A stretch of DNA of 64,000 nt from Oxalobacteraceae bacterium OTU3CAMAD1 (GTDB lineage: Bacteria; Pseudomonadota; Gammaproteobacteria; Burkholderiales; Burkholderiaceae_D): contig CP099650.1 in the NCBI GenBank assembly GCA_024123915.1, positions 4,526,001 to 4,590,000 of the forward strand, in the 5' to 3' direction. A model generated the notes under the pieces. It was not told the DNA's origin and did not search any database. It saw only the letters and a program-made list of their open reading frames with translations. Each line of letters opens with the position of its first letter. Position 1 is the first letter of the stretch. The translations under genes were made by a program, and so were the position numbers. Shown here in pieces: positions 1 to 64,000 of the stretch.

Positions 1-1694
1 CAGCGTGACGCTGCCCAGCTTGTCGTAGTCGTAGCCCTCGGACCAGCGAAGCGTCTTGTCGGCCTTTTGCAGGCTAAGGCTCTTCACACGGCCCGAACCC
101 GGGTCGAACGCCTGTTGCGACACCAGTCCGTTGCCCAGCAGCTGCGATGTCACCCGCTGCGCCGCGTCCTGCGCCGTGACCGTCCACAGCACCAGCGGGC
201 CGCGCTCGACGCGCTGCAAATAACCGAATTGGTTGTAGCGCAGGTCAAAGATCTTCTCGGCGCCGCCTTCGCGCTGGTAGGTCTGCGTCACCGGCCGGCT
301 CCAGCTGTCGTACACGGTGCCGGCGCGGAACACCACCAGGTTGATCGTTTGCTTCGTCTCTACGGGCAGACCCAGCGCATTGTAGGCGTGCAACCGCCGG
401 TAGGTCTTGCTGGCGGGCGGGCCGGTGTAGGCCTCCACCAGCTGGCCGCAACTAACGGTGGTTTTACAATCGGCCCCGGCCTGGGCGTCGTAGATCCAAC
501 GCGCATCCAGGTTGCCCTCCACGCGCGCCACGAGGCGGCCGAGCGAGTCGTAGTCCATGCGCGTGAACTGGCTGTTTTTGGCCTGCTCCTTACTCGTCTG
601 TTTGCGCACCTGGCCGAGCGCGTCGACCGTGTACAGCACGCGGCCGAGATCGGGATCGTTGAGCTCGATCTTGCGCCCCAGGTCGTCGTACCGGACCCCG
701 ATTGCATTCCCCAGCGGATCGAGGGTTTGCACCAGGTTGCCGGCCGCGTCGTAGGCGAAGCCGGTCTTGCCGTTGAGCGCATCGGTCACCGAGACCGTGC
801 GGCCCAGTATGTCGCGCCGCTCCACGCGCTGGTGGGTCTTGGCGTTCCTGTGCGTGATGGTGAGGCCGGCGTAAGTGGTCGAGGTGACCTCGGCAATCCC
901 ATCGCCATACTTGGTGGTGGCTTTCACTCGCCCCAGCTCGTCATATTCATAGCTGGCGTCCAGCACGGCCGAGGCGTCGTAGGACGGCTGGTCGGCCTCC
1001 TTCAGACGGCCCAGGGTGTCGTAGCGCTTGCCGGCGAAGATGGGCCTGCCGTCAAAGCCCCAGGTGCGGGCACCGACCTCGTGGCCGACGCTGTCGGCGT
1101 ACATGACCTGCGGCGCGGCCGTGCGCGAGGCGCCGTTGTATTGCTCGATCACCGTCGCGCTTGTCGCGTAGCCCGGACAAGTGCCATCGCATTGTTTGCG
1201 GTACTGGCGCTTCTCGTTCTTGTCAGGACGCGTCTCCACCTGGATGCTGCCGAAACCGTCCACGAGCCAGGTGGTGACCAGTCCGTTGGTGTCGATCAGC
1301 CGGGTACGCGCCCCGGTGCCGGCGTCGAAAGCGAATGTCTGCGTTTGCGTCAACGCGTTCGTGGCACTTTCCACATACCGGCCACGGCTGTCATATTTCA
1401 TCGTCTCCGACTTGGAAACGTCCAGGACGCAGATAGGATCGTGCCACGTGACCTTGCGCGAGGTAACCAGACCGAACACATTGCCGGCGCGGCCGTATTC
1501 CGTGGTCAACTTCATCAATTTGCTCGTGTCGCCGGATTGGATCGTCTCCGACTTCAATTGGCCGGTGGTCTCGTAGGTGTAGTCGACGGTGCGCGTGATA
1601 CTGCTGGCGTTCGAGCTTTGCCATTTATTGACGCTGCTGTTACGCAGCAGGCTGATCGGCCGATACACTTCCCACCGGATCGACGTCGGATTCA
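1..1694 (-). pseudogene. Orphan partial copy of the RHS core (truncated, continues beyond left edge)
   Basis: Bases 1-1654 align without net indel to 5073-6726 of the giant RHS gene (about residues 2458-3009), in the same orientation and frame. By eye the first ~900 bp are identical, while the following ~750 bp carry roughly 20 substitutions. At 1654/1655 the copy jumps to sequence matching 7414-7453, so 687 bp (exactly 229 codons) are missing, and homology stops near 1694 next to transposase debris. It has no start region and is read leftward out of the window, so its 3' end is not visible. RHS loci commonly keep displaced core fragments carrying alternative C-terminal toxin tips; whether one follows here cannot be seen. 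The copy relationship is clear; its functional status is not. Confidence 0.85.
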
Positions 1695-1862
1695 GGACAC
1701 CAGATGCACCGGCATAGCGGCCTGAAATTCGTGACTCCGGCGCAGCGTCATAACGACCGCGACACAGCGATTCTAGCGCACCGCGAACAGGTCTATCGCG
1801 AGGCCAGGAATCGCAATCCTTGGCGCCGATCGAGGCAAACGAAGATCAAGATCAGCACCGTC
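1695..1862 (+). pseudogene. IS3-family transposase, C-terminal remnant
   Basis: From 1704 the plus strand reads MHRHSGLKFVTPAQRH, then ILAHREQVYREA and NPWRRSR. This is the conserved tail of the rve-type (DDE) integrase core of IS3-family OrfB proteins, where HSGLKFVTPxQRH and a late NPxRWS motif are typical. Only about 50 codons remain. The upstream catalytic core is absent and the end runs into IS5-like sequence. The fragment abuts the truncated end of the RHS core copy, so this insertion, or a deletion associated with it, probably created that breakpoint. It is not functional. Confidence 0.7.
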
Positions 1863-1867
1863 AGCAA

Positions 1868-2240
1868 CACGACACGCCGCACTTCGAGACGCTGATCGCC
1901 CCCGTCCAACACCCGCCGCGACATTTACGCCGACAAGGACTACATTGACGGGGAGCGCGAAGCGCGGCTCAAGGGCAAAGGCTGGCGCGTGCATATCCAG
2001 CGCAAGGGCAACAAGGATAAGCCACTTTCCGGTGCCCAGCAACGGCGCACCCGCATCGCTTAGCCAAGGGCACGCGTCAAGCATGTCTTCGCCGGCTTGC
2101 GCAACTGGGCGGCAAGACGCCACGCTCGATCGGCTTGGCGCGCGCCACGCTGTATCTGAGCTGGAAAGCGGCGACCTATAATTTGCGCCGCTTTGCCTAT
2201 TTGATGAGGCAGGGGTCATGGCATTCTGACACCAGAGGTC
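1868..2240 (+). pseudogene. IS5-family transposase, C-terminal remnant with frameshifts and a nonsense codon
   Basis: Pieces in shifting plus-strand frames reconstruct the end of an IS5-type transposase: HDTPHFETLI, then DIYADKDYIDGEREARLK, WRVHIQRKG, KPLSGAQQRR, PRARVKHVFAG, and finally SIGLARATLYLSWKAATYNL. A frameshift lies near 1903, an in-frame TAG near 2059 (expected Lys in the IAKPRARVEHVF motif), and another frameshift near 2100. The N-terminal half, including the first catalytic Asp residues, is missing. It is therefore a dead remnant, nested against the IS3 remnant upstream. Confidence 0.7.
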
Positions 2241-2708
2241 CATCCGGACTGCCCGAAATGGCAGCACCTCACCTCGAAATAACCAGCAAATAAACATAAT
2301 TAACGGCCGCCCCGCTCGTCGGGCCGTTACATGCTCAGTGTGCGGCCGAGATCATCGGCAATTCAATGTTCTCATTAGTCTCGATCCATCAATTTATCTT
2401 TTATTAGACCCATTTTTTAATTCGCGACATACTTTTAGGGAAAGTTTAAAAATTCCAGCTAATACATCGAGCGACTCTGCCACCACACATACCTAACTAA
2501 GTAGATGTTGCATGTGCGCAACCTAATAGGTTCTCATCTAGCTCGCCTCTAACACAAACACCACTCTCACAAATTTCTCCGCACCAATAACCTTCCAAGG
2601 CCAATCCTGTCCTCGCAGGTAATTTCTTCAAATAATATAACAAAACTACAGCCGTCCAAAAAACGGTATTTTCCGATATCACCCCAGAAAAATGAATATT
2701 CTTGACAA
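2241..2708. other. AT-rich spacer between IS debris and immunity gene
   Basis: Base composition drops sharply compared with the flanking core and operon genes. It contains a short inverted repeat (AACGGCC/GGCCGTT, 2302-2328) that could be an IS end or a terminator for the minus-strand immunity transcript, but no clear U-tract follows. Apart from one dubious minus-strand reading frame (2497-2745, listed separately) I see no convincing gene. Low GC next to an RHS tip is common for horizontally exchanged toxin/immunity cassettes. Confidence 0.5.
2302..2328. repeat. Inverted repeat (possible terminator or IS end)
   Basis: AACGGCC at 2302-2308 is repeated inverted as GGCCGTT at 2322-2328 with a 13-base GC-rich loop. 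Read on the minus strand it is followed by AT-rich sequence, so weak terminator function downstream of the immunity gene is possible. It also sits just beyond the IS5-like remnant and may be part of that element's end. Confidence 0.3.
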
Positions 2709-2745
2709 CTAAAAAGATTGGAGCATAGATTTTACTTCGAAACAA
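2497..2745 (-). CDS. Dubious hypothetical protein, 82 aa
   Basis: An 82-codon frame whose start lies inside the 3' end of the preceding small gene (37-nt overlap). The product begins MFRSKIYAPIFLVVKNI and has one possible hydrophobic stretch (FWTAVVLLYYL) and four cysteines in the C-terminal half. I recognise no family. It could be a second accessory or immunity gene of the RHS cassette, a decayed remnant, or a chance frame in AT-rich DNA. I favour chance or remnant. Confidence 0.2.
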   Translation of the reverse strand: MFRSKIYAPIFLVVKNIHFSGVISENTVFWTAVVLLYYLKKLPARTGLALEGYWCGEICESGVCVRGELDENLLGCAHATST

Positions 2746-3002
2746 TCAAAGCAAACAAAAACATAGATCATCCCGCAGTCAGCGAGAATAAACTCATCAT
2801 TTATAGAATCAATTTGCGCATAAAATTTCATCTCTTTGCCGCAAGAACAAGTTGGAATAGCAGAATCCTGTATAAAGTCAGGACTGCCTCCAAGGCGATG
2901 ACGCCTACCGATATCACCACCCGCCCACTTAAACGAAGGCAACTTCCGCGCCTCCTCTGTTAATGGTTCAGGGACCAATCTAAAAGGTGGAATGTCACGC
3001 AT
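2709..3002 (-). CDS. Putative RHS immunity protein (YwqG/DUF1963-like, 97 aa)
   Basis: Starts 9 bp after the RHS toxin stop on the same strand, the position normally held by the cognate immunity gene of a polymorphic toxin. The 97-residue product is soluble and acidic-looking, with no signal peptide or membrane segment. Its pattern LGGSPDFIQ ... CSCGKEMKFYAQID ... DCGMIYVFVCFDC resembles the core of YwqG/DUF1963-type proteins (LGGxPxWIQ, a CxCxxxMxFxxQI motif and a closing cysteine pair), which recur as immunity or antitoxin-like proteins. The two Cys pairs might bind metal. Full-length DUF1963 proteins are usually longer, but short versions ending at the same point exist as far as I recall. 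Family assignment is from pattern recognition; the immunity role is inferred from location. Confidence 0.65.
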   Translation of the reverse strand: MRDIPPFRLVPEPLTEEARKLPSFKWAGGDIGRRHRLGGSPDFIQDSAIPTCSCGKEMKFYAQIDSINDEFILADCGMIYVFVCFDCFEVKSMLQSF

Positions 3003-3011
3003 AAAATCTAA

Positions 3012-6000
3012 TCACTTTCGATAAGAATGAATAGGCAGGTGTGAAATATTATAGTTTACCATCATCTGTCCAAGGTTCTGATAAATCTGCTGTGTCGTGG
3101 CATTGGGGTTATTTGCTATCCACTGCCCCCACTGCTGGTTCCAACCTCCAGGCATATTACCAAGCCCGGCACCGTGCAGTCCCTTCAAGTGAGATAGCGA
3201 ACTTATTGTAACCGTATGAGCATGAATATCTATGCCGCGCTGCGCGAAAAATCTATCAAACTGCTGTGGCAGGAGGTGATGGTCTTGCATTTTAGCAGGC
3301 GCACCGAGTGCTATCTTTGACAATGATGTGACCGCCTCTTCCGCAAGTTTGCATCCGCTGCAATTATGAACAAAGGCTTTTTGACTTCCGGCAAAATACG
3401 TATGGAAGTCGGCCACAGTGAAATTATAAGTGACCTCACTACGACCAAGTTTTTCTAGCGATACTACTTTTAGTTCTTGACCATCCAAACTCTGCAACAG
3501 CGAATTGGTTGTAAGTTTTTCAGCGTCGACCCAGCCCATACCCTTTACCCAGTATGGATGATTATCGGTAACCTCCATGCTCTCCAAATGGCCCGCATAG
3601 TTTTCAGTCACAAGCCTAAATAAAGGCTTAGCGCGAGTCACCATCAATTGAGTCACAGGTTTAAACGCCGTTTCGCCAGTCTGAGGGTCCCGAGAGTAAA
3701 CTAGCTGTCCAACTTTTATTTTCTCAATCGCAATCATTCCTTGGTCAGTAGAAACCGGGGTCCCCGCTGGAAAACAGCAACATGCATCAATGACTTTTTC
3801 AGCTGTGCCTGCTGTCTGGATTAACTTACTTCCTAGGCCTACAAGTGCTTTCGGGCCACTTGCACCACCGAACGGGTCAAGAGTGTCGCTAACGATGTCG
3901 AGGGGATTATCTAAGTGATATCTAAGCGACGATTTGGCGGAATCCCACGAACTCTTAAAATGATCCGTAATCCCCTTCCACATACCTGATAGGCCACCAG
4001 CTTCGTTGGCTGTAGACTCACGCGACTTAGCGTTGACCTTATTGTCGTTGGATGCAGTTAGCACAGGCTTAATCGACGAAATTTGGCCAGCCTTAATAGT
4101 AACCGTTACTTTACCATTAATCGTAACGTTGCAAGTTTCAGCGCCAGCGCACGCTTTCCCCACCTTTTCCGCTTCCTTTTCCGCTTTCTCTTTATTCTGA
4201 TCCTCTATTCGCGATCCGACAAAACCTGTTGGATCGATCATATTGGTCGGGTTATTCATTACGTAGCTATATCGACTATAGTTCTGCCCGTTGTACGGGT
4301 CTTGAATGAACGGATCGGCCGACATGAAGCGCCCCACCAGCGGATCATACACCCGCCCATTCATGTGCACGAGGTCGAGCGCGTCGAGCATCTCGTGGCC
4401 GGTGAAGCCCCGGTTGTCCGTCTTGCCGTCGAGCGCGTCGGGCGTGCCGCTGTCGGCCCGGTTGCGCCGCTTGCCCCACGGATCGTAGGCCAGCGCTTCG
4501 CGCAAATTGCCGTCCACGTCCGACAGCGCCGTCACGCTGCCCAGGCGGTCCTTGTGCATCCAGTTGAGCTCCGGCGCCGCCACGCCAGGCCGGTCGATCT
4601 CCACGCCCAGGCCGAACGGCCAGTACGTCTTGACCGTGGTTTCCCCGGCCTTGGTCTCGACCTCCTGCGCGCCGGCATAGATCAGCATGCCGTCATTGCG
4701 CGTTTGCCGCGTGCGCTGCAGCTCGGGGCCGTAGGCGAAGGCGGCCGTATCGGTGCCGCGGGCGATCGTCAGCGGCATGTCGAAGCTGCTCCAGGTGACG
4801 ACTCGGCCGGCGCCGCGCAACAGGTTGCCGTTGTCGTCGTACTCGAACGTGCCGGGGATGCCGGCGATGCTCAGCACCGCGTGCGGCAGTCGCGTCGACT
4901 TGCCGTCGCCCAAATAGGTGTAGACGCCCAGGTCCTGCTTGTAGGTGATGTTGCCCCCCGCGTCGTAACGGAATTCGCGCTGGCCGCCGTCGATCGTGTT
5001 GAAGCGCAAACGACCCAGCTCGTCGTATTGGAACCCTTCCGTCAGACGCGCGTCGCCCCAGACCTGGGTGCGCAGCGTGACGCTGCCCAGCTTGTCGTAG
5101 TCGTAGCCCTCGGACCAGCGAAGCGTCTTGTCGGCCTTTTGCAGGCTAAGGCTCTTCACACGGCCCGAACCCGGGTCGAACGCCTGTTGCGACACCAGTC
5201 CGTTGCCCAGCAGCTGCGATGTCACCCGCTGCGCCGCGTCCTGCGCCGTGACCGTCCACAGCACCAGCGGGCCGCGCTCGACGCGCTGCAAATAACCGAA
5301 TTGGTTGTAGCGCAGGTCAAAGATCTTCTCGGCGCCGCCTTCGCGCTGGTAGGTCTGCGTCACCGGCCGGCTCCAGCTGTCGTACACGGTGCCGGCGCGG
5401 AACACCACCAGGTTGATCGTTTGCTTCGTCTCTACGGGCAGACCCAGCGCATTGTAGGCGTGCAACCGCCGGTAGGTCTTGCTGGCGGGCGGGCCGGTGT
5501 AGGCCTCCACCAGCTGGCCGCAACTAACGGTGGTTTTACAATCGGCCCCGGCCTGGGCGTCGTAGATCCAACGCGCATCCAGGTTGCCCTCCACGCGCGC
5601 CACGAGGCGGCCGAGCGAGTCGTAGTCCATGCGCGTGAACTGGCTGTTTTTGGCCTGCTCCTTACTCGTCTGTTTGCGCACCTGGCCGAGCGCGTCGACC
5701 GTGTACAGCACGCGGCCGAGATCGGGATCGTTGAGCTCGATCTTGCGCCCCAGGTCGTCGTACCGGACCCCGATTGCATTCCCCAGCGGATCGAGGGTTT
5801 GCACCAGGTTGCCGGCCGCGTCGTAGGCGAAGCCGGTCTTGCCGTTGAGCGCATCGGTCACCGAGACCGTGCGGCCCAGTATGTCGCGCCGCTCCACGCG
5901 CTGGTGGGTCTTGGCGTTCCTGTGCGTGATGGTGAGGCCGGCGTAAGTGGTCGAGGTGACCTCGGCAATCCCATCGCCATACTTGGTGGTGGCTTTCACG

Positions 6001-9000
6001 CGCCCCAGCTCGTCATATTCATAGCTAGCGTCCAGCACGGCCGAGGCGTCGTAGGACGGCTGGTCGGCCTCCTTCAGACGACCCAGGGTGTCGTAGCGCT
6101 TGCCGGCGAAGATGGGCCTGCCGTCAAAGCCCCAGGTGCGGGCGCCGACTTCGTGGCCGACGCTGTCGGCGTACATGACCTGCGGCGCGGCCGTGCGCGA
6201 GGCGCCGTTGTATTGCTCGATCACCGTCGCGCTTGCCGCGTAGCCCGGACAAGTGCCATCGCATTGTTTGCGGTACTGGCGCTTCTCGTTCTTGTCGGGA
6301 CGCGTCTCCACCTGAATGCTGCCGAATCCGTCCACGAGCCAGGTGGTGACCAGTCCGTTGGTGTCGGTCAGCCGGGTACGCGCCCCGGTGCCGGCGTCGA
6401 AAGCGAATGTCTGCGTTTGCGTCAACGCGTTCGTGGCGCTTTCCACATACCGGCCACGGCTGTCGTATTTCATCGTCTCCGACTTGGAAACGTCCAAGAC
6501 GCGGATCGGATCGTGCCACGTGACCTTGCGCAAGGTGACCAAACCGAACGCATTGCCGGCGCGGTCGTATTCCGTGGTCAACTTCATCAATTTGCTCGTG
6601 TCGCCGGATTGGATCGTCTCCGACTTCAATTGGCCGGTGGTCTCGTAGGTGTAGTCGACGGTGCGCGTGATACTGCTGGCGTTCGAGCTTTGCCATTTAT
6701 TGACACTGCTGTTACGCAGCAGGCTGTTCGTGAAATTGGCCGCGTCCGGTGCATAGTAACCATTGACCGTCGAGGTAACGAACCTGTCGCCATCGACACT
6801 GCTGGTGGCAGTGACCATGCTGTGCGTCACATTCCCCCAACTGTCGTACTGGACGTCGGCGATGCCGCTGGCACCGGTCGTGGTCGTGGTGCCGAGGTCA
6901 GCGCCGCTCAGGTCGCGGCGCGCGACGGTGCCACCGATCGACGCGACAAAGCTGGTTTGCTTGCCGTTGGCCTGGGCGATCTTGAATTCTTTCATGCGGT
7001 TCTCGGTATTGCTGAGAACAATGCCATTGGCGGCCTCGACCTTCGTCGACAACACCGAACCGGTCAGCGGCCAAGTTTGCGCATAGGTGGTCGTGGTGAC
7101 GTGCTGCAGCTGCTCATCCGTCACCGTCATCTGTGCAAAGCCGAGCGATCCGCGCCCGCTGACATCTATCGCCGGATCCTGATATGCGTAACGCCAGCTA
7201 CGGTCGCTGCCGGCGCCGTTGCCGACGACCAAGCGACTGACATACTTGCCGACGCCGCTGCTCAAATGGCGCGGATAGTCGTGGCTCACCGTGCCGCTGT
7301 GACGGACAAGGTTTGTCGTACGGCCGTCCTGGTACTCGACCGAGGCGTAGGCGCCCAAGCCGTTGGTCACGCGATGGATGCGGTCGAGCGATTGACCGGA
7401 CTCGGCAACATCGATCGGCCGATACACTTCCCAGCGGATCGACGTCGGATTCAAAGCGCTGGATGTGGCCGTTTCGACATAACGCACCACCTGTGTGCGG
7501 CCCGTGCCCAGCAAGTCCATGAGGAAGACGCGCACGGTGTCGTTATTCCCTCGATTCTTGGTATTGATACCGGAGATCGGATCGCACGCGATATTGCCAT
7601 CGTCGGCACCGTCGGGCTGCGTGGAGACGTCGTCACCCATCACGCGGCACAACAGCAAGTCACCAGTCCATTCCGGCAAAGGACTGGCGGACAGATTCAT
7701 CCGTTCCACCAGAATCGATGGCTGTCCATCTCCGGTAAAGTTACCTACGCCACGTACGGCGTGATAGCGTGGCCCGCTGAACTTTTGACGGACACGGCAA
7801 TCAAGCGCCCGTCCCGTGGAAAGACATACCGTCATTTCCGCCTTGCTGTACGACGCGGTATTGTTCAACCAGGCGTACTCCAGGAACCCGTATGCCAACC
7901 CCGAGTAGCCGGTACCGTTGAAATCGCCCGCATGTCCCAAACCGGCGAAGCTCTCGTCAAACTTGTATGGCACGCGCGCGTCCACCTGCCCCCAGGCGGA
8001 GGATCCGACCTGACTGTATCTACGGTAGAGGTACGGTAACATCGGCGCGGCATCCGCAGTGACACCCGGTGCCTGCACATCGAGCATGCTAACGGTAGGA
8101 GTCATCGCATCCCAACGGCGAATATGTATGCCCTCTTCATTGGTGGTATCGACGAAGTGTGCTTTGGTCCAACGCGTATCGTAGGGCTTGCCGACACCCG
8201 TGTAGTCCACCATTTCCGTGAATGTCGTGTAGTTGCTGCGCGCGTATTCCGGAGAACCGTCATTGGCATAGGTCGCCCCCAGAACGCCGAGCGGCGGGTT
8301 GGCCACATTCTGGCATGCCGTTTGAATGCACAAAGTTGCCGTGCCGTCGAGCCTGACGCGGCTATACAGGGCCGCGCGGCCATCGCCAAGGATGTCCGTG
8401 ATGAACGGGATATCCATATTGCTTGAGCTGATCAGTCCCGTGGTTTTAAGCTCTGGACGGCAATCGAAAGACAGCGTCGAACCGGCGGCCATGAGCGCGC
8501 CCGGCTTCGCCAATGGCGACAGGCAGATTTTCAGGCCGTTGTCGGTTGTGACATACAGATCGGGGGCTCCATCGCCATTAAAATCGGCAAGGTCAACCAC
8601 CTGGAAGTTTTCCTTGGTGCTCAACTCATAAAAGTACGATGTAAAGCCGCCCGCCCCATTGTTATGGAAGTAGCGGTACTTGGGCATCTTTACCGGTGCG
8701 TTGGGGAAGGTCGCAGGTGTCGACACCAGCGGCGAACTCTGCTTTTCGAGCATGTCGGTGTACCCATGGTTCTCCATATCCATGAAAGCAAAGTACTCTG
8801 AATGCATGTGGTGCTCATAGCCGGACGCGCCGCCTGACCTCGAGTAGGAAAGCCGTGGCGCACCGGCCCAATCGGCGATGCGTTCGAATCCGGCCTGTTT
8901 TCCAGCCGCCGGTTTGCCCCAGTCAAAGCGCGTCGCCGGCAAACACTCGCTCACGCTCGTCTGCGGATGGTTCGCACACACCTGCACACTCGTCAGCAAA

Positions 9001-12000
9001 CTACGTCCGCTCGAGGGGCTGCGCTCGTAAGCCAGCGCGTAGCTGCGGACCTTGGTGCCATTGCTGACTATCCCGCCCAGATTGTCGCCAACGTAAGTGG
9101 TGATGGATTTGATTCGATTGCGCAAGTCGGTGCGCGCTTCGTCCGTGTAGCGCGTCCATGCATCTGCACGGGACTCGTAACCGAATTCCACCGCCGCGTG
9201 CGCCGCCTGGCCGTTACCGCCGTAGCGGATCACCGACGGCCGGTGCTCGCCGGAGGTGGCGTTTTGCTCGTAACTGAAGTCGATGAAGTTGCCGTAACGG
9301 TCGGTGACCTTGTCCAGCTTCCAGGATACCGGGCCGGACTTTTCCGCCGGCATCGTGGTCGCATCGCGCGAGCTTGCCACCGGCTGTACGATGGCCTTTT
9401 CAAACCCGTCCGCAGCGCCAAACAGCATGACGCGGCCGTCCCGGGTCTCGACCTTGAAGCTGCGACGCCCACTGGTCGATTGCGCGGTAATGCGGCTGAA
9501 ATTGTCGATCTCCGTGCGGTATTCAGCGTTATCCGCCCAGTAGCTGGCGTCGCTGAGAGCGAGGTTGACAAGAACCAGCCGCTGACCATCCAGGCACAAG
9601 CGATCGTTGGTGCTGAACGCGATGCGCGCGTTCACTTCATCTTGGGCAATGGTTTTGCCGCAGCGGTGGATCGACGACAGTCCCCCCAGCGTCCAGCCCA
9701 CGCCCAGCAAGCTGTTCTGGCCTTGGCTGTCGTAATTGAGTGAGAGCTGGGGTTGCAGTCCGGCCGTTCCTGGAGGAACGGCAATCTCGATGCCGTAGTT
9801 CGCTCCGCCGGCCGGCGAGACAGTCAGGCTGCCGGGCAAGGTGCCCGCGTTTGCGTTGCCAAGGTGTGGTGTCGACACTGACACCGGGAGCGGGTCCGGC
9901 GAACTTGCGCCATTGGCTGTCGTGCCGACCATCAAAATAGTCACGTTCGATTGGGCCACCCTCGCCGAAGACTGGTTCACAGCGATAGCGAAAATGTTAT
10001 ATCGTCCCGCCACGTTGGTCGCCCAGGATGTCGAGGCGACTCCGTCCGCCGCCACATTTCCGGTTCCTATCAGAACTCCGTTCGCGTAGAACAAGACAGT
10101 CGTGGCACCCGCAGAAGTTCCGCCAACGGCGGCGGTCAGCGCAATCGGAGCACCGATGGCGACATTCGCGGGGCTCTTCAATTCCAGTGTTACGCCGTTG
10201 GACGGCATCACGTAAAACTGGCTTTCCACCGTGTTGAGCGTGACGTTGCCCTGACGCACACGACCGAATACGATATACGGGGCGGCCCGGGGTGCTAGCC
10301 CTACCTTGCTGGCGTAATACGCGCCCGCGGCGGCGTCGGGTTGTCCGGTGATCCATTCGCCGTCGATATTGAAAGCGACTTCGTCCGGTGTGCCGGTGAT
10401 GGTACTGATTTGCAGCCGGCTGAACACCGTGGAAGTGCCAAAGAAACGGTCGCCGGTCAGCGGCGTGGTCAAACCCACACGCATGCTGTTCGGCATGGTG
10501 CACAGGTTTTCCTCGCACGGCACCAGCGCTACCTCCCCGTTCAAACTAGCCTTCACAAACAATGGCGAGCCCGGATATTGGGTAACGAAGGGACTGAGGT
10601 CAAATTTAAAATGATGGCCGGCATTCGGCGTGCCGCAGCCTGAAGCGATGGTCGCGTTGTTGAGCTCGGTGGCGATATTCGCGCTACCCGATCCCAGCAA
10701 TGTACCACCGGCATCGGGGGCCGCGTTCACATAGACTTCGTACGTTACCGCGTCGGCTTTGGTTTTCTGGCACGCCCATCCCACCAGCTGTGGTGTGCCA
10801 TCCGCCTCGATACGCACGCCCGCCAAACCACCCATGATGGTTGAGGAGACGACGGTGACATTGCGGCTAGCCCATAACCATTCCACCCCCACGCTATCGG
10901 TCGACCTGATCATAAGCGCATGCGCACCTGGCGCCAGCTCTACAACTTGATCGATGGTACCTCCGGTGCCCTCGCCAATCTTAGTGTACGAATCCAGTAT
11001 GTCGTACGAAACGATGGGGCCGCTTGGCGAGGAGACGACGCCCCGCACCCTAACCGGCGCGGTAGGTAAATTTGTGTTGATCACGCTGTTGGCGAGTGGC
11101 GCGCTCAATGTAATCGTATGCGCCGCCCCAGTGGGCACGACGGTAACGTTGCGAGGTTCGCTAAAGGTGAATCTTCCGTTTTTGTCGGTGGCACGCAACC
11201 TCAGCTCATGCGCCCCCAGCGCCGCATTAAAGGAGCAAGTCGATACACCCGTGACCGAGAGTTCGCAAGCGGCTACATTGTCCAGCATACCGTGAAACTT
11301 GATAACTGCAGCAGACCCCGCCTGCACTGACCCCGTCACACTTAACTTCGCTACGGTGCCTCCCCACGGCATTACTACTTTGAGGCCATTCGCCGGGGAG
11401 GTGAATAGAATTTTTGCATTCGATTCGAGCACCGTGATAAGCGCCGCTGCGCTGAGCATCGTGTTATTTTGGTTATCGACTACGCGCAGCACCAGTCTGT
11501 GTGGACCGGCGCTCAACTGGTACGTTTTATTGACCTCGGCTGTGGTCATGCTGTCGATCACAGCATCGTTGTCGATGACCTCCAGTACCTTGATGCCGTT
11601 GGCGGCGCTGGCGCTGCCGATAATTGTCACCGGCGCGGTGTCACCTGCGGTCACCTCATAAATCCCTGATTCTACTGGCGAGGTCATCTGAACAGCGGGT
11701 GCTCCCGCCGCGCTCGTGATCTTGACCGGCAGCTTGGCCGACTGCCCAGTCCCACCGTTGTAGGTCGCCGCGCGGAAGTACAAACTGTAGTCGCCCGGAG
11801 TCAGATTCAGCTGCATGCTGTATTTGCGAACCGTGTTAATTGGCACTTCATGCCCCGCGCTCCACTGCAGGGTATAGTTGCTCGCGTCTAGCAGCTTGTT
11901 ACTGATGTCGTCCCAGACCTCGACACGTTGGACGGCATCATCGCTAGTTGCGGCAATGGCGGTACCACTTACGCGCACAGGTAAGGTGCCGGTTGAAGTC

Positions 12001-14099
12001 ACAACGCCGCCATTGGGAGTGGCCATCCAGTCACTGATTTGGGCGCCGCCGTTGGCCGCATTCACCGTGATACGTACGGCCGTGCTGTCGCTAAATCCGC
12101 CGGCATTGTCGATGGCTCTAACGGCAATATCGTGTTGTCCGCTTTCCAGCGTGAGCACATGGTCAATCGTGCTGCCGGAGACGCCGGCTTGACTTACTCC
12201 ATTGCGAAGTACTTCCATTCGGCTCATCCAGCCGTCTGTGTCGCTTCCCCAACCGGATACGGTCACCGCCACCGTGCCGTTGATGCCGACTGAGTAGCTT
12301 TTCGCCAGCGTCGGCGCCGTCATTGTGGCGGTGGGCTTGACGTTGGGATCATCCTCAGTCACCGTGATAACAATCGGTGCGCTGTACGAAATTTCACCCA
12401 AGTTGTCGATGGCCTTGAGTCGGATTTGGTGTTCGCCTTTGACGAAATTTAGCGTTTGGCTTACCGCAACGGTTGCGCTGTTGACGTTAGCGAATGCCAG
12501 CGAGCCTGCGCCCTCGACGATATCCCATCGCCTAACGGTGCCGTCACTATCGCTGATGGTGCCGCTGAACGACACGCTCGCCTGGCCATTCGGCGGAACT
12601 TTATAGCTAAGTTTGCCGCCGACGACGGAAAGGCTGGCTGTTGGAAGTGTGTTCGGCGAAATCTTAACGATCTGGCCGGCGCTGAGCGGGCTGGATACAT
12701 TGAAATTGTCGATCGCACGAGCTTGCAAATTGTATTGGCCGACGGGCAACGTCAGCGATGTCGGCCATTGCGCAGTCGCGCTGCTGCTGGCTGGACCGCT
12801 CGCCGCCAAGGCACCATCACGATACAGCGTAAGCTGTTTAACTATGCCGTCGACATCGCTGCCGGACAAAGTCATGGGGACAGAGGCAGAGGTATTCGCT
12901 GCAACCACGTAGTTCTTCACCGGCACGGATATGGAAGCGGTTGGCGCTGCATTCTCAGAAATTACAAATCTCAATTGCGCGGAGTTCGAATAGATGTTCG
13001 AGAACATCGTGGCACGCAAAAATACATCATGTGTTCCGATCGCGAAATCATAGGAAACACTGCCATCACATATTGAGTGTATGGGTTCGTTATTAGCGTT
13101 TCTCTGGATAGTACAGTTGCGACTAGCCAGCGGCGTCGACGTACCGACCCTCATCAATTCGACCTTCTCCACCCAGAATTCCGGGTCAACTGTTTCGGCC
13201 TTATATGCGATGGTGGACGTGACTTTATTTCCAGCCAATGCGACCCCGGTCAGGCTTGACGGTGTCACTGAATTAAATCTGACTGATCCGCTCGGTTCCA
13301 ATACGCGAATTTCCACGAGACCGCTCTTGCCCACCGCGCCAAAATTATCCTTTGCCTGCGCATACAGGTTGTAAGTGCCAGCACCCAACAGCACACTCTC
13401 GTTGAAGCTCGCTCCGGCCCGGTCAAGCAATGGCGTGGTTTCCCCATTCCTGAAAACTTGCATCGACGTGACTGAACCGCCCGGATCGTTGTCTCTGCCA
13501 GCCGCACTGAGTTGAACGGCCGCCTTTGCTCCCGTCGTTACCCAGTACTTCACCGAGCTGATTTGTGGTGTTATCCAAGCCGCCGTCGGCGGTGTGTTGG
13601 TGCCCACAGGATTCACAGTAATCTGCTGGCTGACAATTGAGCCGAATGCGGCCCCGTTTTTGCGTAACTGCCATTTATAACTGTAAACCCCTGAAACCGC
13701 TGGAGCCTTGATGTTGAAGTTAAACGTGGCCGGATCCCCAGGCGGGACAAAATCTGGCATGTTTATCGAGGTAACACCCCAATTATCACCGAGAGAAACC
13801 AGCACATATTCGCTACCCGCATTCCAATTTACATCTCCCGTATTTTTCATCATTATGGAGACTGCCCTTGTGGAGCCGACATCCATCGGAGCTATTTGTG
13901 GCGCACTAACTATAGCCGCTCCCTCCTTCCCCCAAGCGGCGACATGAACAAGGGAAATGCCGAGAATAACGCTACCGATCATCAGGCGATTAAAGCGTGA
14001 GAGACTAGAGGAAGTAATTCGGAAGAAAGAGCGCATGGACACCATCTGTGAGAGTAGTCGTACACGCCCCTTCGCCACGGCAATCGCGTGCGATCTCAA
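3012..14099 (-). CDS. Giant SpvB/RHS polymorphic toxin with Hint and HNH-like nuclease tip
   Basis: A 3695-codon gene. The TTG start at 14099 is the longest option; ATG at 14045 or 14036 would begin nearer a hydrophobic export segment (LMIGSVILGISLVHVAA). In order: an Nbr1/FW-like beta domain (~62-165), about nine Ig/cadherin-like repeats (~170-1090), a module opening GLAGVRIEADGTPQLVGWAC (~1090-1205), two more Ig-like repeats, an SpvB/TcdB-type region from ~1406 (YDSQGQNSLLGVGWTLGG), FG-GAP-like repeats (DFNGDGAPDLYV), YD/RHS repeats (~2420-3250), and the RHS core closing motif GRFMSADPF...IDPTGF near 3292. A Hint (intein-like) domain (~3437-3580, FPAGTPVS to VHNC) follows, then a 115-residue tip with MQDHHLLPQQF, a DUF2380/HHH-type HNH-Endo VII-like nuclease signature. 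DNA after the core is visibly more AT-rich, as expected for an exchangeable tip. The target substrate is unknown. Confidence 0.9.
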   Translation of the reverse strand: MRSHAIAVAKGRVRLLSQMVSMRSFFRITSSSLSRFNRLMIGSVILGISLVHVAAWGKEGAAIVSAPQIAPMDVGSTRAVSIMMKNTGDVNWNAGSEYVLVSLGDNWGVTSINMPDFVPPGDPATFNFNIKAPAVSGVYSYKWQLRKNGAAFGSIVSQQITVNPVGTNTPPTAAWITPQISSVKYWVTTGAKAAVQLSAAGRDNDPGGSVTSMQVFRNGETTPLLDRAGASFNESVLLGAGTYNLYAQAKDNFGAVGKSGLVEIRVLEPSGSVRFNSVTPSSLTGVALAGNKVTSTIAYKAETVDPEFWVEKVELMRVGTSTPLASRNCTIQRNANNEPIHSICDGSVSYDFAIGTHDVFLRATMFSNIYSNSAQLRFVISENAAPTASISVPVKNYVVAANTSASVPMTLSGSDVDGIVKQLTLYRDGALAASGPASSSATAQWPTSLTLPVGQYNLQARAIDNFNVSSPLSAGQIVKISPNTLPTASLSVVGGKLSYKVPPNGQASVSFSGTISDSDGTVRRWDIVEGAGSLAFANVNSATVAVSQTLNFVKGEHQIRLKAIDNLGEISYSAPIVITVTEDDPNVKPTATMTAPTLAKSYSVGINGTVAVTVSGWGSDTDGWMSRMEVLRNGVSQAGVSGSTIDHVLTLESGQHDIAVRAIDNAGGFSDSTAVRITVNAANGGAQISDWMATPNGGVVTSTGTLPVRVSGTAIAATSDDAVQRVEVWDDISNKLLDASNYTLQWSAGHEVPINTVRKYSMQLNLTPGDYSLYFRAATYNGGTGQSAKLPVKITSAAGAPAVQMTSPVESGIYEVTAGDTAPVTIIGSASAANGIKVLEVIDNDAVIDSMTTAEVNKTYQLSAGPHRLVLRVVDNQNNTMLSAAALITVLESNAKILFTSPANGLKVVMPWGGTVAKLSVTGSVQAGSAAVIKFHGMLDNVAACELSVTGVSTCSFNAALGAHELRLRATDKNGRFTFSEPRNVTVVPTGAAHTITLSAPLANSVINTNLPTAPVRVRGVVSSPSGPIVSYDILDSYTKIGEGTGGTIDQVVELAPGAHALMIRSTDSVGVEWLWASRNVTVVSSTIMGGLAGVRIEADGTPQLVGWACQKTKADAVTYEVYVNAAPDAGGTLLGSGSANIATELNNATIASGCGTPNAGHHFKFDLSPFVTQYPGSPLFVKASLNGEVALVPCEENLCTMPNSMRVGLTTPLTGDRFFGTSTVFSRLQISTITGTPDEVAFNIDGEWITGQPDAAAGAYYASKVGLAPRAAPYIVFGRVRQGNVTLNTVESQFYVMPSNGVTLELKSPANVAIGAPIALTAAVGGTSAGATTVLFYANGVLIGTGNVAADGVASTSWATNVAGRYNIFAIAVNQSSARVAQSNVTILMVGTTANGASSPDPLPVSVSTPHLGNANAGTLPGSLTVSPAGGANYGIEIAVPPGTAGLQPQLSLNYDSQGQNSLLGVGWTLGGLSSIHRCGKTIAQDEVNARIAFSTNDRLCLDGQRLVLVNLALSDASYWADNAEYRTEIDNFSRITAQSTSGRRSFKVETRDGRVMLFGAADGFEKAIVQPVASSRDATTMPAEKSGPVSWKLDKVTDRYGNFIDFSYEQNATSGEHRPSVIRYGGNGQAAHAAVEFGYESRADAWTRYTDEARTDLRNRIKSITTYVGDNLGGIVSNGTKVRSYALAYERSPSSGRSLLTSVQVCANHPQTSVSECLPATRFDWGKPAAGKQAGFERIADWAGAPRLSYSRSGGASGYEHHMHSEYFAFMDMENHGYTDMLEKQSSPLVSTPATFPNAPVKMPKYRYFHNNGAGGFTSYFYELSTKENFQVVDLADFNGDGAPDLYVTTDNGLKICLSPLAKPGALMAAGSTLSFDCRPELKTTGLISSSNMDIPFITDILGDGRAALYSRVRLDGTATLCIQTACQNVANPPLGVLGATYANDGSPEYARSNYTTFTEMVDYTGVGKPYDTRWTKAHFVDTTNEEGIHIRRWDAMTPTVSMLDVQAPGVTADAAPMLPYLYRRYSQVGSSAWGQVDARVPYKFDESFAGLGHAGDFNGTGYSGLAYGFLEYAWLNNTASYSKAEMTVCLSTGRALDCRVRQKFSGPRYHAVRGVGNFTGDGQPSILVERMNLSASPLPEWTGDLLLCRVMGDDVSTQPDGADDGNIACDPISGINTKNRGNNDTVRVFLMDLLGTGRTQVVRYVETATSSALNPTSIRWEVYRPIDVAESGQSLDRIHRVTNGLGAYASVEYQDGRTTNLVRHSGTVSHDYPRHLSSGVGKYVSRLVVGNGAGSDRSWRYAYQDPAIDVSGRGSLGFAQMTVTDEQLQHVTTTTYAQTWPLTGSVLSTKVEAANGIVLSNTENRMKEFKIAQANGKQTSFVASIGGTVARRDLSGADLGTTTTTGASGIADVQYDSWGNVTHSMVTATSSVDGDRFVTSTVNGYYAPDAANFTNSLLRNSSVNKWQSSNASSITRTVDYTYETTGQLKSETIQSGDTSKLMKLTTEYDRAGNAFGLVTLRKVTWHDPIRVLDVSKSETMKYDSRGRYVESATNALTQTQTFAFDAGTGARTRLTDTNGLVTTWLVDGFGSIQVETRPDKNEKRQYRKQCDGTCPGYAASATVIEQYNGASRTAAPQVMYADSVGHEVGARTWGFDGRPIFAGKRYDTLGRLKEADQPSYDASAVLDASYEYDELGRVKATTKYGDGIAEVTSTTYAGLTITHRNAKTHQRVERRDILGRTVSVTDALNGKTGFAYDAAGNLVQTLDPLGNAIGVRYDDLGRKIELNDPDLGRVLYTVDALGQVRKQTSKEQAKNSQFTRMDYDSLGRLVARVEGNLDARWIYDAQAGADCKTTVSCGQLVEAYTGPPASKTYRRLHAYNALGLPVETKQTINLVVFRAGTVYDSWSRPVTQTYQREGGAEKIFDLRYNQFGYLQRVERGPLVLWTVTAQDAAQRVTSQLLGNGLVSQQAFDPGSGRVKSLSLQKADKTLRWSEGYDYDKLGSVTLRTQVWGDARLTEGFQYDELGRLRFNTIDGGQREFRYDAGGNITYKQDLGVYTYLGDGKSTRLPHAVLSIAGIPGTFEYDDNGNLLRGAGRVVTWSSFDMPLTIARGTDTAAFAYGPELQRTRQTRNDGMLIYAGAQEVETKAGETTVKTYWPFGLGVEIDRPGVAAPELNWMHKDRLGSVTALSDVDGNLREALAYDPWGKRRNRADSGTPDALDGKTDNRGFTGHEMLDALDLVHMNGRVYDPLVGRFMSADPFIQDPYNGQNYSRYSYVMNNPTNMIDPTGFVGSRIEDQNKEKAEKEAEKVGKACAGAETCNVTINGKVTVTIKAGQISSIKPVLTASNDNKVNAKSRESTANEAGGLSGMWKGITDHFKSSWDSAKSSLRYHLDNPLDIVSDTLDPFGGASGPKALVGLGSKLIQTAGTAEKVIDACCCFPAGTPVSTDQGMIAIEKIKVGQLVYSRDPQTGETAFKPVTQLMVTRAKPLFRLVTENYAGHLESMEVTDNHPYWVKGMGWVDAEKLTTNSLLQSLDGQELKVVSLEKLGRSEVTYNFTVADFHTYFAGSQKAFVHNCSGCKLAEEAVTSLSKIALGAPAKMQDHHLLPQQFDRFFAQRGIDIHAHTVTISSLSHLKGLHGAGLGNMPGGWNQQWGQWIANNPNATTQQIYQNLGQMMVNYNISHLPIHSYRK

Positions 14100-14190
14100 G
14101 CAGAGAGTTATGTAAGATTAGTTGCAGAATAAAACTATATTTTTAGCAATTTTAGCATTGCATGTTTTCCAATTACAATTCTTTCCGAAA

Positions 14191-14219
14191 ATAAAAGTGA
14201 TAAATACAACAACCGTCAA
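14191..14219 (-). promoter_or_regulatory. Candidate sigma70 promoter of the RHS toxin gene
   Basis: In the AT-rich 138-bp gap between the secretion operon and the toxin gene the minus strand shows TTGACG (14219-14214, 5/6 to the -35 consensus), a 17-base spacer, and TTTTAT (14196-14191, 4/6 to the -10). Transcription would start near 14183, about 85 nt before the TTG start. The toxin can therefore be transcribed independently of the upstream operon; read-through is not excluded because no terminator hairpin is obvious. Confidence 0.5.
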
Positions 14220-14237
14220 TTTTAACTGTGTGGCAAT

Positions 14238-14753
14238 TCACATTGCCCGCAGGGAAGCGCGTATCTCGAACTCGATGGTCTGCAGTTGGCCCCGGGAGCG
14301 CAGTGCTTGGTAAGTGAGATGGCTGTGCTCGAACGGAGCTTGCAATGCGATGTTGTTTAGAAAATCCACAAGGGCGGCCTGGTCGCGGGCCTCGCCGCGC
14401 AGCGCGAGGTAGCCTGTCGTCTTCTCGGGCCGGAACTCAAGCAACTCAATACCCTCGCTAGCCGAACGTTCGACTGCCTGGAAAATTGGCGTCCAGGCGA
14501 ATGCCCGCTCTTTGCGCAACTCATCCCAGCGCTTAAGCTTTTCCCCCTTGGCCCTGTCGACTTTCGGAACCGTTTTCGATTTATTCGCGGTCTGCAGACG
14601 GATATATGCTTGCTCGGTTTTCGATGCCGCATCGTGCTCAGCTAGCGCCTGCATCGCCATCCACCCAGCCACAGCGACCAGCCCCAACGCAGCCAACCAC
14701 GGACGCAAATGGCCGCGCAACGGTGGCCTCAGGTGGGAAGCAAGATCACTCAT
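14238..14753 (-). CDS. PilN-like inner-membrane assembly protein, last gene of secretion operon
   Basis: 171 residues: a short cytoplasmic N-terminus, one transmembrane helix (~19-37, WLAALGLVAVAGWMAMQAL), a charged coiled-coil-like stretch, then an alpha/beta domain with ILEFRP-like and GEARDQAALVDFLNNI segments. This is the layout of PilN/GspL-C-terminal or MshI2-type proteins, which link the cytoplasmic PilM-like actin fold to the periplasmic PilO/GspM partner. It overlaps the preceding PilM-like gene by 8 nt and closes the operon. Function is inferred from topology and operon position more than from sequence identity. Confidence 0.6.
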   Translation of the reverse strand: MSDLASHLRPPLRGHLRPWLAALGLVAVAGWMAMQALAEHDAASKTEQAYIRLQTANKSKTVPKVDRAKGEKLKRWDELRKERAFAWTPIFQAVERSASEGIELLEFRPEKTTGYLALRGEARDQAALVDFLNNIALQAPFEHSHLTYQALRSRGQLQTIEFEIRASLRAM

Positions 14754-15513
14754 ATGCGTTCCATTTATTGGGCGGGAGCGCTAATAGCCTCGCATCGGGG
14801 AAAGCGCTTCGCAAGAACTCCGGCGCTTGGGCCGCTGCGTTCGGCGTCCAATACCCTACCGTCGCGATTGTGTTGGCGCGTGACTGAATCCGGCTCATCA
14901 ACCGCTTGCCCGCCCTCTCCGCGCTCCCCGCATCCGGCTCGACATCCAGGCCGGAAAACCGGTCGCCATCGAAGATCAACACAGTGTTCCGCAACGCCTC
15001 TTGCAGCACGATCAGATTTCCCGTGCCACGCGGTGCCGCATGACGCCAATACGCCAGCCCGGATAGAGGCAGGACGCTCCCCAACGTCAGCCCTTGGTTT
15101 TGCAGCATCGCCAACAAGCCAACCATCCAGACGCGTGGCAACGCATACGCCATTCCCATGCCGCCATAGTGCCGATACTCGCCGCGTACCACCCAATCAT
15201 TTCCGGCGTCCATCCCAGCTTGCTCGAAACAGGCGGCGGAAAATGCTTGGCGCTCGGCCATCGAGTTGAGCGCCGCATGCCACGGCAAGGCAACGGTAAT
15301 GCCGAGACTATCCGAAACGACGATGTCGATGCGGGTCCCTTTTACATGCTTGGCTGCGCACTCGACGAGCATGTCCTCCAATACCGCCAGAGAACCTTCC
15401 GCATCAAAGTCAGCAGGCGAACGCGTAATTTCTTGCACCCCGCGCCGGCTCTGAAGCCAGCAACAACCGGGAAACAAGCCGACAGATAGTGGTCTAGGCC
15501 ACAAACGTAACAC
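14746..15513 (-). CDS. PilM-like/GspL cytoplasmic-domain-like protein
   Basis: 255 residues, soluble, beginning MLRLWPRPLSVGLFPGCC. This resembles the actin-like fold opening of PilM or the cytoplasmic part of GspL/MshI (a short strand leading into a GLF-type turn). The start is GTG at 15513, preceded by a strong AGGAGG at the right distance and overlapping the ATPase stop by 20 nt, so the two are translationally coupled. In a T4P/T2SS machine such a protein docks the ATPase to the inner-membrane PilN-like partner, which is encoded immediately downstream. No clear ATP-binding signature is visible, so the nucleotide-binding role is uncertain. Confidence 0.6.
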   Translation of the reverse strand: MLRLWPRPLSVGLFPGCCWLQSRRGVQEITRSPADFDAEGSLAVLEDMLVECAAKHVKGTRIDIVVSDSLGITVALPWHAALNSMAERQAFSAACFEQAGMDAGNDWVVRGEYRHYGGMGMAYALPRVWMVGLLAMLQNQGLTLGSVLPLSGLAYWRHAAPRGTGNLIVLQEALRNTVLIFDGDRFSGLDVEPDAGSAERAGKRLMSRIQSRANTIATVGYWTPNAAAQAPEFLRSAFPDARLLALPPNKWNAYE

Positions 15514-17140
15514 GGTTCACCTCCTGTAACGTCGTGTGGCCTGAGCGGACCAGATCCAATGCCACATCACGCAGGAACCGTGTTCCTTCCACGCGTGCCT
15601 GCTCCTTGAGGGCGCGGATGGATGCACGCGCAATGATCATCTCCCTGATCTCATCGGTCAACCGCAACACTTCGGCGATCGCGCGCCGGCCTTTGTATCC
15701 GGTGTTGCGGCACTGCGCGCAACCTCGCCCGGCATGGAAATGGTAGGTCTCCGGATCGTGTATGCCGGACTCTTTCAGTGTCTCGGCATCGACTTCCGCC
15801 GGCGCGTTACAGTGCGGACAGTTTTGCCGGAGCAGACGCTGCGCTACAACGCCCGTCAGCGAAGAGACGAAATTGTACGGGTCGACGCCCATGTGCATAA
15901 AGCGGCCTATGACATCAAAGGTGTTGTTGGCGTGGACGGAAGTGAACACCATGTGGCCAGTCAGCGCGGACTGCACGGCGATCTGCGCGGTCTCCGGATC
16001 GCGGATCTCACCCACCAGAATCTTGTCCGGATCGTGACGCAAAATAGAACGTAACCCCACGGCAAATGTCAGCCCCTTTTTTTCATTCACCGGAATCTGC
16101 AACACGCCCGGCAACTGGTATTCGACCGGGTCCTCGATGGTGATGAACTTGTCTTCGCCACGATTGATTTCGGTCAGTGCGGCGTACAAGGTAGTGGTCT
16201 TACCGCTTCCCGTCGGCCCGGTGACCAACATCATCCCGTAAGGTTCGGCGGCAAGACGGCGCAGCAACCCAATCGTCTGGCTATCAAAACCCAGCGAATC
16301 GAGCGTGAGGCGCTGTACGCTGTCGATCAGTGTCTTCTTATCGAGCACCCGCAACACAGCATCCTCGCCATGAATACTGGGCATGATGGAAACCCGGATA
16401 TCGATGTCCCGGCCTTTCGCGGCGACGCGGAAACGTCCATCCTGCGGAATGCGCTTTTCGCCGATATCCAGTTCCGCCAACACCTTGATGCGAGAGATGG
16501 CCTGCTCCGCCAACCCGGGATTGCTTACAGTCGCAATCTTGCTCAGCACCCCGTCGATCCGAAATTTAATGACCAGTCCTAGTGGCAAAGACTCAAGGTG
16601 AATATCGCTAGCCTCAAGCCTTAGGGCATCAAAGACTGTGGAACTGATCAGGCGTACCGCAGGACTGGCTTCTCCCTGAATCGATGTCAGCGTCAGGTCA
16701 TCGCTGACGTCACGGACAGACTCACTTACCTCGTCGACACCGATTGCGCTGGCGACCGCGCTGAACGATGATTCGTGCGACTCGATCTGTACCTGAATCT
16801 CAAGTGGATCGGCCAGGTAAAGTTCCAGCAGCGGCAGCCGGGCGAGCCAGGCGCCGTCGTATGGGCGCAGCGGCACGCCGAGCGCCGCGACCAAGCGTCC
16901 GTCCTCGCGATGGCCGACGAAAATCATCCGGCGCAACATCTCGGTATAGGGTACCAGCTCGAACGCCGGCAGCAGCGGCCAGCCCGCCTCCGTGTCAAGC
17001 AGGCCATAACCGGCCAATTCCGCGCTGGCGGCCAACACGTCGGCGCGTTGCATGCCCAGCTGGTCGGAAAGCTGTGCCAACCAACTGGAGGGAGGCTGCG
17101 CGAGGTCGGTCGCCTGGGCGAGCAAGGGCAGAGTCAGCAT
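15494..17140 (-). CDS. gspE: Type II secretion/type IV pilus assembly ATPase GspE/PilB
   Basis: 548 residues. An N-terminal domain (~1-150, GspE N1E/MshEN-like) is followed by the secretion ATPase core: Walker A GPTGSGKTTT (~306-315), an Asp box ITIEDPVEY, Walker B-like ILVGEIRDPETA, His box TGHMVFTSVHANN, and a tetracysteine zinc motif (CPHC ... CAQC, ~430-470). All catalytic elements are intact. It powers pseudopilus assembly at the inner membrane together with GspF, encoded immediately upstream in the operon. Start ATG 17140 lies 25 bp after the gspF stop. Length and motif order match GspE, though the surrounding PilMNOP-like genes mean a PilB/MshE-like designation is equally defensible. 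Confidence 0.92.
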   Translation of the reverse strand: MLTLPLLAQATDLAQPPSSWLAQLSDQLGMQRADVLAASAELAGYGLLDTEAGWPLLPAFELVPYTEMLRRMIFVGHREDGRLVAALGVPLRPYDGAWLARLPLLELYLADPLEIQVQIESHESSFSAVASAIGVDEVSESVRDVSDDLTLTSIQGEASPAVRLISSTVFDALRLEASDIHLESLPLGLVIKFRIDGVLSKIATVSNPGLAEQAISRIKVLAELDIGEKRIPQDGRFRVAAKGRDIDIRVSIMPSIHGEDAVLRVLDKKTLIDSVQRLTLDSLGFDSQTIGLLRRLAAEPYGMMLVTGPTGSGKTTTLYAALTEINRGEDKFITIEDPVEYQLPGVLQIPVNEKKGLTFAVGLRSILRHDPDKILVGEIRDPETAQIAVQSALTGHMVFTSVHANNTFDVIGRFMHMGVDPYNFVSSLTGVVAQRLLRQNCPHCNAPAEVDAETLKESGIHDPETYHFHAGRGCAQCRNTGYKGRRAIAEVLRLTDEIREMIIARASIRALKEQARVEGTRFLRDVALDLVRSGHTTLQEVNRVTFVA

Positions 17141-17165
17141 CGGGGTATCAGGTTAAAGGAGGTCA

Positions 17166-18362
17166 TTAAACAATATTGGCAAGGTCAAAGATGGGGCTGT
17201 ACAACATCAGCACGATCGCGCCGATCACCAGCCCGATGCCGATCATCATGGCCGGCTCGATCAGCCGGCCTGCGGTGTCAATCCAGCTTTCGGTTTCCTG
17301 ATCATAGAAGTCGGCGATGCGCTCCATCATCTCGTGAAGGGTGCCAGAGGATTCGCCAGCCAACAGCAAGCGCTGCGCCACCTCGGTGCTCAAATTACAC
17401 TCGGTCATCACGGTTGACATAGCGCGCCCCTGGCTGACCGCCGTCACGGCGGCGGCCAGATCGTCCCGCATGGAAATAGGCAGGGACGCCTGCGTCATGC
17501 GCATTGCCGCCAGCACGCTGACGCCGCTTCGCAGGAGCATTCCCAACGTGCGATACAGGCGCGCAAGCTGCAGTATCAACATTCTCTCTCCGAGCCAAGG
17601 TAGCTGTAACAATTTTCGGTACAACACCTGGCGTGGCGACGGATGCAGGACGGCGGCCGTCAGGGATCCCAATAGAATCAGCACCGAGCTCCACGCCAGC
17701 AAACCATGGTCGCGAACCCACCCGCCCCAAAGCTGCACAAAACCCTTCGTCCCCTGCAACGAGCCGGCGTCATCGTAGACCTCGCTGAAACGAGGCAGAA
17801 CGTACAGCATCAGGAACACAATCACGAGCATACCCACCGCCAGCAGGATGGCGGGATAAGTTGCGGCGGCGGCCAGCTTCCCCCTGATCTCATCTACCTG
17901 CTTTTGATATTGCATGAAGCGCCTTATCGCCGCGCGCACCGTCCCGGTCGTTTCACTGGCTTGCACCATCGCCACATACAGTGCCGGGAATACCGACGGC
18001 ATGGTTCCCATCGCGTGCGACAGTTGATGCCCCTGCCGCAAACTTTGCAATAAGGTGTCAAAAATGGCGCGATGGCCGCCGCGTCGGTCGTTCTTGCCGA
18101 GGATTTCGATCGCATCGACGATAGTCTGGCCGGCGTCCAGCAGGCAATAGAGCTGCTGGTTGAAGATCGCCAGATTCAACGAGGGCGCCCGAGACGTGCG
18201 GGTCCAGCCTTTGACAGCGGGCCGCAGGTCGAGTATTCGAGCGCCGCCGGATTCGATCACGCGGCGTGCCTCGTGCTGGTCGGCCGCTTCCAGCTCCAGC
18301 ATCTGCACGTCCATCGTTTTCGATAGCACCTTGGCGCGGAATTGCATCATGCTTCCGATCAA
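17166..18362 (-). CDS. gspF: Type II secretion inner-membrane platform protein GspF/PilC
   Basis: 398 residues with the duplicated T2SSF architecture. A first cytoplasmic helical bundle contains FNQQLYCLLDAGQTIVDAIEI, then transmembrane helices near 170-190 (PAILLAVGMLVIVFLMLYV) and 215-235. The second T2SSF repeat (LARLYRTLGMLLRSGVSVLAAM) follows, then a C-terminal helix (MMIGIGLVIGAIVLMLYSPIF). The N-terminal extension of ~60 residues is typical of GspF/MshG. It forms the inner-membrane platform contacting the GspE ATPase encoded next. The gene overlaps the gspG stop by 4 nt. Confidence 0.92.
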   Translation of the reverse strand: MIGSMMQFRAKVLSKTMDVQMLELEAADQHEARRVIESGGARILDLRPAVKGWTRTSRAPSLNLAIFNQQLYCLLDAGQTIVDAIEILGKNDRRGGHRAIFDTLLQSLRQGHQLSHAMGTMPSVFPALYVAMVQASETTGTVRAAIRRFMQYQKQVDEIRGKLAAAATYPAILLAVGMLVIVFLMLYVLPRFSEVYDDAGSLQGTKGFVQLWGGWVRDHGLLAWSSVLILLGSLTAAVLHPSPRQVLYRKLLQLPWLGERMLILQLARLYRTLGMLLRSGVSVLAAMRMTQASLPISMRDDLAAAVTAVSQGRAMSTVMTECNLSTEVAQRLLLAGESSGTLHEMMERIADFYDQETESWIDTAGRLIEPAMMIGIGLVIGAIVLMLYSPIFDLANIV

Positions 18363-18784
18363 TCGAAGTTAGTGATGTCCGCGTTTTCGCCACTTCCACC
18401 CTGCTTTCCGTCCGCCCCGTACGAAGTCATCTCGTATTCACGCTCGTCCGTGCCGGGAATCTTGTAGACATAGTCGGTGCCCCATGGGTCGCGCGGAACA
18501 CCCTTCTTGAGGTAGGCGCCGTGCCACATCGGTTCGTTGGCAGGCCGCGTACTAAGTGCCACCAGCCCCTGCGCGGCGGTCGGGTAATGCCCGGTATCGA
18601 TTCGGTACTGATCGAGCGCCTTGTCGAACGATTCGATTTGCGCCCTGGCGATCTGGACCCTCGATCTGCCGATTTGCCCGAAATACTTCGGAGCGACAAA
18701 CGCCGCCAGCAACCCGATAATCACGATCACCACCAACAACTCCAGCAGCGTAAATCCTGCCACCCGCTGTTTAATATTCCGCAT
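18359..18784 (-). CDS. gspG: Major pseudopilin GspG
   Basis: 141 residues. A type III (prepilin) signal ends at Gly10 before FTLLELLVVIVIIGLLAAFVAP, with Glu5 of the mature protein present, so it is a substrate for prepilin peptidase, which is not encoded in this window. The C-terminal region has the GspG hallmarks TAAQGLVAL, a RDPWGTDYVYKIPG loop and an acidic calcium-site-like end (SYGADGKQGGSGENADI). It would polymerise into the piston-like pseudopilus of the secretion machine. Of the four pilin-like genes in the operon this is the only one with full GspG signatures. Confidence 0.93.
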   Translation of the reverse strand: MRNIKQRVAGFTLLELLVVIVIIGLLAAFVAPKYFGQIGRSRVQIARAQIESFDKALDQYRIDTGHYPTAAQGLVALSTRPANEPMWHGAYLKKGVPRDPWGTDYVYKIPGTDEREYEMTSYGADGKQGGSGENADITNFD

Positions 18785-18795
18785 TACCTTTACTC

Positions 18796-19260
18796 CTATG
18801 GTTTGGGTGCATATTCAAAGCGCCAGTCGCGATAGCGCACCGCATTCGTAAAACTGGCTTGTTCTTGGGTGAAACCCGTCTTGATCGGTTTGCCATTCGC
18901 CAGTGAAAACACACCTTTTACGCCGCCACTTTCGGCCGTGATGATTCCCCATTCACTACTGCCGGTGATCGGATCACGGTAAAGCTTCCGCAGCGGGCGC
19001 CGGATGAGCGAGGCGCGACCATCTTTCAGGAGGTCGGCCAGCGTTGGCGGATATACTTTTGCGCTGCCATCGCCGTTTTCGTAATAGCTGCGAATCGCGG
19101 CGCGGTATGCCTCGCCGACCAGCAATAACTGCGCTTCTTTCTCTCTCCGCTCGGCCGTCAATGTATTTTCGAGCGCGCGCACCGATACCAGCGACAGCGC
19201 CGCCACCAAAAACATCACCACCACATAGCTGTATCCGCTCTCTCGCCGCATCGCTACCAA
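18796..19260 (-). CDS. Minor pseudopilin-like protein (atypical N-terminus)
   Basis: 154 residues. An N-terminal hydrophobic helix (SGYSYVVVMFLVAALSLVSVRAL) follows MRRE, then a charged stretch (TAERREKEAQLLLVGEAYRAAIRSYY) and a proline-bearing region PPTLADLL with LYRDPITGSSEWGII. The plan is that of pseudopilins fused to a GspG-like globular fold, and the position between two pilin genes supports this. The N-terminus departs from the classical GFTLIE motif (GYSYVVVM, no Glu5), so processing by prepilin peptidase is doubtful and it might act as a non-cleaved tip or initiation subunit. Overlaps the upstream pilin gene by 7 nt. Confidence 0.7.
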   Translation of the reverse strand: MVAMRRESGYSYVVVMFLVAALSLVSVRALENTLTAERREKEAQLLLVGEAYRAAIRSYYENGDGSAKVYPPTLADLLKDGRASLIRRPLRKLYRDPITGSSEWGIITAESGGVKGVFSLANGKPIKTGFTQEQASFTNAVRYRDWRFEYAPKP

Positions 19261-19634
19261 TCCTTCAGCCAGGTGCCGTCACGGCCAGTGTTCGGGGCGC
19301 CGCTGTGCACATCGGCCACCGCTCCAAGGGATGGATCCTCGGGCGCGACAACGATCCAGCTACGTGCGCTCTGGGTGAATGGATCGACCGGAATGCTGCG
19401 GATGTACTTCTCCTTAACCAAGTCTTCCAGCGCCTCCGGATATTTGTTTTTATCGACGTAGTACTTGCCCAACGCGTCACGCAGGATATGCAGGTCCTCG
19501 CGCAACACGCTCTCCCTGGTGCGGTCGATGTTTCCAAAATAGCGCGGCGCAGCCAGCGTGATGATCATGGCCACGATGGATAACGCGACCAGCAACTCGA
19601 TTAAGGTGAAGCCATTTGGTCGTCGCATCACCAC
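19254..19634 (-). CDS. Pseudopilin (GspG/GspH-like, 126 aa)
   Basis: 126 residues with a canonical prepilin signal: PNG followed by FTLIELLVALSIVAMIITLAAP, Glu5 present. The C-terminal domain holds a short GspG-like segment (ALGKYYVDKNKYPEALEDL) and a DPFTQSARSWIVV strand, ending GRDGTWLKDW. It is shorter than GspG and lacks the calcium-loop sequence, so it probably serves as a minor pseudopilin. Overlaps both neighbours by 7 nt, suggesting coupled translation. Confidence 0.82.
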   Translation of the reverse strand: MVMRRPNGFTLIELLVALSIVAMIITLAAPRYFGNIDRTRESVLREDLHILRDALGKYYVDKNKYPEALEDLVKEKYIRSIPVDPFTQSARSWIVVAPEDPSLGAVADVHSGAPNTGRDGTWLKDW

Positions 19635-20113
19635 TCCGCGTACGGCACGCCGTTCAGGCCGGTCTGACCGGAGGTGGAATAGACGTCGAACACGTCGTCA
19701 CCTTCCTGCGGATTATCCGGCTCCGAGCTGAAGCTGCGCTTCCCCCAGCTATCGACGGGCGTCAATGACAAGTCCGGGTTGAATGGGTCACGCGGAATCC
19801 GCCGCAGAAAATACAGCGTCGGCTTGCCCGCTGCGGAAATGTCCGCCACGCCCGCCGCCAGCTCGCCAAGCTGCCGGGGATAACCACTCTTGTCCGGATC
19901 GACCGCTATCCGCTTCGCTACGCCGGCACGATGGTAATTATCGAGGGCTTCGCGAATGTCGCGAAGCGCGGTTCTCAGCGCTGCTTCTTTCTGCCGCTTG
20001 ACCGTGGTTTCAATAAAGGGCACGGCGACCGTCGCCAACAATCCCACAATGGTCGCCGCCGCCAGCAGTTCGACCAAACTGAACCCCTGGTGACCCCGTT
20101 TAGAAAGCCTCAT
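19628..20113 (-). CDS. Pseudopilin (type II secretion, 161 aa)
   Basis: 161 residues. Prepilin signal HQG followed by FSLVELLAAATIVGLLATVAVP, with Glu5. The globular part has ALRDIREALDNYHRAG, a lysine-poor region, YFLRRIPRDPFNP and a closing GVPYAEW, so it follows the GspG-like fold with an insertion. First pilin gene after the secretin (the secretin stop is 1 nt away). Role as a minor or alternative pseudopilin is inferred from this layout. Confidence 0.82.
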   Translation of the reverse strand: MRLSKRGHQGFSLVELLAAATIVGLLATVAVPFIETTVKRQKEAALRTALRDIREALDNYHRAGVAKRIAVDPDKSGYPRQLGELAAGVADISAAGKPTLYFLRRIPRDPFNPDLSLTPVDSWGKRSFSSEPDNPQEGDDVFDVYSTSGQTGLNGVPYAEW

Positions 20114-20114
20114 G

Positions 20115-22400
20115 CTATTTCCTCACGGTGAGTTTGTGACCGATAGGTAGATTGGGCCGGCCTAGAGCACTCTTGGTGCCTATCGGCGTAAATCCGATTA
20201 AGTTGACCTCTCCATTTGGCACTTCAGCAAGCGGCTTGAACGTCATCGTGATCAGACGCCCTGCCCCCTGGGCCGAAGCATTTCCGGCCGCTCCCATCCC
20301 AAGTGAGACGCGCCCACCGCTGGCGTCAACCACGTGCGTGAAGGTCCCCTTGCCTTCCTTGTTGAAGTAGTCGCCCTGCTCGACGGAGACGACTTCAAAC
20401 TCTGCAGGATTGAATCCGACCTGGAACGACGACGCCCGCAATGGCTCGATACTGGCAACGTCGAGCGTGAGACTGAAGGGCTGGCCGACCGTCGCGACCG
20501 ATGGCCCCACCCAGGTCACTTTGGGCGCGTCGGCGGGCGCGGGCTGCGCCGGCGTTGCTTGCTGCGCCGTTGGCATCGCGGCTACGGAAGCGGACTTGCT
20601 AGTCGATGCGCGCTCACTGTCGAACGCCCGCAACTGAAGAGGCTTGTTTCGCAACGTCGCCTCTGTTCCCGACCAAAACGATTCGGCCGCCAGATCGTTG
20701 CGCTGCTTATTTCGCACCAGGCGCGGCGTGATCGATAAGACTATCTCTGTTTTTTTGCGATTGGTGTTTTGACTTGAAAACAAACGCCCCAGCAAAGGCA
20801 GGTCGCCAAGCAACGGCACGCGGTTCGCGGTCGCGCGGTCCTCGTCGCTAATCAGCCCCGCAAGAATCTGGGTTTCACCGTCTTTCAAGCGCAGCGAGCT
20901 ATTAAAGTTACGTGTGCCGATTTGGTAGGCCTCGGAGCCGTTATTGGTTTTTACCGATGACACCAGCGAGCTGACTTCCAACGCAACCTTGATGCCGATC
21001 TCGTCGTGCAGGTGGATATCTGGCTCGACCTCCAGTTTCAGGCCGACATCCAAATACTGAATATTCTCGGTAACGAAGGTGCCGCTGCTGGTGGTTGTTA
21101 CCACAGGCACCTTGTCGCCGATGAGAATCTTCGCCTTTTCCCGGTCTCGCACGCGAATACGCGGATTCGCCAACAGATTGGCGTCGCCATCCTGCTTTTG
21201 CAGGTTCAAGGTAGCGGTGGGCAGCGTAATGCCGATCCGTTCGCTGTTCAATCCTTTCAGCTCGCTCAGCTTGAGCGTGGAACCTGTCGCTCCTCCCGAT
21301 GAGGTGTTGCCGCCTAACGGAGCGACCGTCAGCGCGGTCGGAAACTCCACGCCGAGATTCAGAAGGCGGGTGCGATCAATCTCCAGCACCTCTATTTCGA
21401 GCATTACCTCCGGCTCCTCCAGATCCTGCAGCGCAATCAGGCGCTCGGCCATGGCAACCGTCTCCGGGCTTTCCCGCAGGATCAGCATATTGGATCGATC
21501 ATCGACATAAACGTCTTTCAGCTTCAGCACCGTCTTCAACATATTCGCGGCCTGCTTGGCTTCGACGTTGGCCATATAAAACGCTCGGACGATGAGATCC
21601 TGGTATTCCCGGGCCTTGGCCGGGGTGTTCGGATAAATCAGCACACTGCTGGCGTTGAGCACCTTCTTTTCCAGCTGGCTCGTCGACAAGATCACGTCAA
21701 TGGCATCGTCCAACGTGGTTTGCTTTAAGAACACAGTGGTGCGCTGGTCGCCTCTGACGTCGCGGTCGAAAATGAAATTAATGCCAGTCGTACGTGCCAG
21801 CGCATCGAACACCATCTTGATGCTGGCATCGCGAAACTCGAGATTGATTGGCTTTTTATACATGGCTCCCAAGCCGGGGGCGACCAGCATCTCCTGTACC
21901 TGCAGCGCCGAAATTTCTTTCTTTACCGCCCGTGCCGTCGGTTCATTTGGCGCGATGATCAGGGCACGACCGGCAAGTTCATTGGCACGCTCGATATCCC
22001 CACGCTTGAGGGCTTCCCGCGCATCGCCTGCATCTTTCGCGGCCGCTGAAGCCTGGCTTAATGCATCCATCCCAGCTTGAGCACGCGCGTTCGTGCGATC
22101 GAAATCAAGGATGGTCTGATAGTCGCGCCTGGCCTCCGCATACTTTCCTTCCGCCGCGGCAGCGGCTGCTGTCGCGAGCAACCTGTTAACGGAAACTTCG
22201 CGCGCCCGGAGTAAATCTCGCCGATACTCGATGTCACCCGGCTTGGCCTCGGACGCCTGCTTCAGTTTGGCAACGGCCTCGGCGTAGTCACGCTCCTCCA
22301 ATGCACGCATGCCCGCCCGATGGCTGAGCTCCGCCGCGCAGCCCGCCAACAACGCACCACACAGTCCCATGACCAGGCATATCCATATCTTTCTTAGCAT
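20115..22400 (-). CDS. gspD: Secretin GspD-like lipoprotein with TPR-like N-terminus and C-terminal cohesin domain
   Basis: 761 residues from ATG 22400, chosen because MLRKIWICLVMGLCGALLAGC is a clean lipoprotein signal (lipobox LLAGC). Longer frames upstream lack a signal and overlap the preceding gene. A TPR-like helical region (~30-170), short secretin/STN domain (LEFRDASIKMVFDALARTTGINFIFD), N-domains (VEAKQAANMLKTVLKLKDVYVDDRSNMLIL) and secretin barrel (LLANPRIRVRDREKAKILIGDKVPVV ... ETQILAGLI ... VPLLGDLPLLGRLF) follow. The last ~130 residues (VGQPFSLTLDVAS ... VSLGMGAAGNASAQGAGRLITMTF) look like a cohesin domain, a carbohydrate/protein-binding fold. It forms the outer-membrane exit channel of the operon's machine. 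Confidence 0.9.
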   Translation of the reverse strand: MLRKIWICLVMGLCGALLAGCAAELSHRAGMRALEERDYAEAVAKLKQASEAKPGDIEYRRDLLRAREVSVNRLLATAAAAAAEGKYAEARRDYQTILDFDRTNARAQAGMDALSQASAAAKDAGDAREALKRGDIERANELAGRALIIAPNEPTARAVKKEISALQVQEMLVAPGLGAMYKKPINLEFRDASIKMVFDALARTTGINFIFDRDVRGDQRTTVFLKQTTLDDAIDVILSTSQLEKKVLNASSVLIYPNTPAKAREYQDLIVRAFYMANVEAKQAANMLKTVLKLKDVYVDDRSNMLILRESPETVAMAERLIALQDLEEPEVMLEIEVLEIDRTRLLNLGVEFPTALTVAPLGGNTSSGGATGSTLKLSELKGLNSERIGITLPTATLNLQKQDGDANLLANPRIRVRDREKAKILIGDKVPVVTTTSSGTFVTENIQYLDVGLKLEVEPDIHLHDEIGIKVALEVSSLVSSVKTNNGSEAYQIGTRNFNSSLRLKDGETQILAGLISDEDRATANRVPLLGDLPLLGRLFSSQNTNRKKTEIVLSITPRLVRNKQRNDLAAESFWSGTEATLRNKPLQLRAFDSERASTSKSASVAAMPTAQQATPAQPAPADAPKVTWVGPSVATVGQPFSLTLDVASIEPLRASSFQVGFNPAEFEVVSVEQGDYFNKEGKGTFTHVVDASGGRVSLGMGAAGNASAQGAGRLITMTFKPLAEVPNGEVNLIGFTPIGTKSALGRPNLPIGHKLTVRK

Positions 22401-22404
22401 CGTT

Positions 22405-22917
22405 CTATTCCTGTGGAGGCAAGCCAAGAAGCTGCCGTTGGCCAGTAGGGAGATGCTCGAACTGAATTTCCCGCCCATTTATTTCAATTACCTTGTAAGT
22501 TTGTGCAATAACCTCCCCCGCATGAGCAACAAGGGCCTGATCGCCGTGGCCCAGATAGATGGTCTGGCGACCTTCTTCATTCATGCTGCCCATGTACTGG
22601 AATGGAAGCGGAGGTGCGGTTGGCACGGGCGGAGCCACGACAGCGGCTGCGGCTGTTACCACTTTCTCAGACACCACTGGCGGCAAAACTTGCCAGCCGC
22701 GCGGGGCGAAGGGGTCGCCCTCCACGTCGGACACGCCGGACGAGACGGGAATCAGTGCCACAACCGGCGATGTTGTGATCGCCACGGCGATAACGGGCGT
22801 CTCCTGCATAGCCACGTGGGCCACGTCAGCCTCGTCGATCGGATAGAAAATGGCAACGATAGTGACGGTGAAGGCGATGCCCAAGACCGCCCAGCGCACG
22901 CGTTGTCCCCTATCCAT
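22405..22917 (-). CDS. GspC/PilP-like periplasmic connector
   Basis: 170 residues from ATG 22917 (the longer frame to 22998 would run deep into the previous gene; MDRGQR gives a sensible topology). One transmembrane helix near the N-terminus (VLGIAFTVTIVAIFYP), a Pro/Ala/Val-rich periplasmic linker, then a small beta domain: PFQYMGSMNEEGRQTIYLGHGDQALVAHAGEVI ... YKVIEINGREIQFEHLP. This is the HR-domain-like fold of GspC/PilP that contacts the secretin N0 domain. It lies 4 nt upstream of the secretin start. Homology is inferred from this fold pattern and gene order. Confidence 0.65.
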   Translation of the reverse strand: MDRGQRVRWAVLGIAFTVTIVAIFYPIDEADVAHVAMQETPVIAVAITTSPVVALIPVSSGVSDVEGDPFAPRGWQVLPPVVSEKVVTAAAAVVAPPVPTAPPLPFQYMGSMNEEGRQTIYLGHGDQALVAHAGEVIAQTYKVIEINGREIQFEHLPTGQRQLLGLPPQE

Positions 22918-23449
22918 TAATGTCCTTCCGGTAAAAGCTGGAAAACGACAGATCGCAGACTGGACGCGCAGCCGCGATGTCATCCCGCGAGCAAGCAATG
23001 GAGTCGAGTACCAGGTTCGGCATCTCTAAAACGATATCGTCAATAAAGCGGCGAACGACCGGATACGCACCAACCACGGATAGCGATACTTGATAACGCA
23101 AGTAGGGCTGTGCGGCGCTGGCATCGAGAGAATACGAAATCTCATTCATCGCCAAGCCGCTTCCGGTGCCCGCGTGCTGCAACGCGCCCACCAGCTCGCT
23201 GCTGCGGAAGATCGGCAGCGGTGGGAATTCGTCGCTCTTTTTAGCCAAGGCTGGGGCAGCTATAGATTGCAGCCGCAACGCGTTTAAGTCATCGCGCAAC
23301 ACTTGTCCGCGCTGTATTTGTCCCCACCAAAGAGCTGCGGATAGCGCCCCCAAAAATGCTGCGGTACCAAGACATAACACTGCAATGGGCTGGGTACTGA
23401 TATATCGCTGCAAGGCGAACCGCACGCGAGAAAAAGGCGATGAATGCAT
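22910..23449 (-). CDS. PilO/GspM-like inner-membrane protein, first gene of secretion operon
   Basis: 179 residues: cytoplasmic N-terminus, one transmembrane helix (IAVLCLGTAAFLGALSAALWW, ~21-41), a helical stretch, then a ferredoxin-like domain (LVGALQHAGTGSGLAMNEISYSLD ... LRYQVSLSVVGAYPVVRRFIDDIV) characteristic of PilO/GspM. It overlaps the GspC/PilP-like gene by 8 nt. No strong SD is evident before ATG 23449. With PilM- and PilN-like genes at the other end of the operon this completes a PilMNOP-type inner-membrane complex, but in split order. Confidence 0.65.
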   Translation of the reverse strand: MHSSPFSRVRFALQRYISTQPIAVLCLGTAAFLGALSAALWWGQIQRGQVLRDDLNALRLQSIAAPALAKKSDEFPPLPIFRSSELVGALQHAGTGSGLAMNEISYSLDASAAQPYLRYQVSLSVVGAYPVVRRFIDDIVLEMPNLVLDSIACSRDDIAAARPVCDLSFSSFYRKDING

Positions 23450-23489
23450 TGATCTGAATCTTTACGGCTGAGAACCGTTGGGCCTAAAC

Positions 23490-23545
23490 ACGATGAAAAG
23501 TGGCCACTCCGAATCATTTTTCGTGGCCACCCCGATTGCTCATCC
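23490..23545. repeat. Paired GTGGCCAC motifs, possible IS21-type end remnant
   Basis: AGTGGCCACT (23499-23508) and a second GTGGCCAC (23523-23530) are spaced 24 bp apart between the secretion operon and the LysR gene. Repeated GTGGCCAC blocks of this kind occur in the multi-repeat ends of some IS21-family elements; no transposase is present here. Alternatively they could be an operator for the secretion operon whose first gene begins 41 bp downstream. The remaining intergenic bases to 23765 show no gene I can support. Confidence 0.35.
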
Positions 23546-23765
23546 GTCAAAATTTTGACAAGTAAAACTGAGTCAAGGCAACTAGCTTAGCAAATTAGAC
23601 AACTATCTGGAAGCAATTACTAATTAAATCAACATGACTGGAGAAATTTGTGTTGCAAAAACGCAATTGGAAGGCTGACATATCAACTTAGACCGCAGTT
23701 CTCCGGATTTGTCACATTTGCTGGCAAATCCGGGCGCAGGATGAATATCTTGGCCAGTTTGCAGG

Positions 23766-24689
23766 TCAGCGCGATGCAACTCGCCGAAGCTGCTGCGCCA
23801 AAAAATCAACAAAGCTTCGCACCCGTAAGGATAGATGGCGGGCATGCGGATACAGCAGGATGAAGGGCCGCGACGTGCCGCCATGCTGCGGCAGAAGCTC
23901 CACCAGCGTGCCATCGGCCAGGTCGCGTTCGACGATATAGCGGTAGGTCTGCACGATACCGGCGCCGCTGCGTGCCAAGGTTACGATGCCGAGCACATCC
24001 CCGGCACACGTGTAGCCGCCGGTCGTCACCACCTCGATCCGCTCGCCATCGACCATAAAAGGCCACGGTATCTTGCGTCCGGTGCTCGGCAGGTCGAACT
24101 GGATGCATTCGTGCGCTTGCAGCGCCTCGATCGATGCAGGCTTGCCCATGCGCTTGAGATAGGACGGCGCCGCGACCAGCACCAGTTCCGAGTCCTCCAG
24201 CTTGCGCGCGATGAGCGATGAGTCGGCGGGATCGCGGCCGCGTATCGCCATGTCGAAACTCTCTTCGGCGAAATCGATGTTGCGGTTGCTGAGATGGACT
24301 TCGACCTTGACGTTCGGGTACAGCTCGCGGAAGCGCGGTAGCAGCGGCAGCAAGCGGTAATGGCCGTACGGCATCGGCACGCTGATGCGCAGCGAGCCGG
24401 CCGGCGCGATCTGCTCGCCGGTCACCTCGCGCTCCGCTTCGAGCAACTGCGACAGCGCCTCGCGGCATTGCTTGTAGTAACGCAGGCCGCCCTCCGTCAG
24501 ACGGATCTGCCGCGTGGTGCGGACGAACAGGCGCACGCCCAGCCGCTCCTCCAGCCGCGCGATCGATCTGCTCACCGCCGCCGGGGTGACGCCCGCGGCG
24601 TTCGCGGCGGCGGTAAAACTGCTTAGTTCAGCTGCTTGGCAGAATAGATCGATGCTGCCGAGTTGCATGTCGTCAAAGTTGCGTTTCAT
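23766..24689 (-). CDS. LysR-family transcriptional regulator
   Basis: 307 residues from ATG 24689. The N-terminal winged helix-turn-helix is typical (LFCQAAELSSFTAAANAAGVTPAAVSRSIARLEERLGVRLF), followed by a linker helix and a LysR substrate-binding domain (GSLRISVPMPYGHYRLLPLLPRF onward) that ends in HLSLRVRSFVDFL. It is transcribed divergently from the SDR/tautomerase pair, the standard LysR arrangement, so it probably controls those genes with an unidentified small-molecule inducer. The start follows family length; an upstream extension of 11 codons lacks conservation. Confidence 0.93.
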   Translation of the reverse strand: MKRNFDDMQLGSIDLFCQAAELSSFTAAANAAGVTPAAVSRSIARLEERLGVRLFVRTTRQIRLTEGGLRYYKQCREALSQLLEAEREVTGEQIAPAGSLRISVPMPYGHYRLLPLLPRFRELYPNVKVEVHLSNRNIDFAEESFDMAIRGRDPADSSLIARKLEDSELVLVAAPSYLKRMGKPASIEALQAHECIQFDLPSTGRKIPWPFMVDGERIEVVTTGGYTCAGDVLGIVTLARSGAGIVQTYRYIVERDLADGTLVELLPQHGGTSRPFILLYPHARHLSLRVRSFVDFLAQQLRRVASR

Positions 24690-24769
24690 CGTGGGTCCTG
24701 GCGGCGCCAAATTGCGGCGCATTTTCTTTGGGCGGAGCGCGGTATCGGCATGGGCCGCCGACGGAGCTT

Positions 24770-24800
24770 GGCGGATTACGCTTCGCTAATCCGCCCTACG
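24770..24800. repeat. Palindromic repeat element (single hairpin)
   Basis: GGCGGATTA / TAATCCGCC form an inverted repeat with a short loop, followed by CTACGTGATT. The outer 20 bases are the exact reverse complement of the beginning of the element at 55992, so this is a dispersed REP-like intergenic family. Here it lies in the LysR/SDR divergent intergenic region. Confidence 0.75.
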
Positions 24801-24972
24801 TGATTTAGATGTGATCGGCGGTCTCGTATCGGAATCATATATTACATCATGTACCAAGTAATCTTCCTTGAGAGCCATTTATAGCCCCAACTGGCATAAG
24901 TATATTGATCACATGCCGCCGCAACACCTCTGTCAGCGGGACCATCTCAACTACTTATACTGGAGCTACACA

Positions 24973-25714
24973 ATGAAATCGAACAAGACCTGTCATCATC
25001 ACCGGCGCATCGAGCGGCATCGGCTTCGCGCTGGCCGAAGCATATCTGGCGCTCGGTTACAACGTCGTGGGCAACGCGCGCACCATGGAACGGCTGCAAC
25101 TGGCCGCCGACAAACTGGGTAATCCGGACAATTTCCTGCCGGTCGCCGGCGACATTGCGCTGCCCGCCACCGCCACCGCCCTGTTCGACCAGGCCATCGC
25201 CGCCTTCGGCAAGGTCGATGTCCTGGTCAACAACGCCGGCATCTTCCTGGCAAAACCGGTCGCCGACTATACGCAGGCCGATGTCGACGCCATCGTCAGC
25301 ACCAATCTGAATGGTTTCTTCTATCCCTCGCAGGCGGCGGCCAAACACATGAGCGCCAACCGCGACGGCCATATCATCACCATCACGGCCAGCATCGCGA
25401 TGCAGCCCAACGTCAAGGTGCCGGCGTTGCTGCCGGTGTTGATCAAAGGCGGCCTGAACCACGCCACCCGTGGCCTGGCGATCGAGCTGGCCGCGTCGAA
25501 CGTGCGCGTGAACGCGGTGGCGCCCGGCAGTATCGATACGCCGCTGCACAGCAAGGATGCGGGCACGCAAGCCTTCCTCAAGACGCTGGCGCCCAACGGG
25601 GCGATCGGCACCACGCGCGATGTCGTGGATGCCGTGCTCTACCTGACCAACTCGTCCTTCACCACCGGCACCGTGATGGTGGTGGACGGCGGCTCGACCG
25701 CCGGCACCTGGTAA
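24973..25714 (+). pseudogene. SDR-family oxidoreductase, frameshifted at codon 7
   Basis: ATG 24973 has a good SD (GGAG, 24962-24965), but after MKSNKT one extra T (24991) breaks the frame. Removing it restores VIITGASSGIGFALAEAYLALGYNVVGNA, the Rossmann opening TGxxxGIG, joined to the long open frame ending at 25714 (NNAG motif, ITASIAMQP, PGSIDTPLH, TGTVMVVDGG). As sequenced, translation could only resume at GTG 25067, losing the cofactor-binding loop. The YxxxK tyrosine is not apparent either: the equivalent segment reads LLPVLIKGG, as in some atypical SDRs. Either a pseudogene or an assembly error. Likely co-transcribed with the tautomerase and controlled by the divergent LysR. Confidence 0.8.
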
Positions 25715-25748
25715 TCCGCTTCCTCTCCCACTGAAAAGGAATTCAGTT

Positions 25749-25976
25749 ATGCCATACGTAAATATCCGCATCACAAAGGAAGGCACCACGCCCGCGCAGA
25801 AATTGGCGCTGATCGAGGGGGCGACCGATCTGCTGTCCCAAGTGCTGGACAAAGACCCGGCCACCACCTTCGTCATCATTGACGAAGTCGACACCGATAG
25901 CTGGGGCTTAAACCGCGAAAACGTCACGACACGCCGTCAGCGTGAAACGGCTGCAAAGGCGGCAGCGGCGGACTAA
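25749..25976 (+). CDS. 4-oxalocrotonate tautomerase family protein
   Basis: 75 residues. The catalytic Pro1 is exposed after Met removal (MPYVNIRI), followed by the beta-alpha-beta pattern of 4-OT enzymes (TPAQKLALIEGATDLLSQVLDKDPATTFVIIDEV) and a WGLNRENVTTRR tail with the expected arginines. The family catalyses enol-keto tautomerisations of unsaturated 2-oxoacids, and many members have other Pro1-dependent activities. It sits 34 bp after the SDR frame with a good SD (AAAGGA), and is presumably part of the same LysR-controlled unit. The substrate is not deducible. Confidence 0.9.
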   Translation: MPYVNIRITKEGTTPAQKLALIEGATDLLSQVLDKDPATTFVIIDEVDTDSWGLNRENVTTRRQRETAAKAAAAD

Positions 25977-26087
25977 TGCCGCTCGGTGGCAATACCCGGG
26001 GGCGACCGCGATCGCGGCCTCCCGCTCCTCCGCGCTCACACTACGCGACGGGCGAAATTTGCTAAAACCACACAACTCAAGTTATAG

Positions 26088-26102
26088 TGAGAATAATTCT
26101 CA
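26088..26102. promoter_or_regulatory. Fur-box-like palindrome upstream of the sigma factor
   Basis: TGAGAATAATTCTCA is a perfect 7-1-7 palindrome resembling the core of Fur operators, located 32 bp before the FecI start. FecI-FecR systems are typically repressed by Fur under iron sufficiency, so iron control of the operon that follows is likely. The call is by consensus matching only. Confidence 0.65.
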
Positions 26103-26133
26103 TTAAGATTGTGTCGTTCAGCCCTTCGCCGAA

Positions 26134-26643
26134 ATGGAAACCACTCACCCAGACGCTGATGCGCATCGGCAAATAGGCACGCTGTATAGCGAGCATCACG
26201 GCTGGCTGGCCACATGGCTGGGCCACAAGCTCCAATGCAGGAATCTCGGCGCCGATCTGGCCCAGGACACTTTCCTGCGGCTGCTTGGCGCCCGCCTGCC
26301 GGCGGATCTGCGCGAGCCGCGCGCCTACCTGACGGCGGTCGCCAAGGGCTTGCTCGTCAGCCACGCGCGCCGCCGCAAGCTCGAACAAGCCTATCTGGAG
26401 GCGCTGGGCACGCTGCCCGAAGCGGTCCAGCCGTCGCCGGAAGACCGGCTGGCCGTGCTGGAGACGCTGGCCGAGATCGACGCGATCCTCGACAAGCTGC
26501 CAGGCAAGGTCAGGCAGGTCTTCCTGCTGGCCCAACTCGACGGCATGTGCTACGCCGATATCTGCGCGCTGCTGGACCTGTCGTTGAGCACGGTCAAGCG
26601 CCACATGGTGCTGGCGTTTCGCCGCTGCCTGGCGGCGCTGTAG
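26134..26643 (+). CDS. fecI: FecI-like ECF sigma factor
   Basis: 169 residues with sigma region 2 (YSEHHGWLATWLGHKLQCRNLGADLAQDTFLRLL) and region 4 (LDKLPGKVRQVFLLAQLDGMCYADICALLDLSLSTVKRHMVLAFRRCL). Both match the iron-starvation FecI group: a short protein with region 4 ending in the AFRRC-type helix. It directs RNA polymerase to the promoter of the cognate TonB receptor when signalled through FecR. The stop TAG overlaps the GTG start of the fecR-like gene, indicating translational coupling. Confidence 0.93.
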   Translation: METTHPDADAHRQIGTLYSEHHGWLATWLGHKLQCRNLGADLAQDTFLRLLGARLPADLREPRAYLTAVAKGLLVSHARRRKLEQAYLEALGTLPEAVQPSPEDRLAVLETLAEIDAILDKLPGKVRQVFLLAQLDGMCYADICALLDLSLSTVKRHMVLAFRRCLAAL

Positions 26644-27629
26644 TGAACCGGTCCATGCCGCGCACCACGGCCGACGGCGCGGCCATCTCCAAACAAGTCC
26701 TGACCGAAGCGGCCACGTGGCTGATGGAGCTGCACGAAGGCCCGCTCAACCCTGCCAGGCGCGCACAACTGGCGGAATGGCGCCAGCGCAGCGACGAACA
26801 TGAACGGGCATGGGAAAAGGCCACCGCCCTGCTGGGAAAATTCGACGCCTTGCCGCTGCCGGGCGCCACCGCGCTCAAGAAAATGGCGATGCCGCAGCGG
26901 CGCGGCGCCATCAAGATGCTCACCGCGCTGCTGGTGGCGGGGCCGGCGGCCTGGCTGGCCTACCGCAACGCGCCATGGCAGCAAGCCGGCCGCCACGTCA
27001 CCGCCGTCGGCGAGCGCCGCGACATCGTGCTCGCCGACGGCTCCCAACTGACCCTGAACACCGACACTGCCATCGAGGTCGAATTCGACGGCGTGCGCCG
27101 CGTCGTCCATTTGCGCCGGGGCGAGATCCTGATCACCACGGCCAGGGACGGCGCGCAGCCTTCCCGCCCGTTCCTGGTGATGGCCGGCGAAGGCGCCATA
27201 CGTGCGCTGGGCACGCGCTTCATGGTGCGCCGGTTCGACGGCCGCAGCCGGGCGGCGGTGTTTGAAGGCGCGGTGGAGATCACTCCGCGCGATGCGCCGT
27301 CGGCCAAGGCGATCATCGCCGCCGGAAGGCAATCGGACTTTTCCACCGCGCGTGTCGATGCCTCCGTTGCCGCCGACGAGGCCGGAACCGCGTGGAAAAA
27401 CGGCATGCTGATCGCCGACCGCATGCCGCTGTCGCAGTTCGTCGCCGAACTCGGCCGCTACCGGCGCGGCGCCCTGCGCTGCGATCCGGCCGTGGCGCGG
27501 TTGCCGGTATCGGGCGCCTTCCCGCTGTCCGACACCGACGCCACGCTATCCCTGCTGGAACAAACCCGACCGGTAAAGATGCGGTATCTCACCCGCTATT
27601 GGGTTGACGTTGAAGCGGCCGGAAAATAA
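26643..27629 (+). CDS. fecR: FecR-like anti-sigma/signal transducer
   Basis: About 328 residues from GTG 26643 (MPRTTADG at 26655 is an alternative). An N-terminal DUF4880-like cytoplasmic domain (AATWLMELHEGPLNPARRAQLAEWRQRSDEHERAWEKA) is followed by a transmembrane helix (~AIKMLTALLVAGPAAWLAY). The periplasmic FecR domain comes next (GERRDIVLADGSQLTLNTDTAIEVEF ... RRGEILITTA ... IRALGTRFMVRRFDG ... VFEGAVEI), ending with a short STN-like tail. It senses occupancy of the TonB receptor encoded downstream and releases or activates the FecI factor. Confidence 0.93.
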   Translation: MNRSMPRTTADGAAISKQVLTEAATWLMELHEGPLNPARRAQLAEWRQRSDEHERAWEKATALLGKFDALPLPGATALKKMAMPQRRGAIKMLTALLVAGPAAWLAYRNAPWQQAGRHVTAVGERRDIVLADGSQLTLNTDTAIEVEFDGVRRVVHLRRGEILITTARDGAQPSRPFLVMAGEGAIRALGTRFMVRRFDGRSRAAVFEGAVEITPRDAPSAKAIIAAGRQSDFSTARVDASVAADEAGTAWKNGMLIADRMPLSQFVAELGRYRRGALRCDPAVARLPVSGAFPLSDTDATLSLLEQTRPVKMRYLTRYWVDVEAAGK

Positions 27630-27712
27630 TTGAAAAAAGTTGAGCCTTTTTCGATTCTCGTTCGGCATATCAGATGAGAACACCACATTTGATGCTCGAA
27701 AGGCCAGCAAAA

Positions 27713-30226
27713 ATGAATCATCAGCAGAGAAATACGCGGACCAACGCCATCCTCCAGCGAACGGCGCTATCGATGGCAATGAAGTACGCCATCGCCGGGC
27801 TGTCGGCGGCAGCCTTGGCGCACGCGCCCTTGGCATACGCACAAGCACAGGCTGCGGACGCCATCCTGTACCACGACATACCGGCCGGTCCGCTGGGCCA
27901 GGCCCTGTCCGGGTTTGCCGCCCGCGCCGGCGTCGCGCTGTCCTTCGACGCCGCGCTGCTGGAGGGTAAAACCAGCAGGGGCCTGCGTGGCTCCGTCTCG
28001 GTCGCGGACGGTTTCGCGCAGCTGCTGCAAGGAAGCGGCCTGCAAGCGCAGCAGCTGACCGGCGGCGCCTACACGCTCAAGGCGGCGGCGCCGGCGCCTG
28101 CCTCCCCCATCGCCCGCGCCGCGCCACTCGCCGAGAGCACCGTGACCGAACTGCCGGCCGTCGAGGTGACCGCGCAGCGCACCAACAGCACCATGATTCG
28201 TCCCACCCGGCAAAGCACGGTGATCGAGCGCGACGAGTTGAACGAGCTGCGCCAAGCCTCCGACAGCCTGGCCACCGTGCTGAGCAAGGCAGTGCCCGGC
28301 ATGGCCGACTCCAGCCGCACCATCACCGACTACGGCCAGACGCTGCGCGGGCGCAACGCGCTGGTGCTGGTCGATGGCATTCCCCTCAACACCAACCGCG
28401 ATTCGTCGCGCAACATGGCGTCGCTGAACCTGGCCAGCATCGACAAAGTCGAAGTGCTGCGCGGCAGCAGCGCCATCTACGGCACCGGCGCCAGCGGCGG
28501 CATCATCGCCATCACCACGCGCCCGGCCGGCGGCGCGCCGTATGCGGAAACCACGGTGTCGCTGCGCTCGCCGTTGTCGCGCATAGGCAGCGACGGCCTG
28601 GGCGGCGAAGTCAGCCACTACATGTCCGGCGCCAGCAGCGCGGTCGACTACGCGTTCAATGTCGGCCTGCAGCATATTGGCGGCTCGTACGACGGCAAGG
28701 GCCGTCGCATCGCGCCCGAGCCCAGCCAGGGCGACCTGTTCGACAGCGACAACTACACATTCGGCGGCAAGATCGGCTTCCGGATCGACCGCGACCAGCG
28801 CGTGCAGTTCGCCGCCAGCCGCTATGTCGCCGAGCAGGACAGCGACTACGGCTCCGATCCCTCGGTGGCGCGCCTGCCGGCCGGCTCGGCGGTCGCGCGG
28901 CCAATCGAAGGGCTGCGCCTGGACAGGCAAAACCAGCTCAGGAACACGCTGATGAGCGCGAGCTACCAGCACAAGGATATCGCCGGCAGCGCCCTGTCGA
29001 CGCAGCTGTACTACCGCGACTACTTCACCCGGTTCACGCCGTTCGACGCCCGCTCGGTGTCCACGCGCGGCAACAACGTCGACCAGGTCATGCAAAATTC
29101 GGAGGTCTGGGGTGGACGCGTCACCGTCGACACGCCGCTGGCGACCAATCTCAAACTGCTGTGGGGCGTGGACTTCAACCAGGAACGCAGCGACATGCCG
29201 GACGACTTCTTCAACGCCGCCGCGTACGACGCCAGCGGCGGCAAGGTGTTCGAGCTGAGCCGGACCATGCTGTACATGCCGCCGCTGACCACCCGCAGCA
29301 TCGGCGGCTTCGGCCAGTTGCAGTACAAGTTGAACCAGGAGTGGGCGCTTGAAGGCGGCCTGCGCTACGAGCACGCGCGCGCGCGTTTCGACGATTTCGT
29401 ACCGCTGTCGCAGCTGCGCGCCGCCAATCCGCAACAGGTCAGGGGCGGCGCGCTGTCGTACGACGCCTGGATGTCCAACATTGGCGCGGTGTACAAGCCG
29501 GCGCGGGGCCAGGAACTATACGCGGCGTTCAGCCAGGGCTTCCAGCTGCCGGACATGGGCCTGCAGGTGCGCAACGCAACGCCCGCCTTTAACCTCGCCT
29601 CATCCGCGCTGGAACCGGTCAAGACCAACAACTACGAGCTCGGCTGGCGCGGCGGCGTGGGCGACGTCCAGGGCACGCTTGCGGTGTTCTACACCACCTC
29701 CAAACTGGGCGACGTGCAAAGCTTTAACAACGGCCTGATCCTGACCCGCACCGCCGAGAAGATCCGTGGCCTGGAGGCGGGACTCGACTATCTGCCGCAG
29801 GCGACGCCGTGGGGCTACGGCGCGACCTTGACCATGATGTCGGGCCGGGAAACGCCGCAGGGCAGCAGCCGCGACCAGACCATGAGCGGCTACCGCATTC
29901 CTCCAACCAAGGTGACGGCCTATGTGCAGTACAAGCCGGACGCCAAGTGGAGCGGCCGCCTGCAGGCGACGTACTTCGGCGCCCGCGACTCGCGCCTGAA
30001 CGGCGCGACCGGCTTCGGCCGACGCGACGTGTCCAGCTACACCACGCTCGACCTGATCGGCCGCTACCAGCTGACGGCGCGGGACACCATCACGGCCGGC
30101 ATCGAGAACTTGCTGGACCGCTACTACCTGCCGGCCTACAGCCAGCTTATGCGAAACAGCAACAACACCAGCCGCTTGCCGGCGCCCGGAGCGGCGCTCA
30201 GCGTCAGCTACAACCACCGCTGGTAA
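27713..30226 (+). CDS. TonB-dependent siderophore receptor with signalling (STN) domain
   Basis: About 837 residues from ATG 27713 (ATG 27674 is an alternative with a poorer SD). Signal peptide ending LAYAQA, then an N-terminal STN signalling domain (ILYHDIPAGPLGQALSGFAARAGVALSFD), the hallmark of transducers acting through FecR. A plug domain follows (TVIERDELNELRQASDSLATVLSKAVPGM ... GRNALVLVDGIPLN ... IDKVEVLRGSSAIYGTGASGGIIAI) and a 22-strand-type barrel ending in NHRW. The plug and barrel resemble ferric-aerobactin/hydroxamate receptors of the IutA type, but the ligand cannot be assigned. Forms a FecIRA-type operon with the two preceding genes. Confidence 0.93.
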   Translation: MNHQQRNTRTNAILQRTALSMAMKYAIAGLSAAALAHAPLAYAQAQAADAILYHDIPAGPLGQALSGFAARAGVALSFDAALLEGKTSRGLRGSVSVADGFAQLLQGSGLQAQQLTGGAYTLKAAAPAPASPIARAAPLAESTVTELPAVEVTAQRTNSTMIRPTRQSTVIERDELNELRQASDSLATVLSKAVPGMADSSRTITDYGQTLRGRNALVLVDGIPLNTNRDSSRNMASLNLASIDKVEVLRGSSAIYGTGASGGIIAITTRPAGGAPYAETTVSLRSPLSRIGSDGLGGEVSHYMSGASSAVDYAFNVGLQHIGGSYDGKGRRIAPEPSQGDLFDSDNYTFGGKIGFRIDRDQRVQFAASRYVAEQDSDYGSDPSVARLPAGSAVARPIEGLRLDRQNQLRNTLMSASYQHKDIAGSALSTQLYYRDYFTRFTPFDARSVSTRGNNVDQVMQNSEVWGGRVTVDTPLATNLKLLWGVDFNQERSDMPDDFFNAAAYDASGGKVFELSRTMLYMPPLTTRSIGGFGQLQYKLNQEWALEGGLRYEHARARFDDFVPLSQLRAANPQQVRGGALSYDAWMSNIGAVYKPARGQELYAAFSQGFQLPDMGLQVRNATPAFNLASSALEPVKTNNYELGWRGGVGDVQGTLAVFYTTSKLGDVQSFNNGLILTRTAEKIRGLEAGLDYLPQATPWGYGATLTMMSGRETPQGSSRDQTMSGYRIPPTKVTAYVQYKPDAKWSGRLQATYFGARDSRLNGATGFGRRDVSSYTTLDLIGRYQLTARDTITAGIENLLDRYYLPAYSQLMRNSNNTSRLPAPGAALSVSYNHRW

Positions 30227-30382
30227 AAGGGTAGTTCCGGCGAGCCCGCCGCCGGGTCATACCCAGAGAGTATCGACGACAAACCAATTCGGTCTTGGAC
30301 ACACTCCGGCCTGTTCTCTATTCTCAGTTCGTGCCACGAATGCAACAGCACAAACTTATAAATAGAAAACACGGAGACCAAG

Positions 30383-32194
30383 ATGAAGAAATCCATACCA
30401 GCGGGGACGGCATTGACACGCCTGCTTGCAAGCGCGGCCGCCCTCGGCCTCGCCGCATGCGGGTCCAACGATCCGATAACGCCCGAAATCCCGGCCGTCC
30501 CGGCAACCCTGTCCTGCAACGACACGATGAAGACGGGATTCGCACCCGACGCCAACACCAAGGTATTGCTGGTCAAGGCTTTCAAGAAAGGCGAACCGTT
30601 GCTGGCGAGTGGCGTCGCGACGTCCGCCACCCCAACCGCTACAAACGACGTCTGCATGGTCAAGCTACTGGTCGGCCCCGGCAATCCGGGCCCCGCCGGC
30701 GCGCCGTCGACATCGCCCGGCATCGGCATCGAAGTCTGGCTCCCCGCACCGGGCAATTGGAACAACCGCATCCACGTGCGCGGCGGCGGCGGCTGGGCCG
30801 GCAGCGCCGAGGGCGATATCGCCCAGCTCGCCAGCGACTCGGTGGACACGCCCTCGCCCGCCGGCATCGCCATGGACGAAGGCGCGGTGTCGGCCAGCAC
30901 GGACACGGGCCACACCGGCACTCCCGAAGGCCGGGACGCGTCGTTCGCGATGAACCCGGACGGCACCATCAATACCACGCTGTGGAAGGACTTTGCCGAA
31001 CGCGCCATCCATGAAATGGCGGTCAAGACCAAGGCGCTAGCCAAGGCCTACTACGGCAAGGATGTCAAGTACGCCTATTGGAACGGCTTTTCCACCGGCG
31101 GCCGCCAGGGCTTGAAGGAGGCGCAGGCCAACCCGGCCGACTTCGACGGCATCCTGGCCGGCGCCCCGGCCATCAACTGGAGCAAGTTCATCGTCACCGA
31201 GCTGTATCCGCAGGTCGTCATGCAGCGCGACCTGGCCGGCGTCAACCTGCGCAACGACCAGCTCGACTTGGTGTCCAACGCCGCCATCGACGCCTGCGAC
31301 AGCGTCGGCGGCCAGCACCTGGGCTATATCCCCGATCCCGCGCAATGCCGCTACGATCCGCGCAAGGATGCCAAGGTGTTGTGCGCCGGCGTGGCCGGTG
31401 TCGGCGTCACCGGCGCCAGCGTGCTGCCCAGCTGCGTCAACCTGGCGCAGGCGGGCGCGCTCAACAAGATGTGGTACGGGCAGACGGCCGACGGCTCCGT
31501 GCCCGATCCGGCGCTCGACAACGGCTTCGGCACAGCCACCGCCGCCGCGCAAAAATGGTATGGACTGGCGCGCGGCACCAGCATGACCGCGCTGGCGGGC
31601 GCGGCGCAGTTCCCCATCGCCAGCGAGATGGTCGCGCTCTCGTTGCAAAACCCGCTGCTGGCCAGCCCGCTGTTCCGCAACGCCACCGGCAACGGCGCGA
31701 ATGGCTGGAAGAGCCTGGGCTATGCCGACCTGGCCATGGCCTGGGAGCGCGGCGTTGCGCTGCAGCCGGCCTTCGGCAACATCAACACCGACAACCCGGA
31801 CCTGTCCGCGTTCAAGGCGCGTAACGGCAAGTTGATCATGTATCACGGCCTGGCCGACGTGCTGATCCCGCCGCAAGGCTCGATCAACTACTATCACCGC
31901 GTGGCAGACCAGATAGGCGGCCTGGCGGCGACACAGGGCTTTTACCGGTTTTACCTGGTTCCGGGCATGGGCCATTCGTTCAGCAACGGCACCTCCAACG
32001 CCACGGCGACGCCGCCGTTGCCGACCAATGGGCAGCTGTACGCGTTGCTGACCGACTGGGTCGAAAAAGGTAGCGCGCCGGGCACCATCACCGCCGGTTC
32101 CGGCGCGAAGACCAGGCCGCTGTGCGTCTATCCGCAAAAAGCAGTCTTCACCTCGGGCGATCCGAACCAGGCCACAAGTTATAGCTGCATGTGA
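30383..32194 (+). CDS. Tannase/feruloyl esterase family lipoprotein lacking the CS-D-HC cysteines
   Basis: 603 residues with a lipoprotein signal (lipobox LAAC, Cys ~27) and a tannase/feruloyl-esterase alpha/beta-hydrolase domain. The nucleophile elbow is NGFSTGGRQ (Ser), the acid is in YHGLADVLIPPQG, and the histidine in VPGMGHSFSNG. In the family's CS-D-HC signature the Ser follows, and the His precedes, paired disulfide cysteines; here both are replaced (FS and HS), a correlated loss. Other cysteines occur in an inserted lid-like region. The SD (GGAGACC) supports ATG 30383. It follows the TonB receptor directly, suggesting a role at the cell surface on esterified polyphenols; substrate unknown. 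Confidence 0.88.
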   Translation: MKKSIPAGTALTRLLASAAALGLAACGSNDPITPEIPAVPATLSCNDTMKTGFAPDANTKVLLVKAFKKGEPLLASGVATSATPTATNDVCMVKLLVGPGNPGPAGAPSTSPGIGIEVWLPAPGNWNNRIHVRGGGGWAGSAEGDIAQLASDSVDTPSPAGIAMDEGAVSASTDTGHTGTPEGRDASFAMNPDGTINTTLWKDFAERAIHEMAVKTKALAKAYYGKDVKYAYWNGFSTGGRQGLKEAQANPADFDGILAGAPAINWSKFIVTELYPQVVMQRDLAGVNLRNDQLDLVSNAAIDACDSVGGQHLGYIPDPAQCRYDPRKDAKVLCAGVAGVGVTGASVLPSCVNLAQAGALNKMWYGQTADGSVPDPALDNGFGTATAAAQKWYGLARGTSMTALAGAAQFPIASEMVALSLQNPLLASPLFRNATGNGANGWKSLGYADLAMAWERGVALQPAFGNINTDNPDLSAFKARNGKLIMYHGLADVLIPPQGSINYYHRVADQIGGLAATQGFYRFYLVPGMGHSFSNGTSNATATPPLPTNGQLYALLTDWVEKGSAPGTITAGSGAKTRPLCVYPQKAVFTSGDPNQATSYSCM

Positions 32195-32206
32195 CGCGTA
32201 TAAAAG

Positions 32207-35200
32207 CTACGGACGGGGTCGGAGGCGCGCCTCCGCCTCCGCCGGCGCGATCCGCGTGTCGCGCTCCGCTCCGCGCACGCGCGCGGCCAGCCACTGCGCG
32301 GCGTCGTCGACATAGGTGAACACCACAGGAATGACAAGCAGGCTCAGTACCGTCGAGGTGATCAACCCGCCGATGACGACGATCGCCATCGGCGCGCGGA
32401 AGCTGGGGTCGGCGCCCCACCCCAGCGCGATCGGCAGCATGCCCGCGCCCATGGCGATGGTGGTCATGACGATCGGACGCACGCGCTTGCCGCAGGCGTC
32501 GATGATCGCGTCCCAGCGCGCCAGGCCGTGGTCGCGGCGTGCCAGGATGATGTAGTCGATCAGCAGGATCGAATTCTTGGTCGCGATCCCCATCAGCATG
32601 ATCAGGCCGATCATCGACGGCATCGACAGCGCCGTGCCCGTGACGAACAAGGCCACGAAAGCGCCCGGCACCGACAGCACCAGCGCGGCCAGGATCGTCA
32701 CCGGCTGCATGAAGTCCTTCAGCAGCAGCACCAGCACCATGTAAATGCACAGCACTCCGGTCAGCATCGCCACGCCGAAGCCGGCGGCCAGCTCGCCCAT
32801 CGCCTCGGCGTCGCCGATGGTCGCCTGCACCACGCCCGGCGGCATCTTTTGCAAACTCGGCAGCGCCAGGACGGCCGCTTCGATGTCGCCCAGCGGCTGG
32901 CCGTTCAGTTCGATCTCGAAGTTGACGTTGCGCAGGCGGTCGTAGCGCGCGATCTCCGACGGTCCGCTGCCGATCGTCAGCGTCGCGACGTTCTCCAGCG
33001 ACACCGGCCCGCGCGCGCCCGGCACCGGCAGCCGCTTGAGCGTTTCGAAGTCGTCGCGGGCGCCGTCGGCCAGCCGCACGACGACCGGCACCTGGCGCTC
33101 GCTCAGGTTGAGCTTGGCCAGTTCCTGGTCGTAGTCGCCGGTAGTGGCCACGCGTAGCGTGTCGGCGATGGCCGCCGACGTCACGCCGAGGTCGGCGGCG
33201 CGGTCGAAATCCGGGCGCACGATCAGCTCGGGGCGCAGCAAGATGGCCGTTGAGGTGACCGCGCCGATGCCGGCGATGCCGCGCAGCTCGTTTTCCACCA
33301 CCAAGGCGTGGCGGGCCAGCGCCGCGCCGTCCTCCCCCGCGAGCACCAGCACGTAGTTTTCCGATTCCCCCATGCCGACCTTGACGCGTGCGCCGGGCAA
33401 GGCGGCCAGCGCCGCGCGCAGTTGCGACTCGATACCCTGCTTGGTCAGGCCCGGGCGGTGGTCGCGGTGCGTCAGGTTCAGCGTGAGCACGGCCGTTCGC
33501 ACGTCGGCAACGGCGCCGCCGGACGAGCCCGCCGGATCGGCCCCGGCGCTGCCGCCACCGATGGCCGAATACACCAGCTTGACGTGCGGGTTGCCCATGA
33601 CAATGCCGCGCGCCCGCTCGGCCAGCGCAAGCGTGTCGCCCAGCTTGGCGCCAGGCGCCAGGGTCACCGTCACCTGTGTCTGCCAGTCGTCGTCCGGCGG
33701 GATGAAGGTGCCCGGCAAGGTGGCCGCCAGCATCAGCCCGCCCGCGAAGAACGCGGCGGCGGCGGCCACCGTCAGCGCCCGGTGGCGCAGGCACCAGCGC
33801 GCGCAGGACAGATAGGCTTCCAGCCAGCGCGGCGCGTGACGAGGCTTGGCCTCGGGCGCGCGCAACAGATAGGCCGACATCATTGGCGTGAGCATGCGCG
33901 CCACCACCAGCGAGAAGAACACCGCGATGGCCGCCGTCCAGCCGAACTGGACGAAGAACTTGCCGACCGTGCCGCCCATGAAGGCGGTCGGCAGGAACAC
34001 GGCGATCAGGGTGAAGGTGGTGGCCACCACCGCCAGGCCGATCTCGTCGGCCGCCTCCATCGCCGCCTGGAACGGCGTCTTGCCCATCAACAGATGGCGC
34101 TCGATGTTTTCGATCTCGACGATGGCGTCGTCGACCAGCACGCCGATCACCAGCGACAGCGACAGCAGGCTGACCGTGTTGACGGTGAAGCCCATCCAGT
34201 GCATCAGCGCAAAGGTGGGGATGGCCGACAGCGGCAGCGCCACTGCCGCGATCAGGGTGGCGCGCCAGTCGCGCAGGAACAGGAACACCACCAGCACCGC
34301 CAGCGCCGCGCCTTCGTACAGCAGCCGCATCGAGCCGTCGTAGTTCTCGCGCACCGGGTCGACGAAGTTGAAGGCCTCGGTGACGACGATGTCCGTGTGC
34401 TTGGCCTTGAGGCGCTCGAGTGCGCGCTGGACGCCTTCGGCGACGTCGATCTCGCCGGCGCCGCGCGAGCGCGTGATCTCGAAGCCGACCACCGGCGCGC
34501 CGTTCAATAGCGCGGCCGAGCGCGGTTCGGCAAAGGTGTCGGTGACCGTCGCCACCCGGTCGAGCCGTACCCGGCGCCCGTCGCCCATGGTCACGTCCAG
34601 CAGGGCCACCTCGGCGGCCGATTGCACGGTGGCGATGGTGCGCACCGATTGCTCGGCGCCGCCCAGGTTGACGCGCCCGCCCGGCGACTCGCGCTGGATC
34701 TGGCGCAGCTGGCGCGACAGGTCCACCGCCGTCGTGTTCAGCGCCAGCAGCCGCGCCGGGTCCAGGGCCACGCGCACCTCGCGGTCCACGCCGCCGACCC
34801 GCGTGACAGCGCCCACGCCTGGTACTGCCAGCAGCGTCTTGCCGACCTCGTTGTCGACGAACCAGGACAGCGCCTCGGCGTCCATGTGGCTGGAAGCGAC
34901 GGTGTAGGTCAGGATGGGCGCGCCGGCCAGCTCCACTTTGCGGATCACCGGGTCGCGCAGGTCGGCGGGCAGGTCGGCGCGCACGCGGGAGACGGCGTCG
35001 CGCACGTCCTCGACGGCCTGCTGCGCCGGTTTTTCGAGGTGGAATTCGATGGCGATGTTGGCGTTGCCGTCGGTCAAGGTGCTGCGGATGTGCTTGACGC
35101 CTTGCACGGTGGCGAGCGCATCCTCGATCTTGCGGGCGACGTCGGTTTCCAGCTGCGCGGGCGAGGCGCCGGGAAGCTCGGCGCTGACGGTGACCGTCGG

Positions 35201-35332
35201 CAGCTCGATGTCGGGAAAGTTCTGCACCTTCATCGCGCGGAAACCCATCAGGCCCCCGAGCGTCAACAGGATGAACAGCAGGATGGCCGGGGTCGGATTG
35301 CGGATCGACCAGGAGGATATATTGAAATGCAT
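32207..35332 (-). CDS. RND-family efflux transporter permease (AcrB/MdtB type)
   Basis: 1041 residues with the RND plan: TM1 (PAILLFILLTLGGLMGF), a first periplasmic loop (PGASPAQLETDVARKIEDALATVQGVKHI), and TM2-6 including the proton-relay helix (SLVIGVLVDDAIVEIENIERHL, adjacent Asp pair). The second loop and TM7-12 follow (MIGLIMLMGIATKNSILLIDYI). Last gene of an outer membrane factor-adaptor-RND operon read leftward; it starts 13 bp after the adaptor stop. The substrate is not deducible. Its product ends 12 bp from the convergent tannase gene. An operator-like site precedes the operon at 38075. Confidence 0.95.
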   Translation of the reverse strand: MHFNISSWSIRNPTPAILLFILLTLGGLMGFRAMKVQNFPDIELPTVTVSAELPGASPAQLETDVARKIEDALATVQGVKHIRSTLTDGNANIAIEFHLEKPAQQAVEDVRDAVSRVRADLPADLRDPVIRKVELAGAPILTYTVASSHMDAEALSWFVDNEVGKTLLAVPGVGAVTRVGGVDREVRVALDPARLLALNTTAVDLSRQLRQIQRESPGGRVNLGGAEQSVRTIATVQSAAEVALLDVTMGDGRRVRLDRVATVTDTFAEPRSAALLNGAPVVGFEITRSRGAGEIDVAEGVQRALERLKAKHTDIVVTEAFNFVDPVRENYDGSMRLLYEGAALAVLVVFLFLRDWRATLIAAVALPLSAIPTFALMHWMGFTVNTVSLLSLSLVIGVLVDDAIVEIENIERHLLMGKTPFQAAMEAADEIGLAVVATTFTLIAVFLPTAFMGGTVGKFFVQFGWTAAIAVFFSLVVARMLTPMMSAYLLRAPEAKPRHAPRWLEAYLSCARWCLRHRALTVAAAAAFFAGGLMLAATLPGTFIPPDDDWQTQVTVTLAPGAKLGDTLALAERARGIVMGNPHVKLVYSAIGGGSAGADPAGSSGGAVADVRTAVLTLNLTHRDHRPGLTKQGIESQLRAALAALPGARVKVGMGESENYVLVLAGEDGAALARHALVVENELRGIAGIGAVTSTAILLRPELIVRPDFDRAADLGVTSAAIADTLRVATTGDYDQELAKLNLSERQVPVVVRLADGARDDFETLKRLPVPGARGPVSLENVATLTIGSGPSEIARYDRLRNVNFEIELNGQPLGDIEAAVLALPSLQKMPPGVVQATIGDAEAMGELAAGFGVAMLTGVLCIYMVLVLLLKDFMQPVTILAALVLSVPGAFVALFVTGTALSMPSMIGLIMLMGIATKNSILLIDYIILARRDHGLARWDAIIDACGKRVRPIVMTTIAMGAGMLPIALGWGADPSFRAPMAIVVIGGLITSTVLSLLVIPVVFTYVDDAAQWLAARVRGAERDTRIAPAEAEARLRPRP

Positions 35333-35345
35333 CGTGTTCTTTCGT

Positions 35346-36503
35346 TTAATTGGGGCCGGCGTTGGCGGCGACGGCGGCCGGTACCGGCGTCTTCATCGAT
35401 GCCGGCGCGGCGGCCACCGTGACCAGGTCGCCGTGCCCGAGGAAAGCGCCGCCGGCCGCCACCACCCGCGCCGGCGCGGCGATGCCATCGACGATCTCGA
35501 TCCTGTCGCCCGCGCGCCGCCCCACCGTCACTTTGGTCTGCGCCACGCGCGAATCGGCGCCCACCCTCAGTACATAGCTGAAGCCGTCGCGCATCAGCAC
35601 CGCGCTTTGCGGCAAGGTCACCATGCGGACGCTGCCGGTCTCGAACTCCCCGCGCGCGAACATGCCGGCGCGCGCCGGACTGTCCAGCGGCAGGTCCACG
35701 TACACCAGACCGTTGCGCGAGAGCGTATCGACCGCCGGCGCGACCATCCGCAGACGGCCCTTGACCGGCTTGCCGCCGGCCGGCGTCACCAGCGCGGCCT
35801 GGCCGGGCTTGAGCTGGACCAGGTCCGAAGCCGCGACCTCGGCGCGCCATTCGAGCCGGCCGCGCAGGATCAGCCGGAACAGCTCCTGCCCGGCCGGCGG
35901 CACCGCGCCCACCGTCGCGCTGCGCGCCGAGATCACGCCATCGTCCGGTGCCAGCACGCGGGTCTGCGCCAGGCGCAATTGCTGGGTGTTTTCGGCGGCC
36001 CGCAACGCGTCCAGCCGCGCCTGCGCGGTGCGCTCGGCGGTGAGGTATTGCTGGATTTGCTGGGCCGACATGGCGCCGGTGGTCTGCAGTTGACGGGCGC
36101 GCTGCGCGTTGGCCCCGGCCTCGGCCAGCGCGGCCTCCGCCTCGGCGGCGGCCGCGCGGCTTTGCGCCAGCTCGGCGCCCACGGTGGCGGCGGCGAAGGT
36201 GGCCAGTAGCTGGCCGCGCCGGACCACGTCGCCAACATTGACCTTGACCTCGGCCAGGCGCAGCCCGTTGGCCTCGGTGCCGATGCTGGCTTCCTGCCAC
36301 GCCGTGATATTGCCGTTGGCGGCCAGCCGGATCGGCAGCACCGCCGGCTGCGGCGTCGCGACTTCGACCGTCAGCGCGCTCCTGGGAGCGGCCGCCGGCG
36401 GCTTGGCCGGCTCCGGCATGGCCACCGCGATGGCGGCGACGGCAAGCGCGGCGGCCAGCGCCGCTGCCAAATAGAAGAGATGGTGGCGTATATTTTTCAT
36501 CAT
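35346..36503 (-). CDS. RND efflux periplasmic adaptor (membrane fusion protein)
   Basis: 385 residues. The N-terminal signal/anchor helix (FYLAAALAAALAVAAIAVAM) leads to barrel-sandwich hybrid halves (ITAWQEASIGTEANGLRLAEVKVNVGDVVRRGQLL and TRVLAPDDGVISARSATVGAVPPAGQELFRLI) flanking an Ala/Glu-rich alpha-hairpin. Beta-barrel and membrane-proximal domains follow. It bridges the RND pump and the outer-membrane channel. ATGATG at its start overlaps the stop of the outer-membrane factor gene, so either Met may be used; translation is coupled. Confidence 0.93.
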   Translation of the reverse strand: MMKNIRHHLFYLAAALAAALAVAAIAVAMPEPAKPPAAAPRSALTVEVATPQPAVLPIRLAANGNITAWQEASIGTEANGLRLAEVKVNVGDVVRRGQLLATFAAATVGAELAQSRAAAAEAEAALAEAGANAQRARQLQTTGAMSAQQIQQYLTAERTAQARLDALRAAENTQQLRLAQTRVLAPDDGVISARSATVGAVPPAGQELFRLILRGRLEWRAEVAASDLVQLKPGQAALVTPAGGKPVKGRLRMVAPAVDTLSRNGLVYVDLPLDSPARAGMFARGEFETGSVRMVTLPQSAVLMRDGFSYVLRVGADSRVAQTKVTVGRRAGDRIEIVDGIAAPARVVAAGGAFLGHGDLVTVAAAPASMKTPVPAAVAANAGPN

Positions 36504-38029
36504 TGGTTTCCTTGTTCTTGGCGGGCCTGCGCGGTGTGGCTGCCGATGTTGGCGATGGATGATTCGGGCGACTCGGCGGTAGTTGCGGTCGATGCCTGCG
36601 CGCCGGCTTCGGACCAGCCGCCGCCGAGCTCGCGGTACAGGGCGATCCAGGCGGCCACCCGTTCGCGGCGCAGGTCGATCACCGCGACCTGCGCCGCGAG
36701 CATGCTGCGGCGGGCGTCCTCCAGCTCGAACAAACTGGCGGTGCCGGCCTGGTAGCTCGCCTCCGTCGCACGATAGGAGCGCTCGAATCCGGCGGCGGCG
36801 GCATCGGTGTCGGCGCCGCGCGCGGCCGTGCTCCGCAGCGTGACCAGCGCCGTTTCCACGTCGCGCACCGCTTCGCGCAGGCGCGCCGCGTAGACCGTGG
36901 TGGCGGTCTCGTAGCGCACGCGCGCCGCCTGCGCGTTGGCGCGCAGCGTGCCGCCGTCGAACAGCGGCAAGGTCACGGCCACCGGTCCCACGCTCCAGAC
37001 GCTGCCGCTACTGCTGATGCCGCCGCCGCTCACGCGGTTGGCGCCGATGCTGCCGGCCAGGGTGACGCGCGGCCAGCGTTGCGCCAGTGCCTGGTCTGCC
37101 CGAGCGCTGGCGGCCACGACGTCGCGCGCGGCGGCGTAAATATCGGGCCGTTGCGCCAGCACGGCGGCCGGCACGGCGGCCACGGCCAGTTCGGCCGGTT
37201 GCGGCAAGCGGGCGGCCCAGGCGGCAAGCTCGCCGCGCAGCGCCGTCTCGTCCAGCGCGGTGAGCGCGACCAGCGCCTTGACCGAGAGGTCGCATTGCGC
37301 GCGCTGCTGGATCAGGGTGGCGTTCGCCTGCGCAGCGCTGGCGCGCACCAGATCGGCCGTGGCCGGCGCGCGGAAGCCGGCGTCCGCCGCCAGATCGGTC
37401 AATTCGGAGGTCCGGGTCCGCGAGCGGGCATCGAGCTCCGTCTGCACCAGCTGCGCTTCGCAGACGCGCAGGCTGACGTAACTGGTGGCGATTTCGGCGG
37501 CTAGCGACACCCGCGCCACATGCCAGCCGGCCTGGCTGGATTCCAGCGCGGCCTGGGCGGCGCCAGCGCCGGCGCGGTAGGCGCCGAACAGGTCCAGCTC
37601 CCAGGCGGCCTGCAAGCCGGCCGATGAAGCCTTGCCGATGGGCGCGGCGATCTCCGAGCGGGCGCGGCTGGCGCTGGCATTGGCGCTCAGGTTGGGCAGC
37701 AAGGCGGCGCCGCTGGACACCCTGGCCGCGCGGGCGTCGGCGATGCGGGCCAAGGCTTCCGCCAGGGTCGGGCTGGCTTTCTGCCCGGCCGCGATCAGGC
37801 GCGGCACTAACGGGTCGTCGAATTGCCCCCACCAAAGGCCCAGGTCGGCAAGCTGGCCGCCGTGCGGCAGCGGCGCGTGCCATTGGGCGGCCACCGGCGC
37901 CGCCGGACCGCCCGGTGTCAGCTCGGGAACGACGGTCGCGCAGCCGGCCAACCACGCGACGGCGGCCAGCTGCGGCGCGTGCGACAGCGGCCGGCGGAAA
38001 AATAGAATCAAGTTGGCGGGTGAACGCAT
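36500..38029 (-). CDS. RND efflux outer-membrane lipoprotein (NodT/OprM family)
   Basis: 509 residues. The N-terminus contains a lipobox (AWLAGC), then the NodT family opening (WHAPLPHGGQLADLGLWWGQFDDPLVPRLIAAG) and the two duplicated outer-membrane-efflux domains (AAWELDLFG in the first, QRPDIYAAARDVVAASARADQALAQRWPRVTL in the second). It forms the trimeric exit duct. First gene of the pump operon; an operator-like site and a -10-like hexamer lie 46 and ~30 bp upstream (see 38075-38090). Confidence 0.93.
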   Translation of the reverse strand: MRSPANLILFFRRPLSHAPQLAAVAWLAGCATVVPELTPGGPAAPVAAQWHAPLPHGGQLADLGLWWGQFDDPLVPRLIAAGQKASPTLAEALARIADARAARVSSGAALLPNLSANASASRARSEIAAPIGKASSAGLQAAWELDLFGAYRAGAGAAQAALESSQAGWHVARVSLAAEIATSYVSLRVCEAQLVQTELDARSRTRTSELTDLAADAGFRAPATADLVRASAAQANATLIQQRAQCDLSVKALVALTALDETALRGELAAWAARLPQPAELAVAAVPAAVLAQRPDIYAAARDVVAASARADQALAQRWPRVTLAGSIGANRVSGGGISSSGSVWSVGPVAVTLPLFDGGTLRANAQAARVRYETATTVYAARLREAVRDVETALVTLRSTAARGADTDAAAAGFERSYRATEASYQAGTASLFELEDARRSMLAAQVAVIDLRRERVAAWIALYRELGGGWSEAGAQASTATTAESPESSIANIGSHTAQARQEQGNQ

Positions 38030-38074
38030 GCGATGCCCTCGGAATTAACAAAGCGTCACTATCGGGCACCCCGT

Positions 38075-38090
38075 CTTTCCGGATACTTAC
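38075..38090 (-). promoter_or_regulatory. Operator-like direct repeat upstream of RND operon
   Basis: Minus-strand GTAAG-TATCCG-GAAAG, a one-mismatch variant of the motif found at 38122 and 49692. Eleven bases downstream is GATAGT, a plausible -10. Direct repeats with an 11-bp period are typical of OmpR/PhoB-type response regulators. The match is by eye and the regulator is inferred from neighbourhood. Confidence 0.5.
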
Positions 38091-38121
38091 CGGAAAGGAC
38101 GAGTTTTGATGTTTTTTTCGG

Positions 38122-38137
38122 GTAAGTATTCAGTAAG
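38122..38137 (+). promoter_or_regulatory. Operator-like direct repeat upstream of mipA-response regulator-kinase operon
   Basis: GTAAG-TATTCA-GTAAG, a direct repeat with 11-bp period, 50 bp before the mipA start. A weak -10-like GACCAT follows after 11 bases, the same spacing as at the two sister sites. Together with the divergent site at 38075 it makes this intergenic region a back-to-back regulated promoter pair, presumably autoregulated by the response regulator of the same operon. Confidence 0.6.
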
Positions 38138-38187
38138 ACGACTTGGCCGACCATGTCGTTTCACACTCAACATTCGGAGAAACCACC

Positions 38188-39000
38188 ATGCAGTTTCCGC
38201 GCATCTTTACCTCGGCCACCCCTTCGGCAATCAACCACGTGACGGTCGCCTCGGTCCTCGCACTCGGGCTGGGCGCCGCGTCCGTTGCCAACGCCGCCCC
38301 GGGCGACGGGGCGTCCTCGTGGGGCCTGGGCGTGGCAGCGTTCACCGAGCAGCAGCCGTACGCCGGCATCGACCGGGAAAACCGCGCATTGCCGCTAATC
38401 TCCTACGACAACCAATATGTGCGCGTGTTCGGCCCCGTCGTGGAATTCAAGGCCTACAGCGTCGATCTCGGCGGCGGCCAGCGCCTCGACCTGCGCGTGG
38501 TCGGCAAGTACGACTTCAGCGGCTATGAAGCCAAGGACGCGCCGATCCTGAATGGCATGCGCGAGCGCAAAGGCGGTTTCTGGGCGGGCGGCAAGGTTAA
38601 ATGGGCAACCGGCGTGGTCGATGTCAGCGCCGAATTGCTGGCCGACGCCTCGGGCAACAGCAAGGGCCGCCGCTTCAACCTGGGCCTGGAAAAAAACTGG
38701 CGCATCGGCCAGCATGTTATATTGACGCCCCGCGCAGGCGCCAGCTGGGTCGACAAGAAATACGTCGATTACTACTACGGCGTCGCCCCCGACGAGGCGC
38801 GCGCCGGCCGTGCCGCTTACGAGGGCAAATCCGGCGTCAACGCCGAATTGGGCTTGCGCGGCACCTACGTCGTCGATGCGCACCACTCCCTGTTTCTTGA
38901 TCTGGGGGTGAGCAAGCTTTCCAAAAAGATCAAGGATAGCCCTCTGGTCGACCGCGCGACCGAGAGTCGTGTCGGCCTGGGATACCTGTACCGCTTCTGA
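38188..39000 (+). CDS. MipA/OmpV family outer-membrane protein
   Basis: 270 residues from ATG 38188, supported by a GGAGA SD and a signal peptide ending VANA|AP (ASVLALGLGAASVANA). The mature protein shows the MipA/OmpV beta-barrel pattern: SWGLGVAAFTEQQPYAGIDREN, YDNQYVRVFGPVVEFKAYSVDLGGGQRLDLRVVGKYDFSGYEAKD, alternating aromatic strands and a terminal GLGYLYRF. Family members are scaffolds for peptidoglycan synthesis or osmotic/antibiotic-stress porins. Its TGA overlaps the ATG of the response-regulator gene, so the three genes form one coupled operon. Confidence 0.93.
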   Translation: MQFPRIFTSATPSAINHVTVASVLALGLGAASVANAAPGDGASSWGLGVAAFTEQQPYAGIDRENRALPLISYDNQYVRVFGPVVEFKAYSVDLGGGQRLDLRVVGKYDFSGYEAKDAPILNGMRERKGGFWAGGKVKWATGVVDVSAELLADASGNSKGRRFNLGLEKNWRIGQHVILTPRAGASWVDKKYVDYYYGVAPDEARAGRAAYEGKSGVNAELGLRGTYVVDAHHSLFLDLGVSKLSKKIKDSPLVDRATESRVGLGYLYRF

Positions 39001-39686
39001 TGAATCGCATTCTACTAATCGAAGACCACGACCGCCTTGCCCAGCTGATGTGCAAGGCGCTGGCGGCCGCCGGCATCGCGGTCGACGTCATCGACCGCAT
39101 CGACAGCGCGTGGTCCGCCATCCAGCAACTGCCGTACCAGGCGATCATCCTCGACCGGGGTTTGCCCGACGGTGACGGGCTGTCCCTGTTGCAGCGCGTG
39201 CGCGCCGCCGGGCTGCACGTGCCCTGCCTGGTGCTGACGGCGCGCGACGCGCTGCACGACCGCGTCGCGGGGCTCGAGGCCGGGGCCGACGACTACCTGC
39301 CCAAGCCCTTCGCCATGGACGAGATGGTCGCGCGTGCGCGAGCCTTGCTGCGCCGCCCCGTCGATTTCCGCCCGCTCGACCCCAGCCACGACGACCTGAC
39401 GCTGCGCCCCGGCGAGGGTCTGGTCTGCTGCGCGGAGGAAAGCGTCACCCTCGCGCCGGCGGAGATGCAGATCATGCTGATGCTGGTGCACCGCCATGCC
39501 GAGGTGGTGCGCCGCAGCGCGCTGGAGGCCGCCGCCTGGGGGCTGAGCGAGGCCGTCACGCCCAACGCGCTGGACGTGGCGCTGCACCGGATACGCCGCA
39601 AACTGCTGGCCATCGGCTCGCGCCAACGGATCGTCAATGTGAGGGGACTGGGTTATGCGCTTCGCGAAGCCGACGTGGCTGAATAG
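39000..39686 (+). CDS. OmpR-family response regulator
   Basis: 228 residues. Receiver domain with acidic pocket (IEDHD), phosphoacceptor Asp52 (IILDRGLPDGDG), Thr/Ser (LTAR) and Lys (DYLPKPF), followed by a winged-helix OmpR/PhoB DNA-binding domain (VTLAPAEMQIMLMLVHRHAEVV ... NALDVALHRIRRKL ... VNVRGLGYAL). All phosphorylation residues are intact. The family is QseB/PmrA/BasR-like in the general sense. The ATG overlaps the mipA stop and the kinase ATG overlaps its 3' end by 32 nt. Predicted to bind the GTAAG-N6-GTAAG sites noted in this window. Confidence 0.95.
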   Translation: MNRILLIEDHDRLAQLMCKALAAAGIAVDVIDRIDSAWSAIQQLPYQAIILDRGLPDGDGLSLLQRVRAAGLHVPCLVLTARDALHDRVAGLEAGADDYLPKPFAMDEMVARARALLRRPVDFRPLDPSHDDLTLRPGEGLVCCAEESVTLAPAEMQIMLMLVHRHAEVVRRSALEAAAWGLSEAVTPNALDVALHRIRRKLLAIGSRQRIVNVRGLGYALREADVAE

Positions 39687-41040
39687 CCTGGGCGTCAAAG
39701 TCTTATTGGCCTACGTGGCCGGCATGGTGCTCAGCATCACCCTGCTGCTGGCGGCCGTTTTTTACCTCATCTCGACGAAAAGCGAGATTTTGCCCAGTAT
39801 GGACGTGGCGGAACGCGCGGAGGAAATGGCCGAGGCGCTGCTCTTCGACAGCGCCGGACGGCCGGTCGGCTTCATGGAAAGCGAAGACAGTCATCCCTGG
39901 ACGTACGACAGTCTCCGGCGTGAGATCGCGTACCGCGTGCTGGACGCGGCCGGCAACGTCGCCCTCGCGTCCGCCACCGGCCCCGGGACGGCATGGCCGT
40001 CGACACCGGCGACGCGCCGGTTGACATCCGGTCCCTTCACCTTCGATTTCGCCGGCGTGCCGATGTACGCCGGCACCGCCGCCGTCGAGCACGACGGCAA
40101 GCGCTGGTATGTGCAGTTCGCCGCGAGCAAGCGGATCGTCGAGCTGTTCCAAACCGAGTTCGCGCTGCCGTTCATGGGCGCCGGCGTCGTGTTGTTCAGT
40201 GTGGTCATGCTGTTCGTCTTCGGCGCCTGCGCGCTCATCACGCTGCGCTACACACTCAAGCCGCTGCGCGAGGTGTCGGAATCGGCTGCCGCGATTTCCC
40301 CGCGCGCGCTGCACGCGCGGCTGCGGGTCAACGCGGTGCCGGCCGAGATCGCGCCGCTGGTCGACAGTTTCAACCGTGTGCTGGAGCGCCTGGAACAGGG
40401 TTATCGCGTCCAGCAGGGTTTTCTGGCGACGGCCGCGCACGAGTTGAAGACACCGCTCGCCCTGATCCGCGCCCAAGTCGAGCTGACGGGCGAAGGTGAC
40501 GAGCGCGATTCGCTGCTCAGCGACATCCAGCACATGACGCGCCAGGTACAGCAGTTGCTGCTGCTGGCCGAAGCGAGCGAGGAGCAAAATTACATTTTCG
40601 CCATGGTCGATCCGCGCGACGTCGGCGCCGAGGCGGTCGGCTATCTGCGCCGCATGGCCGATGCGGCGAATGTACGCCTGACCTTGCGCGACGACGGCCC
40701 GGCGGCGCCATGGCAGGCGGACCCGGCGACGCTGTTCACCTTGCTGAAAAACCTGCTGGAAAACGCCATCCAGCATGCCCCCGAAGGCACCGAGGTGTGC
40801 GTGACGGTTGGCGCCGAGGCGCTGACGGTACGCGATAGCGGCCCCGGGGTGACACCGGAACAGATGGCGCGGATGTTCGAGCGCTTCTGGCGTGGCGCGC
40901 ACCGCCGCGACCATGGCGCCGGACTGGGCCTGTCGATCTGCCAGGAAATCGCGCGGGCGCACGGCTGGACACTGGCGGCGCAGCGGATGGAACCTGGTCT
41001 GCTGTTCCGGCTGACCACCCGCCCGACGCCGGACGCGTAG
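39655..41040 (+). CDS. Two-component sensor histidine kinase
   Basis: 461 residues with TM1 (VLLAYVAGMVLSITLLLAAVFYLI, ~15-38), a periplasmic sensor of ~130 residues rich in acidic residues, and TM2 (~175-200). HAMP follows (LKPLREVSESAAAISPRAL), then HisKA with the phosphorylatable His in ATAAHELKTPLALI, N box (NLLENAIQHAP), G1 (VRDSGPGV) and G2 (HGAGLGLSIC). A complete class I kinase, presumably partner of the adjacent regulator. The acidic periplasmic loop and the linkage to lipid A modification and an efflux pump suggest envelope-stress or cationic-peptide sensing (inference). Confidence 0.95.
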   Translation: MRFAKPTWLNSLGVKVLLAYVAGMVLSITLLLAAVFYLISTKSEILPSMDVAERAEEMAEALLFDSAGRPVGFMESEDSHPWTYDSLRREIAYRVLDAAGNVALASATGPGTAWPSTPATRRLTSGPFTFDFAGVPMYAGTAAVEHDGKRWYVQFAASKRIVELFQTEFALPFMGAGVVLFSVVMLFVFGACALITLRYTLKPLREVSESAAAISPRALHARLRVNAVPAEIAPLVDSFNRVLERLEQGYRVQQGFLATAAHELKTPLALIRAQVELTGEGDERDSLLSDIQHMTRQVQQLLLLAEASEEQNYIFAMVDPRDVGAEAVGYLRRMADAANVRLTLRDDGPAAPWQADPATLFTLLKNLLENAIQHAPEGTEVCVTVGAEALTVRDSGPGVTPEQMARMFERFWRGAHRRDHGAGLGLSICQEIARAHGWTLAAQRMEPGLLFRLTTRPTPDA

Positions 41041-41112
41041 AGCCGGTGCGGCGGATGCCACATTGGCGTTCCCGCGCGCAGGTCATCGCGGCGCGGTCTA
41101 TCCGGCTTTCCA

Positions 41113-42555
41113 TTAGGCGCGCACTAAAGAAACGGAATCTTGCGAAACCGCCCGCCGGGCCGGGGCGCGCGGCGCGCTGGACGCTGCGTCCCTGGCGAGC
41201 CGGGAGCCGCGCCCGATGCCGTGGTACTCAAATCCGTACGCGTCCATCGCCTCCGGCTCGAACAGATTGCGCCCATCGAAGATGACCGGCTGTTTCAGCG
41301 CCGCCTTGATCTTGCCGAAATCGGGGCTGCGAAACGCCTTCCACTCGGTGACGATCGCCAGCGCGTCGGCGCCGGCCAGGGCGTCGAGCGGCGCGGCGGC
41401 GAAGCGCACCCGCGCCAGTTCATCGGCGCGCAGATCCAGCGCCAACATCCGCGCGGCCTCGGCCATCGCGACCGGGTCGTACACGGCCACGGTCGCGCCC
41501 GCGCGCAGCAACTGGCGCAGCAGCACGCGCGCCGGCGCCTCCCGCATGTCGTCGGTGTTCGGTTTGAACGCCAGTCCCCACACAGCGAAATGCATGCCGT
41601 CCAGATCGTCGCCGTAGCGCCCGAGGATCTTGCGGCCCAGCAGCTGCTGCTGGTGCTCATTGACCGCCTCCACCGCGCGCAGGATCAACAGCTCCTGGCC
41701 GAAGCGCCCGGCGGTGCGCGCGAGCGCCCGCACGTCCTTGGGAAAGCACGAGCCGCCGTAGCCGGCGCCGGCGTACAGGAAGCCGTGGCCGATACGCGGA
41801 TCGGAGCCGATGCCGCGCCGCACCGCCTCGATATCGACGCCGACGCAATCGGCCAGGTTGGCCAGTTCGTTCATCAACGAGATGCGCGTGGCCAGCATGG
41901 CGTTGGCGGCATACTTGGTGAATTCCGCCGAGCGCACGTCCATCCAGTGGGTGCGTTCGTGATTGCGGTTGAAAGGCTTGTAGAGCGCGCGCAGCAGGTC
42001 ACGCGCGCGCTCGCCGTCGGGCGTGCCGTCGCAGCCGATGACGATGCGGTCGGGCCGCATGAAATCCTCGACCGCCGCGCCCTCCTTGAGGAACTCGGGG
42101 TTGGAGACGACCGAGAAAGCGGCATCGGACGCGCGCCTGCCCAGCTCCTCGCGCAGCACGGCGGCCACGCGCTCGCCGGTGCCGACCGGCACGGTCGACT
42201 TGTCGACCACCACCTTGAAGCCGTGCATATGGCGGCCAATCGCGCGCGCGGCGGCGAGCACGTGCCGCAGGTCGGCAGCGCCGTCCTCGTCCCCCGGCGT
42301 GCCGACCGCGATGAACTGCAAGTCGCCGTGCTCCACGGCGGCGGCGACGTCGGTGCAAAAGCGCAGCCGTCCGGCGTCGCGGTTGCGTTCGACGATCTCC
42401 TCCAGCCCCGGTTCGTGGATCGGCATGCCGCCGCTGTTGAGCAGCGCGATCTTGCCCTCGTCCAGGTCGAGGCAGACGACATCATTGCCCAGTTCGGCCA
42501 GGCAGGCGCCCGTCACCAGGCCGACGTAGCCCGTTCCGATGATGGTGATTTTCAT
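41113..42555 (-). CDS. ugd: UDP-glucose 6-dehydrogenase
   Basis: 480 residues. N-terminal Rossmann fold ([21 protein letters not shown]), the conserved AVGTP and DKSTVPVGT segments, [24 protein letters not shown], the catalytic cysteine in [10 protein letters not shown], and the C-terminal UDP-binding domain ([20 protein letters not shown]). It oxidises UDP-glucose to UDP-glucuronate, the precursor for the ArnA dehydrogenase reaction. Last gene of the arn operon. The ~35 C-terminal residues (Ala/Arg/Ser rich) go beyond the usual family end. A 15-codon mini-ORF overlaps its ATG. Confidence 0.96.
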
Positions 42556-42599
42556 ACTGGCGCCCCGCCTGGTTGGAACGGATCGAGAAATTGCGACAT
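42552..42599 (-). CDS. Putative 15-aa coupling/leader peptide overlapping the ugd start
   Basis: ATG 42599 is preceded at 7 nt by GAGGAG (42607-42612), the best ribosome-binding site in this gap. It encodes [15 protein letters not shown] and its TGA overlaps the ugd ATG (ATGA arrangement). Such short coupled ORFs can re-initiate ribosomes on the next gene or act as leader peptides. No family is known to me, and it may be only a translation-initiation relic. Confidence 0.4.
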
Positions 42600-42642
42600 T
42601 GGGATACTCCTCAAAATAAGGGGAAGGAAAGGAAAGGCCACG

Positions 42643-43605
42643 CTACGGCGCCCCGCCCTGCATGATCACGCGCCCGGAACGCCCGGGCAGCTCGCCCCAG
42701 CCCAACGGCGACGTCGGCAGCGGCGCGTGCCGGACTTTCTCGTAGTAGTCGGCCATCGCGCCGAACCGGTAGCCCTGCGCGCGCCAGCCGAGCAGCAACT
42801 GCTCGAACACCGGCGCCAGCTTTTGTCCCTCCAGTTCGGCGTGCAGCGTGTAGACATGGTCGCGCGGGGCGCCTGCGGTCAGCGACAACAGGTGCGCCGC
42901 GACGTTGTCCGCCGTGATCGTCCTGCCGTCGATCGCGCGTCCGAGCAGTTCGTCGAGCGTGGGCAGCGTCGTGGGCAACTGGACGCAGTCGATCAAGCGG
43001 TCGCCGGCCACCACCCGGTGCGGTCCGCTGGCCGGGTCGCGCAGCGCGCCCCGCTCGTCCAGCGCCGCGCGCCCGTCCGAGGCGTAGCGGTAGCCGGCCG
43101 CGTCGTGTTCGGCGAAGGCGGCGGCGTTCATCTGCCAGCCGGCCGCGCCATGCGTGCGCGTGGCCACGCCGAACACGTCGACATGGCGGCGCGCGGCCTT
43201 GCGCATCATCTCGCGCGTCCAGTCGGCGCCGCGCGCGGCCACGTTGTCCTGCCACCGCACGTGGTCCCAGGTGTGGATGCCGCATTCGAAACCGGCGTCG
43301 CGCACCGCGCGCAGCTGCGACGCGCAGCGCCGGCCGATGTCGGGACCGGGCAGCAAGGTGCCGTACATCAGCGTCTTCAGGCCGTAGTGCTCCACCACCG
43401 ACGTGCGCGCGACCTTGTTGAAAAAACCGGGTCGCAGCGCGCGCCGCAGCGCCCAGCCGGTATGGTCCGGGCCGAGCGAAAACAGGAACGTGGCGTTGGC
43501 CCCGTGCGCGCGCAGCATGCGCACCAGGTTAGCCACGCCCAGACGGGTGCCGCGATAAGTGTCGACGTCGATCTTGAGCGTCAACAGTGGTGGAGTCGCC
43601 GCCAT
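42643..43605 (-). CDS. arnD: 4-deoxy-4-formamido-L-arabinose-phosphoundecaprenol deformylase ArnD
   Basis: 320 residues of polysaccharide-deacetylase fold: metal-site Asp in LKIDVDTYRGT, NATFLFSLGPDH, metal-site histidines in IHTWDHVRWQ, and C-terminal HVYTLHAELEGQKLAPVFEQLL. These match ArnD rather than generic chitin/xylan deacetylases. It removes the formyl group from undecaprenyl-phosphate-Ara4FN at the inner membrane. The stop-start junction with the preceding dehydrogenase gene shares a single base (43605), so translation is coupled. Final ~25 residues form a family-variable tail. Confidence 0.93.
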   Translation of the reverse strand: MAATPPLLTLKIDVDTYRGTRLGVANLVRMLRAHGANATFLFSLGPDHTGWALRRALRPGFFNKVARTSVVEHYGLKTLMYGTLLPGPDIGRRCASQLRAVRDAGFECGIHTWDHVRWQDNVAARGADWTREMMRKAARRHVDVFGVATRTHGAAGWQMNAAAFAEHDAAGYRYASDGRAALDERGALRDPASGPHRVVAGDRLIDCVQLPTTLPTLDELLGRAIDGRTITADNVAAHLLSLTAGAPRDHVYTLHAELEGQKLAPVFEQLLLGWRAQGYRFGAMADYYEKVRHAPLPTSPLGWGELPGRSGRVIMQGGAP

Positions 43606-44657
43606 CAGTCGATCAACGCCTGCGCCTGCGCGACCTGGCCGCGATAGGCGTCGAAGATGCGCCGCAGCGCGTCGGCCATGCCGGTGACGGGCTTCCAGCC
43701 CAGGTCCGTGCTGGTGTTGGTGATCTTCGGCACGCGGTTCTGCACGTCCTGGTAACCCTCGCCGTAGTAGGCGCCGGACGTGGTCTCGACGATCTTCACC
43801 CGGCGCGCCGCTTCCGCGTACTCCGGGTAGTCGGCGGCCAGCGCCATCATCATGTGGGCCAGCTCCCGGATCGAATAATTGTTGACCGGATTGCCGATGT
43901 TGTAGATTTTTCCACTGGCGACGCCGTCGACGTTGGCGATGATGCGCACCAGCGCGTCGATGCCGTCGTCGATGTAGGTGAAGGCGCGTTTCTGCGCGCC
44001 GCCGTCGACCAGCGAGATGGCCTCGCCGCGCACGATGTGGCCGAAGAACTGCGTCACCACGCGCGACGAGCCCTCCTTGGCGGTGTGGATCGAGTCGAGC
44101 CCCGCGCCGATCCAGTTAAAGGGGCGGAACAAGGTGAAGTTCAGTCCCTCCATGCCGTAGCCCCAGATCACCCGGTCCATCAGCTGCTTGGCGTTGGAAT
44201 AGATCCAGCGCGGCTTGTTGATTGGGCCGCACACCAGTTCGGAGTTTTCGGGATCGAACTCCTCGTCGTGGCACATGCCGTACACCTCCGACGTCGACGG
44301 GAACACCAGGTGCTTGCCGTATTTGGCGGCCGAGCGCACGATCGGCAGGTTGGCCTCGAAATCGAGTTCGAACACGCGCAAGGGTTCCTTGACGTAGGTC
44401 GACGGCGTGGCGATGGCCACCAGCGGCACGATCACATCGCATTTCTTGACGTGGTATTCGATCCACTCCTTGTTGATCGTGATGTCGCCCTCGTAGAAAT
44501 GCATGCGCGACTTGTAGGCCGGGTTCTCCAGAAGGCCGGTGATGCGGTCGGTGTGCATATCCATGCCAAACACCTCCCAATCGGTGGTTTCGAGGATGCG
44601 CTTGGACAGGTGATGGCCGATAAAGCCGTTGACGCCAAGGATAAGGACTTTTTTCAT
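43605..44657 (-). CDS. arnA: UDP-glucuronic acid decarboxylase (ArnA dehydrogenase half, stand-alone)
   Basis: 350 residues of extended-SDR fold. NAD-binding GVNGFIGHHL, FPSTSEVYGM, the catalytic YSNAKQ (YxxxK), LFRPFNWIGAGLDS and a KRAFTYIDDGIDALVRI segment align with the C-terminal half of E. coli ArnA. It oxidises and decarboxylates UDP-glucuronate to UDP-Ara4O. In enterobacteria this is fused to the formyltransferase; here it is its own gene, overlapped by 4 nt by the formyltransferase gene upstream. Confidence 0.93.
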   Translation of the reverse strand: MKKVLILGVNGFIGHHLSKRILETTDWEVFGMDMHTDRITGLLENPAYKSRMHFYEGDITINKEWIEYHVKKCDVIVPLVAIATPSTYVKEPLRVFELDFEANLPIVRSAAKYGKHLVFPSTSEVYGMCHDEEFDPENSELVCGPINKPRWIYSNAKQLMDRVIWGYGMEGLNFTLFRPFNWIGAGLDSIHTAKEGSSRVVTQFFGHIVRGEAISLVDGGAQKRAFTYIDDGIDALVRIIANVDGVASGKIYNIGNPVNNYSIRELAHMMMALAADYPEYAEAARRVKIVETTSGAYYGEGYQDVQNRVPKITNTSTDLGWKPVTGMADALRRIFDAYRGQVAQAQALID

Positions 44658-45607
44658 GGTTTTACTCGGGTGATGTCGATCTGCGCCGCCGAACTGGCCA
44701 GCATGGTTTGTAACTGTTGTGGCGATACTTCCACCGCGCCGTCCAGCAACGAGGAGATGGCCAGCATGCGGCCGTCACCGCACACGCCGACGATCCCGCC
44801 GTCGAGCACTGCCAAGCCGCAAGCCATGCCTGTTGCCACGCTGCCCGACAGCAGGCGCGCCCGCGCCAGTGTCAGGCACACGCCGCCCACCTCCGTGTGG
44901 GCGCCGGGATAAGGCGGGGCCACCGCGCGGTGCAGGTTGTAGACGGTTTGCGCGTCGGCGCGCCAGTCGATGCGGCCATCGGAGGGCGTGCGCCCGCCGA
45001 AGTAACTGCCCTGCCGCAGGTCGTTGTCGCGGCGCGGCGGATCGCCCGCCAGCAGCGCCGGCAGCACGCCCCACAAGGTCTGCTCGGCCGCCACGGTGAC
45101 CTTGCCGAACACCTCGAAGGCCGTGTCGTCTGGCAGGATGGGCACCGCCGTCTGCGCCAAGATGGCGCCGGCGTCGGGCTTGACGGTCATCTCGTGCAGG
45201 GTCGCGCCGGTGCGGTCGGCGCCATGCAGCACGGCCCAGTTGACCGGCGCGCGGCCGCGAAACTTCGGCAGCAGGGAGCCATGCATGTTGTAGGCCGGCG
45301 CCACCGCCAGCACGGCGACCGGCAGCATGTGGCGGTAATAGAAACTGAACAGGAAGTCCGGTCGCGCCGCGCGCACGGCCGCCAGCAGCGCCGGATCGGC
45401 GGGATCGGGGTGTACTGCGGTGGCGATGCCGTGTTCGCGGCAAACCGCTCGCACCGAGCCGTACCAGATGTTCTCGGCCGGATCGTCATCGTGCGTGATC
45501 ACTAGCGCCACGTCCACGCCGCCGGCCAGCAGCACCCGCAGGCACCGCACGCCGACATCGTGGTAGGCAAACACCACGGCCCGCAGCGCCGCGCCTTGCG
45601 CCGTCAC
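44654..45607 (-). CDS. UDP-4-amino-4-deoxy-L-arabinose formyltransferase (ArnA N-terminal half, stand-alone)
   Basis: 317 residues from GTG 45607, chosen because it overlaps the arnC stop by 4 nt and opens with the expected strand AVVFAYHDVGVRCLRVLL. Motifs are those of the formyltransferase half of ArnA: FSFYYRHMLP, the catalytic His in NMHGSLLPKFRGRAPVNWAV, Asp in KPDAGAILAQ, and the FMT C-terminal domain (RTPSDGRIDWRADAQTVYNLHRAVAPPYPGA). It transfers formyl from N10-formyl-THF to UDP-L-Ara4N. ArnA splitting into two adjacent genes is its notable feature. Confidence 0.92.
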   Translation of the reverse strand: MTAQGAALRAVVFAYHDVGVRCLRVLLAGGVDVALVITHDDDPAENIWYGSVRAVCREHGIATAVHPDPADPALLAAVRAARPDFLFSFYYRHMLPVAVLAVAPAYNMHGSLLPKFRGRAPVNWAVLHGADRTGATLHEMTVKPDAGAILAQTAVPILPDDTAFEVFGKVTVAAEQTLWGVLPALLAGDPPRRDNDLRQGSYFGGRTPSDGRIDWRADAQTVYNLHRAVAPPYPGAHTEVGGVCLTLARARLLSGSVATGMACGLAVLDGGIVGVCGDGRMLAISSLLDGAVEVSPQQLQTMLASSAAQIDITRVKP

Positions 45608-46617
45608 CGCCCCACCCCGCGCTGTTCCAGCGGCAGAATGGCCGCCGCATTGGCGGCGTCGGCCACCTGCCGCCGCGCCGCCGGCGCCGGCTCCTCGAGG
45701 ATGGTTTGAACCACATAGCGCGGCCGCGCGCGCACCTGCTGGTAGATGCGGCCGATGTACTCGCCCAACAAGCCGATGCCGAACAGGATCACGCCCATCA
45801 GGAAGAACAGCAGCGCGAACAAGGTGAACGCGCCCTCGGCCTCGGCGCCGAGCAGCAGCCGGCGCGTTAGCAGCACCAGCACCAACAGGCCGGAGGCTCC
45901 CGACAGCGCCATGCCCAGCATCGAGAACAGTTGCAGCGGAATGAGCGAGAAGCCGGTCACCAGGTCGAAGTTGAGCCGTATCAGGCTGTAGAACGAATAC
46001 TTCGACGCGCCAGCCACGCGCTCCTCGTGCTCGACCACGACCTCGGCCGGATTGCGCGCGAAGGTGTAGGCCAGCGCGGGCACGAAGGTGTTGACCTCCG
46101 CGCATTGATTGACCAGGTCGATGACATTGCGGCCGTAGGCACGCAGCATGTTGCCCTGGTCGGTGATGCGGATGTTGGTGATGCGTTCGCGCATCCGGTT
46201 CATCGCCTTCGACGCCAGCGTGCGCCAGGCCGAATCCTGGCGCACGCGCCGGATCGAGCCGACGTAGTCGTGGCCTTCGCGGATCTTGTCGACCAGCTTG
46301 CCGATTTCCTCGGGCGGGTTTTGCAGGTCGGCGTCGAGGGTGACCATGATCTCGCCGCGCGCCGACTGGAAGCCGGCCAGGATCGCCATGTGCTGGCCGT
46401 AGTTGCCGTTGAACAGCACCACCCGGGTGACGTCGGGGCGCCGCCGGAACTGCTCGGCCAACAGCGCCACCGAGGCGTCGCGGCTGCCGTCGTTGACGAA
46501 CACGATTTCATAGCTGCTGCCGAGCGCGTCGAGCGCCGGGTACAGGCGCGCGAACAGGCCGGGCAGCCCCGCCTCCTCGTTGTAGACCGGAATGACGATG
46601 GACAATTCTGGCGTCAT
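45604..46617 (-). CDS. arnC: Undecaprenyl-phosphate Ara4FN transferase ArnC
   Basis: 337 residues from ATG 46617. GT-A glycosyltransferase family 2 domain: LSIVIPVYNEEAGLPGLFARL, VNDGSRDAS, TLDADLQNPPEEI, GSIRRVRQDSAWR, followed by two C-terminal transmembrane hairpins (LFSMLGMALSGASGLLVLVLL and LFALLFFLMGVILFGIGLLGEYIGRIY) as in ArnC/GtrB. It places Ara4FN on undecaprenyl phosphate. Overlaps arnT by 4 nt. The Ala-rich C-terminal tail is poorly conserved. Confidence 0.94.
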   Translation of the reverse strand: MTPELSIVIPVYNEEAGLPGLFARLYPALDALGSSYEIVFVNDGSRDASVALLAEQFRRRPDVTRVVLFNGNYGQHMAILAGFQSARGEIMVTLDADLQNPPEEIGKLVDKIREGHDYVGSIRRVRQDSAWRTLASKAMNRMRERITNIRITDQGNMLRAYGRNVIDLVNQCAEVNTFVPALAYTFARNPAEVVVEHEERVAGASKYSFYSLIRLNFDLVTGFSLIPLQLFSMLGMALSGASGLLVLVLLTRRLLLGAEAEGAFTLFALLFFLMGVILFGIGLLGEYIGRIYQQVRARPRYVVQTILEEPAPAARRQVADAANAAAILPLEQRGVGR

Positions 46618-48413
46618 GGCAATGCTTTCGTTAATTGATTGGAGATCACGAGCCGGCGCCCGTCGCGTGCCACCAGCCGCATCGGCACGCCGCGCTGGCG
46701 CAGCCGGTCGTACAGTGCCTGGCTGGCGATGGCCACTGAGGGCCGGCCGGCAGCGCTGTCCCGCCGCCATTGGGCGACGAATTCGTCCAGCCCGGACAGC
46801 GCCAGATGCGGTTCCTGTTGCAGCCCGAAGCCGAATTCGTCCGCGTACTCGACCAGGATCGCCGGCCGGCCCAGGTAGAAGGTCAGCGACTGCTCGTAGC
46901 GGCCGACCGCGTACAGCTTGGCGGTCGGCGTCAGTTCGGCGCGGATCGCCGGCAGCAGCGCGGTGCCCGCGCGGTCCTTGCCGTACACCTCGAAACCTGC
47001 GACGATCAGGTGGGTGGCGAGAAAGCCGGCTACCGCCATCGTCAGGACGGTCGAATCGCGCCGCTCTCGGGCCGCGTGGAACCATGCGAGGCAGCCGCCG
47101 ACCAACATAATGCATCCGGCGAACATCAGCCACGGCTGGTAGCTGCGCAGGTTGTGCGGCGCAGAGCCGGCCGCGCCCACGCCCATGCCCATCGTCAGCG
47201 CCACCGGCACCGCGACCACCAGCGCCGCGCCCACCGCCGCCAGCAGCGCGGCGGCGACCATGTGCGGGCGGCGGCCGGCGGCGTCCAGGCACAGCGCCGT
47301 GAGCAACGCCAGCGCCGGGAACACCGGCACGATGTAGCCGGGCAGCTTCGAGCTCGACATGCTGAAAAACACGAAAATGAAGGCGAACCAGATCAACAAC
47401 AGCAATCGCGGCTGGAACCGGCCCGGCGCGCGCCTGGCGCCCGCCGCCAATGCGTGCGGCAGCCAGCCCAACCAAGGCAACATGCCAGGCAGCAGCAGCA
47501 TGATGAAGGCGTACCAGGGCCCCTCGCGCTTGTGGCCAGGGCTCAGGAAGCGGTCGAAATGCTCGTGAATGAAGAAGAAATACGGCTGTTCGGGGTTGCG
47601 CTGGGCGACCAGGATGAACCAGGGCGCGGCGATGGCGAAAAGCAGCAGCAATCCCTTGCCCATGTGCAGACGGGTCCAGACGCGCCAATCGCGCGCGGCG
47701 GCGCCGTAGAGCACCAACATGGCGCCCGGCAGCACCACGCCGACCAGGCCCTTGGCCAGCACCGCAAGTGCCATCGCCGCCCATGCGACCAGCATCCAGG
47801 CGCGCCGCTGGCCGGCGGTGGCGTCATCGCGCTGGGCGATCAGCACGGCGGCCAGGCAGGTGGCCATCATGCCCGACAGGCTCATGTCGAGCGAATTGAT
47901 CTGGCCCGATGCCAGCCAGAACAGGGTCGACGCCAGCACCAGGCCGGCATACATCCCGACGCGGGGGGAGAACACCACGCGGCCGGCCCAGGCGGTCATG
48001 ACCACGCCGACGATGCCGCAGACGCCGGTCCACAGGCGCGCCTGCCATTCACCCAGGCCGAACAGGGTGAAGGTCAGCGCGTTCATCCACGCTTGCAACG
48101 GCGGCTTTTCGAAATATTTAATGCCGTTCAGGCGCGTGGTGATCCAATCGCCGCTGGTAAACATCTCCCTGCCGATCTCGGCGTAGCGGCCCTCGTCGGG
48201 CGGTACCAGGGTGCGCACGCCGAGTGCGTACAGCGTGATCAGGACGAAGCCGCCGAACAGCATCCACAGCAGCGCCGTCGACAACGGCGGCGTGGCGCCG
48301 GCGCGCGTGGACGGCGGCGTCGGGCGCGCCGCGAGGGCGTCGTCGAGCAGCGCGTCGCCGGCGCCGCCGGTGAATGGCTGGCGTGCCCTGTTATGCATGG
48401 CATCGAGGTTCAT
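46614..48413 (-). CDS. arnT: 4-amino-4-deoxy-L-arabinose lipid A transferase ArnT
   Basis: 599 residues of PMT/ArnT-type polytopic glycosyltransferase. After a ~45-residue N-terminal extension come TM1 (LLWMLFGGFVLITLYAL), the catalytic-loop motif PPDEGRYAEIGREMFTSGDW, and YFEKPPLQAWMNALTF. About twelve TM helices follow, with a periplasmic C-terminal domain (YGKDRAGTALLPAI ... AVGRYEQSLTFYLGRP). It transfers Ara4N from undecaprenyl phosphate to lipid A phosphates in the periplasm, lowering binding of polymyxins and cationic peptides. Placed second in this operon, unlike the enterobacterial order. Its ATG overlaps the arnB stop. Confidence 0.94.
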   Translation of the reverse strand: MNLDAMHNRARQPFTGGAGDALLDDALAARPTPPSTRAGATPPLSTALLWMLFGGFVLITLYALGVRTLVPPDEGRYAEIGREMFTSGDWITTRLNGIKYFEKPPLQAWMNALTFTLFGLGEWQARLWTGVCGIVGVVMTAWAGRVVFSPRVGMYAGLVLASTLFWLASGQINSLDMSLSGMMATCLAAVLIAQRDDATAGQRRAWMLVAWAAMALAVLAKGLVGVVLPGAMLVLYGAAARDWRVWTRLHMGKGLLLLFAIAAPWFILVAQRNPEQPYFFFIHEHFDRFLSPGHKREGPWYAFIMLLLPGMLPWLGWLPHALAAGARRAPGRFQPRLLLLIWFAFIFVFFSMSSSKLPGYIVPVFPALALLTALCLDAAGRRPHMVAAALLAAVGAALVVAVPVALTMGMGVGAAGSAPHNLRSYQPWLMFAGCIMLVGGCLAWFHAARERRDSTVLTMAVAGFLATHLIVAGFEVYGKDRAGTALLPAIRAELTPTAKLYAVGRYEQSLTFYLGRPAILVEYADEFGFGLQQEPHLALSGLDEFVAQWRRDSAAGRPSVAIASQALYDRLRQRGVPMRLVARDGRRLVISNQLTKALP

Positions 48414-49558
48414 TGGGGCACCTGCGGGATCAGGATCGATTCGACGGCGGCCACGACGCGCTCGACGTCGTCGAAAGTCATCGCGTGGAACATCGGCAAG
48501 GTCACCGTCAGGCGGCCGACGCGCTCGGCGACCGGGAACATGCCCTCCGCGTAGCCGCGCGCGCGGTACAGGCTGAACAAATGAATCGCCGCGTAATGGA
48601 AGCCGGTGCCGATCCCCCGACGCGCCATCGCCTCCATGAAGTCGGCGCGCGTGGACGCCCCCCGGTCGGGAAGGATGATCTGGAACAGATGCCAGTTGCT
48701 GTGGTCGAAATCGGCCAGCGGCAGCCGGGCGCCGCTGGCGGCCTCGAAGCCATCGCCGAAGCGGGCGAAATAGTGGCGCGCCAGCGCGTGCCGGTGCGCG
48801 GTGACGGCCTCGATGTTGGCGAACTGGCCCAGGCCGATCGCCGCCATGATGTCGCTCATGTTGTGCTTGCCACCGGGGAGATCGACATCGATGCCGTCGA
48901 TCCCGCTTCGGGTGACGCCCTGCAGGCGGTGCCTGGCGGCCAGCGCCGCTTCCTCCGCGTCGTTCAGCACGAGGCAGCCGCCCTCGCCCGTGGTCAGGTT
49001 CTTATTCGCTTGAAAGCTGAACGACACCAGATCGCCGAAGGCGCCGACGGGCCGGCCCCGCCAGCGCGATCCGAACGCCTGCGCGGCGTCCTCCACCACG
49101 CGTAGCCGGTGGCGCGCGGCGATCGCGTACAGGCGCTCCATGTCCACCGGCAGGCCGGATAAATGCACCGGGATCAGCGCGCGCGTGCGCGGCGTGATGG
49201 CGGCTTCAAGTCGATCAAGATCGATGTTGCGGGTGGCCGGATCGATGTCGGCGAACACCGGCGTCGCGCCGACGGCGAGGATGACGTTGGCGGTGGCCGG
49301 CCACGAGATAGGGGTGGTGATCACCTCGTCGCCGTGGCCGACGCCGGCCACGCGCAGGGCGATCTCCATGGTGCAGGTTCCGGAGTTGAAGGTCAATACG
49401 GGCCGCCCGCCAAAATAAGCGGACAGGCGCTCCTCGAACTCGCTTACTTTGGGGCCGCTGGTGATCCAGCCGGAGCGCAGCACGTCGCCGACGGCGGCGA
49501 TGGTGGCCTCGTCGATGGTGGGCCGGGAGAACGGCAGGAAAGGCAGCTCGCGCGTCAT
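48410..49558 (-). CDS. arnB: UDP-Ara4O aminotransferase ArnB
   Basis: 382 residues of DegT/DnrJ/EryC1 PLP aminotransferase fold: LPFSRPTIDEATIAAVGDVLRSGWITSGPKV, NSGTCTMEIALR, PISWPATANVIL, DAAQAFGSRWRGRPVGAFGDLVSFSF with the PLP lysine in QANKNLTTGEGG, and a C-terminal GTGFHYAAIHLF segment. It converts UDP-Ara4O to UDP-Ara4N using glutamate. First gene of the operon; its ATG overlaps the stop of a 28-codon ORF, and an operator-like site lies ~135 bp upstream. Confidence 0.94.
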   Translation of the reverse strand: MTRELPFLPFSRPTIDEATIAAVGDVLRSGWITSGPKVSEFEERLSAYFGGRPVLTFNSGTCTMEIALRVAGVGHGDEVITTPISWPATANVILAVGATPVFADIDPATRNIDLDRLEAAITPRTRALIPVHLSGLPVDMERLYAIAARHRLRVVEDAAQAFGSRWRGRPVGAFGDLVSFSFQANKNLTTGEGGCLVLNDAEEAALAARHRLQGVTRSGIDGIDVDLPGGKHNMSDIMAAIGLGQFANIEAVTAHRHALARHYFARFGDGFEAASGARLPLADFDHSNWHLFQIILPDRGASTRADFMEAMARRGIGTGFHYAAIHLFSLYRARGYAEGMFPVAERVGRLTVTLPMFHAMTFDDVERVVAAVESILIPQVPQ

Positions 49559-49641
49559 GGGCGATAGCCACCAACGCGGGGCGCGCGTTCCGGTGTGACG
49601 GTTAGTTGTTTGGTCGAGCTGAAAATACGCGTGAACCGCAT
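49555..49641 (-). CDS. Putative 28-aa leader peptide of the arn operon
   Basis: ATG 49641 has a GGAGAAAC ribosome-binding site (49646-49653). The frame encodes 28 residues beginning MRFTRIFSSTKQLTVTPERA, with six Arg/Lys, and its TGA overlaps the arnB ATG (ATGA). Without it arnB would lack an evident SD. It may be a regulatory leader, a coupling ORF or a real basic micropeptide. I recognise no homologue. Confidence 0.5.
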   Translation of the reverse strand: MRFTRIFSSTKQLTVTPERAPRVGGYRP

Positions 49642-49691
49642 GATTGTTTCTCCGAGTGCCGAGGCAGGGAGATCATCATCAGGCTAGTTCA

Positions 49692-49707
49692 CTTACTGAA
49701 CACTTAC
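49692..49707 (-). promoter_or_regulatory. Operator-like direct repeat upstream of the arn operon
   Basis: Minus-strand GTAAG-TGTTCA-GTAAG differs at one spacer base from the site before mipA (38122). GATGAT, a plausible -10, follows after 11 bases. This points to control of lipid A modification by the same OmpR-type regulator encoded ~10 kb away. It also lies 35 bp beyond the end of the molybdenum hydroxylase gene, whose stop is at 49742. Confidence 0.6.
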
Positions 49708-49741
49708 CGGGGGAAGTGATTGACTATCCCCCGGCCGTCCC

Positions 49742-51970
49742 TCACGCTAGTTTGAACGGCATGTCGCGCACCGGCTTGCCGGTCACCCGCGCCAGTGCGT
49801 TGGCGAAGGCCGGCGCCAGCGGCGGCAAGCCCGGTTCGCCGATGCCGGTCGGCGGTTCGGCGCTCGGCACGATGTGCACGTCGACGGCCGGCATGCTGGT
49901 CATGCGTGGCACCGCAAAGTCGCCGAAATTGCTTTGCTCGACCACGCCGTCCTTGAGCGTGATCGCCGCGCCGGGCAGACACATCGACAATCCCATGAGC
50001 GCTCCGCCCTGCACCTGCGCCTCGATGCTGCGCGGGTTGACAGCCAGGTTGCAATGCACGCCGGCGGTGACGCGGTGCAGCACCGGCTCGCCCTCCTTGA
50101 CCGACGCTTCCACCACGTACGCCACCACGCTGTCGAACGACTCGTGCACCGCCACGCCCCAGGCGCGGCCGGCCGCCAGGCGGCGCTTGCCGTAACCGCT
50201 CTTGTCGACCGCCAGTTGCAGCGCCGCGCGGTGGCGCGCCTGCTTCGGACTGAGAAGGCGCATGCGGTACGCCACCGGATCCTGCTTGGTCATGCGCGCG
50301 ATCTCGTCGATCAGCGTCTCCATGACGAAGGCCGTGTGGTTGGAGCCGACGCTGCGCCACCACAGGACCGGCACATTCTGCTTCGGATGGTGCACGGTCA
50401 GGCGCATCGGGAACGGATAGGGATCGCGCATGCCTTCGGTGGCGGTGCCGTCGATGCCGTTCTTCACCTGGAACGGTTCGAACGGCGAGCCGGCCGTGAT
50501 CGACTGGCCGACGATCGCGTGGTCCCACGCCAGCACGTTGCCGCTGGCGTCGAAGCCGATATGGGCCCGGTGCAGGTGCATCGGACGGTAGTAGCCGCCA
50601 CGGATGTCGTCCTCGCGGCTCCAAACGGTACGGATCGGCGCCACCACGCCGGCCGCGCGGGCGGCCTTGGCGATCTGGCACGCCTCCACCACGAAGTCGT
50701 TGGTGGGGACGGCGCGGCGGCCGAAACCGCCGCCGGCCACCGCCACGTTCATCTTGACCTTGTCCTGTTTGAGGCCCAGCACGCGGGCGGCGGCGACGGC
50801 GTCGAGGCCCGGCATCTGGGTGCCGGTCCACACCTCGGCGGCGCCGTCGTCGAGCTTGACGGTGCAGTTCAGCGGCTCCATCGGCGCATGGGCGAGATAC
50901 GGGAACACGAAGTCCGCCTTGATGCTCAACGGCGCGCCGGCCAGCGGCGCCATGTCGGCGTCGAACTTGCGGTTGCCGGGCTGGCCGGCCAGCTTGCGGA
51001 ACTGGGCGAGTTGCTTTTCGCTGTCGACCTTTTCGACGTCGTCGGTGTTCCACTCCAGCTTCAGGGCATCGCGCCCGCGCTTGGCGTTCCAGTAGCCATC
51101 GGCCACCACGGCCACGCCTTCCGCGCCACGGTCGAGCGGCACGCGCAGCACGGCGCGCACGCCCTTGATGGCGCGCGCGGCGCTGTCGTCGACCGTCTTA
51201 ATGCGGGCGCCGAACACCGGCGGCCGCGCGACCACCGCCGTCAGTTGGCCTTCCAGATTGGTGTCGATGCCGAACGCCTGCTTGCCGCTGCTCTTGGCCT
51301 TGGCATCGATGCGGCCGGTGGCGCGACCGATGATGCGGAAGTCCTTGGGGTCCTTCAGCACCACCTTTTGCGGCACCGGCAGCGCGGCTGCGGCTTGCGC
51401 CAGCTCGCCATAAGTCAACTGGCGTCCGCCCGGCCCCAGCACCTTGCCGGCGCGGGTTTGCAGGGTCGCCACGTCGACGTTCCAGCGCTGCGCGGCGGCC
51501 GTCAGCAGCATGGCGCGGGCGCGCGCGCCCAGTTCGCGGTACTGGGTATAACTGTGCTTGATCGCGCCGGAGCCGCCGGTCATGTGCATGCCGAAGACCG
51601 GATCGACATAGGCCGGATCGTCGGTGCCCATCCGGGCGGTGACGAGCGACCAGTCGGCGTCGAGCTCCTCGGCGAGGATCATCGGCAGCCCGGTCTGCAC
51701 GCCCTGGCCGAATTCGAGCCGGTTGATGGTGACCGTGACGACGCCGTCGGGCGCGATCTGGACGAAGGCCAGCGGCTGCTCGGTCGGCTTGAGGCCGGTG
51801 GCCTCCTGCGCCATCGCCATGCCCGGGAACGTTCCCAGCGCCAGGCCGGACAAGCCCATCACCTTGAGAAAGGCGCGGCGCGGCGGGCTGGCCGTGGCCG
51901 TGCCCTGTTCGCGCTCGATCATGTTTTGCAGCGCGCGCGGCAATTCCTTGGGATTGAAGTTGGTCAGCAT
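49742..51970 (-). CDS. Xanthine dehydrogenase-family molybdopterin-binding subunit (IorB-like)
   Basis: 742 residues. A twin-arginine signal (PPRRAFLKVMGLSGLALG) starts at residue ~29, so the enzyme is exported folded to the periplasm. The body is an aldehyde oxidase/xanthine dehydrogenase Mo-binding subunit of the single-subunit (isoquinoline 1-oxidoreductase beta) type: AGGGFGRRAVPTNDF, SVGSNHTAFVMETLIDEIA, GVAVHESFDSVVAYV and the catalytic Glu loop in GIGEPGLPPLAPAFANAL. The iron-sulfur partner gene lies 10 bp upstream. Predicted to hydroxylate an N-heterocycle or aldehyde; electrons would go to a cytochrome not encoded here. Confidence 0.93.
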   Translation of the reverse strand: MLTNFNPKELPRALQNMIEREQGTATASPPRRAFLKVMGLSGLALGTFPGMAMAQEATGLKPTEQPLAFVQIAPDGVVTVTINRLEFGQGVQTGLPMILAEELDADWSLVTARMGTDDPAYVDPVFGMHMTGGSGAIKHSYTQYRELGARARAMLLTAAAQRWNVDVATLQTRAGKVLGPGGRQLTYGELAQAAAALPVPQKVVLKDPKDFRIIGRATGRIDAKAKSSGKQAFGIDTNLEGQLTAVVARPPVFGARIKTVDDSAARAIKGVRAVLRVPLDRGAEGVAVVADGYWNAKRGRDALKLEWNTDDVEKVDSEKQLAQFRKLAGQPGNRKFDADMAPLAGAPLSIKADFVFPYLAHAPMEPLNCTVKLDDGAAEVWTGTQMPGLDAVAAARVLGLKQDKVKMNVAVAGGGFGRRAVPTNDFVVEACQIAKAARAAGVVAPIRTVWSREDDIRGGYYRPMHLHRAHIGFDASGNVLAWDHAIVGQSITAGSPFEPFQVKNGIDGTATEGMRDPYPFPMRLTVHHPKQNVPVLWWRSVGSNHTAFVMETLIDEIARMTKQDPVAYRMRLLSPKQARHRAALQLAVDKSGYGKRRLAAGRAWGVAVHESFDSVVAYVVEASVKEGEPVLHRVTAGVHCNLAVNPRSIEAQVQGGALMGLSMCLPGAAITLKDGVVEQSNFGDFAVPRMTSMPAVDVHIVPSAEPPTGIGEPGLPPLAPAFANALARVTGKPVRDMPFKLA

Positions 51971-51980
51971 GGTGGTTCCT

Positions 51981-52454
51981 TTAAGCGAGGGTGCGGGCGG
52001 CGTCGGCGACGGCGGCGCGGATGCGGGCGTAGGTGCCGCAACGGCAAATATTGCCGGCCATGGCGGACTCGATCTCAGCGACGGTCGGCTGCTTCCCGCG
52101 CGGCAGCGTTTTGAGGAAGGCGATGGCGCTCATGATCTGGCCGCTCTGGCAGTAGCCGCATTGCGCCACGTCATGCTTGACCCATGCCGCATGCACCGCC
52201 TTGCCGACGCGGTCGCTGCCGTCGGTGGCCGCTTCGATGGTGGTGATCTTCTTGCCGTCGGCGGCGGAGACCGGCGTGACGCACGAGCGGATCGCCTGGC
52301 CGTCGAGGTGCACGGTGCAGGCGCCGCACAGCGCCGCGCCGCAGCCGAACTTAGTGCCCGTCAGGCCCAGGGTGTCACGCAGCGCCCACAGGATGGGCGT
52401 GTCGGCGTCGACATCGAGGGCGCGCGCGCTGCCGTTGACATTGAGTGTGGTCAT
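51981..52454 (-). CDS. (2Fe-2S)-binding subunit of molybdenum hydroxylase (IorA-like)
   Basis: 157 residues. N-terminal plant-type ferredoxin domain with the first cluster motif GCGAALCGACTVHLDG, and C-terminal helical domain with the second cluster (QCGYCQSGQIM ... CRCGTYARIRAAV). No signal peptide: it would travel with the Tat-targeted Mo subunit encoded immediately downstream. Standard IorA length. A shared 18-bp sequence (52548-52565) lies in its upstream region. Confidence 0.94.
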   Translation of the reverse strand: MTTLNVNGSARALDVDADTPILWALRDTLGLTGTKFGCGAALCGACTVHLDGQAIRSCVTPVSAADGKKITTIEAATDGSDRVGKAVHAAWVKHDVAQCGYCQSGQIMSAIAFLKTLPRGKQPTVAEIESAMAGNICRCGTYARIRAAVADAARTLA

Positions 52455-52547
52455 GGTAAGCGTATCTCCAGTGAAAGGTTATCTAGAGCAAGTATGACTT
52501 CGCCCCACTGGAAAGCGGTTGCCGAATCCGCCCGATATCTTGCCTAA

Positions 52548-52565
52548 ACCGATGGTTTTGCCGAA
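52548..52565 (+). repeat. 18-bp sequence shared with 60548-60565
   Basis: ACCGATGGTTTTGCCGAA occurs here, ~95 bp upstream of the IorA-like start, and identically at 60548, upstream of the substrate-binding protein gene. Further TTGCCGAA half-motifs lie at 52519 and near 53080. It could be an operator (AraC-type half-site) or chance reuse; no regulator can be assigned from sequence. Confidence 0.35.
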
Positions 52566-52575
52566 CGGCAGGCCC

Positions 52576-53004
52576 TTACCAAACGTCGCAGTAAGCCAGC
52601 GAGGACGACAGGGCGCGATGGGCGTTTGCCTGTTCGATCAAGGTGTCCGCCCGCGCCTCGAACGCCTGCACCGCGTCGACGCCGGCAGCGAAACGCTGCG
52701 GCGGCGCGTCGAGCCCGGCGATCTGCACGATCGCCTCGGCGAGCTTGACGGGGTCGCCGGGCTGGGTGCCATCCATTTTTTTCCATGCCGCCACGGTCTC
52801 TTTCGTGCGCTCGGCATAGTCGGCGACGGAGGTGGCGGCGAACGTGGTCGAGTCGCAAGTCAGTAAGCTTGTCCGGAAGAAGCCCTTGTCCGGATCGCGT
52901 CCGGTGGCGACGACGCAATGGCCGGCGGCCAGCGCGGCCCTGGCGATCTCGAGGCCGAGGCCGCGACCGGAGCCGGTGATCAGCCATGTTTTTTTGTCGG
53001 TCAT
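52576..53004 (-). pseudogene. SDR-family oxidoreductase with large internal deletion
   Basis: 142 codons from ATG 53004. The beginning is a perfect SDR opening (TWLITGSGRGLGLEIARAALAAGHCVVATGRDPDK), but the next residues (GFFRTSLLTCDSTTF ... YAERTKETV ... GDPVKLAEAIVQIA ... RFAAGVDAVQAFEARADTL) correspond to the C-terminal third of this SDR type, which normally runs to about 280 residues. The NNAG region, Ser and YxxxK catalytic residues are absent. The junction is in frame, so the product could be made but cannot be a normal oxidoreductase. Most likely a decayed gene, unless the fragment was repurposed. Confidence 0.7.
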
Positions 53005-53282
53005 GCGGGTTCCTTTGCGTGGTTGGAGGTACTGAAAGCTATGCCAGCCAGTGTACGGCGACCCGACCCGATTCACGTTGCCGAAACCGACGCGGTCCTT
53101 GCCCGATTCGCCGGTTTGCCGCCGCTGTTGCCCGCCAACGGTAAAAAATCTGCATTGTCGCCAGCGTGACAAAGTCGGCGGTGGTTCTCGCATACGCTGG
53201 AAAAACCGGCCTGGATGCGATCCGCGGGCCGCCGCACGCTGGAGGTCGGATCGATACCATCTTTCAATCAATGGACAATAAA

Positions 53283-54368
53283 ATGAAAAAAATATTGGGG
53301 ACACTGACTTTGCTGGGCGTATGCGGCACCATGGCGAGCGCGCATGCGCAATCGTCGGTCGCGATCTACGGCACCCTCGACGCGGGGATCGCCAAGGTTT
53401 CGGGGGCGACGGCGCAAATCTCTAAGCGCGACAACAACAAGCTGGGATTCCGAGGGGTCGAGGATCTCGGCAACAACTTGAAGGCCCTGTTCCAACTGGA
53501 GATACGCTTCGAATCGGACACCGGCACCGTTGAATCGGGCTCGCGCCCGCTGTTCCAGGGGCAGAGCCGGGTCGGCCTGCAGGGCGGTTTCGGCACCGTG
53601 CGGCTGGGGCGCGGCCTGACGGCGTACCAGGAGTCGAGCATCCCGTTCGAGCCGTGGAGCGGCCTGCCGACCGTGGTGCCGGGCTCGCCCGGCGGCGCCA
53701 TCGGCCCGGGCTTCCAGTCCGACCTGCACGTGGCCGGCTACACCAGCGACGCGCTCGGCCCGGCGGGCAACTCGCGCAACCGCTTCTCCAACGCGGTGTT
53801 CTACAACTCGCCGGTGTTCGGCGGCTTCCAGGTCAACCTGACGGTCGGCGCCAAGGAGGCCAACGGCAATCCGGCGCTGATCGGACGAGGCACCGCGCTG
53901 GCGCCGCAGTACCCCGCCAACAGCGTGCCCTCGGCCAACCCCTACTCGGTCAGCACGACCTACACCCTGGGCCGCTTTGGCGCCATGGCCGCCTACGAGC
54001 GCAACGCGGTCGAATCGAAGGTGTGGGCCGTGGCGGCGTCGTTCCGGCCGACGCCGGATCTGAAGCTCATGGGCTCGTACCAAAAGCAGGACCAGAGCCA
54101 TACCATGCTGGTCAACCCCGACACCAAAGCCTGGCTACTGGGCGCCAACTACACCGTGGGCGTCGGAAAGATACTGCTGGGCTACGGCCAGCGGGTGCCG
54201 GACGGCGCGCCGCACGTCAAGCAGGCGTCGGTCGGCTATGAGCACAACCTGTCGACCCGCACCTACCTGTACGCCGATCTGTCGAACAAGAAAACCCCGC
54301 CGACGGGCAGCCCGAATGTGTTGGGGAGCTACACCTACTACGGGATGGGCGTGCACCACAACTTCTGA
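53283..54368 (+). CDS. Gram-negative (beta-proteobacterial) porin
   Basis: 361 residues from ATG 53283, chosen because it opens the signal peptide (MKKILGTLTLLGVCGTMASAHAQ). The mature protein begins SSVAIYGTLDAGIAKVSG and has the OmpC-type hallmarks GFRGVEDLGNNLKALFQLE, RVGLQGGFGTVRLGRG and a closing YYGMGVHHNF with terminal Phe. A trimeric 16-strand barrel is expected. It stands alone, 40 bp upstream of the tannase-family lipoprotein gene in the same direction, and may serve uptake of that enzyme's products. Confidence 0.94.
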   Translation: MKKILGTLTLLGVCGTMASAHAQSSVAIYGTLDAGIAKVSGATAQISKRDNNKLGFRGVEDLGNNLKALFQLEIRFESDTGTVESGSRPLFQGQSRVGLQGGFGTVRLGRGLTAYQESSIPFEPWSGLPTVVPGSPGGAIGPGFQSDLHVAGYTSDALGPAGNSRNRFSNAVFYNSPVFGGFQVNLTVGAKEANGNPALIGRGTALAPQYPANSVPSANPYSVSTTYTLGRFGAMAAYERNAVESKVWAVAASFRPTPDLKLMGSYQKQDQSHTMLVNPDTKAWLLGANYTVGVGKILLGYGQRVPDGAPHVKQASVGYEHNLSTRTYLYADLSNKKTPPTGSPNVLGSYTYYGMGVHHNF

Positions 54369-54407
54369 CCGCCGGATCGACTCAATAAAAATATCAGGGG
54401 ACATCAA

Positions 54408-55991
54408 ATGTACATCATGCATATTCTCAAGCCGGTGGCCGCTTGCGCGACGCTGCTCATGGCGGGCTGCGGCGGCAACGATGGCGCCAACATCACCCCC
54501 GACACGCGGCAACCCACGGCCCGGCAAGCCTGCGATGCGCTCAAAGGCCGGTCCATCGGCGGCGCGACGATAGGCTCCGCCGTCCTTGTGGCGCAGGCAA
54601 CGGCGATCCCGGCCTATTGCAGGGTCTCGGCAAAAATCGAGCCCCGCCTGAACTTCGAACTGCGCCTGCCGGACAGCTGGAACGGCAAGCTCTACTACGG
54701 TGGCGGCGGCGGCTACAACGGCGTCATCCCGGACGCCAGCGGCTTCAATCTCAGCGCCCTGCTGCAGGGCTACGCTACGGTCAACAGCGACTCGGGCCAC
54801 CAGGGCTCGCCGCTGGACGCCTCTTTCGCGCTCAACGATACCAATGCCGCGCAGCTGTTCGGCAGCCTCTCCATTCCGACCGTGATGTCGTCGGCGCTCG
54901 ACATGGTCAGGACGGCCTACGGCGCGGCGCCGAAGCGCGCCTATTTCGAGGGCTGCTCGAACGGCGGGCGCGAGGCCCTGATGATGGCCGAACGCTACCC
55001 GAACCTGTTCGACGGCATCATCGCGCGGGCGCCGGCCTATAACTGGGTCGGCTTCATGGGCGCGTTCAACCGGACCGCAGTGGCGTTAGCGGCCCCGGGC
55101 GGCCAGTTCACCACCGCGAAACTGGCCTTGCTGGCGCAATCGGTGCGCAACGCCTGCGACGGCAAGGATGGCATCGTCGATGGCATGGTCTCCAATCCCG
55201 CCGCCTGCACCGCCACCGATTTCAATCCGGCGTCGCTGCGTTGCGCCGGCGGCGGCGACACTGGCGACGCCTGCCTGTCGGACGCGCAGCTGGCCGTCGT
55301 GCGGTCATGGACCACGCCGGCCGTCTTCAGCGGCAGCCCGACCTACCGCAACGCCGGCTGGCAGCTCAGCGGCAACGAGGACGCGCCGGGCGCCTGGCCG
55401 GCCTGGGTCACGGGAAACGGCAACGCGCAGGGCGCGCTGCAGTTCCTGTTCCAGGACACGACTGTGAAGAACTATCTGGCGCGTAATCCGGGCGCCGATT
55501 CGCTGAACTACGGGGCGTTCGATCAGAACCAGGCCGCGCTGTACGCGCTGGAGGCGTTGAACTCGGCCACCAGCACCGATCTGCGGCCATTTAAAGACAG
55601 CGGCGGAAAGCTGATCCTGTGGCACGGCACCAACGACGCGGCGTTGAGTTACCAATCCACGACCGAGTATTACCAAGGCTTGCAGACAAGGCTGGGCGGC
55701 GCCGGCGCGGTCGCCGAGTTCGCGCGGTATTATCTGGCGCCGGCGGTGGACCACTGCGCGGGCGGACCGGGAGCGGACAATAGCGACTTGCTGGGCGCGC
55801 TGGATAACTGGGTGGACAAGAACGCCGCGCCGGCGACGCTGGGCGCGTCCAGGCTGGCGGCCGACGGCACGGTGGTGTTGAGCCGGCCGCTTTGCCCGTA
55901 TCCGCAGTACCCGCGCTATACGGGGCCGGCGAGCGATGCGCAGGCGGGCAGGTTGGCGGCGAACTATTCTTGTACCCAGCCGCCCATCTAA
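54408..55991 (+). CDS. Tannase/feruloyl esterase family lipoprotein (canonical CS-D-HC)
   Basis: 527 residues. Lipoprotein signal with lipobox LMAGC, a GGGG SD before ATG 54408, and a complete tannase-family hydrolase: nucleophile elbow EGCSNGGREALMMAERYP, acid in LWHGTNDAALSYQS, and APAVDHCAGGPG with the catalytic His next to a Cys. The Cys-Ser and His-Cys pairs thus form the CS-D-HC disulfide motif, unlike the paralogue at 30383. It likely hydrolyses aromatic esters (gallate, ferulate or similar) in the periplasm or at the cell surface. It is immediately downstream of a porin gene and terminates at a double palindrome. Confidence 0.93.
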   Translation: MYIMHILKPVAACATLLMAGCGGNDGANITPDTRQPTARQACDALKGRSIGGATIGSAVLVAQATAIPAYCRVSAKIEPRLNFELRLPDSWNGKLYYGGGGGYNGVIPDASGFNLSALLQGYATVNSDSGHQGSPLDASFALNDTNAAQLFGSLSIPTVMSSALDMVRTAYGAAPKRAYFEGCSNGGREALMMAERYPNLFDGIIARAPAYNWVGFMGAFNRTAVALAAPGGQFTTAKLALLAQSVRNACDGKDGIVDGMVSNPAACTATDFNPASLRCAGGGDTGDACLSDAQLAVVRSWTTPAVFSGSPTYRNAGWQLSGNEDAPGAWPAWVTGNGNAQGALQFLFQDTTVKNYLARNPGADSLNYGAFDQNQAALYALEALNSATSTDLRPFKDSGGKLILWHGTNDAALSYQSTTEYYQGLQTRLGGAGAVAEFARYYLAPAVDHCAGGPGADNSDLLGALDNWVDKNAAPATLGASRLAADGTVVLSRPLCPYPQYPRYTGPASDAQAGRLAANYSCTQPPI

Positions 55992-56093
55992 ATCACGTAG
56001 GGCGGATTAGCGCAGCGTAATCCGCCAATGCGTGCGTTTCGACGACGCATGCATTGGCGGATTACGGCGTTCCGCCTAATCCGCCCTACGTGG
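55992..56093. repeat. REP-like double palindrome, probable bidirectional terminator
   Basis: Two inverted-repeat hairpins (GGCGGATTA/TAATCCGCC units) flank a central GCATGC-like region, and both ends carry CACGTAGGGCGGATTAG or its complement. It lies between convergent genes (tannase plus, Crp minus), where it could terminate both transcripts. The same 20 bp outer sequence occurs at 24770-24800, so it is a dispersed family. Confidence 0.8.
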
Positions 56094-56152
56094 ATCTGCG
56101 GTAACGCGGGGTCCCGGGCCGAAGCCGCCACCTGCGCCTTAGGGGCACGTGT

Positions 56153-56863
56153 TTATGTTTCCGCGCCACTCTTGGCTTCCGCTTCCGAGGCGAAGGCGCG
56201 CAGCGCCGCGATGTCGAGTATGCGGATGGAGCCGTAGCTCGCTTGCAGCAGTTGCGCATCCTCGAGCCGGTGCAGCGCGCGGTTCACCAGTTGGCGCGAC
56301 ACCCCGGCCAACAGCGCGATCTCCTCCTGCGAAATCCGCAGCATCGTCGCCGTGCCCGGATACAGCTCGGCGTTGAACAACTCGGCCAGACAATGCGCCA
56401 CGTGCCTTTCCGGCGCCGAGGAACGGAAATGCTCCACGCGGATGACAAACTGTGCCAGCCTGGCGTTCAACTGCTCGATCAAAAACCGGTTGAACGGCAG
56501 GCTGCACCCCAGCAGCCAGTGGAAGGTCGCGGCCGGCACCTGGGCCAGGCGGCTCGCGCGCAGCGCCACCACATCGTAGGGACGATTCTCGTTCTTCAAC
56601 ACCGAGCCTTCGCCGAACCAACCGCCCGTGGGGATGCCGATCAGCGAGGTCGGCCGCCCTTCGCGCGTGACGTTGGAGACTTTCACCAGCCCCTCCACCA
56701 CGCCATACCAATACTCGGCGCGCACGCCGCGATGGCAGACCGTCTGTCCGCCCTCCGCCATCAGCTCCGACGTGTCACCGAGGACCCGCCGCAACTGCTC
56801 CGAAGTCAAATTACGGCCCCACAAGGACGATGTTATGAATTCTTCGATCTGCTCACTCGCCAT
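56153..56863 (-). CDS. Crp/Fnr-family transcriptional regulator
   Basis: 236 residues: cyclic-nucleotide-binding-like beta-roll (GGQTVCHRGVRAEYWYGVVEGLVKVSN ... IPTGGWFGEGSVL) followed by a C-terminal winged helix (ISQEEIALLAGVSRQLVNRALHRLEDAQLL). The cysteines of FNR-type [4Fe-4S] sensors are lacking at the N-terminus, so an effector-binding Crp-like mode is more likely. It lies at the end of a minus-strand block (substrate-binding protein, acyl-CoA ligase, GST) but has its own 23-bp gap, so operon membership is plausible. Confidence 0.92.
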   Translation of the reverse strand: MASEQIEEFITSSLWGRNLTSEQLRRVLGDTSELMAEGGQTVCHRGVRAEYWYGVVEGLVKVSNVTREGRPTSLIGIPTGGWFGEGSVLKNENRPYDVVALRASRLAQVPAATFHWLLGCSLPFNRFLIEQLNARLAQFVIRVEHFRSSAPERHVAHCLAELFNAELYPGTATMLRISQEEIALLAGVSRQLVNRALHRLEDAQLLQASYGSIRILDIAALRAFASEAEAKSGAET

Positions 56864-56886
56864 TGTCTACAATTCAAGGTTGCTGT

Positions 56887-57555
56887 TCACGGCGACTGCA
56901 AAGGAGCGGGAACGACGCTGACACCCTGCGCGGTGGCGGCGGCGATTTCCGCAGCACGGGCTCGGCCGTACCCATCCCGCTGCTGTAATCTCCGCCAATA
57001 ATACCGTACTGATTCCGGAAACTCCGCCTCCAGCCCCAGATACTCGGCCAGCAGCAGCGCGTAGCCGACCGAGATGTCGGCCATCGTGAAGCGGCCGGCG
57101 CACAGCCAGTCCCGCTCCGCCAGCAGCGGCTCCAGGGTCCTCAGCCTGCCTAGGAACCAGCGGCGGTAATCGGCGACCGCCTGCGGCAGGCGGCGCTCGG
57201 CCGCTTCCAGCCGCTCGTAACGCAGCACGATCGTTTGCGGGAACGTCAGCGTGGCTTCGCCGAAGTGCATCCAGTTCAGGAACGGACCGTAATCGCCCTC
57301 CTCCGGCTCGACGATCAGGCTGGAGGGACCGTACTTCACGCCCAGATAGTGGCAGATCGCGACCGATTCCGTCATACGCAGCTCGCCGTCACACAGCAGC
57401 GGCACCGTGCCGAGCGGATTTTGCTGAAGATAGCTTCTGTTGGTGAACCGGGGTGGAAAGGCCTGCATCTTCAGCTCATAGTCCAGCGCGAGCTCTTCCA
57501 GCGCCCACAAGGGCCGGAACGAGCGCGCGGCGACGCAGTGATACAAGCTGATCAT
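56887..57555 (-). CDS. Glutathione S-transferase family protein
   Basis: 222 residues. Thioredoxin-fold N-terminal domain ([32 protein letters not shown] ... [31 protein letters not shown] with the conserved TES glutathione-contact motif), then an all-alpha C-terminal domain ([29 protein letters not shown]). It overlaps the acyl-CoA ligase stop by 4 nt and is therefore translated with it. A role in detoxifying or metabolising an aromatic or acyl intermediate is inferred from that linkage only. Confidence 0.93.
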
Positions 57556-59234
57556 GCCGCAACGAGCCCGAGGTCGCCGGCGACCTGTTCGCGCAGCACG
57601 AACTTTTGTATCTTCCCGGTCACCGTCATCGGGAAGGCGTCGACGAACACGATGTAGCGCGGCACCTTATAGTAGGCGATCTGTCCCTGGCAGAACGCGC
57701 GGATTTCCTCCGCATCGGCCTGCATGCCGGGACGCAGGATGACGCAGGCGCACAGCTCCTCGCCGTATTTCTTGTCCGGCACGCCGACGCATTGCACGTC
57801 CTGGATCTTGGGGTGCCGGTACAGGAACTCCTCGACCTCGCGCGGATAGATATTCTCTCCGCCGCGTATGACCATGTCCTTGGAGCGGCCGACGATGGTG
57901 GCATAGCCCTCTTCGTCGATGACGGCCAGGTCGCCGGTATGCATCCAGCGCGCCGCGTCGATGGTTTCGCGGGTCTTTTCGTCGTCGCCCCAATAGCCGA
58001 GCATGACCGAGTAGCCGCGTGTGAGCAATTCGCCCTTGACGCCGCGCGGCACGATGCGCCCGGAGCCGTCGACGATCTTCACCTCCAGGTGCGGATGCAC
58101 GCGGCCGATGGTGGACACGCGCAGCGCGACCGGGTCGTCGGTCGAACTTTGGAAACTGACCGGCGACGTCTCCGTCATGCCGTAGGCGATCGTGATCTCG
58201 TTCATGTGCATCGTGCCGATGACCCGGTTCATCACCTCGGTCGGGCAAGGCGATCCGGCCATGATGCCGGTGCGCAAGGTCGACAAGTCATAGTTGCCGA
58301 ACTCCGGGTGATCGAGGATGGCGATGAACATCGTCGGCACGCCGTGCAAGGCTGTGCAGCGTTCCGTCTGCACCGTCTCCAGCACCGCCTTGGGCTCGAA
58401 GCCCTCGCCCGGGAACACCATGGCGGCGCCGTGCGTGACGCAGGCCAGGTTGCCCAGCACCATGCCGAAGCAGTGGTACAGCGGCACCGGGATGCACAGC
58501 CGGTCGTCGGCGTCCAGGCGCATCGCCTCGCCGATGAAGAAGCCGTTGTTGAGGATGTTGTGGTGGGTCAGGGTCGCGCCCTTGGGCGCGCCGGTGGTGC
58601 CGGAGGTGAACTGGATGTTGACCGGGTCGTCGAACTGCAGCGCCTGTTCCACCCGCGCCAGATGCGCGAGCTGGTCGTCCGTGGGCGGCGCCAGCAACTC
58701 GCTGAAGTTGAACATGCCGTCGGTGAGCTCGTCGCCCAGCCGGATCACATGACGCAGATGCGGCAAGCGGTCGGACTGCAAGGCGCCGGGCTTGGCGTGG
58801 TGGATGGCCGGCACGACGTCGCGCACGATGGCGATGTAGTCGCTCGACTTGAACGCCGGCGCCAGGATCAGCGCGCTGCATTGCACTTTGTCGAGCACGT
58901 ACTCGAGCTCGGAACGCCGGTACGATGGATTGATGTTCACCATGATCAGTCCGGCCCTGGCGGTAGCGAACTGCACCAGCACCCACTCGGCGCAGTTCTG
59001 CGACCAGATGCCGACCCGGTCGCCTGGCTTTAGGCCGAGCTTGAGCAGGCCGGCGGCGGCGCGCGTCACCCGCTCGTCGAACTCGCGGTAGGTCCAGCGC
59101 ACGTTTTGATGGGGCACCACCACGGCGTCGCTGTCGCCGTGGCGCGCGGCGACCGACGCCAGATACGGGCCGATCGTCACACCGATGAGCGGCACGTCGT
59201 GGGCGCCGTGAACGTAGCTCAAATTTTCCTGCAT
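57552..59234 (-). CDS. AMP-dependent acyl-CoA synthetase/ligase (fatty or aromatic acid)
   Basis: 560 residues of the adenylating superfamily: A3 motif [19 protein letters not shown]5 YGMTETSP, A7 region ([40 protein letters not shown]) and the A10 lysine in [12 protein letters not shown]. The opening [22 protein letters not shown] matches the FadD-like/AMP-binding group often annotated as fatty-acid CoA ligase. It converts a carboxylic acid to its CoA thioester with ATP. It follows the gene for a branched-chain-type substrate-binding protein, suggesting activation of an imported acid. Confidence 0.94.
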
Positions 59235-59271
59235 AAAATCTCCTTGTGGCGAGCGCCACGCGCTGTCTCGA

Positions 59272-60480
59272 CTATTTTTTCACCAGCGGGCAACCCGATT
59301 GCGCCAGCGGGCGGAACGCCTCGTTGCCGGGGATGACGTCGACTACCTTGTAGTAGTCCCACGGCGATTTCGACTCGGCCGGTTTCTTCACTTGCAACAG
59401 TAGCATGTCGTGCACCATTCGGCCGTCCGCACGCAAGGTGCCCTTCGGGATGACGACGTCGTTGACCGGCAGCTCGCGCATTTTTTTCATGACGGCGGCG
59501 GTGTCGTCGGTGCCGGCCGCCTTGACCGCCTTCAGATAGTGCGTCACGGCAGAATACATGCCCGCCTGCGCCATCGTCGGCATTTTCTTCTGGATAGCGA
59601 AGAAGCGCTTGGACCAGTCGCGCGTGCCGTCGTTGTAGTCCCAATAGAAACCCTCGGTCAGGTACATGTCCTGAGCATACTTGAGGCCGATGGCGTGGAC
59701 GTCGCTGATGAACATCAGCAGCGGCGCCACCACCATGCCTTTGGCGGCGATGCCGAACTCGCCGGCCTGCTTGACGGCGTTGACGGCGTCGCCGCCGGCA
59801 TTGGCCAGGCCCATGACCTTGGCCTTGGACGCCTGCGCCTGCATCAGGTAGGAGGAAAAATCGTTGCTGTTCAACGGGTGCCTGGCCGAACCGAGCACCT
59901 TGCCGCCGCCCGCCGTGACCACGTCGGAGACGTCCTTCTCCAGCGACTTGCCGAAGGCGTAATCGGCGGTGAGGAAATACCAGCTGTCGCCGCCGCGCTT
60001 GAGGAGTGCCTTGCCGGTGCCGACCGAGCTGGAATAGGTGTCGTACATCCAGTGCACGCTGGTGCTGGTGCACTTTTCGTTGGTGATGACGCTGGAGGCC
60101 GAGCCGACCACGATGGCGAGCTTGTTCTTTTGCTGGGCGATGTCCATGACGGCCAGCGCGGCGTTGGTCGGCACCAGGTCCATCAGCACGTCGACGTTTT
60201 GCTGGTCGATCCATTCGCGCGCCTTGTTGGCGGCGACGTCGGCCTTGTTGTGGCTGTCGGCCGAGATCAGTTCGATCGGCTTGCCGAGCACGGTCTTGCC
60301 GAAGTCCTCGATCGCCATGCGGGCGGCGACGATCGAGCCCTGCCCCGACAGGTCCGAGTACAGGCCGGACAGATCGGTGAGCACGCCGATTTTGACGGTG
60401 TTGTTGCTGACCTGGGCGGTGGCGCCGGCCGCGACGGTGGCCAGCATGGCGGCGGCCAGCGACATCTGCGTAAGCTTCAT
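59272..60480 (-). CDS. ABC transporter substrate-binding protein (branched-chain amino acid/aromatic acid type)
   Basis: 402 residues. Signal peptide ending GATAQ, then a type I periplasmic binding fold of the LivK/peripla_BP_6 family ([74 protein letters not shown]). No permease or ATPase gene is adjacent, so it must use components encoded elsewhere or act as an orphan receptor. First gene of the block leading to the acyl-CoA ligase (37-bp gap). Confidence 0.93.
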
Positions 60481-60547
60481 GGTTTGTCTCCGTTATGTTT
60501 TCTATTTTTTTACGCTTACGTAAACGTAAGTCAACAATCAGCGTAGC

Positions 60548-60565
60548 ACCGATGGTTTTGCCGAA
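60548..60565 (+). repeat. 18-bp sequence shared with 52548-52565
   Basis: ACCGATGGTTTTGCCGAA lies in the 277-bp divergent region between the substrate-binding protein gene and the cache-domain gene, 68 bp before the former's start. It matches perfectly the site before the IorA-like gene. The rest of this gap is AT-richer promoter DNA without a gene. Confidence 0.35.
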
Positions 60566-60757
60566 TTGTCCGTACGGCGACAATTGGACGGTTTTTTGTC
60601 GAGTTGTTTTACTGCAACGTTTTGATCTCCCCGGCGCTAATTGTCGTTGCCGTTACGTTTCCGGGCCGATGTACGGACTACGATAAGAGGCGCGCTAAGA
60701 AAAACCGTTGCCGTGCGGGCGCAAAGACCATAAAGACAATCTTTCAAGGAGACGAGA

Positions 60758-61222
60758 ATGAAACAACTGCTGAAGTCGATGTCCGTCGCGGCCTGCGTGC
60801 TGGCCCTCCATATTCCGGTGTTGGCGGCCGACGACCGCGGCACGGCCGCCGAGGCCACCGCGCTGGTCCAGCGCGCCGCCGAGTACCTGAAGGCAAACGG
60901 TCCGGCCAAATCCTACGCCGCGTTCAACGACACGGCCGGCCAGTTCAAGGACCGCGATTTATACGTGTTCGTCATGGACATGAACGGCAAGATGCTTTCG
61001 CACGGCGCCAACGCCAAGCTGATCGGCAAGGACTTGACCGCCCTGAAGGATTCGGACGACAAGCTCTTCATCAAGACGATGCTCGACGTCGCCAAGTCCA
61101 AGGGCAAAGGCTGGGTCGATTACAAATGGCCGCATCCGGTCACCAAGGCGATCGAGCCGAAATCGACCTATGTCGAGAAGGTGGACGACCTGATCGTCGG
61201 CTGCGGCATCTATAAACAATAA
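60758..61222 (+). CDS. Secreted single-cache domain protein
   Basis: 154 residues with a signal peptide (SVAACVLALHIPVLAAD) followed by a single cache_2-type sensory domain: ATALVQRAAEYLKANGPAKSYAAFNDTAGQFKDRDLYVFVMDMNGKMLSHGAN, IGKDLTALKDSDDKLFIKTML, GWVDYKWPHPVTKAIEPKSTYVEKVDDLIVGCGIY. No membrane anchor or signalling domain, so it is a free periplasmic small-ligand binder, perhaps feeding a separate chemoreceptor or kinase. Strong SD (AAGGAGAC). Convergent with the araC-type gene (9-bp gap). Confidence 0.9.
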   Translation: MKQLLKSMSVAACVLALHIPVLAADDRGTAAEATALVQRAAEYLKANGPAKSYAAFNDTAGQFKDRDLYVFVMDMNGKMLSHGANAKLIGKDLTALKDSDDKLFIKTMLDVAKSKGKGWVDYKWPHPVTKAIEPKSTYVEKVDDLIVGCGIYKQ

Positions 61223-61231
61223 AGCGGACCG

Positions 61232-62137
61232 TCAGGATTCCTGCAGGCGCCGGATGTCCCTGAGCGGCGGCGCGCCGAACAGCCGCGTGTACTCGCGGCT
61301 GAACTGCGAGGCGCTCTCGTAGCCCACCCGCATGGCGGCGCTGCCGGCGTCGATATCCTCGTTGAGCATCAATTGCCGCGCGTCCTGCAGGCGCAGCTGC
61401 TTCAGGTATTGCAAGGGGCTCATGCCGGCGACCTCGCGGAAATGCTGGCGGAAAGTTGACGGACTCATGTGCGCCTGCATGGCCAAGTCGTCTATCGGAA
61501 AATTCTTTGTGAAGTGCTGCTTCAGCCAGGCGATCACCCTGGCGATCTGCTGGCTCGGCGAGCCGGCCATGACCAAGCGGCGCAAGGTCGGCCCGTGTTC
61601 GCCCGCGAGCAGGCGCACGGCGATCTCCTGCTGCACCAGCGGCCCCACCAGCGGCACCAGCGCCGGTTCCCGAAGCAGGCGCAGCAGCTGGATCAACGCG
61701 CGCCGCAGGCCGGCATCGGGCGTGGCCACCGTCATCCCCAGCGACGAGCCGGTCGACGCCGGCGTGGGGAAATCCATGGTGGCGGCCACCTGCCCGATGA
61801 CGCGCGCATCCAGTTGCAGCCACAGGCCCAGATACGGTTGTTCCGGGGTGGCGCGCGTCACATAGGTGACCACCGGCAGGTCGACCGACGTCACCAAGGT
61901 TTGTCCGGGCTTGAAGTCGTAGATGTCGGTGCCCAAAGTCACGCGCTTTTCACCCCGCACCGCCATGCCCAGGCCCATGCCCAGAATGCAGGGCATGGGG
62001 TCGGTCGCGGTGCTGCGCCGGTACACCATGAGCTCGGGGACCGGGGTGGCGTAGTCACCGTCGGTTTGGGCAATCTCACTGATCAGGTCGGCCAGATCGT
62101 CTTCCGCCGCCGACGTCGTTTCCACTCCAACATTCAT
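61232..62137 (-). CDS. AraC-family transcriptional regulator
   Basis: 301 residues from ATG 62137. N-terminal AraC_N-type ligand domain (MPCILGMGLGMAVRGEKRVTLGTDIYDFKPGQTLVTSVDLPV) and C-terminal double helix-turn-helix (IDDLAMQAHMSPSTFRQHFREVAGMSPLQYLKQLRLQDARQLM ... AAMRVGYESASQFSREYTRLFG). This group often regulates an adjacent oxidoreductase. It is divergent from the MdaB-like quinone reductase, its most likely target. The longer frame to 62206 lacks family support. Confidence 0.93.
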   Translation of the reverse strand: MNVGVETTSAAEDDLADLISEIAQTDGDYATPVPELMVYRRSTATDPMPCILGMGLGMAVRGEKRVTLGTDIYDFKPGQTLVTSVDLPVVTYVTRATPEQPYLGLWLQLDARVIGQVAATMDFPTPASTGSSLGMTVATPDAGLRRALIQLLRLLREPALVPLVGPLVQQEIAVRLLAGEHGPTLRRLVMAGSPSQQIARVIAWLKQHFTKNFPIDDLAMQAHMSPSTFRQHFREVAGMSPLQYLKQLRLQDARQLMLNEDIDAGSAAMRVGYESASQFSREYTRLFGAPPLRDIRRLQES

Positions 62138-62326
62138 CGCATCCTCGCGTTCAAGCCAACATCCCGGAGCGTAGCACGGCTTGCCGGCCGGTTTTCCGGC
62201 CTGCATGACGACTCGTCAAATCAGGCAAAAAGCCCATCGGATCCGGCAACCGGTTTTGACCGGCGCGGCGCCACAATGTCGGCACTCAGCAACAATTCAC
62301 GGCCACGGCCATCAACAGGATCAACG

Positions 62327-62932
62327 ATGAAAAAAGTACTAATTATTAACGCACACCAGTTTTACGAAGGCTTCGCTTCGGGCAAGTTGAATCAGAAAAT
62401 GGCCGGAGTAATCAAGGACGAAATGGCGCAGCGGGGTTACGAGGTCATGGAAACGTCGATACAGGAAGGCTACGATATCGCCGCCGAAGTGCAAAAACAC
62501 GTGGATGCCGATCTGATCGTGCTGCAAACGCCGGTCTACTGGTTCGGCACGCCGTGGATCTACAAGAAATATGTCGACGAAGTGTTCACCGCCGGACTGG
62601 TGCAGCAGAGCTTGCTGACCGACGACGGCCGCACCCGTGACGATCCGAGCAAGCAATATGGCAGCGGCGGCAAGATGCAGGGCAAGAAATACATGCTGTC
62701 GCTGACGTGGAACGCGCCCGCCGCGGCCTTCGGCGACCCTCGGCAATCGCTGTTCGATGGCAAAACCGTCGATGATGTCTTCGTCGCCAACACCGCCAAC
62801 TACAAGTTCTGCGGCGCCGAGGTCCTGCCCTCCTTCTCCTGCCACGATGTAGTGAAGCAGCCAGACGTCGAAGGAGACGTCGCGCGACTGCGCAAGCATC
62901 TCGCCGTGCTCGGGTTCGACTACCATCTCTGA
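62327..62932 (+). CDS. Flavodoxin-fold NAD(P)H:quinone oxidoreductase (MdaB-like)
   Basis: 201 residues from ATG 62327 (AGGATC upstream). The FMN/FAD-binding opening KKVLIINAHQFYEGFASGKLNQKM, PVYWFGTPWIYKKYVDEVF, KKYMLSLTWNAP and LPSFSCHDVVKQPD match MdaB/Kef-type NAD(P)H dehydrogenases. They reduce quinones by two electrons, protecting from redox cycling. Controlled, by inference, by the divergent AraC regulator. Confidence 0.92.
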   Translation: MKKVLIINAHQFYEGFASGKLNQKMAGVIKDEMAQRGYEVMETSIQEGYDIAAEVQKHVDADLIVLQTPVYWFGTPWIYKKYVDEVFTAGLVQQSLLTDDGRTRDDPSKQYGSGGKMQGKKYMLSLTWNAPAAAFGDPRQSLFDGKTVDDVFVANTANYKFCGAEVLPSFSCHDVVKQPDVEGDVARLRKHLAVLGFDYHL

Positions 62933-62945
62933 TGCGGAAGCGCCG

Positions 62946-63065
62946 TTAATTCAACGGCTGATAGCCACCGCCCAAGGCTTTGTAGAGAGCGCCGTGGTGC
63001 CACGGAATTCGTCACGCCGCAATTCCAGCAGCGCCTGCCGGGTGGCATAGGCCGTGCGCTGGGCG
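62946..63065 (-). pseudogene. NodT-type efflux outer-membrane factor, C-terminal remnant
   Basis: Read leftward, TAYATRQALLELRRDE, TTALYKALGGGYQPLN and a stop reproduce the typical end of NodT-family outer-membrane efflux proteins (ALYKALGGGWxP). About 40 codons survive. At ~63065 the frame switches abruptly to RND pump sequence, so the middle of this operon was deleted. Confidence 0.65.
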
Positions 63066-63361
63066 CCGTGGTCCACACCGGCGTGACCACTTCCGACAGC
63101 GCGACGATGCCGCCGCCGGCGTTGCGCACGTAAAGCTTCAGCACGTCGTCGACGTTCATGCGCGCCGCCGCGTCGGCCTGGATGATCACCTGCTGCACCC
63201 GGCCGTTGTTGACAAAGTCGTTCACATAGGTCGAGCCCATGGCGCCGGTCAGCGTATCGCTGATGGTGGTGAAGGACACCCCCAGCGCCTCCGGCTTCTG
63301 GCGGTCGATGTAGAGCCGCACGCTAGTGCCCGAAGGCAGGCCGTCGGGATAGACGCCGGTT
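63066..63361 (-). pseudogene. RND efflux transporter, internal remnant
   Basis: The minus strand encodes GVYPDGLPSGTSVRLYIDRQKPEALGVSFTTISDTLTGAMGSTYVNDFVNNGRVQQVIIQADAAARMNVDDVLKLYVRN ... VALSEVVTPVW in pieces typical of the second periplasmic loop of AcrB-type (HAE1) pumps. Both ends are missing: it fuses to the outer-membrane-factor tail on one side and ends against a response-regulator fragment on the other. Confidence 0.75.
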
Positions 63362-63374
63362 ACCCGCTAGCTCT

Positions 63375-63651
63375 GCGCGGCCGTGTACCTGGCGCGCAAC
63401 CCGCAGCGCGTGCTTAGCCGCGCCGAGCTGCTGGCCGGCTGCCTGCCCGAAGGCGACCCGCTGGAGCGCACCGTCGACAGCCACATCAGCAAACTGCGCC
63501 GCAAGCTCGAGGACGCGGGTGTCGCCGGCATGCCGTTCAGCCTGCGCCGCGTCGGCTACCGCATGGTGCAGCCGACATGCGCGAACCAGGTCACAGCCGA
63601 CAGATCCTGTGGTCGATGGTCGCCGTGGGCGCCGGCATGGCGGTGGCGGTG
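63375..63651 (+). pseudogene. OmpR-type response regulator, C-terminal DNA-binding remnant
   Basis: AVYLARNPQRVLSRAELLAGC ... DSHISKLRRKLEDAG ... LRRVGYRMVQP is the winged-helix trans_reg_C domain of an OmpR/BaeR-type regulator; the receiver domain is gone. The frame continues past the usual end into the kinase start for about 25 codons before stopping. It sits divergently against the truncated RND remnant. Confidence 0.75.
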
Positions 63652-64000
63652 ATGGTCAGCCTGTACATTTTTTACACGCTGTGGACCCTGTTCTATCCCG
63701 AATCGGCCTTGGCGCGGCCGGAGAAACTGATCCCCACCTGGTCCGAGTGGATCTTCATGGGGTCTGCTGGCGCTGGCAGCCATGGCGGTGGCAGTGGCGG
63801 TGGTAGCGGCGAAGCGGCTGCGCGGCGGCTGCTGCCGCCGCTCAACTCGGTGGCCGACAGCGTGCGCCGCGTAGCGCGCTGAGAACTGCACGCGCGCCCG
63901 TCGCCGGCGACCGCCCGCTGAGCGGGACGGTCGCGCTGGTCGACGACTTCAACTCGATGGCCGAACGGCTGGAGCGTACCGCGCACGAGCTGGTCACGTG
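63577..64000 (+). pseudogene. Sensor histidine kinase, N-terminal remnant with frameshifts (runs off right edge)
   Basis: From ATG 63577 the product opens with a transmembrane helix (LWSMVAVGAGMAVAVMVSLYIFYTLWTLFYP). The second TM/HAMP region is split over frames: LALAAMAVAVAVVVAAKRL in one, LLPPLNSVADSVRRVA in another, and GDRPLS, VALVDDFNSMAERLERTAHELVT in a third. At least two, probably three, indels are needed, near 63760, 63820 and 63900. The HisKA domain would lie past the window edge. Likely the cognate kinase of the preceding regulator remnant. Confidence 0.7.

Follow-up and report, generated by a model that had tools for sequence, protein, structure and literature searches.

Three operons in the window, the 64,000-nucleotide stretch of a Duganella genome that was analysed as a whole, are most likely parts of a single small envelope-defence circuit that moves horizontally. 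They comprise the gene of a MipA/OmpV outer-membrane protein (mipA) with a response regulator (RR) and a histidine kinase (HK), a divergent RND efflux operon, and an arn operon for lipid A modification, and they share an operator, which suggests common control. At a probability of roughly 0.85, the kinase would sense damage, and the PmrA-like regulator would bind the repeat and activate its own operon together with the RND and arn operons, arn having joined through duplication of the mipA promoter. Which protein binds, activation as opposed to repression, the inducer and the order of induction are what we infer from the sequence. A guessed motif has in this way been turned into a testable regulon of a soil bacterium, with a definite site, a promoter geometry and a presumed cognate regulator.

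All three sites proposed in the earlier note were found at their positions and on their strands, each 5' of a different operon (Table 1), and the -10-like hexamers were likewise found to start exactly 11 bases past the repeat in all three cases. Sharing three (GACCAT) or four (GATAGT, GATGAT) of six positions with TATAAT, they read as weak -10 elements, made convincing by their fixed position; the hexamer of the RND promoter was unchanged across the seven compared g1 and g67 sites.

Table 1. Predicted operators, promoter elements and genes of the three operons, in positions of the window.
Feature	Position	Strand	Details
mipA-RR-HK operon operator (predicted)	38122..38137	+	GTAAGTATTCAGTAAG; 50 nt 5' of mipA ATG at 38188
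RND efflux operon operator (predicted)	38075..38090	-	GTAAGTATCCGGAAAG; 45 nt 5' of efflux outer-membrane gene ATG at 38029
arn operon operator (predicted)	49692..49707	-	GTAAGTGTTCAGTAAG; 50 nt 5' of 28-codon leader ORF
mipA -10-like hexamer GACCAT	38149..38154	+	11 bases past operator
RND promoter -10-like hexamer GATAGT	38058..38063	-	11 bases past repeat
arn promoter -10-like hexamer GATGAT	49675..49680	-	11 bases past repeat
mipA, MipA/OmpV outer-membrane protein	38188..39000	+	Pfam PF06629, 142.4 bits
Response regulator, OmpR/PmrA type, presumed activator	39000..39686	+	PF00072 + PF00486
Sensor histidine kinase	39655..41040	+	HAMP, HisKA, HATPase_c
RND efflux outer-membrane channel, NodT type	36500..38029	-	TIGR01845 above cut-off
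RND efflux periplasmic adaptor	35346..36503	-	TIGR01730 above cut-off
RND permease	32207..35332	-	NF033617, 673 bits, under cut-off 1250
28-codon leader ORF (MRFTRIFSSTKQL...), 5' of arnB	49555..49641	-	relic of mipA 5' end
arnB aminotransferase	48410..49558	-	best NCBIfam ArnB PRK11658, 310 bits, under cut-off 631
arnT aminoarabinose transferase	46614..48413	-	Arnt_C PF18583 and PMT_2
arnC-like glycosyltransferase	45604..46605	-	Glycos_transf_2; start approximate
ArnA formyltransferase half	44654..46105	-	Formyl_trans_N/C; true start probably near 45600
ArnA decarboxylase half / UDP-4-keto-pentose synthase	43605..44657	-	NF008872 above cut-off
arnD deformylase	42643..43605	-	NF011923, 194 bits, under cut-off 382
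ugd, UDP-glucose dehydrogenase	41113..42555	-	TIGR03026 above cut-off

Exact matches to GTAAGN6GWAAG in the window were limited to the three named sites, and matches with one mismatch numbered eight versus 1.89 +/- 1.39 in shuffles. The 7.48-Mb Duganella genome contained eight exact repeats, three of them within an 11.6-kb stretch (simulated P ~4e-4). When the hexamer was included (GTAAG-N6-GWAAG-N11-GANNRT), the genome-wide scan returned three matches, all at the named promoters, so that an objection of chance density does not apply to this strict pattern; GANNRT at +11 was present in none of the five other exact repeats. Only the strict form is informative, because the bare repeat with one mismatch was not enriched genome-wide over the reversed control (156 places versus 320).

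Conservation in related genomes, on which the earlier note had made its claim depend, was borne out. Testable mipA-RR-HK loci, retrieved by kinase or regulator protein similarity with the -10 element outside the search criteria, numbered 39, and 38 of these carried the repeat 5' of mipA. The threshold of at least nine of ten half-site bases was reached in 10 of 2050 shuffled upstream regions of 41 loci. GANN[AG]T followed exactly 11 bases past the repeat in 34 of the 38 loci with a site (missing in L254, L257, L270 and L271), and locus L132 (31% MipA) had no site 5' of mipA. Thirteen of the f219 loci, retrieved via the operator pattern, were excluded from these similarity-based counts. Coverage extended to 32 of the 34 kinase-bearing family genomes, the window's own included, and the site was present in all 32; in the other two (G333, G416) mipA is cut by a contig end. 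Across 392 family genomes the exact operator occurred in 30 of 34 with the kinase versus 6 of 358 without it (Fisher 1e-34), a co-occurrence which partly reflects that both sit in one locus, and the reversed control pattern had matches in three genomes. Set against these figures and the strict pattern at all three promoters of the locus, a fortuitous similarity without function, for which the five exact repeats elsewhere and the unenriched one-mismatch form might be cited, is scarcely credible.

The mipA operon does encode an OmpR-type regulator, as had been claimed, and its receiver and winged-helix domains together with tandem direct repeats are those expected of an OmpR/PhoB-family regulon. 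The best NCBIfam match of the regulator was PmrA (177.2 bits, short of the equivalog cut-off of 330), its best PDB matches were BasR/PmrA (8jo2, 4s04), and among 369 class genomes a regulator at E <= 1e-55 was found in two only, the window genome and G821. Of 34 regulators encoded at operator loci, 33 share the recognition helix TPNALDVALHR[LIM]RRK, and the single exception has Met in place of the first Leu. Five regulators compared from loci lacking the canonical arrangement all have an altered helix, the change in L131 being just one Lys.

Enterobacterial PmrA/PmrB (BasRS) controls arn, and likeness to that system extends to an OmpR-family regulator, tandem half-sites of 11-bp period and arn as a target, here a predicted one. 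PmrA binds two head-to-tail half-sites with an 11-bp period (PMC3973317); half-sites in this tandem arrangement lie 5' of the predicted targets here, in agreement with the proposed fit of the direct repeat to an OmpR-type regulator. However, the half-site is CTTAC here and CTTAA in PmrA, and of six PmrA residues named for DNA contact or specificity in the helix region (PMC3973317), Asn188 and His195 are kept, whereas in the present regulator Thr187 is replaced by Pro, His193 by Ala, and both Asn196 and Glu199 by Arg, so that four of six differ. The predicted output also differs in that it includes mipA and the RND pump.

Similar tandem sites are common to OmpR-family regulators, and the PmrA half-sites CTTAAT and CCTAAG (PMC3973317) resemble the reverse strand CTTAC, so that a different cellular regulator (resident PmrA, QseB or PhoB-like) might bind the repeat while the mipA-encoded one controls something else. 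This was judged unlikely, as the operator tracks the mipA-RR-HK genes through the 392 genomes, another order and plasmids, where resident regulators should differ. Within the genus a stricter operator pattern was confined to four of 74 genomes, the same four that possess a kinase at least 90% identical, and one relative without the kinase (G121) had a single match to the looser pattern.

With the mipA-encoded regulator as the preferred binding protein, the kinase would sense outer-membrane damage, the inducer probably being cationic peptides such as polymyxins and MipA probably a helper to the kinase in the outer membrane, and would phosphorylate the regulator. A regulator dimer would then occupy the direct repeat with one subunit per half-site and activate transcription at the weak -10 elements 11 bases downstream, the repeat standing in place of a -35 element. 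Such Class II geometry is that of PhoB-type promoters. In this way the regulator would feed back positively on its own operon and also switch on the divergently transcribed RND pump and the lipid A modification encoded by arn, and the GAAAG second half-site at the RND promoter probably sets a different threshold.

Beyond the earlier note, the RND site appears as a distinct type that is kept as such across orders: in 16 of 16 divergent RND/mipA pairs the RND-facing site ends in GAAAG and the mipA-facing site in GTAAG. In both the window and G042 the RND site also lies inside a perfect inverted repeat of 8 bp, and the direct repeat occupies the usual -35 position, from which it could be supposed that the sites repress, or that the RND site is the operator of a separate palindrome-binding repressor. 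This reading was held to be very unlikely, as the weak -10 hexamers are those expected of activated promoters and the palindrome is broken in G018 and the g67 genomes, which retain the direct repeat; the palindrome was rejected as a real operator for its lack of conservation. The gaps between the divergent operators measure 29-31, 39-41 and 71 bp, and their helical phasing, tested post hoc, hints that regulator dimers on both promoters may touch. Variability of the gap as a sign of independence was dropped in view of these values.

The arn promoter, in a further step beyond the earlier note, is a diverged duplicate of the mipA promoter together with the first codons of that gene, with 47 of 78 positions identical and 40 at the next best among 274,154 positions; mipA and arn sites are one duplicated promoter and do not have two independent origins. 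The TGA of the leader ORF overlaps the arnB ATG at 49558, an ATGA overlap found in the window, G042 and G018, and a conserved functional peptide is not favoured, as the ORF is frameshifted in G015. The four Duganella genomes with the module possess a site at the arn position. It is absent from the second arn operon of the same genome, likewise a new observation, and control of arn seems to have been added locally, because none of eight arn loci from seven other genomes (L177-L184) has a 10/10 site. Presumably, arn entered the regulon in the Duganella lineage when the mipA promoter was copied 5' of one arn operon of this genome, which would be a clear sequence record of an arn operon brought under a stress regulator by a copied promoter and part of a gene. 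No arnE or arnF was identified with the arn genes of Table 1.

The mipA-RR-HK module with its operator was also found in another taxonomic order and on plasmids, sometimes with other LPS-modifying genes, which the earlier note had not foreseen; the operator elsewhere also faces other LPS-related genes, its links to PAP2, GT25 and GtrA-PMT_2 being single loci each and the PAP2 site only 9/10. Among the five annotated plasmid loci, four share with the window a regulator directly after mipA; a Paraburkholderia plasmid locus has a second regulator ahead of the kinase, and the Eleftheria locus an extra gene between mipA and regulator. A plasmid search with f219 family DNA gave partial matches only. 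Horizontal regulatory transfer is a known idea. We lean towards a mobile cassette for envelope sensing, complete in itself (mipA with regulator, kinase, invariant operator and often a divergent RND pump, with phased divergent operators) that may spread between orders and plasmids and into which hosts would plug local LPS-modifying operons; in Duganella its own promoter and mipA start would have been duplicated, leaving the leader ORF that overlaps the arnB start.

In their parts the three operons resemble the ParRS-MipA-MexXY-arn circuit known from Pseudomonas aeruginosa, and they would work like it. ParRS of that species is a polymyxin-responsive two-component system with a MipA-family protein in its regulon and mexXY-oprA and arn as outputs (PMC10936184). 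Common to both are a mip gene adjoining the regulator genes and an RND pump and arn as further outputs, here predicted, whereas a mipB-mipA operon lies beside parRS there and mipA heads the RR-HK operon here, divergent from the RND operon. In the window the regulator follows mipA with no mipB between. BesRS of Burkholderia thailandensis is an envelope-disturbance two-component system with polymyxin B as strongest inducer and a MipA/OmpV gene in its regulon (PMC9426598), a gene type predicted as target here, too. Yet it is described there as close to CpxAR and its box is unrelated (TGCGGCCACAAATTTGCACGCA; PMC9426598); identity with BesRS was rejected because the box differs. A link to polymyxin is suggested by arn, by P. 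aeruginosa MipA (PMC10936184) and by LPS-modifying genes behind the same operator elsewhere, and the MipA-coupled polymyxin sensing of P. aeruginosa may have a wider, mobile relative with outputs that vary by host. Titles and abstracts, among which subscription journals are thinly covered, yielded neither a mipA-linked two-component system in Duganella nor the operator.

As to the other exact repeats of the genome, read by their open reading frames only, one lies where two overlapping ORFs meet, one within an ORF and one between two opposite-strand genes. The ORF downstream of one was taken to encode a winged-helix protein, and that downstream of another presumably encodes an acetyl-CoA synthetase.

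The direct repeat GTAAG-N6-GWAAG, followed 11 bases on (+11) by a -10-like hexamer (GANNRT), was found at all three places where the earlier note had put it, before the mipA, RND and arn operons. The window lies on a single 7,481,272-bp contig (4526001-4590000), and since the nearest named relatives of the host are Duganella sp. CF517 and Duganella sp. 1411, the host is taken as a Duganella. A whole-genome scan returned eight exact repeats, three of them inside an 11.6-kb stretch (simulated probability that any three among eight cluster this tightly, about 4e-4), and the predicted combination of repeat and hexamer at exactly three sites, all in this stretch. With one mismatch allowed, the repeat occurred in 156 places against 320 for the reversed control, the loose repeat thus not being enriched, and repeat plus hexamer in 5 against 3. 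Elsewhere in the genome an array of four GTAAG-like half-sites with an 11-bp period, flanked by ORFs which we take to be thiolase-like and MFS-like, is possibly another OmpR-type target.

Features of the operator locus and further positions in the genome
Feature	Position	Strand	Remark
RND operator	38075-38090	-
mipA operator	38122-38137	+
mipA	38188-39000
Regulator	39000-39686
Kinase	39655-41040
arn operon	49558 -> 41113		arnB, arnT, arnC-like glycosyltransferase, split arnA, arnD, ugd
Leader before arnB	49555-49641	-	28 codons
arn operator	49692-49707	-
Tannase/feruloyl esterase-family genes	30383-32191; 54408-55988		one each side of the locus
Four-half-site array	G000:C1:4375885-4375922		L036:1886-1923
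Second arn operon	G000:C1, about 4765000-4773300		L175

As mipA and the genes of the regulator and sensor kinase overlap, the three look like one operon, from which an RND system diverges. The genome holds five MipA-family genes, only one of which has the strict operator.

Among 392 family genomes, 34 have a relative of the kinase (E <= 1e-70), 36 have the exact operator followed by GANNAT, and 30 have both (Fisher 1e-34). At the loci themselves, 300 bp upstream of mipA were searched for half-sites only. Of 48 loci in a first set, seven were dropped (six in which mipA or the regulator could not be recognised, one in which the strands differed), and 40 of the 41 tested showed at least 9/10 half-site matches, 38 of these 40 with GANN[AG]T at +11; shuffled upstreams reached 9/10 in 10/2050. 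For 13 of the 41, all from family f219, retrieval had itself used the operator pattern; when these are left out, the site was present in 27/28 and the hexamer in 25/27. A second set comprised 12 kinase genomes not fetched earlier, one of which (G416) was cut by a contig end; the site was present in 11/11 testable genomes and the hexamer in 9/11. Conservation in relatives, on which the proposal of one shared operator depended, was thus borne out in both sets minus pattern-fetched loci (site 38/39, hexamer 34/38). The only miss in these 39 was L132, with no site before a mipA whose product is 31% identical. No exact pattern match was obtained in four of the genomes with the kinase (G350, G396, G400, G408), yet each of them carries the repeat: in two a single base of the half-sites differs, in the other two the hexamer does. 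L255 (Eleftheria), among the dropped loci, has a site 66 bp upstream of its annotated MipA gene. In Duganella sp. CF517 the regulator gene stands as two full-length tandem copies between mipA and kinase (L133:4418-5948).

The best curated model for the regulator was PmrA, scoring below cut-off, and its best solved relatives were BasR/PmrA (8jo2, 4s04). The recognition helix TPNALDVALHR[LIM]RRK was found in 33/34 regulators of operator loci (22 + 12 compared), the exception being G400 with Met in place of Leu, and was altered in all five compared regulators from loci without a canonical site (L130, L131, L132, L070, L071). That of L131, a locus with a related 9/10 repeat, differs by one Lys only; two inverted GAAAGTATTCCGTAAG sites precede the related regulator gene there, and mipA is absent. 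Compared with the PmrA helix, Asn188 and His195 are kept, whereas Thr187, His193, Asn196 and Glu199 are changed. PmrA Asn196 corresponds to PhoB Arg201, a guanine contact (PMC3973317), and is Arg in the regulator here, which, we infer, may account for a CTTAC as against a CTTAA half-site.

A search of 45 loci for divergent site pairs, in which any base was allowed at the second position of the second half-site, found 20, and 16 of these lie between mipA and the RND operon. Without exception in these 16, the site towards the RND operon has GAAAG as its second half and the site towards mipA has GTAAG; the split holds for members of two families and for a Variovorax plasmid. Over all 20 pairs the two sites are separated by 29-31, 39-41 or 71 bp; nine gap values from distinct lineages gave a phase concentration of 0.866 at 10.4 bp, reached by <0.1% of random sets in a test devised post hoc. 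One of the 16, L114 (G407), has an RND remnant: no RND operon was found at this locus, which keeps the RND operator, the -10 and the start of the adaptor's signal peptide.

Among 369 genomes of the class, one from a different order, G821, holds a 75% identical regulator, and in its family the strict pattern occurred in 20/151 genomes (37 sites; reversed control in 7 genomes). Seventeen loci from 15 of these 20 were read: 14 carry mipA, regulator and kinase with the site, and eight of these 14 also carry an RND operon in divergent orientation; in L238 and L245 the site occurs but the module is missing, and in L206 the module occurs but the site is missing. In a regulator tree (41 rows, 228 columns) one starred group unites Duganella, g67 and f219 sequences and another f219 regulator groups with g71 and g75; this speaks for horizontal transfer. 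Plasmid relatives came from nine records (Variovorax 2, Pantoea 2, Burkholderia 2, Eleftheria, Achromobacter, Paraburkholderia), with the repeat upstream of MipA in all six examined.

LPS modification is a recurring theme among operator targets, not a rule. A YejM/PbgA-like sulfatase is faced by the site in L238, L240, L241 and L243, called by printed sequence except in L240, where the domain scan gave DUF3413 and sulfatase (LapC/YejM/PbgA model 261 bits, cut-off of 825 not reached). In L243 a site also faces a channel gene, then a GtrA-GT2-PMT_2 set; in Variovorax paradoxus the site faces a family-25 LPS glycosyltransferase, in V. boronicumulans a 9/10 site a PAP2 phosphatase. Other sites face genes without an LPS link, as in L237, L239 and L246 (f219), where GTAAG-N6-GAAAG with GATAGT lies about 210 bp before two ORFs adjoining the module, presumably RidA-like and lipoprotein hydrolase-like. 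In its presumed working the circuit resembles the P. aeruginosa ParRS-mipBA-mexXY-arn system (PMC10936184); by this analogy it is classed as a variant beside ParRS, not as a member.

The mipA and arn operators are 15/16 identical and both 50 nt from the start codon, and promoter agreement covers the CGGAGAAA stretch and extends into coding sequence (mipA MQFPRIFTSATPSAI, leader before arnB MRFTRIFSSTKQLTV; the G042 leader starts MRFPRIFSS). In the 78 bases after the hexamer 47 are identical; the runner-up among the 274,154 positions scanned in part of the genome reached 40 (mean 19.9, sd 4.0). The ungapped coding match is weaker in G018 and G015 (12 and 7 of 45 bases vs 27/45), where mipA starts one base earlier. 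The stop codon of the leader and the start codon of arnB share the four bases ATGA in three cases (window, G042, G018); the G015 leader is frameshifted. No operator was found at the second arn operon of the genome (arnA half 99%, arnT 70% identical to the window copy), no site at the second arn copy of G015 (L176) and no 10/10 site at eight arn loci in seven other genomes (L177-L184), where four 9/10 matches (L177, L179, two in L181) all lack the hexamer. Given the similar promoters and these other copies without the site, promoter duplication in this lineage seems to have brought arn into the circuit. The second arn operon is complete-looking, about 190 kb from the window copy, and diverges unevenly within one operon. 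At the third codon, mipA and the leader share Phe in the window and share Leu in G018 and in G015 (L133, L134), which hints that gene conversion has acted on the two promoters.
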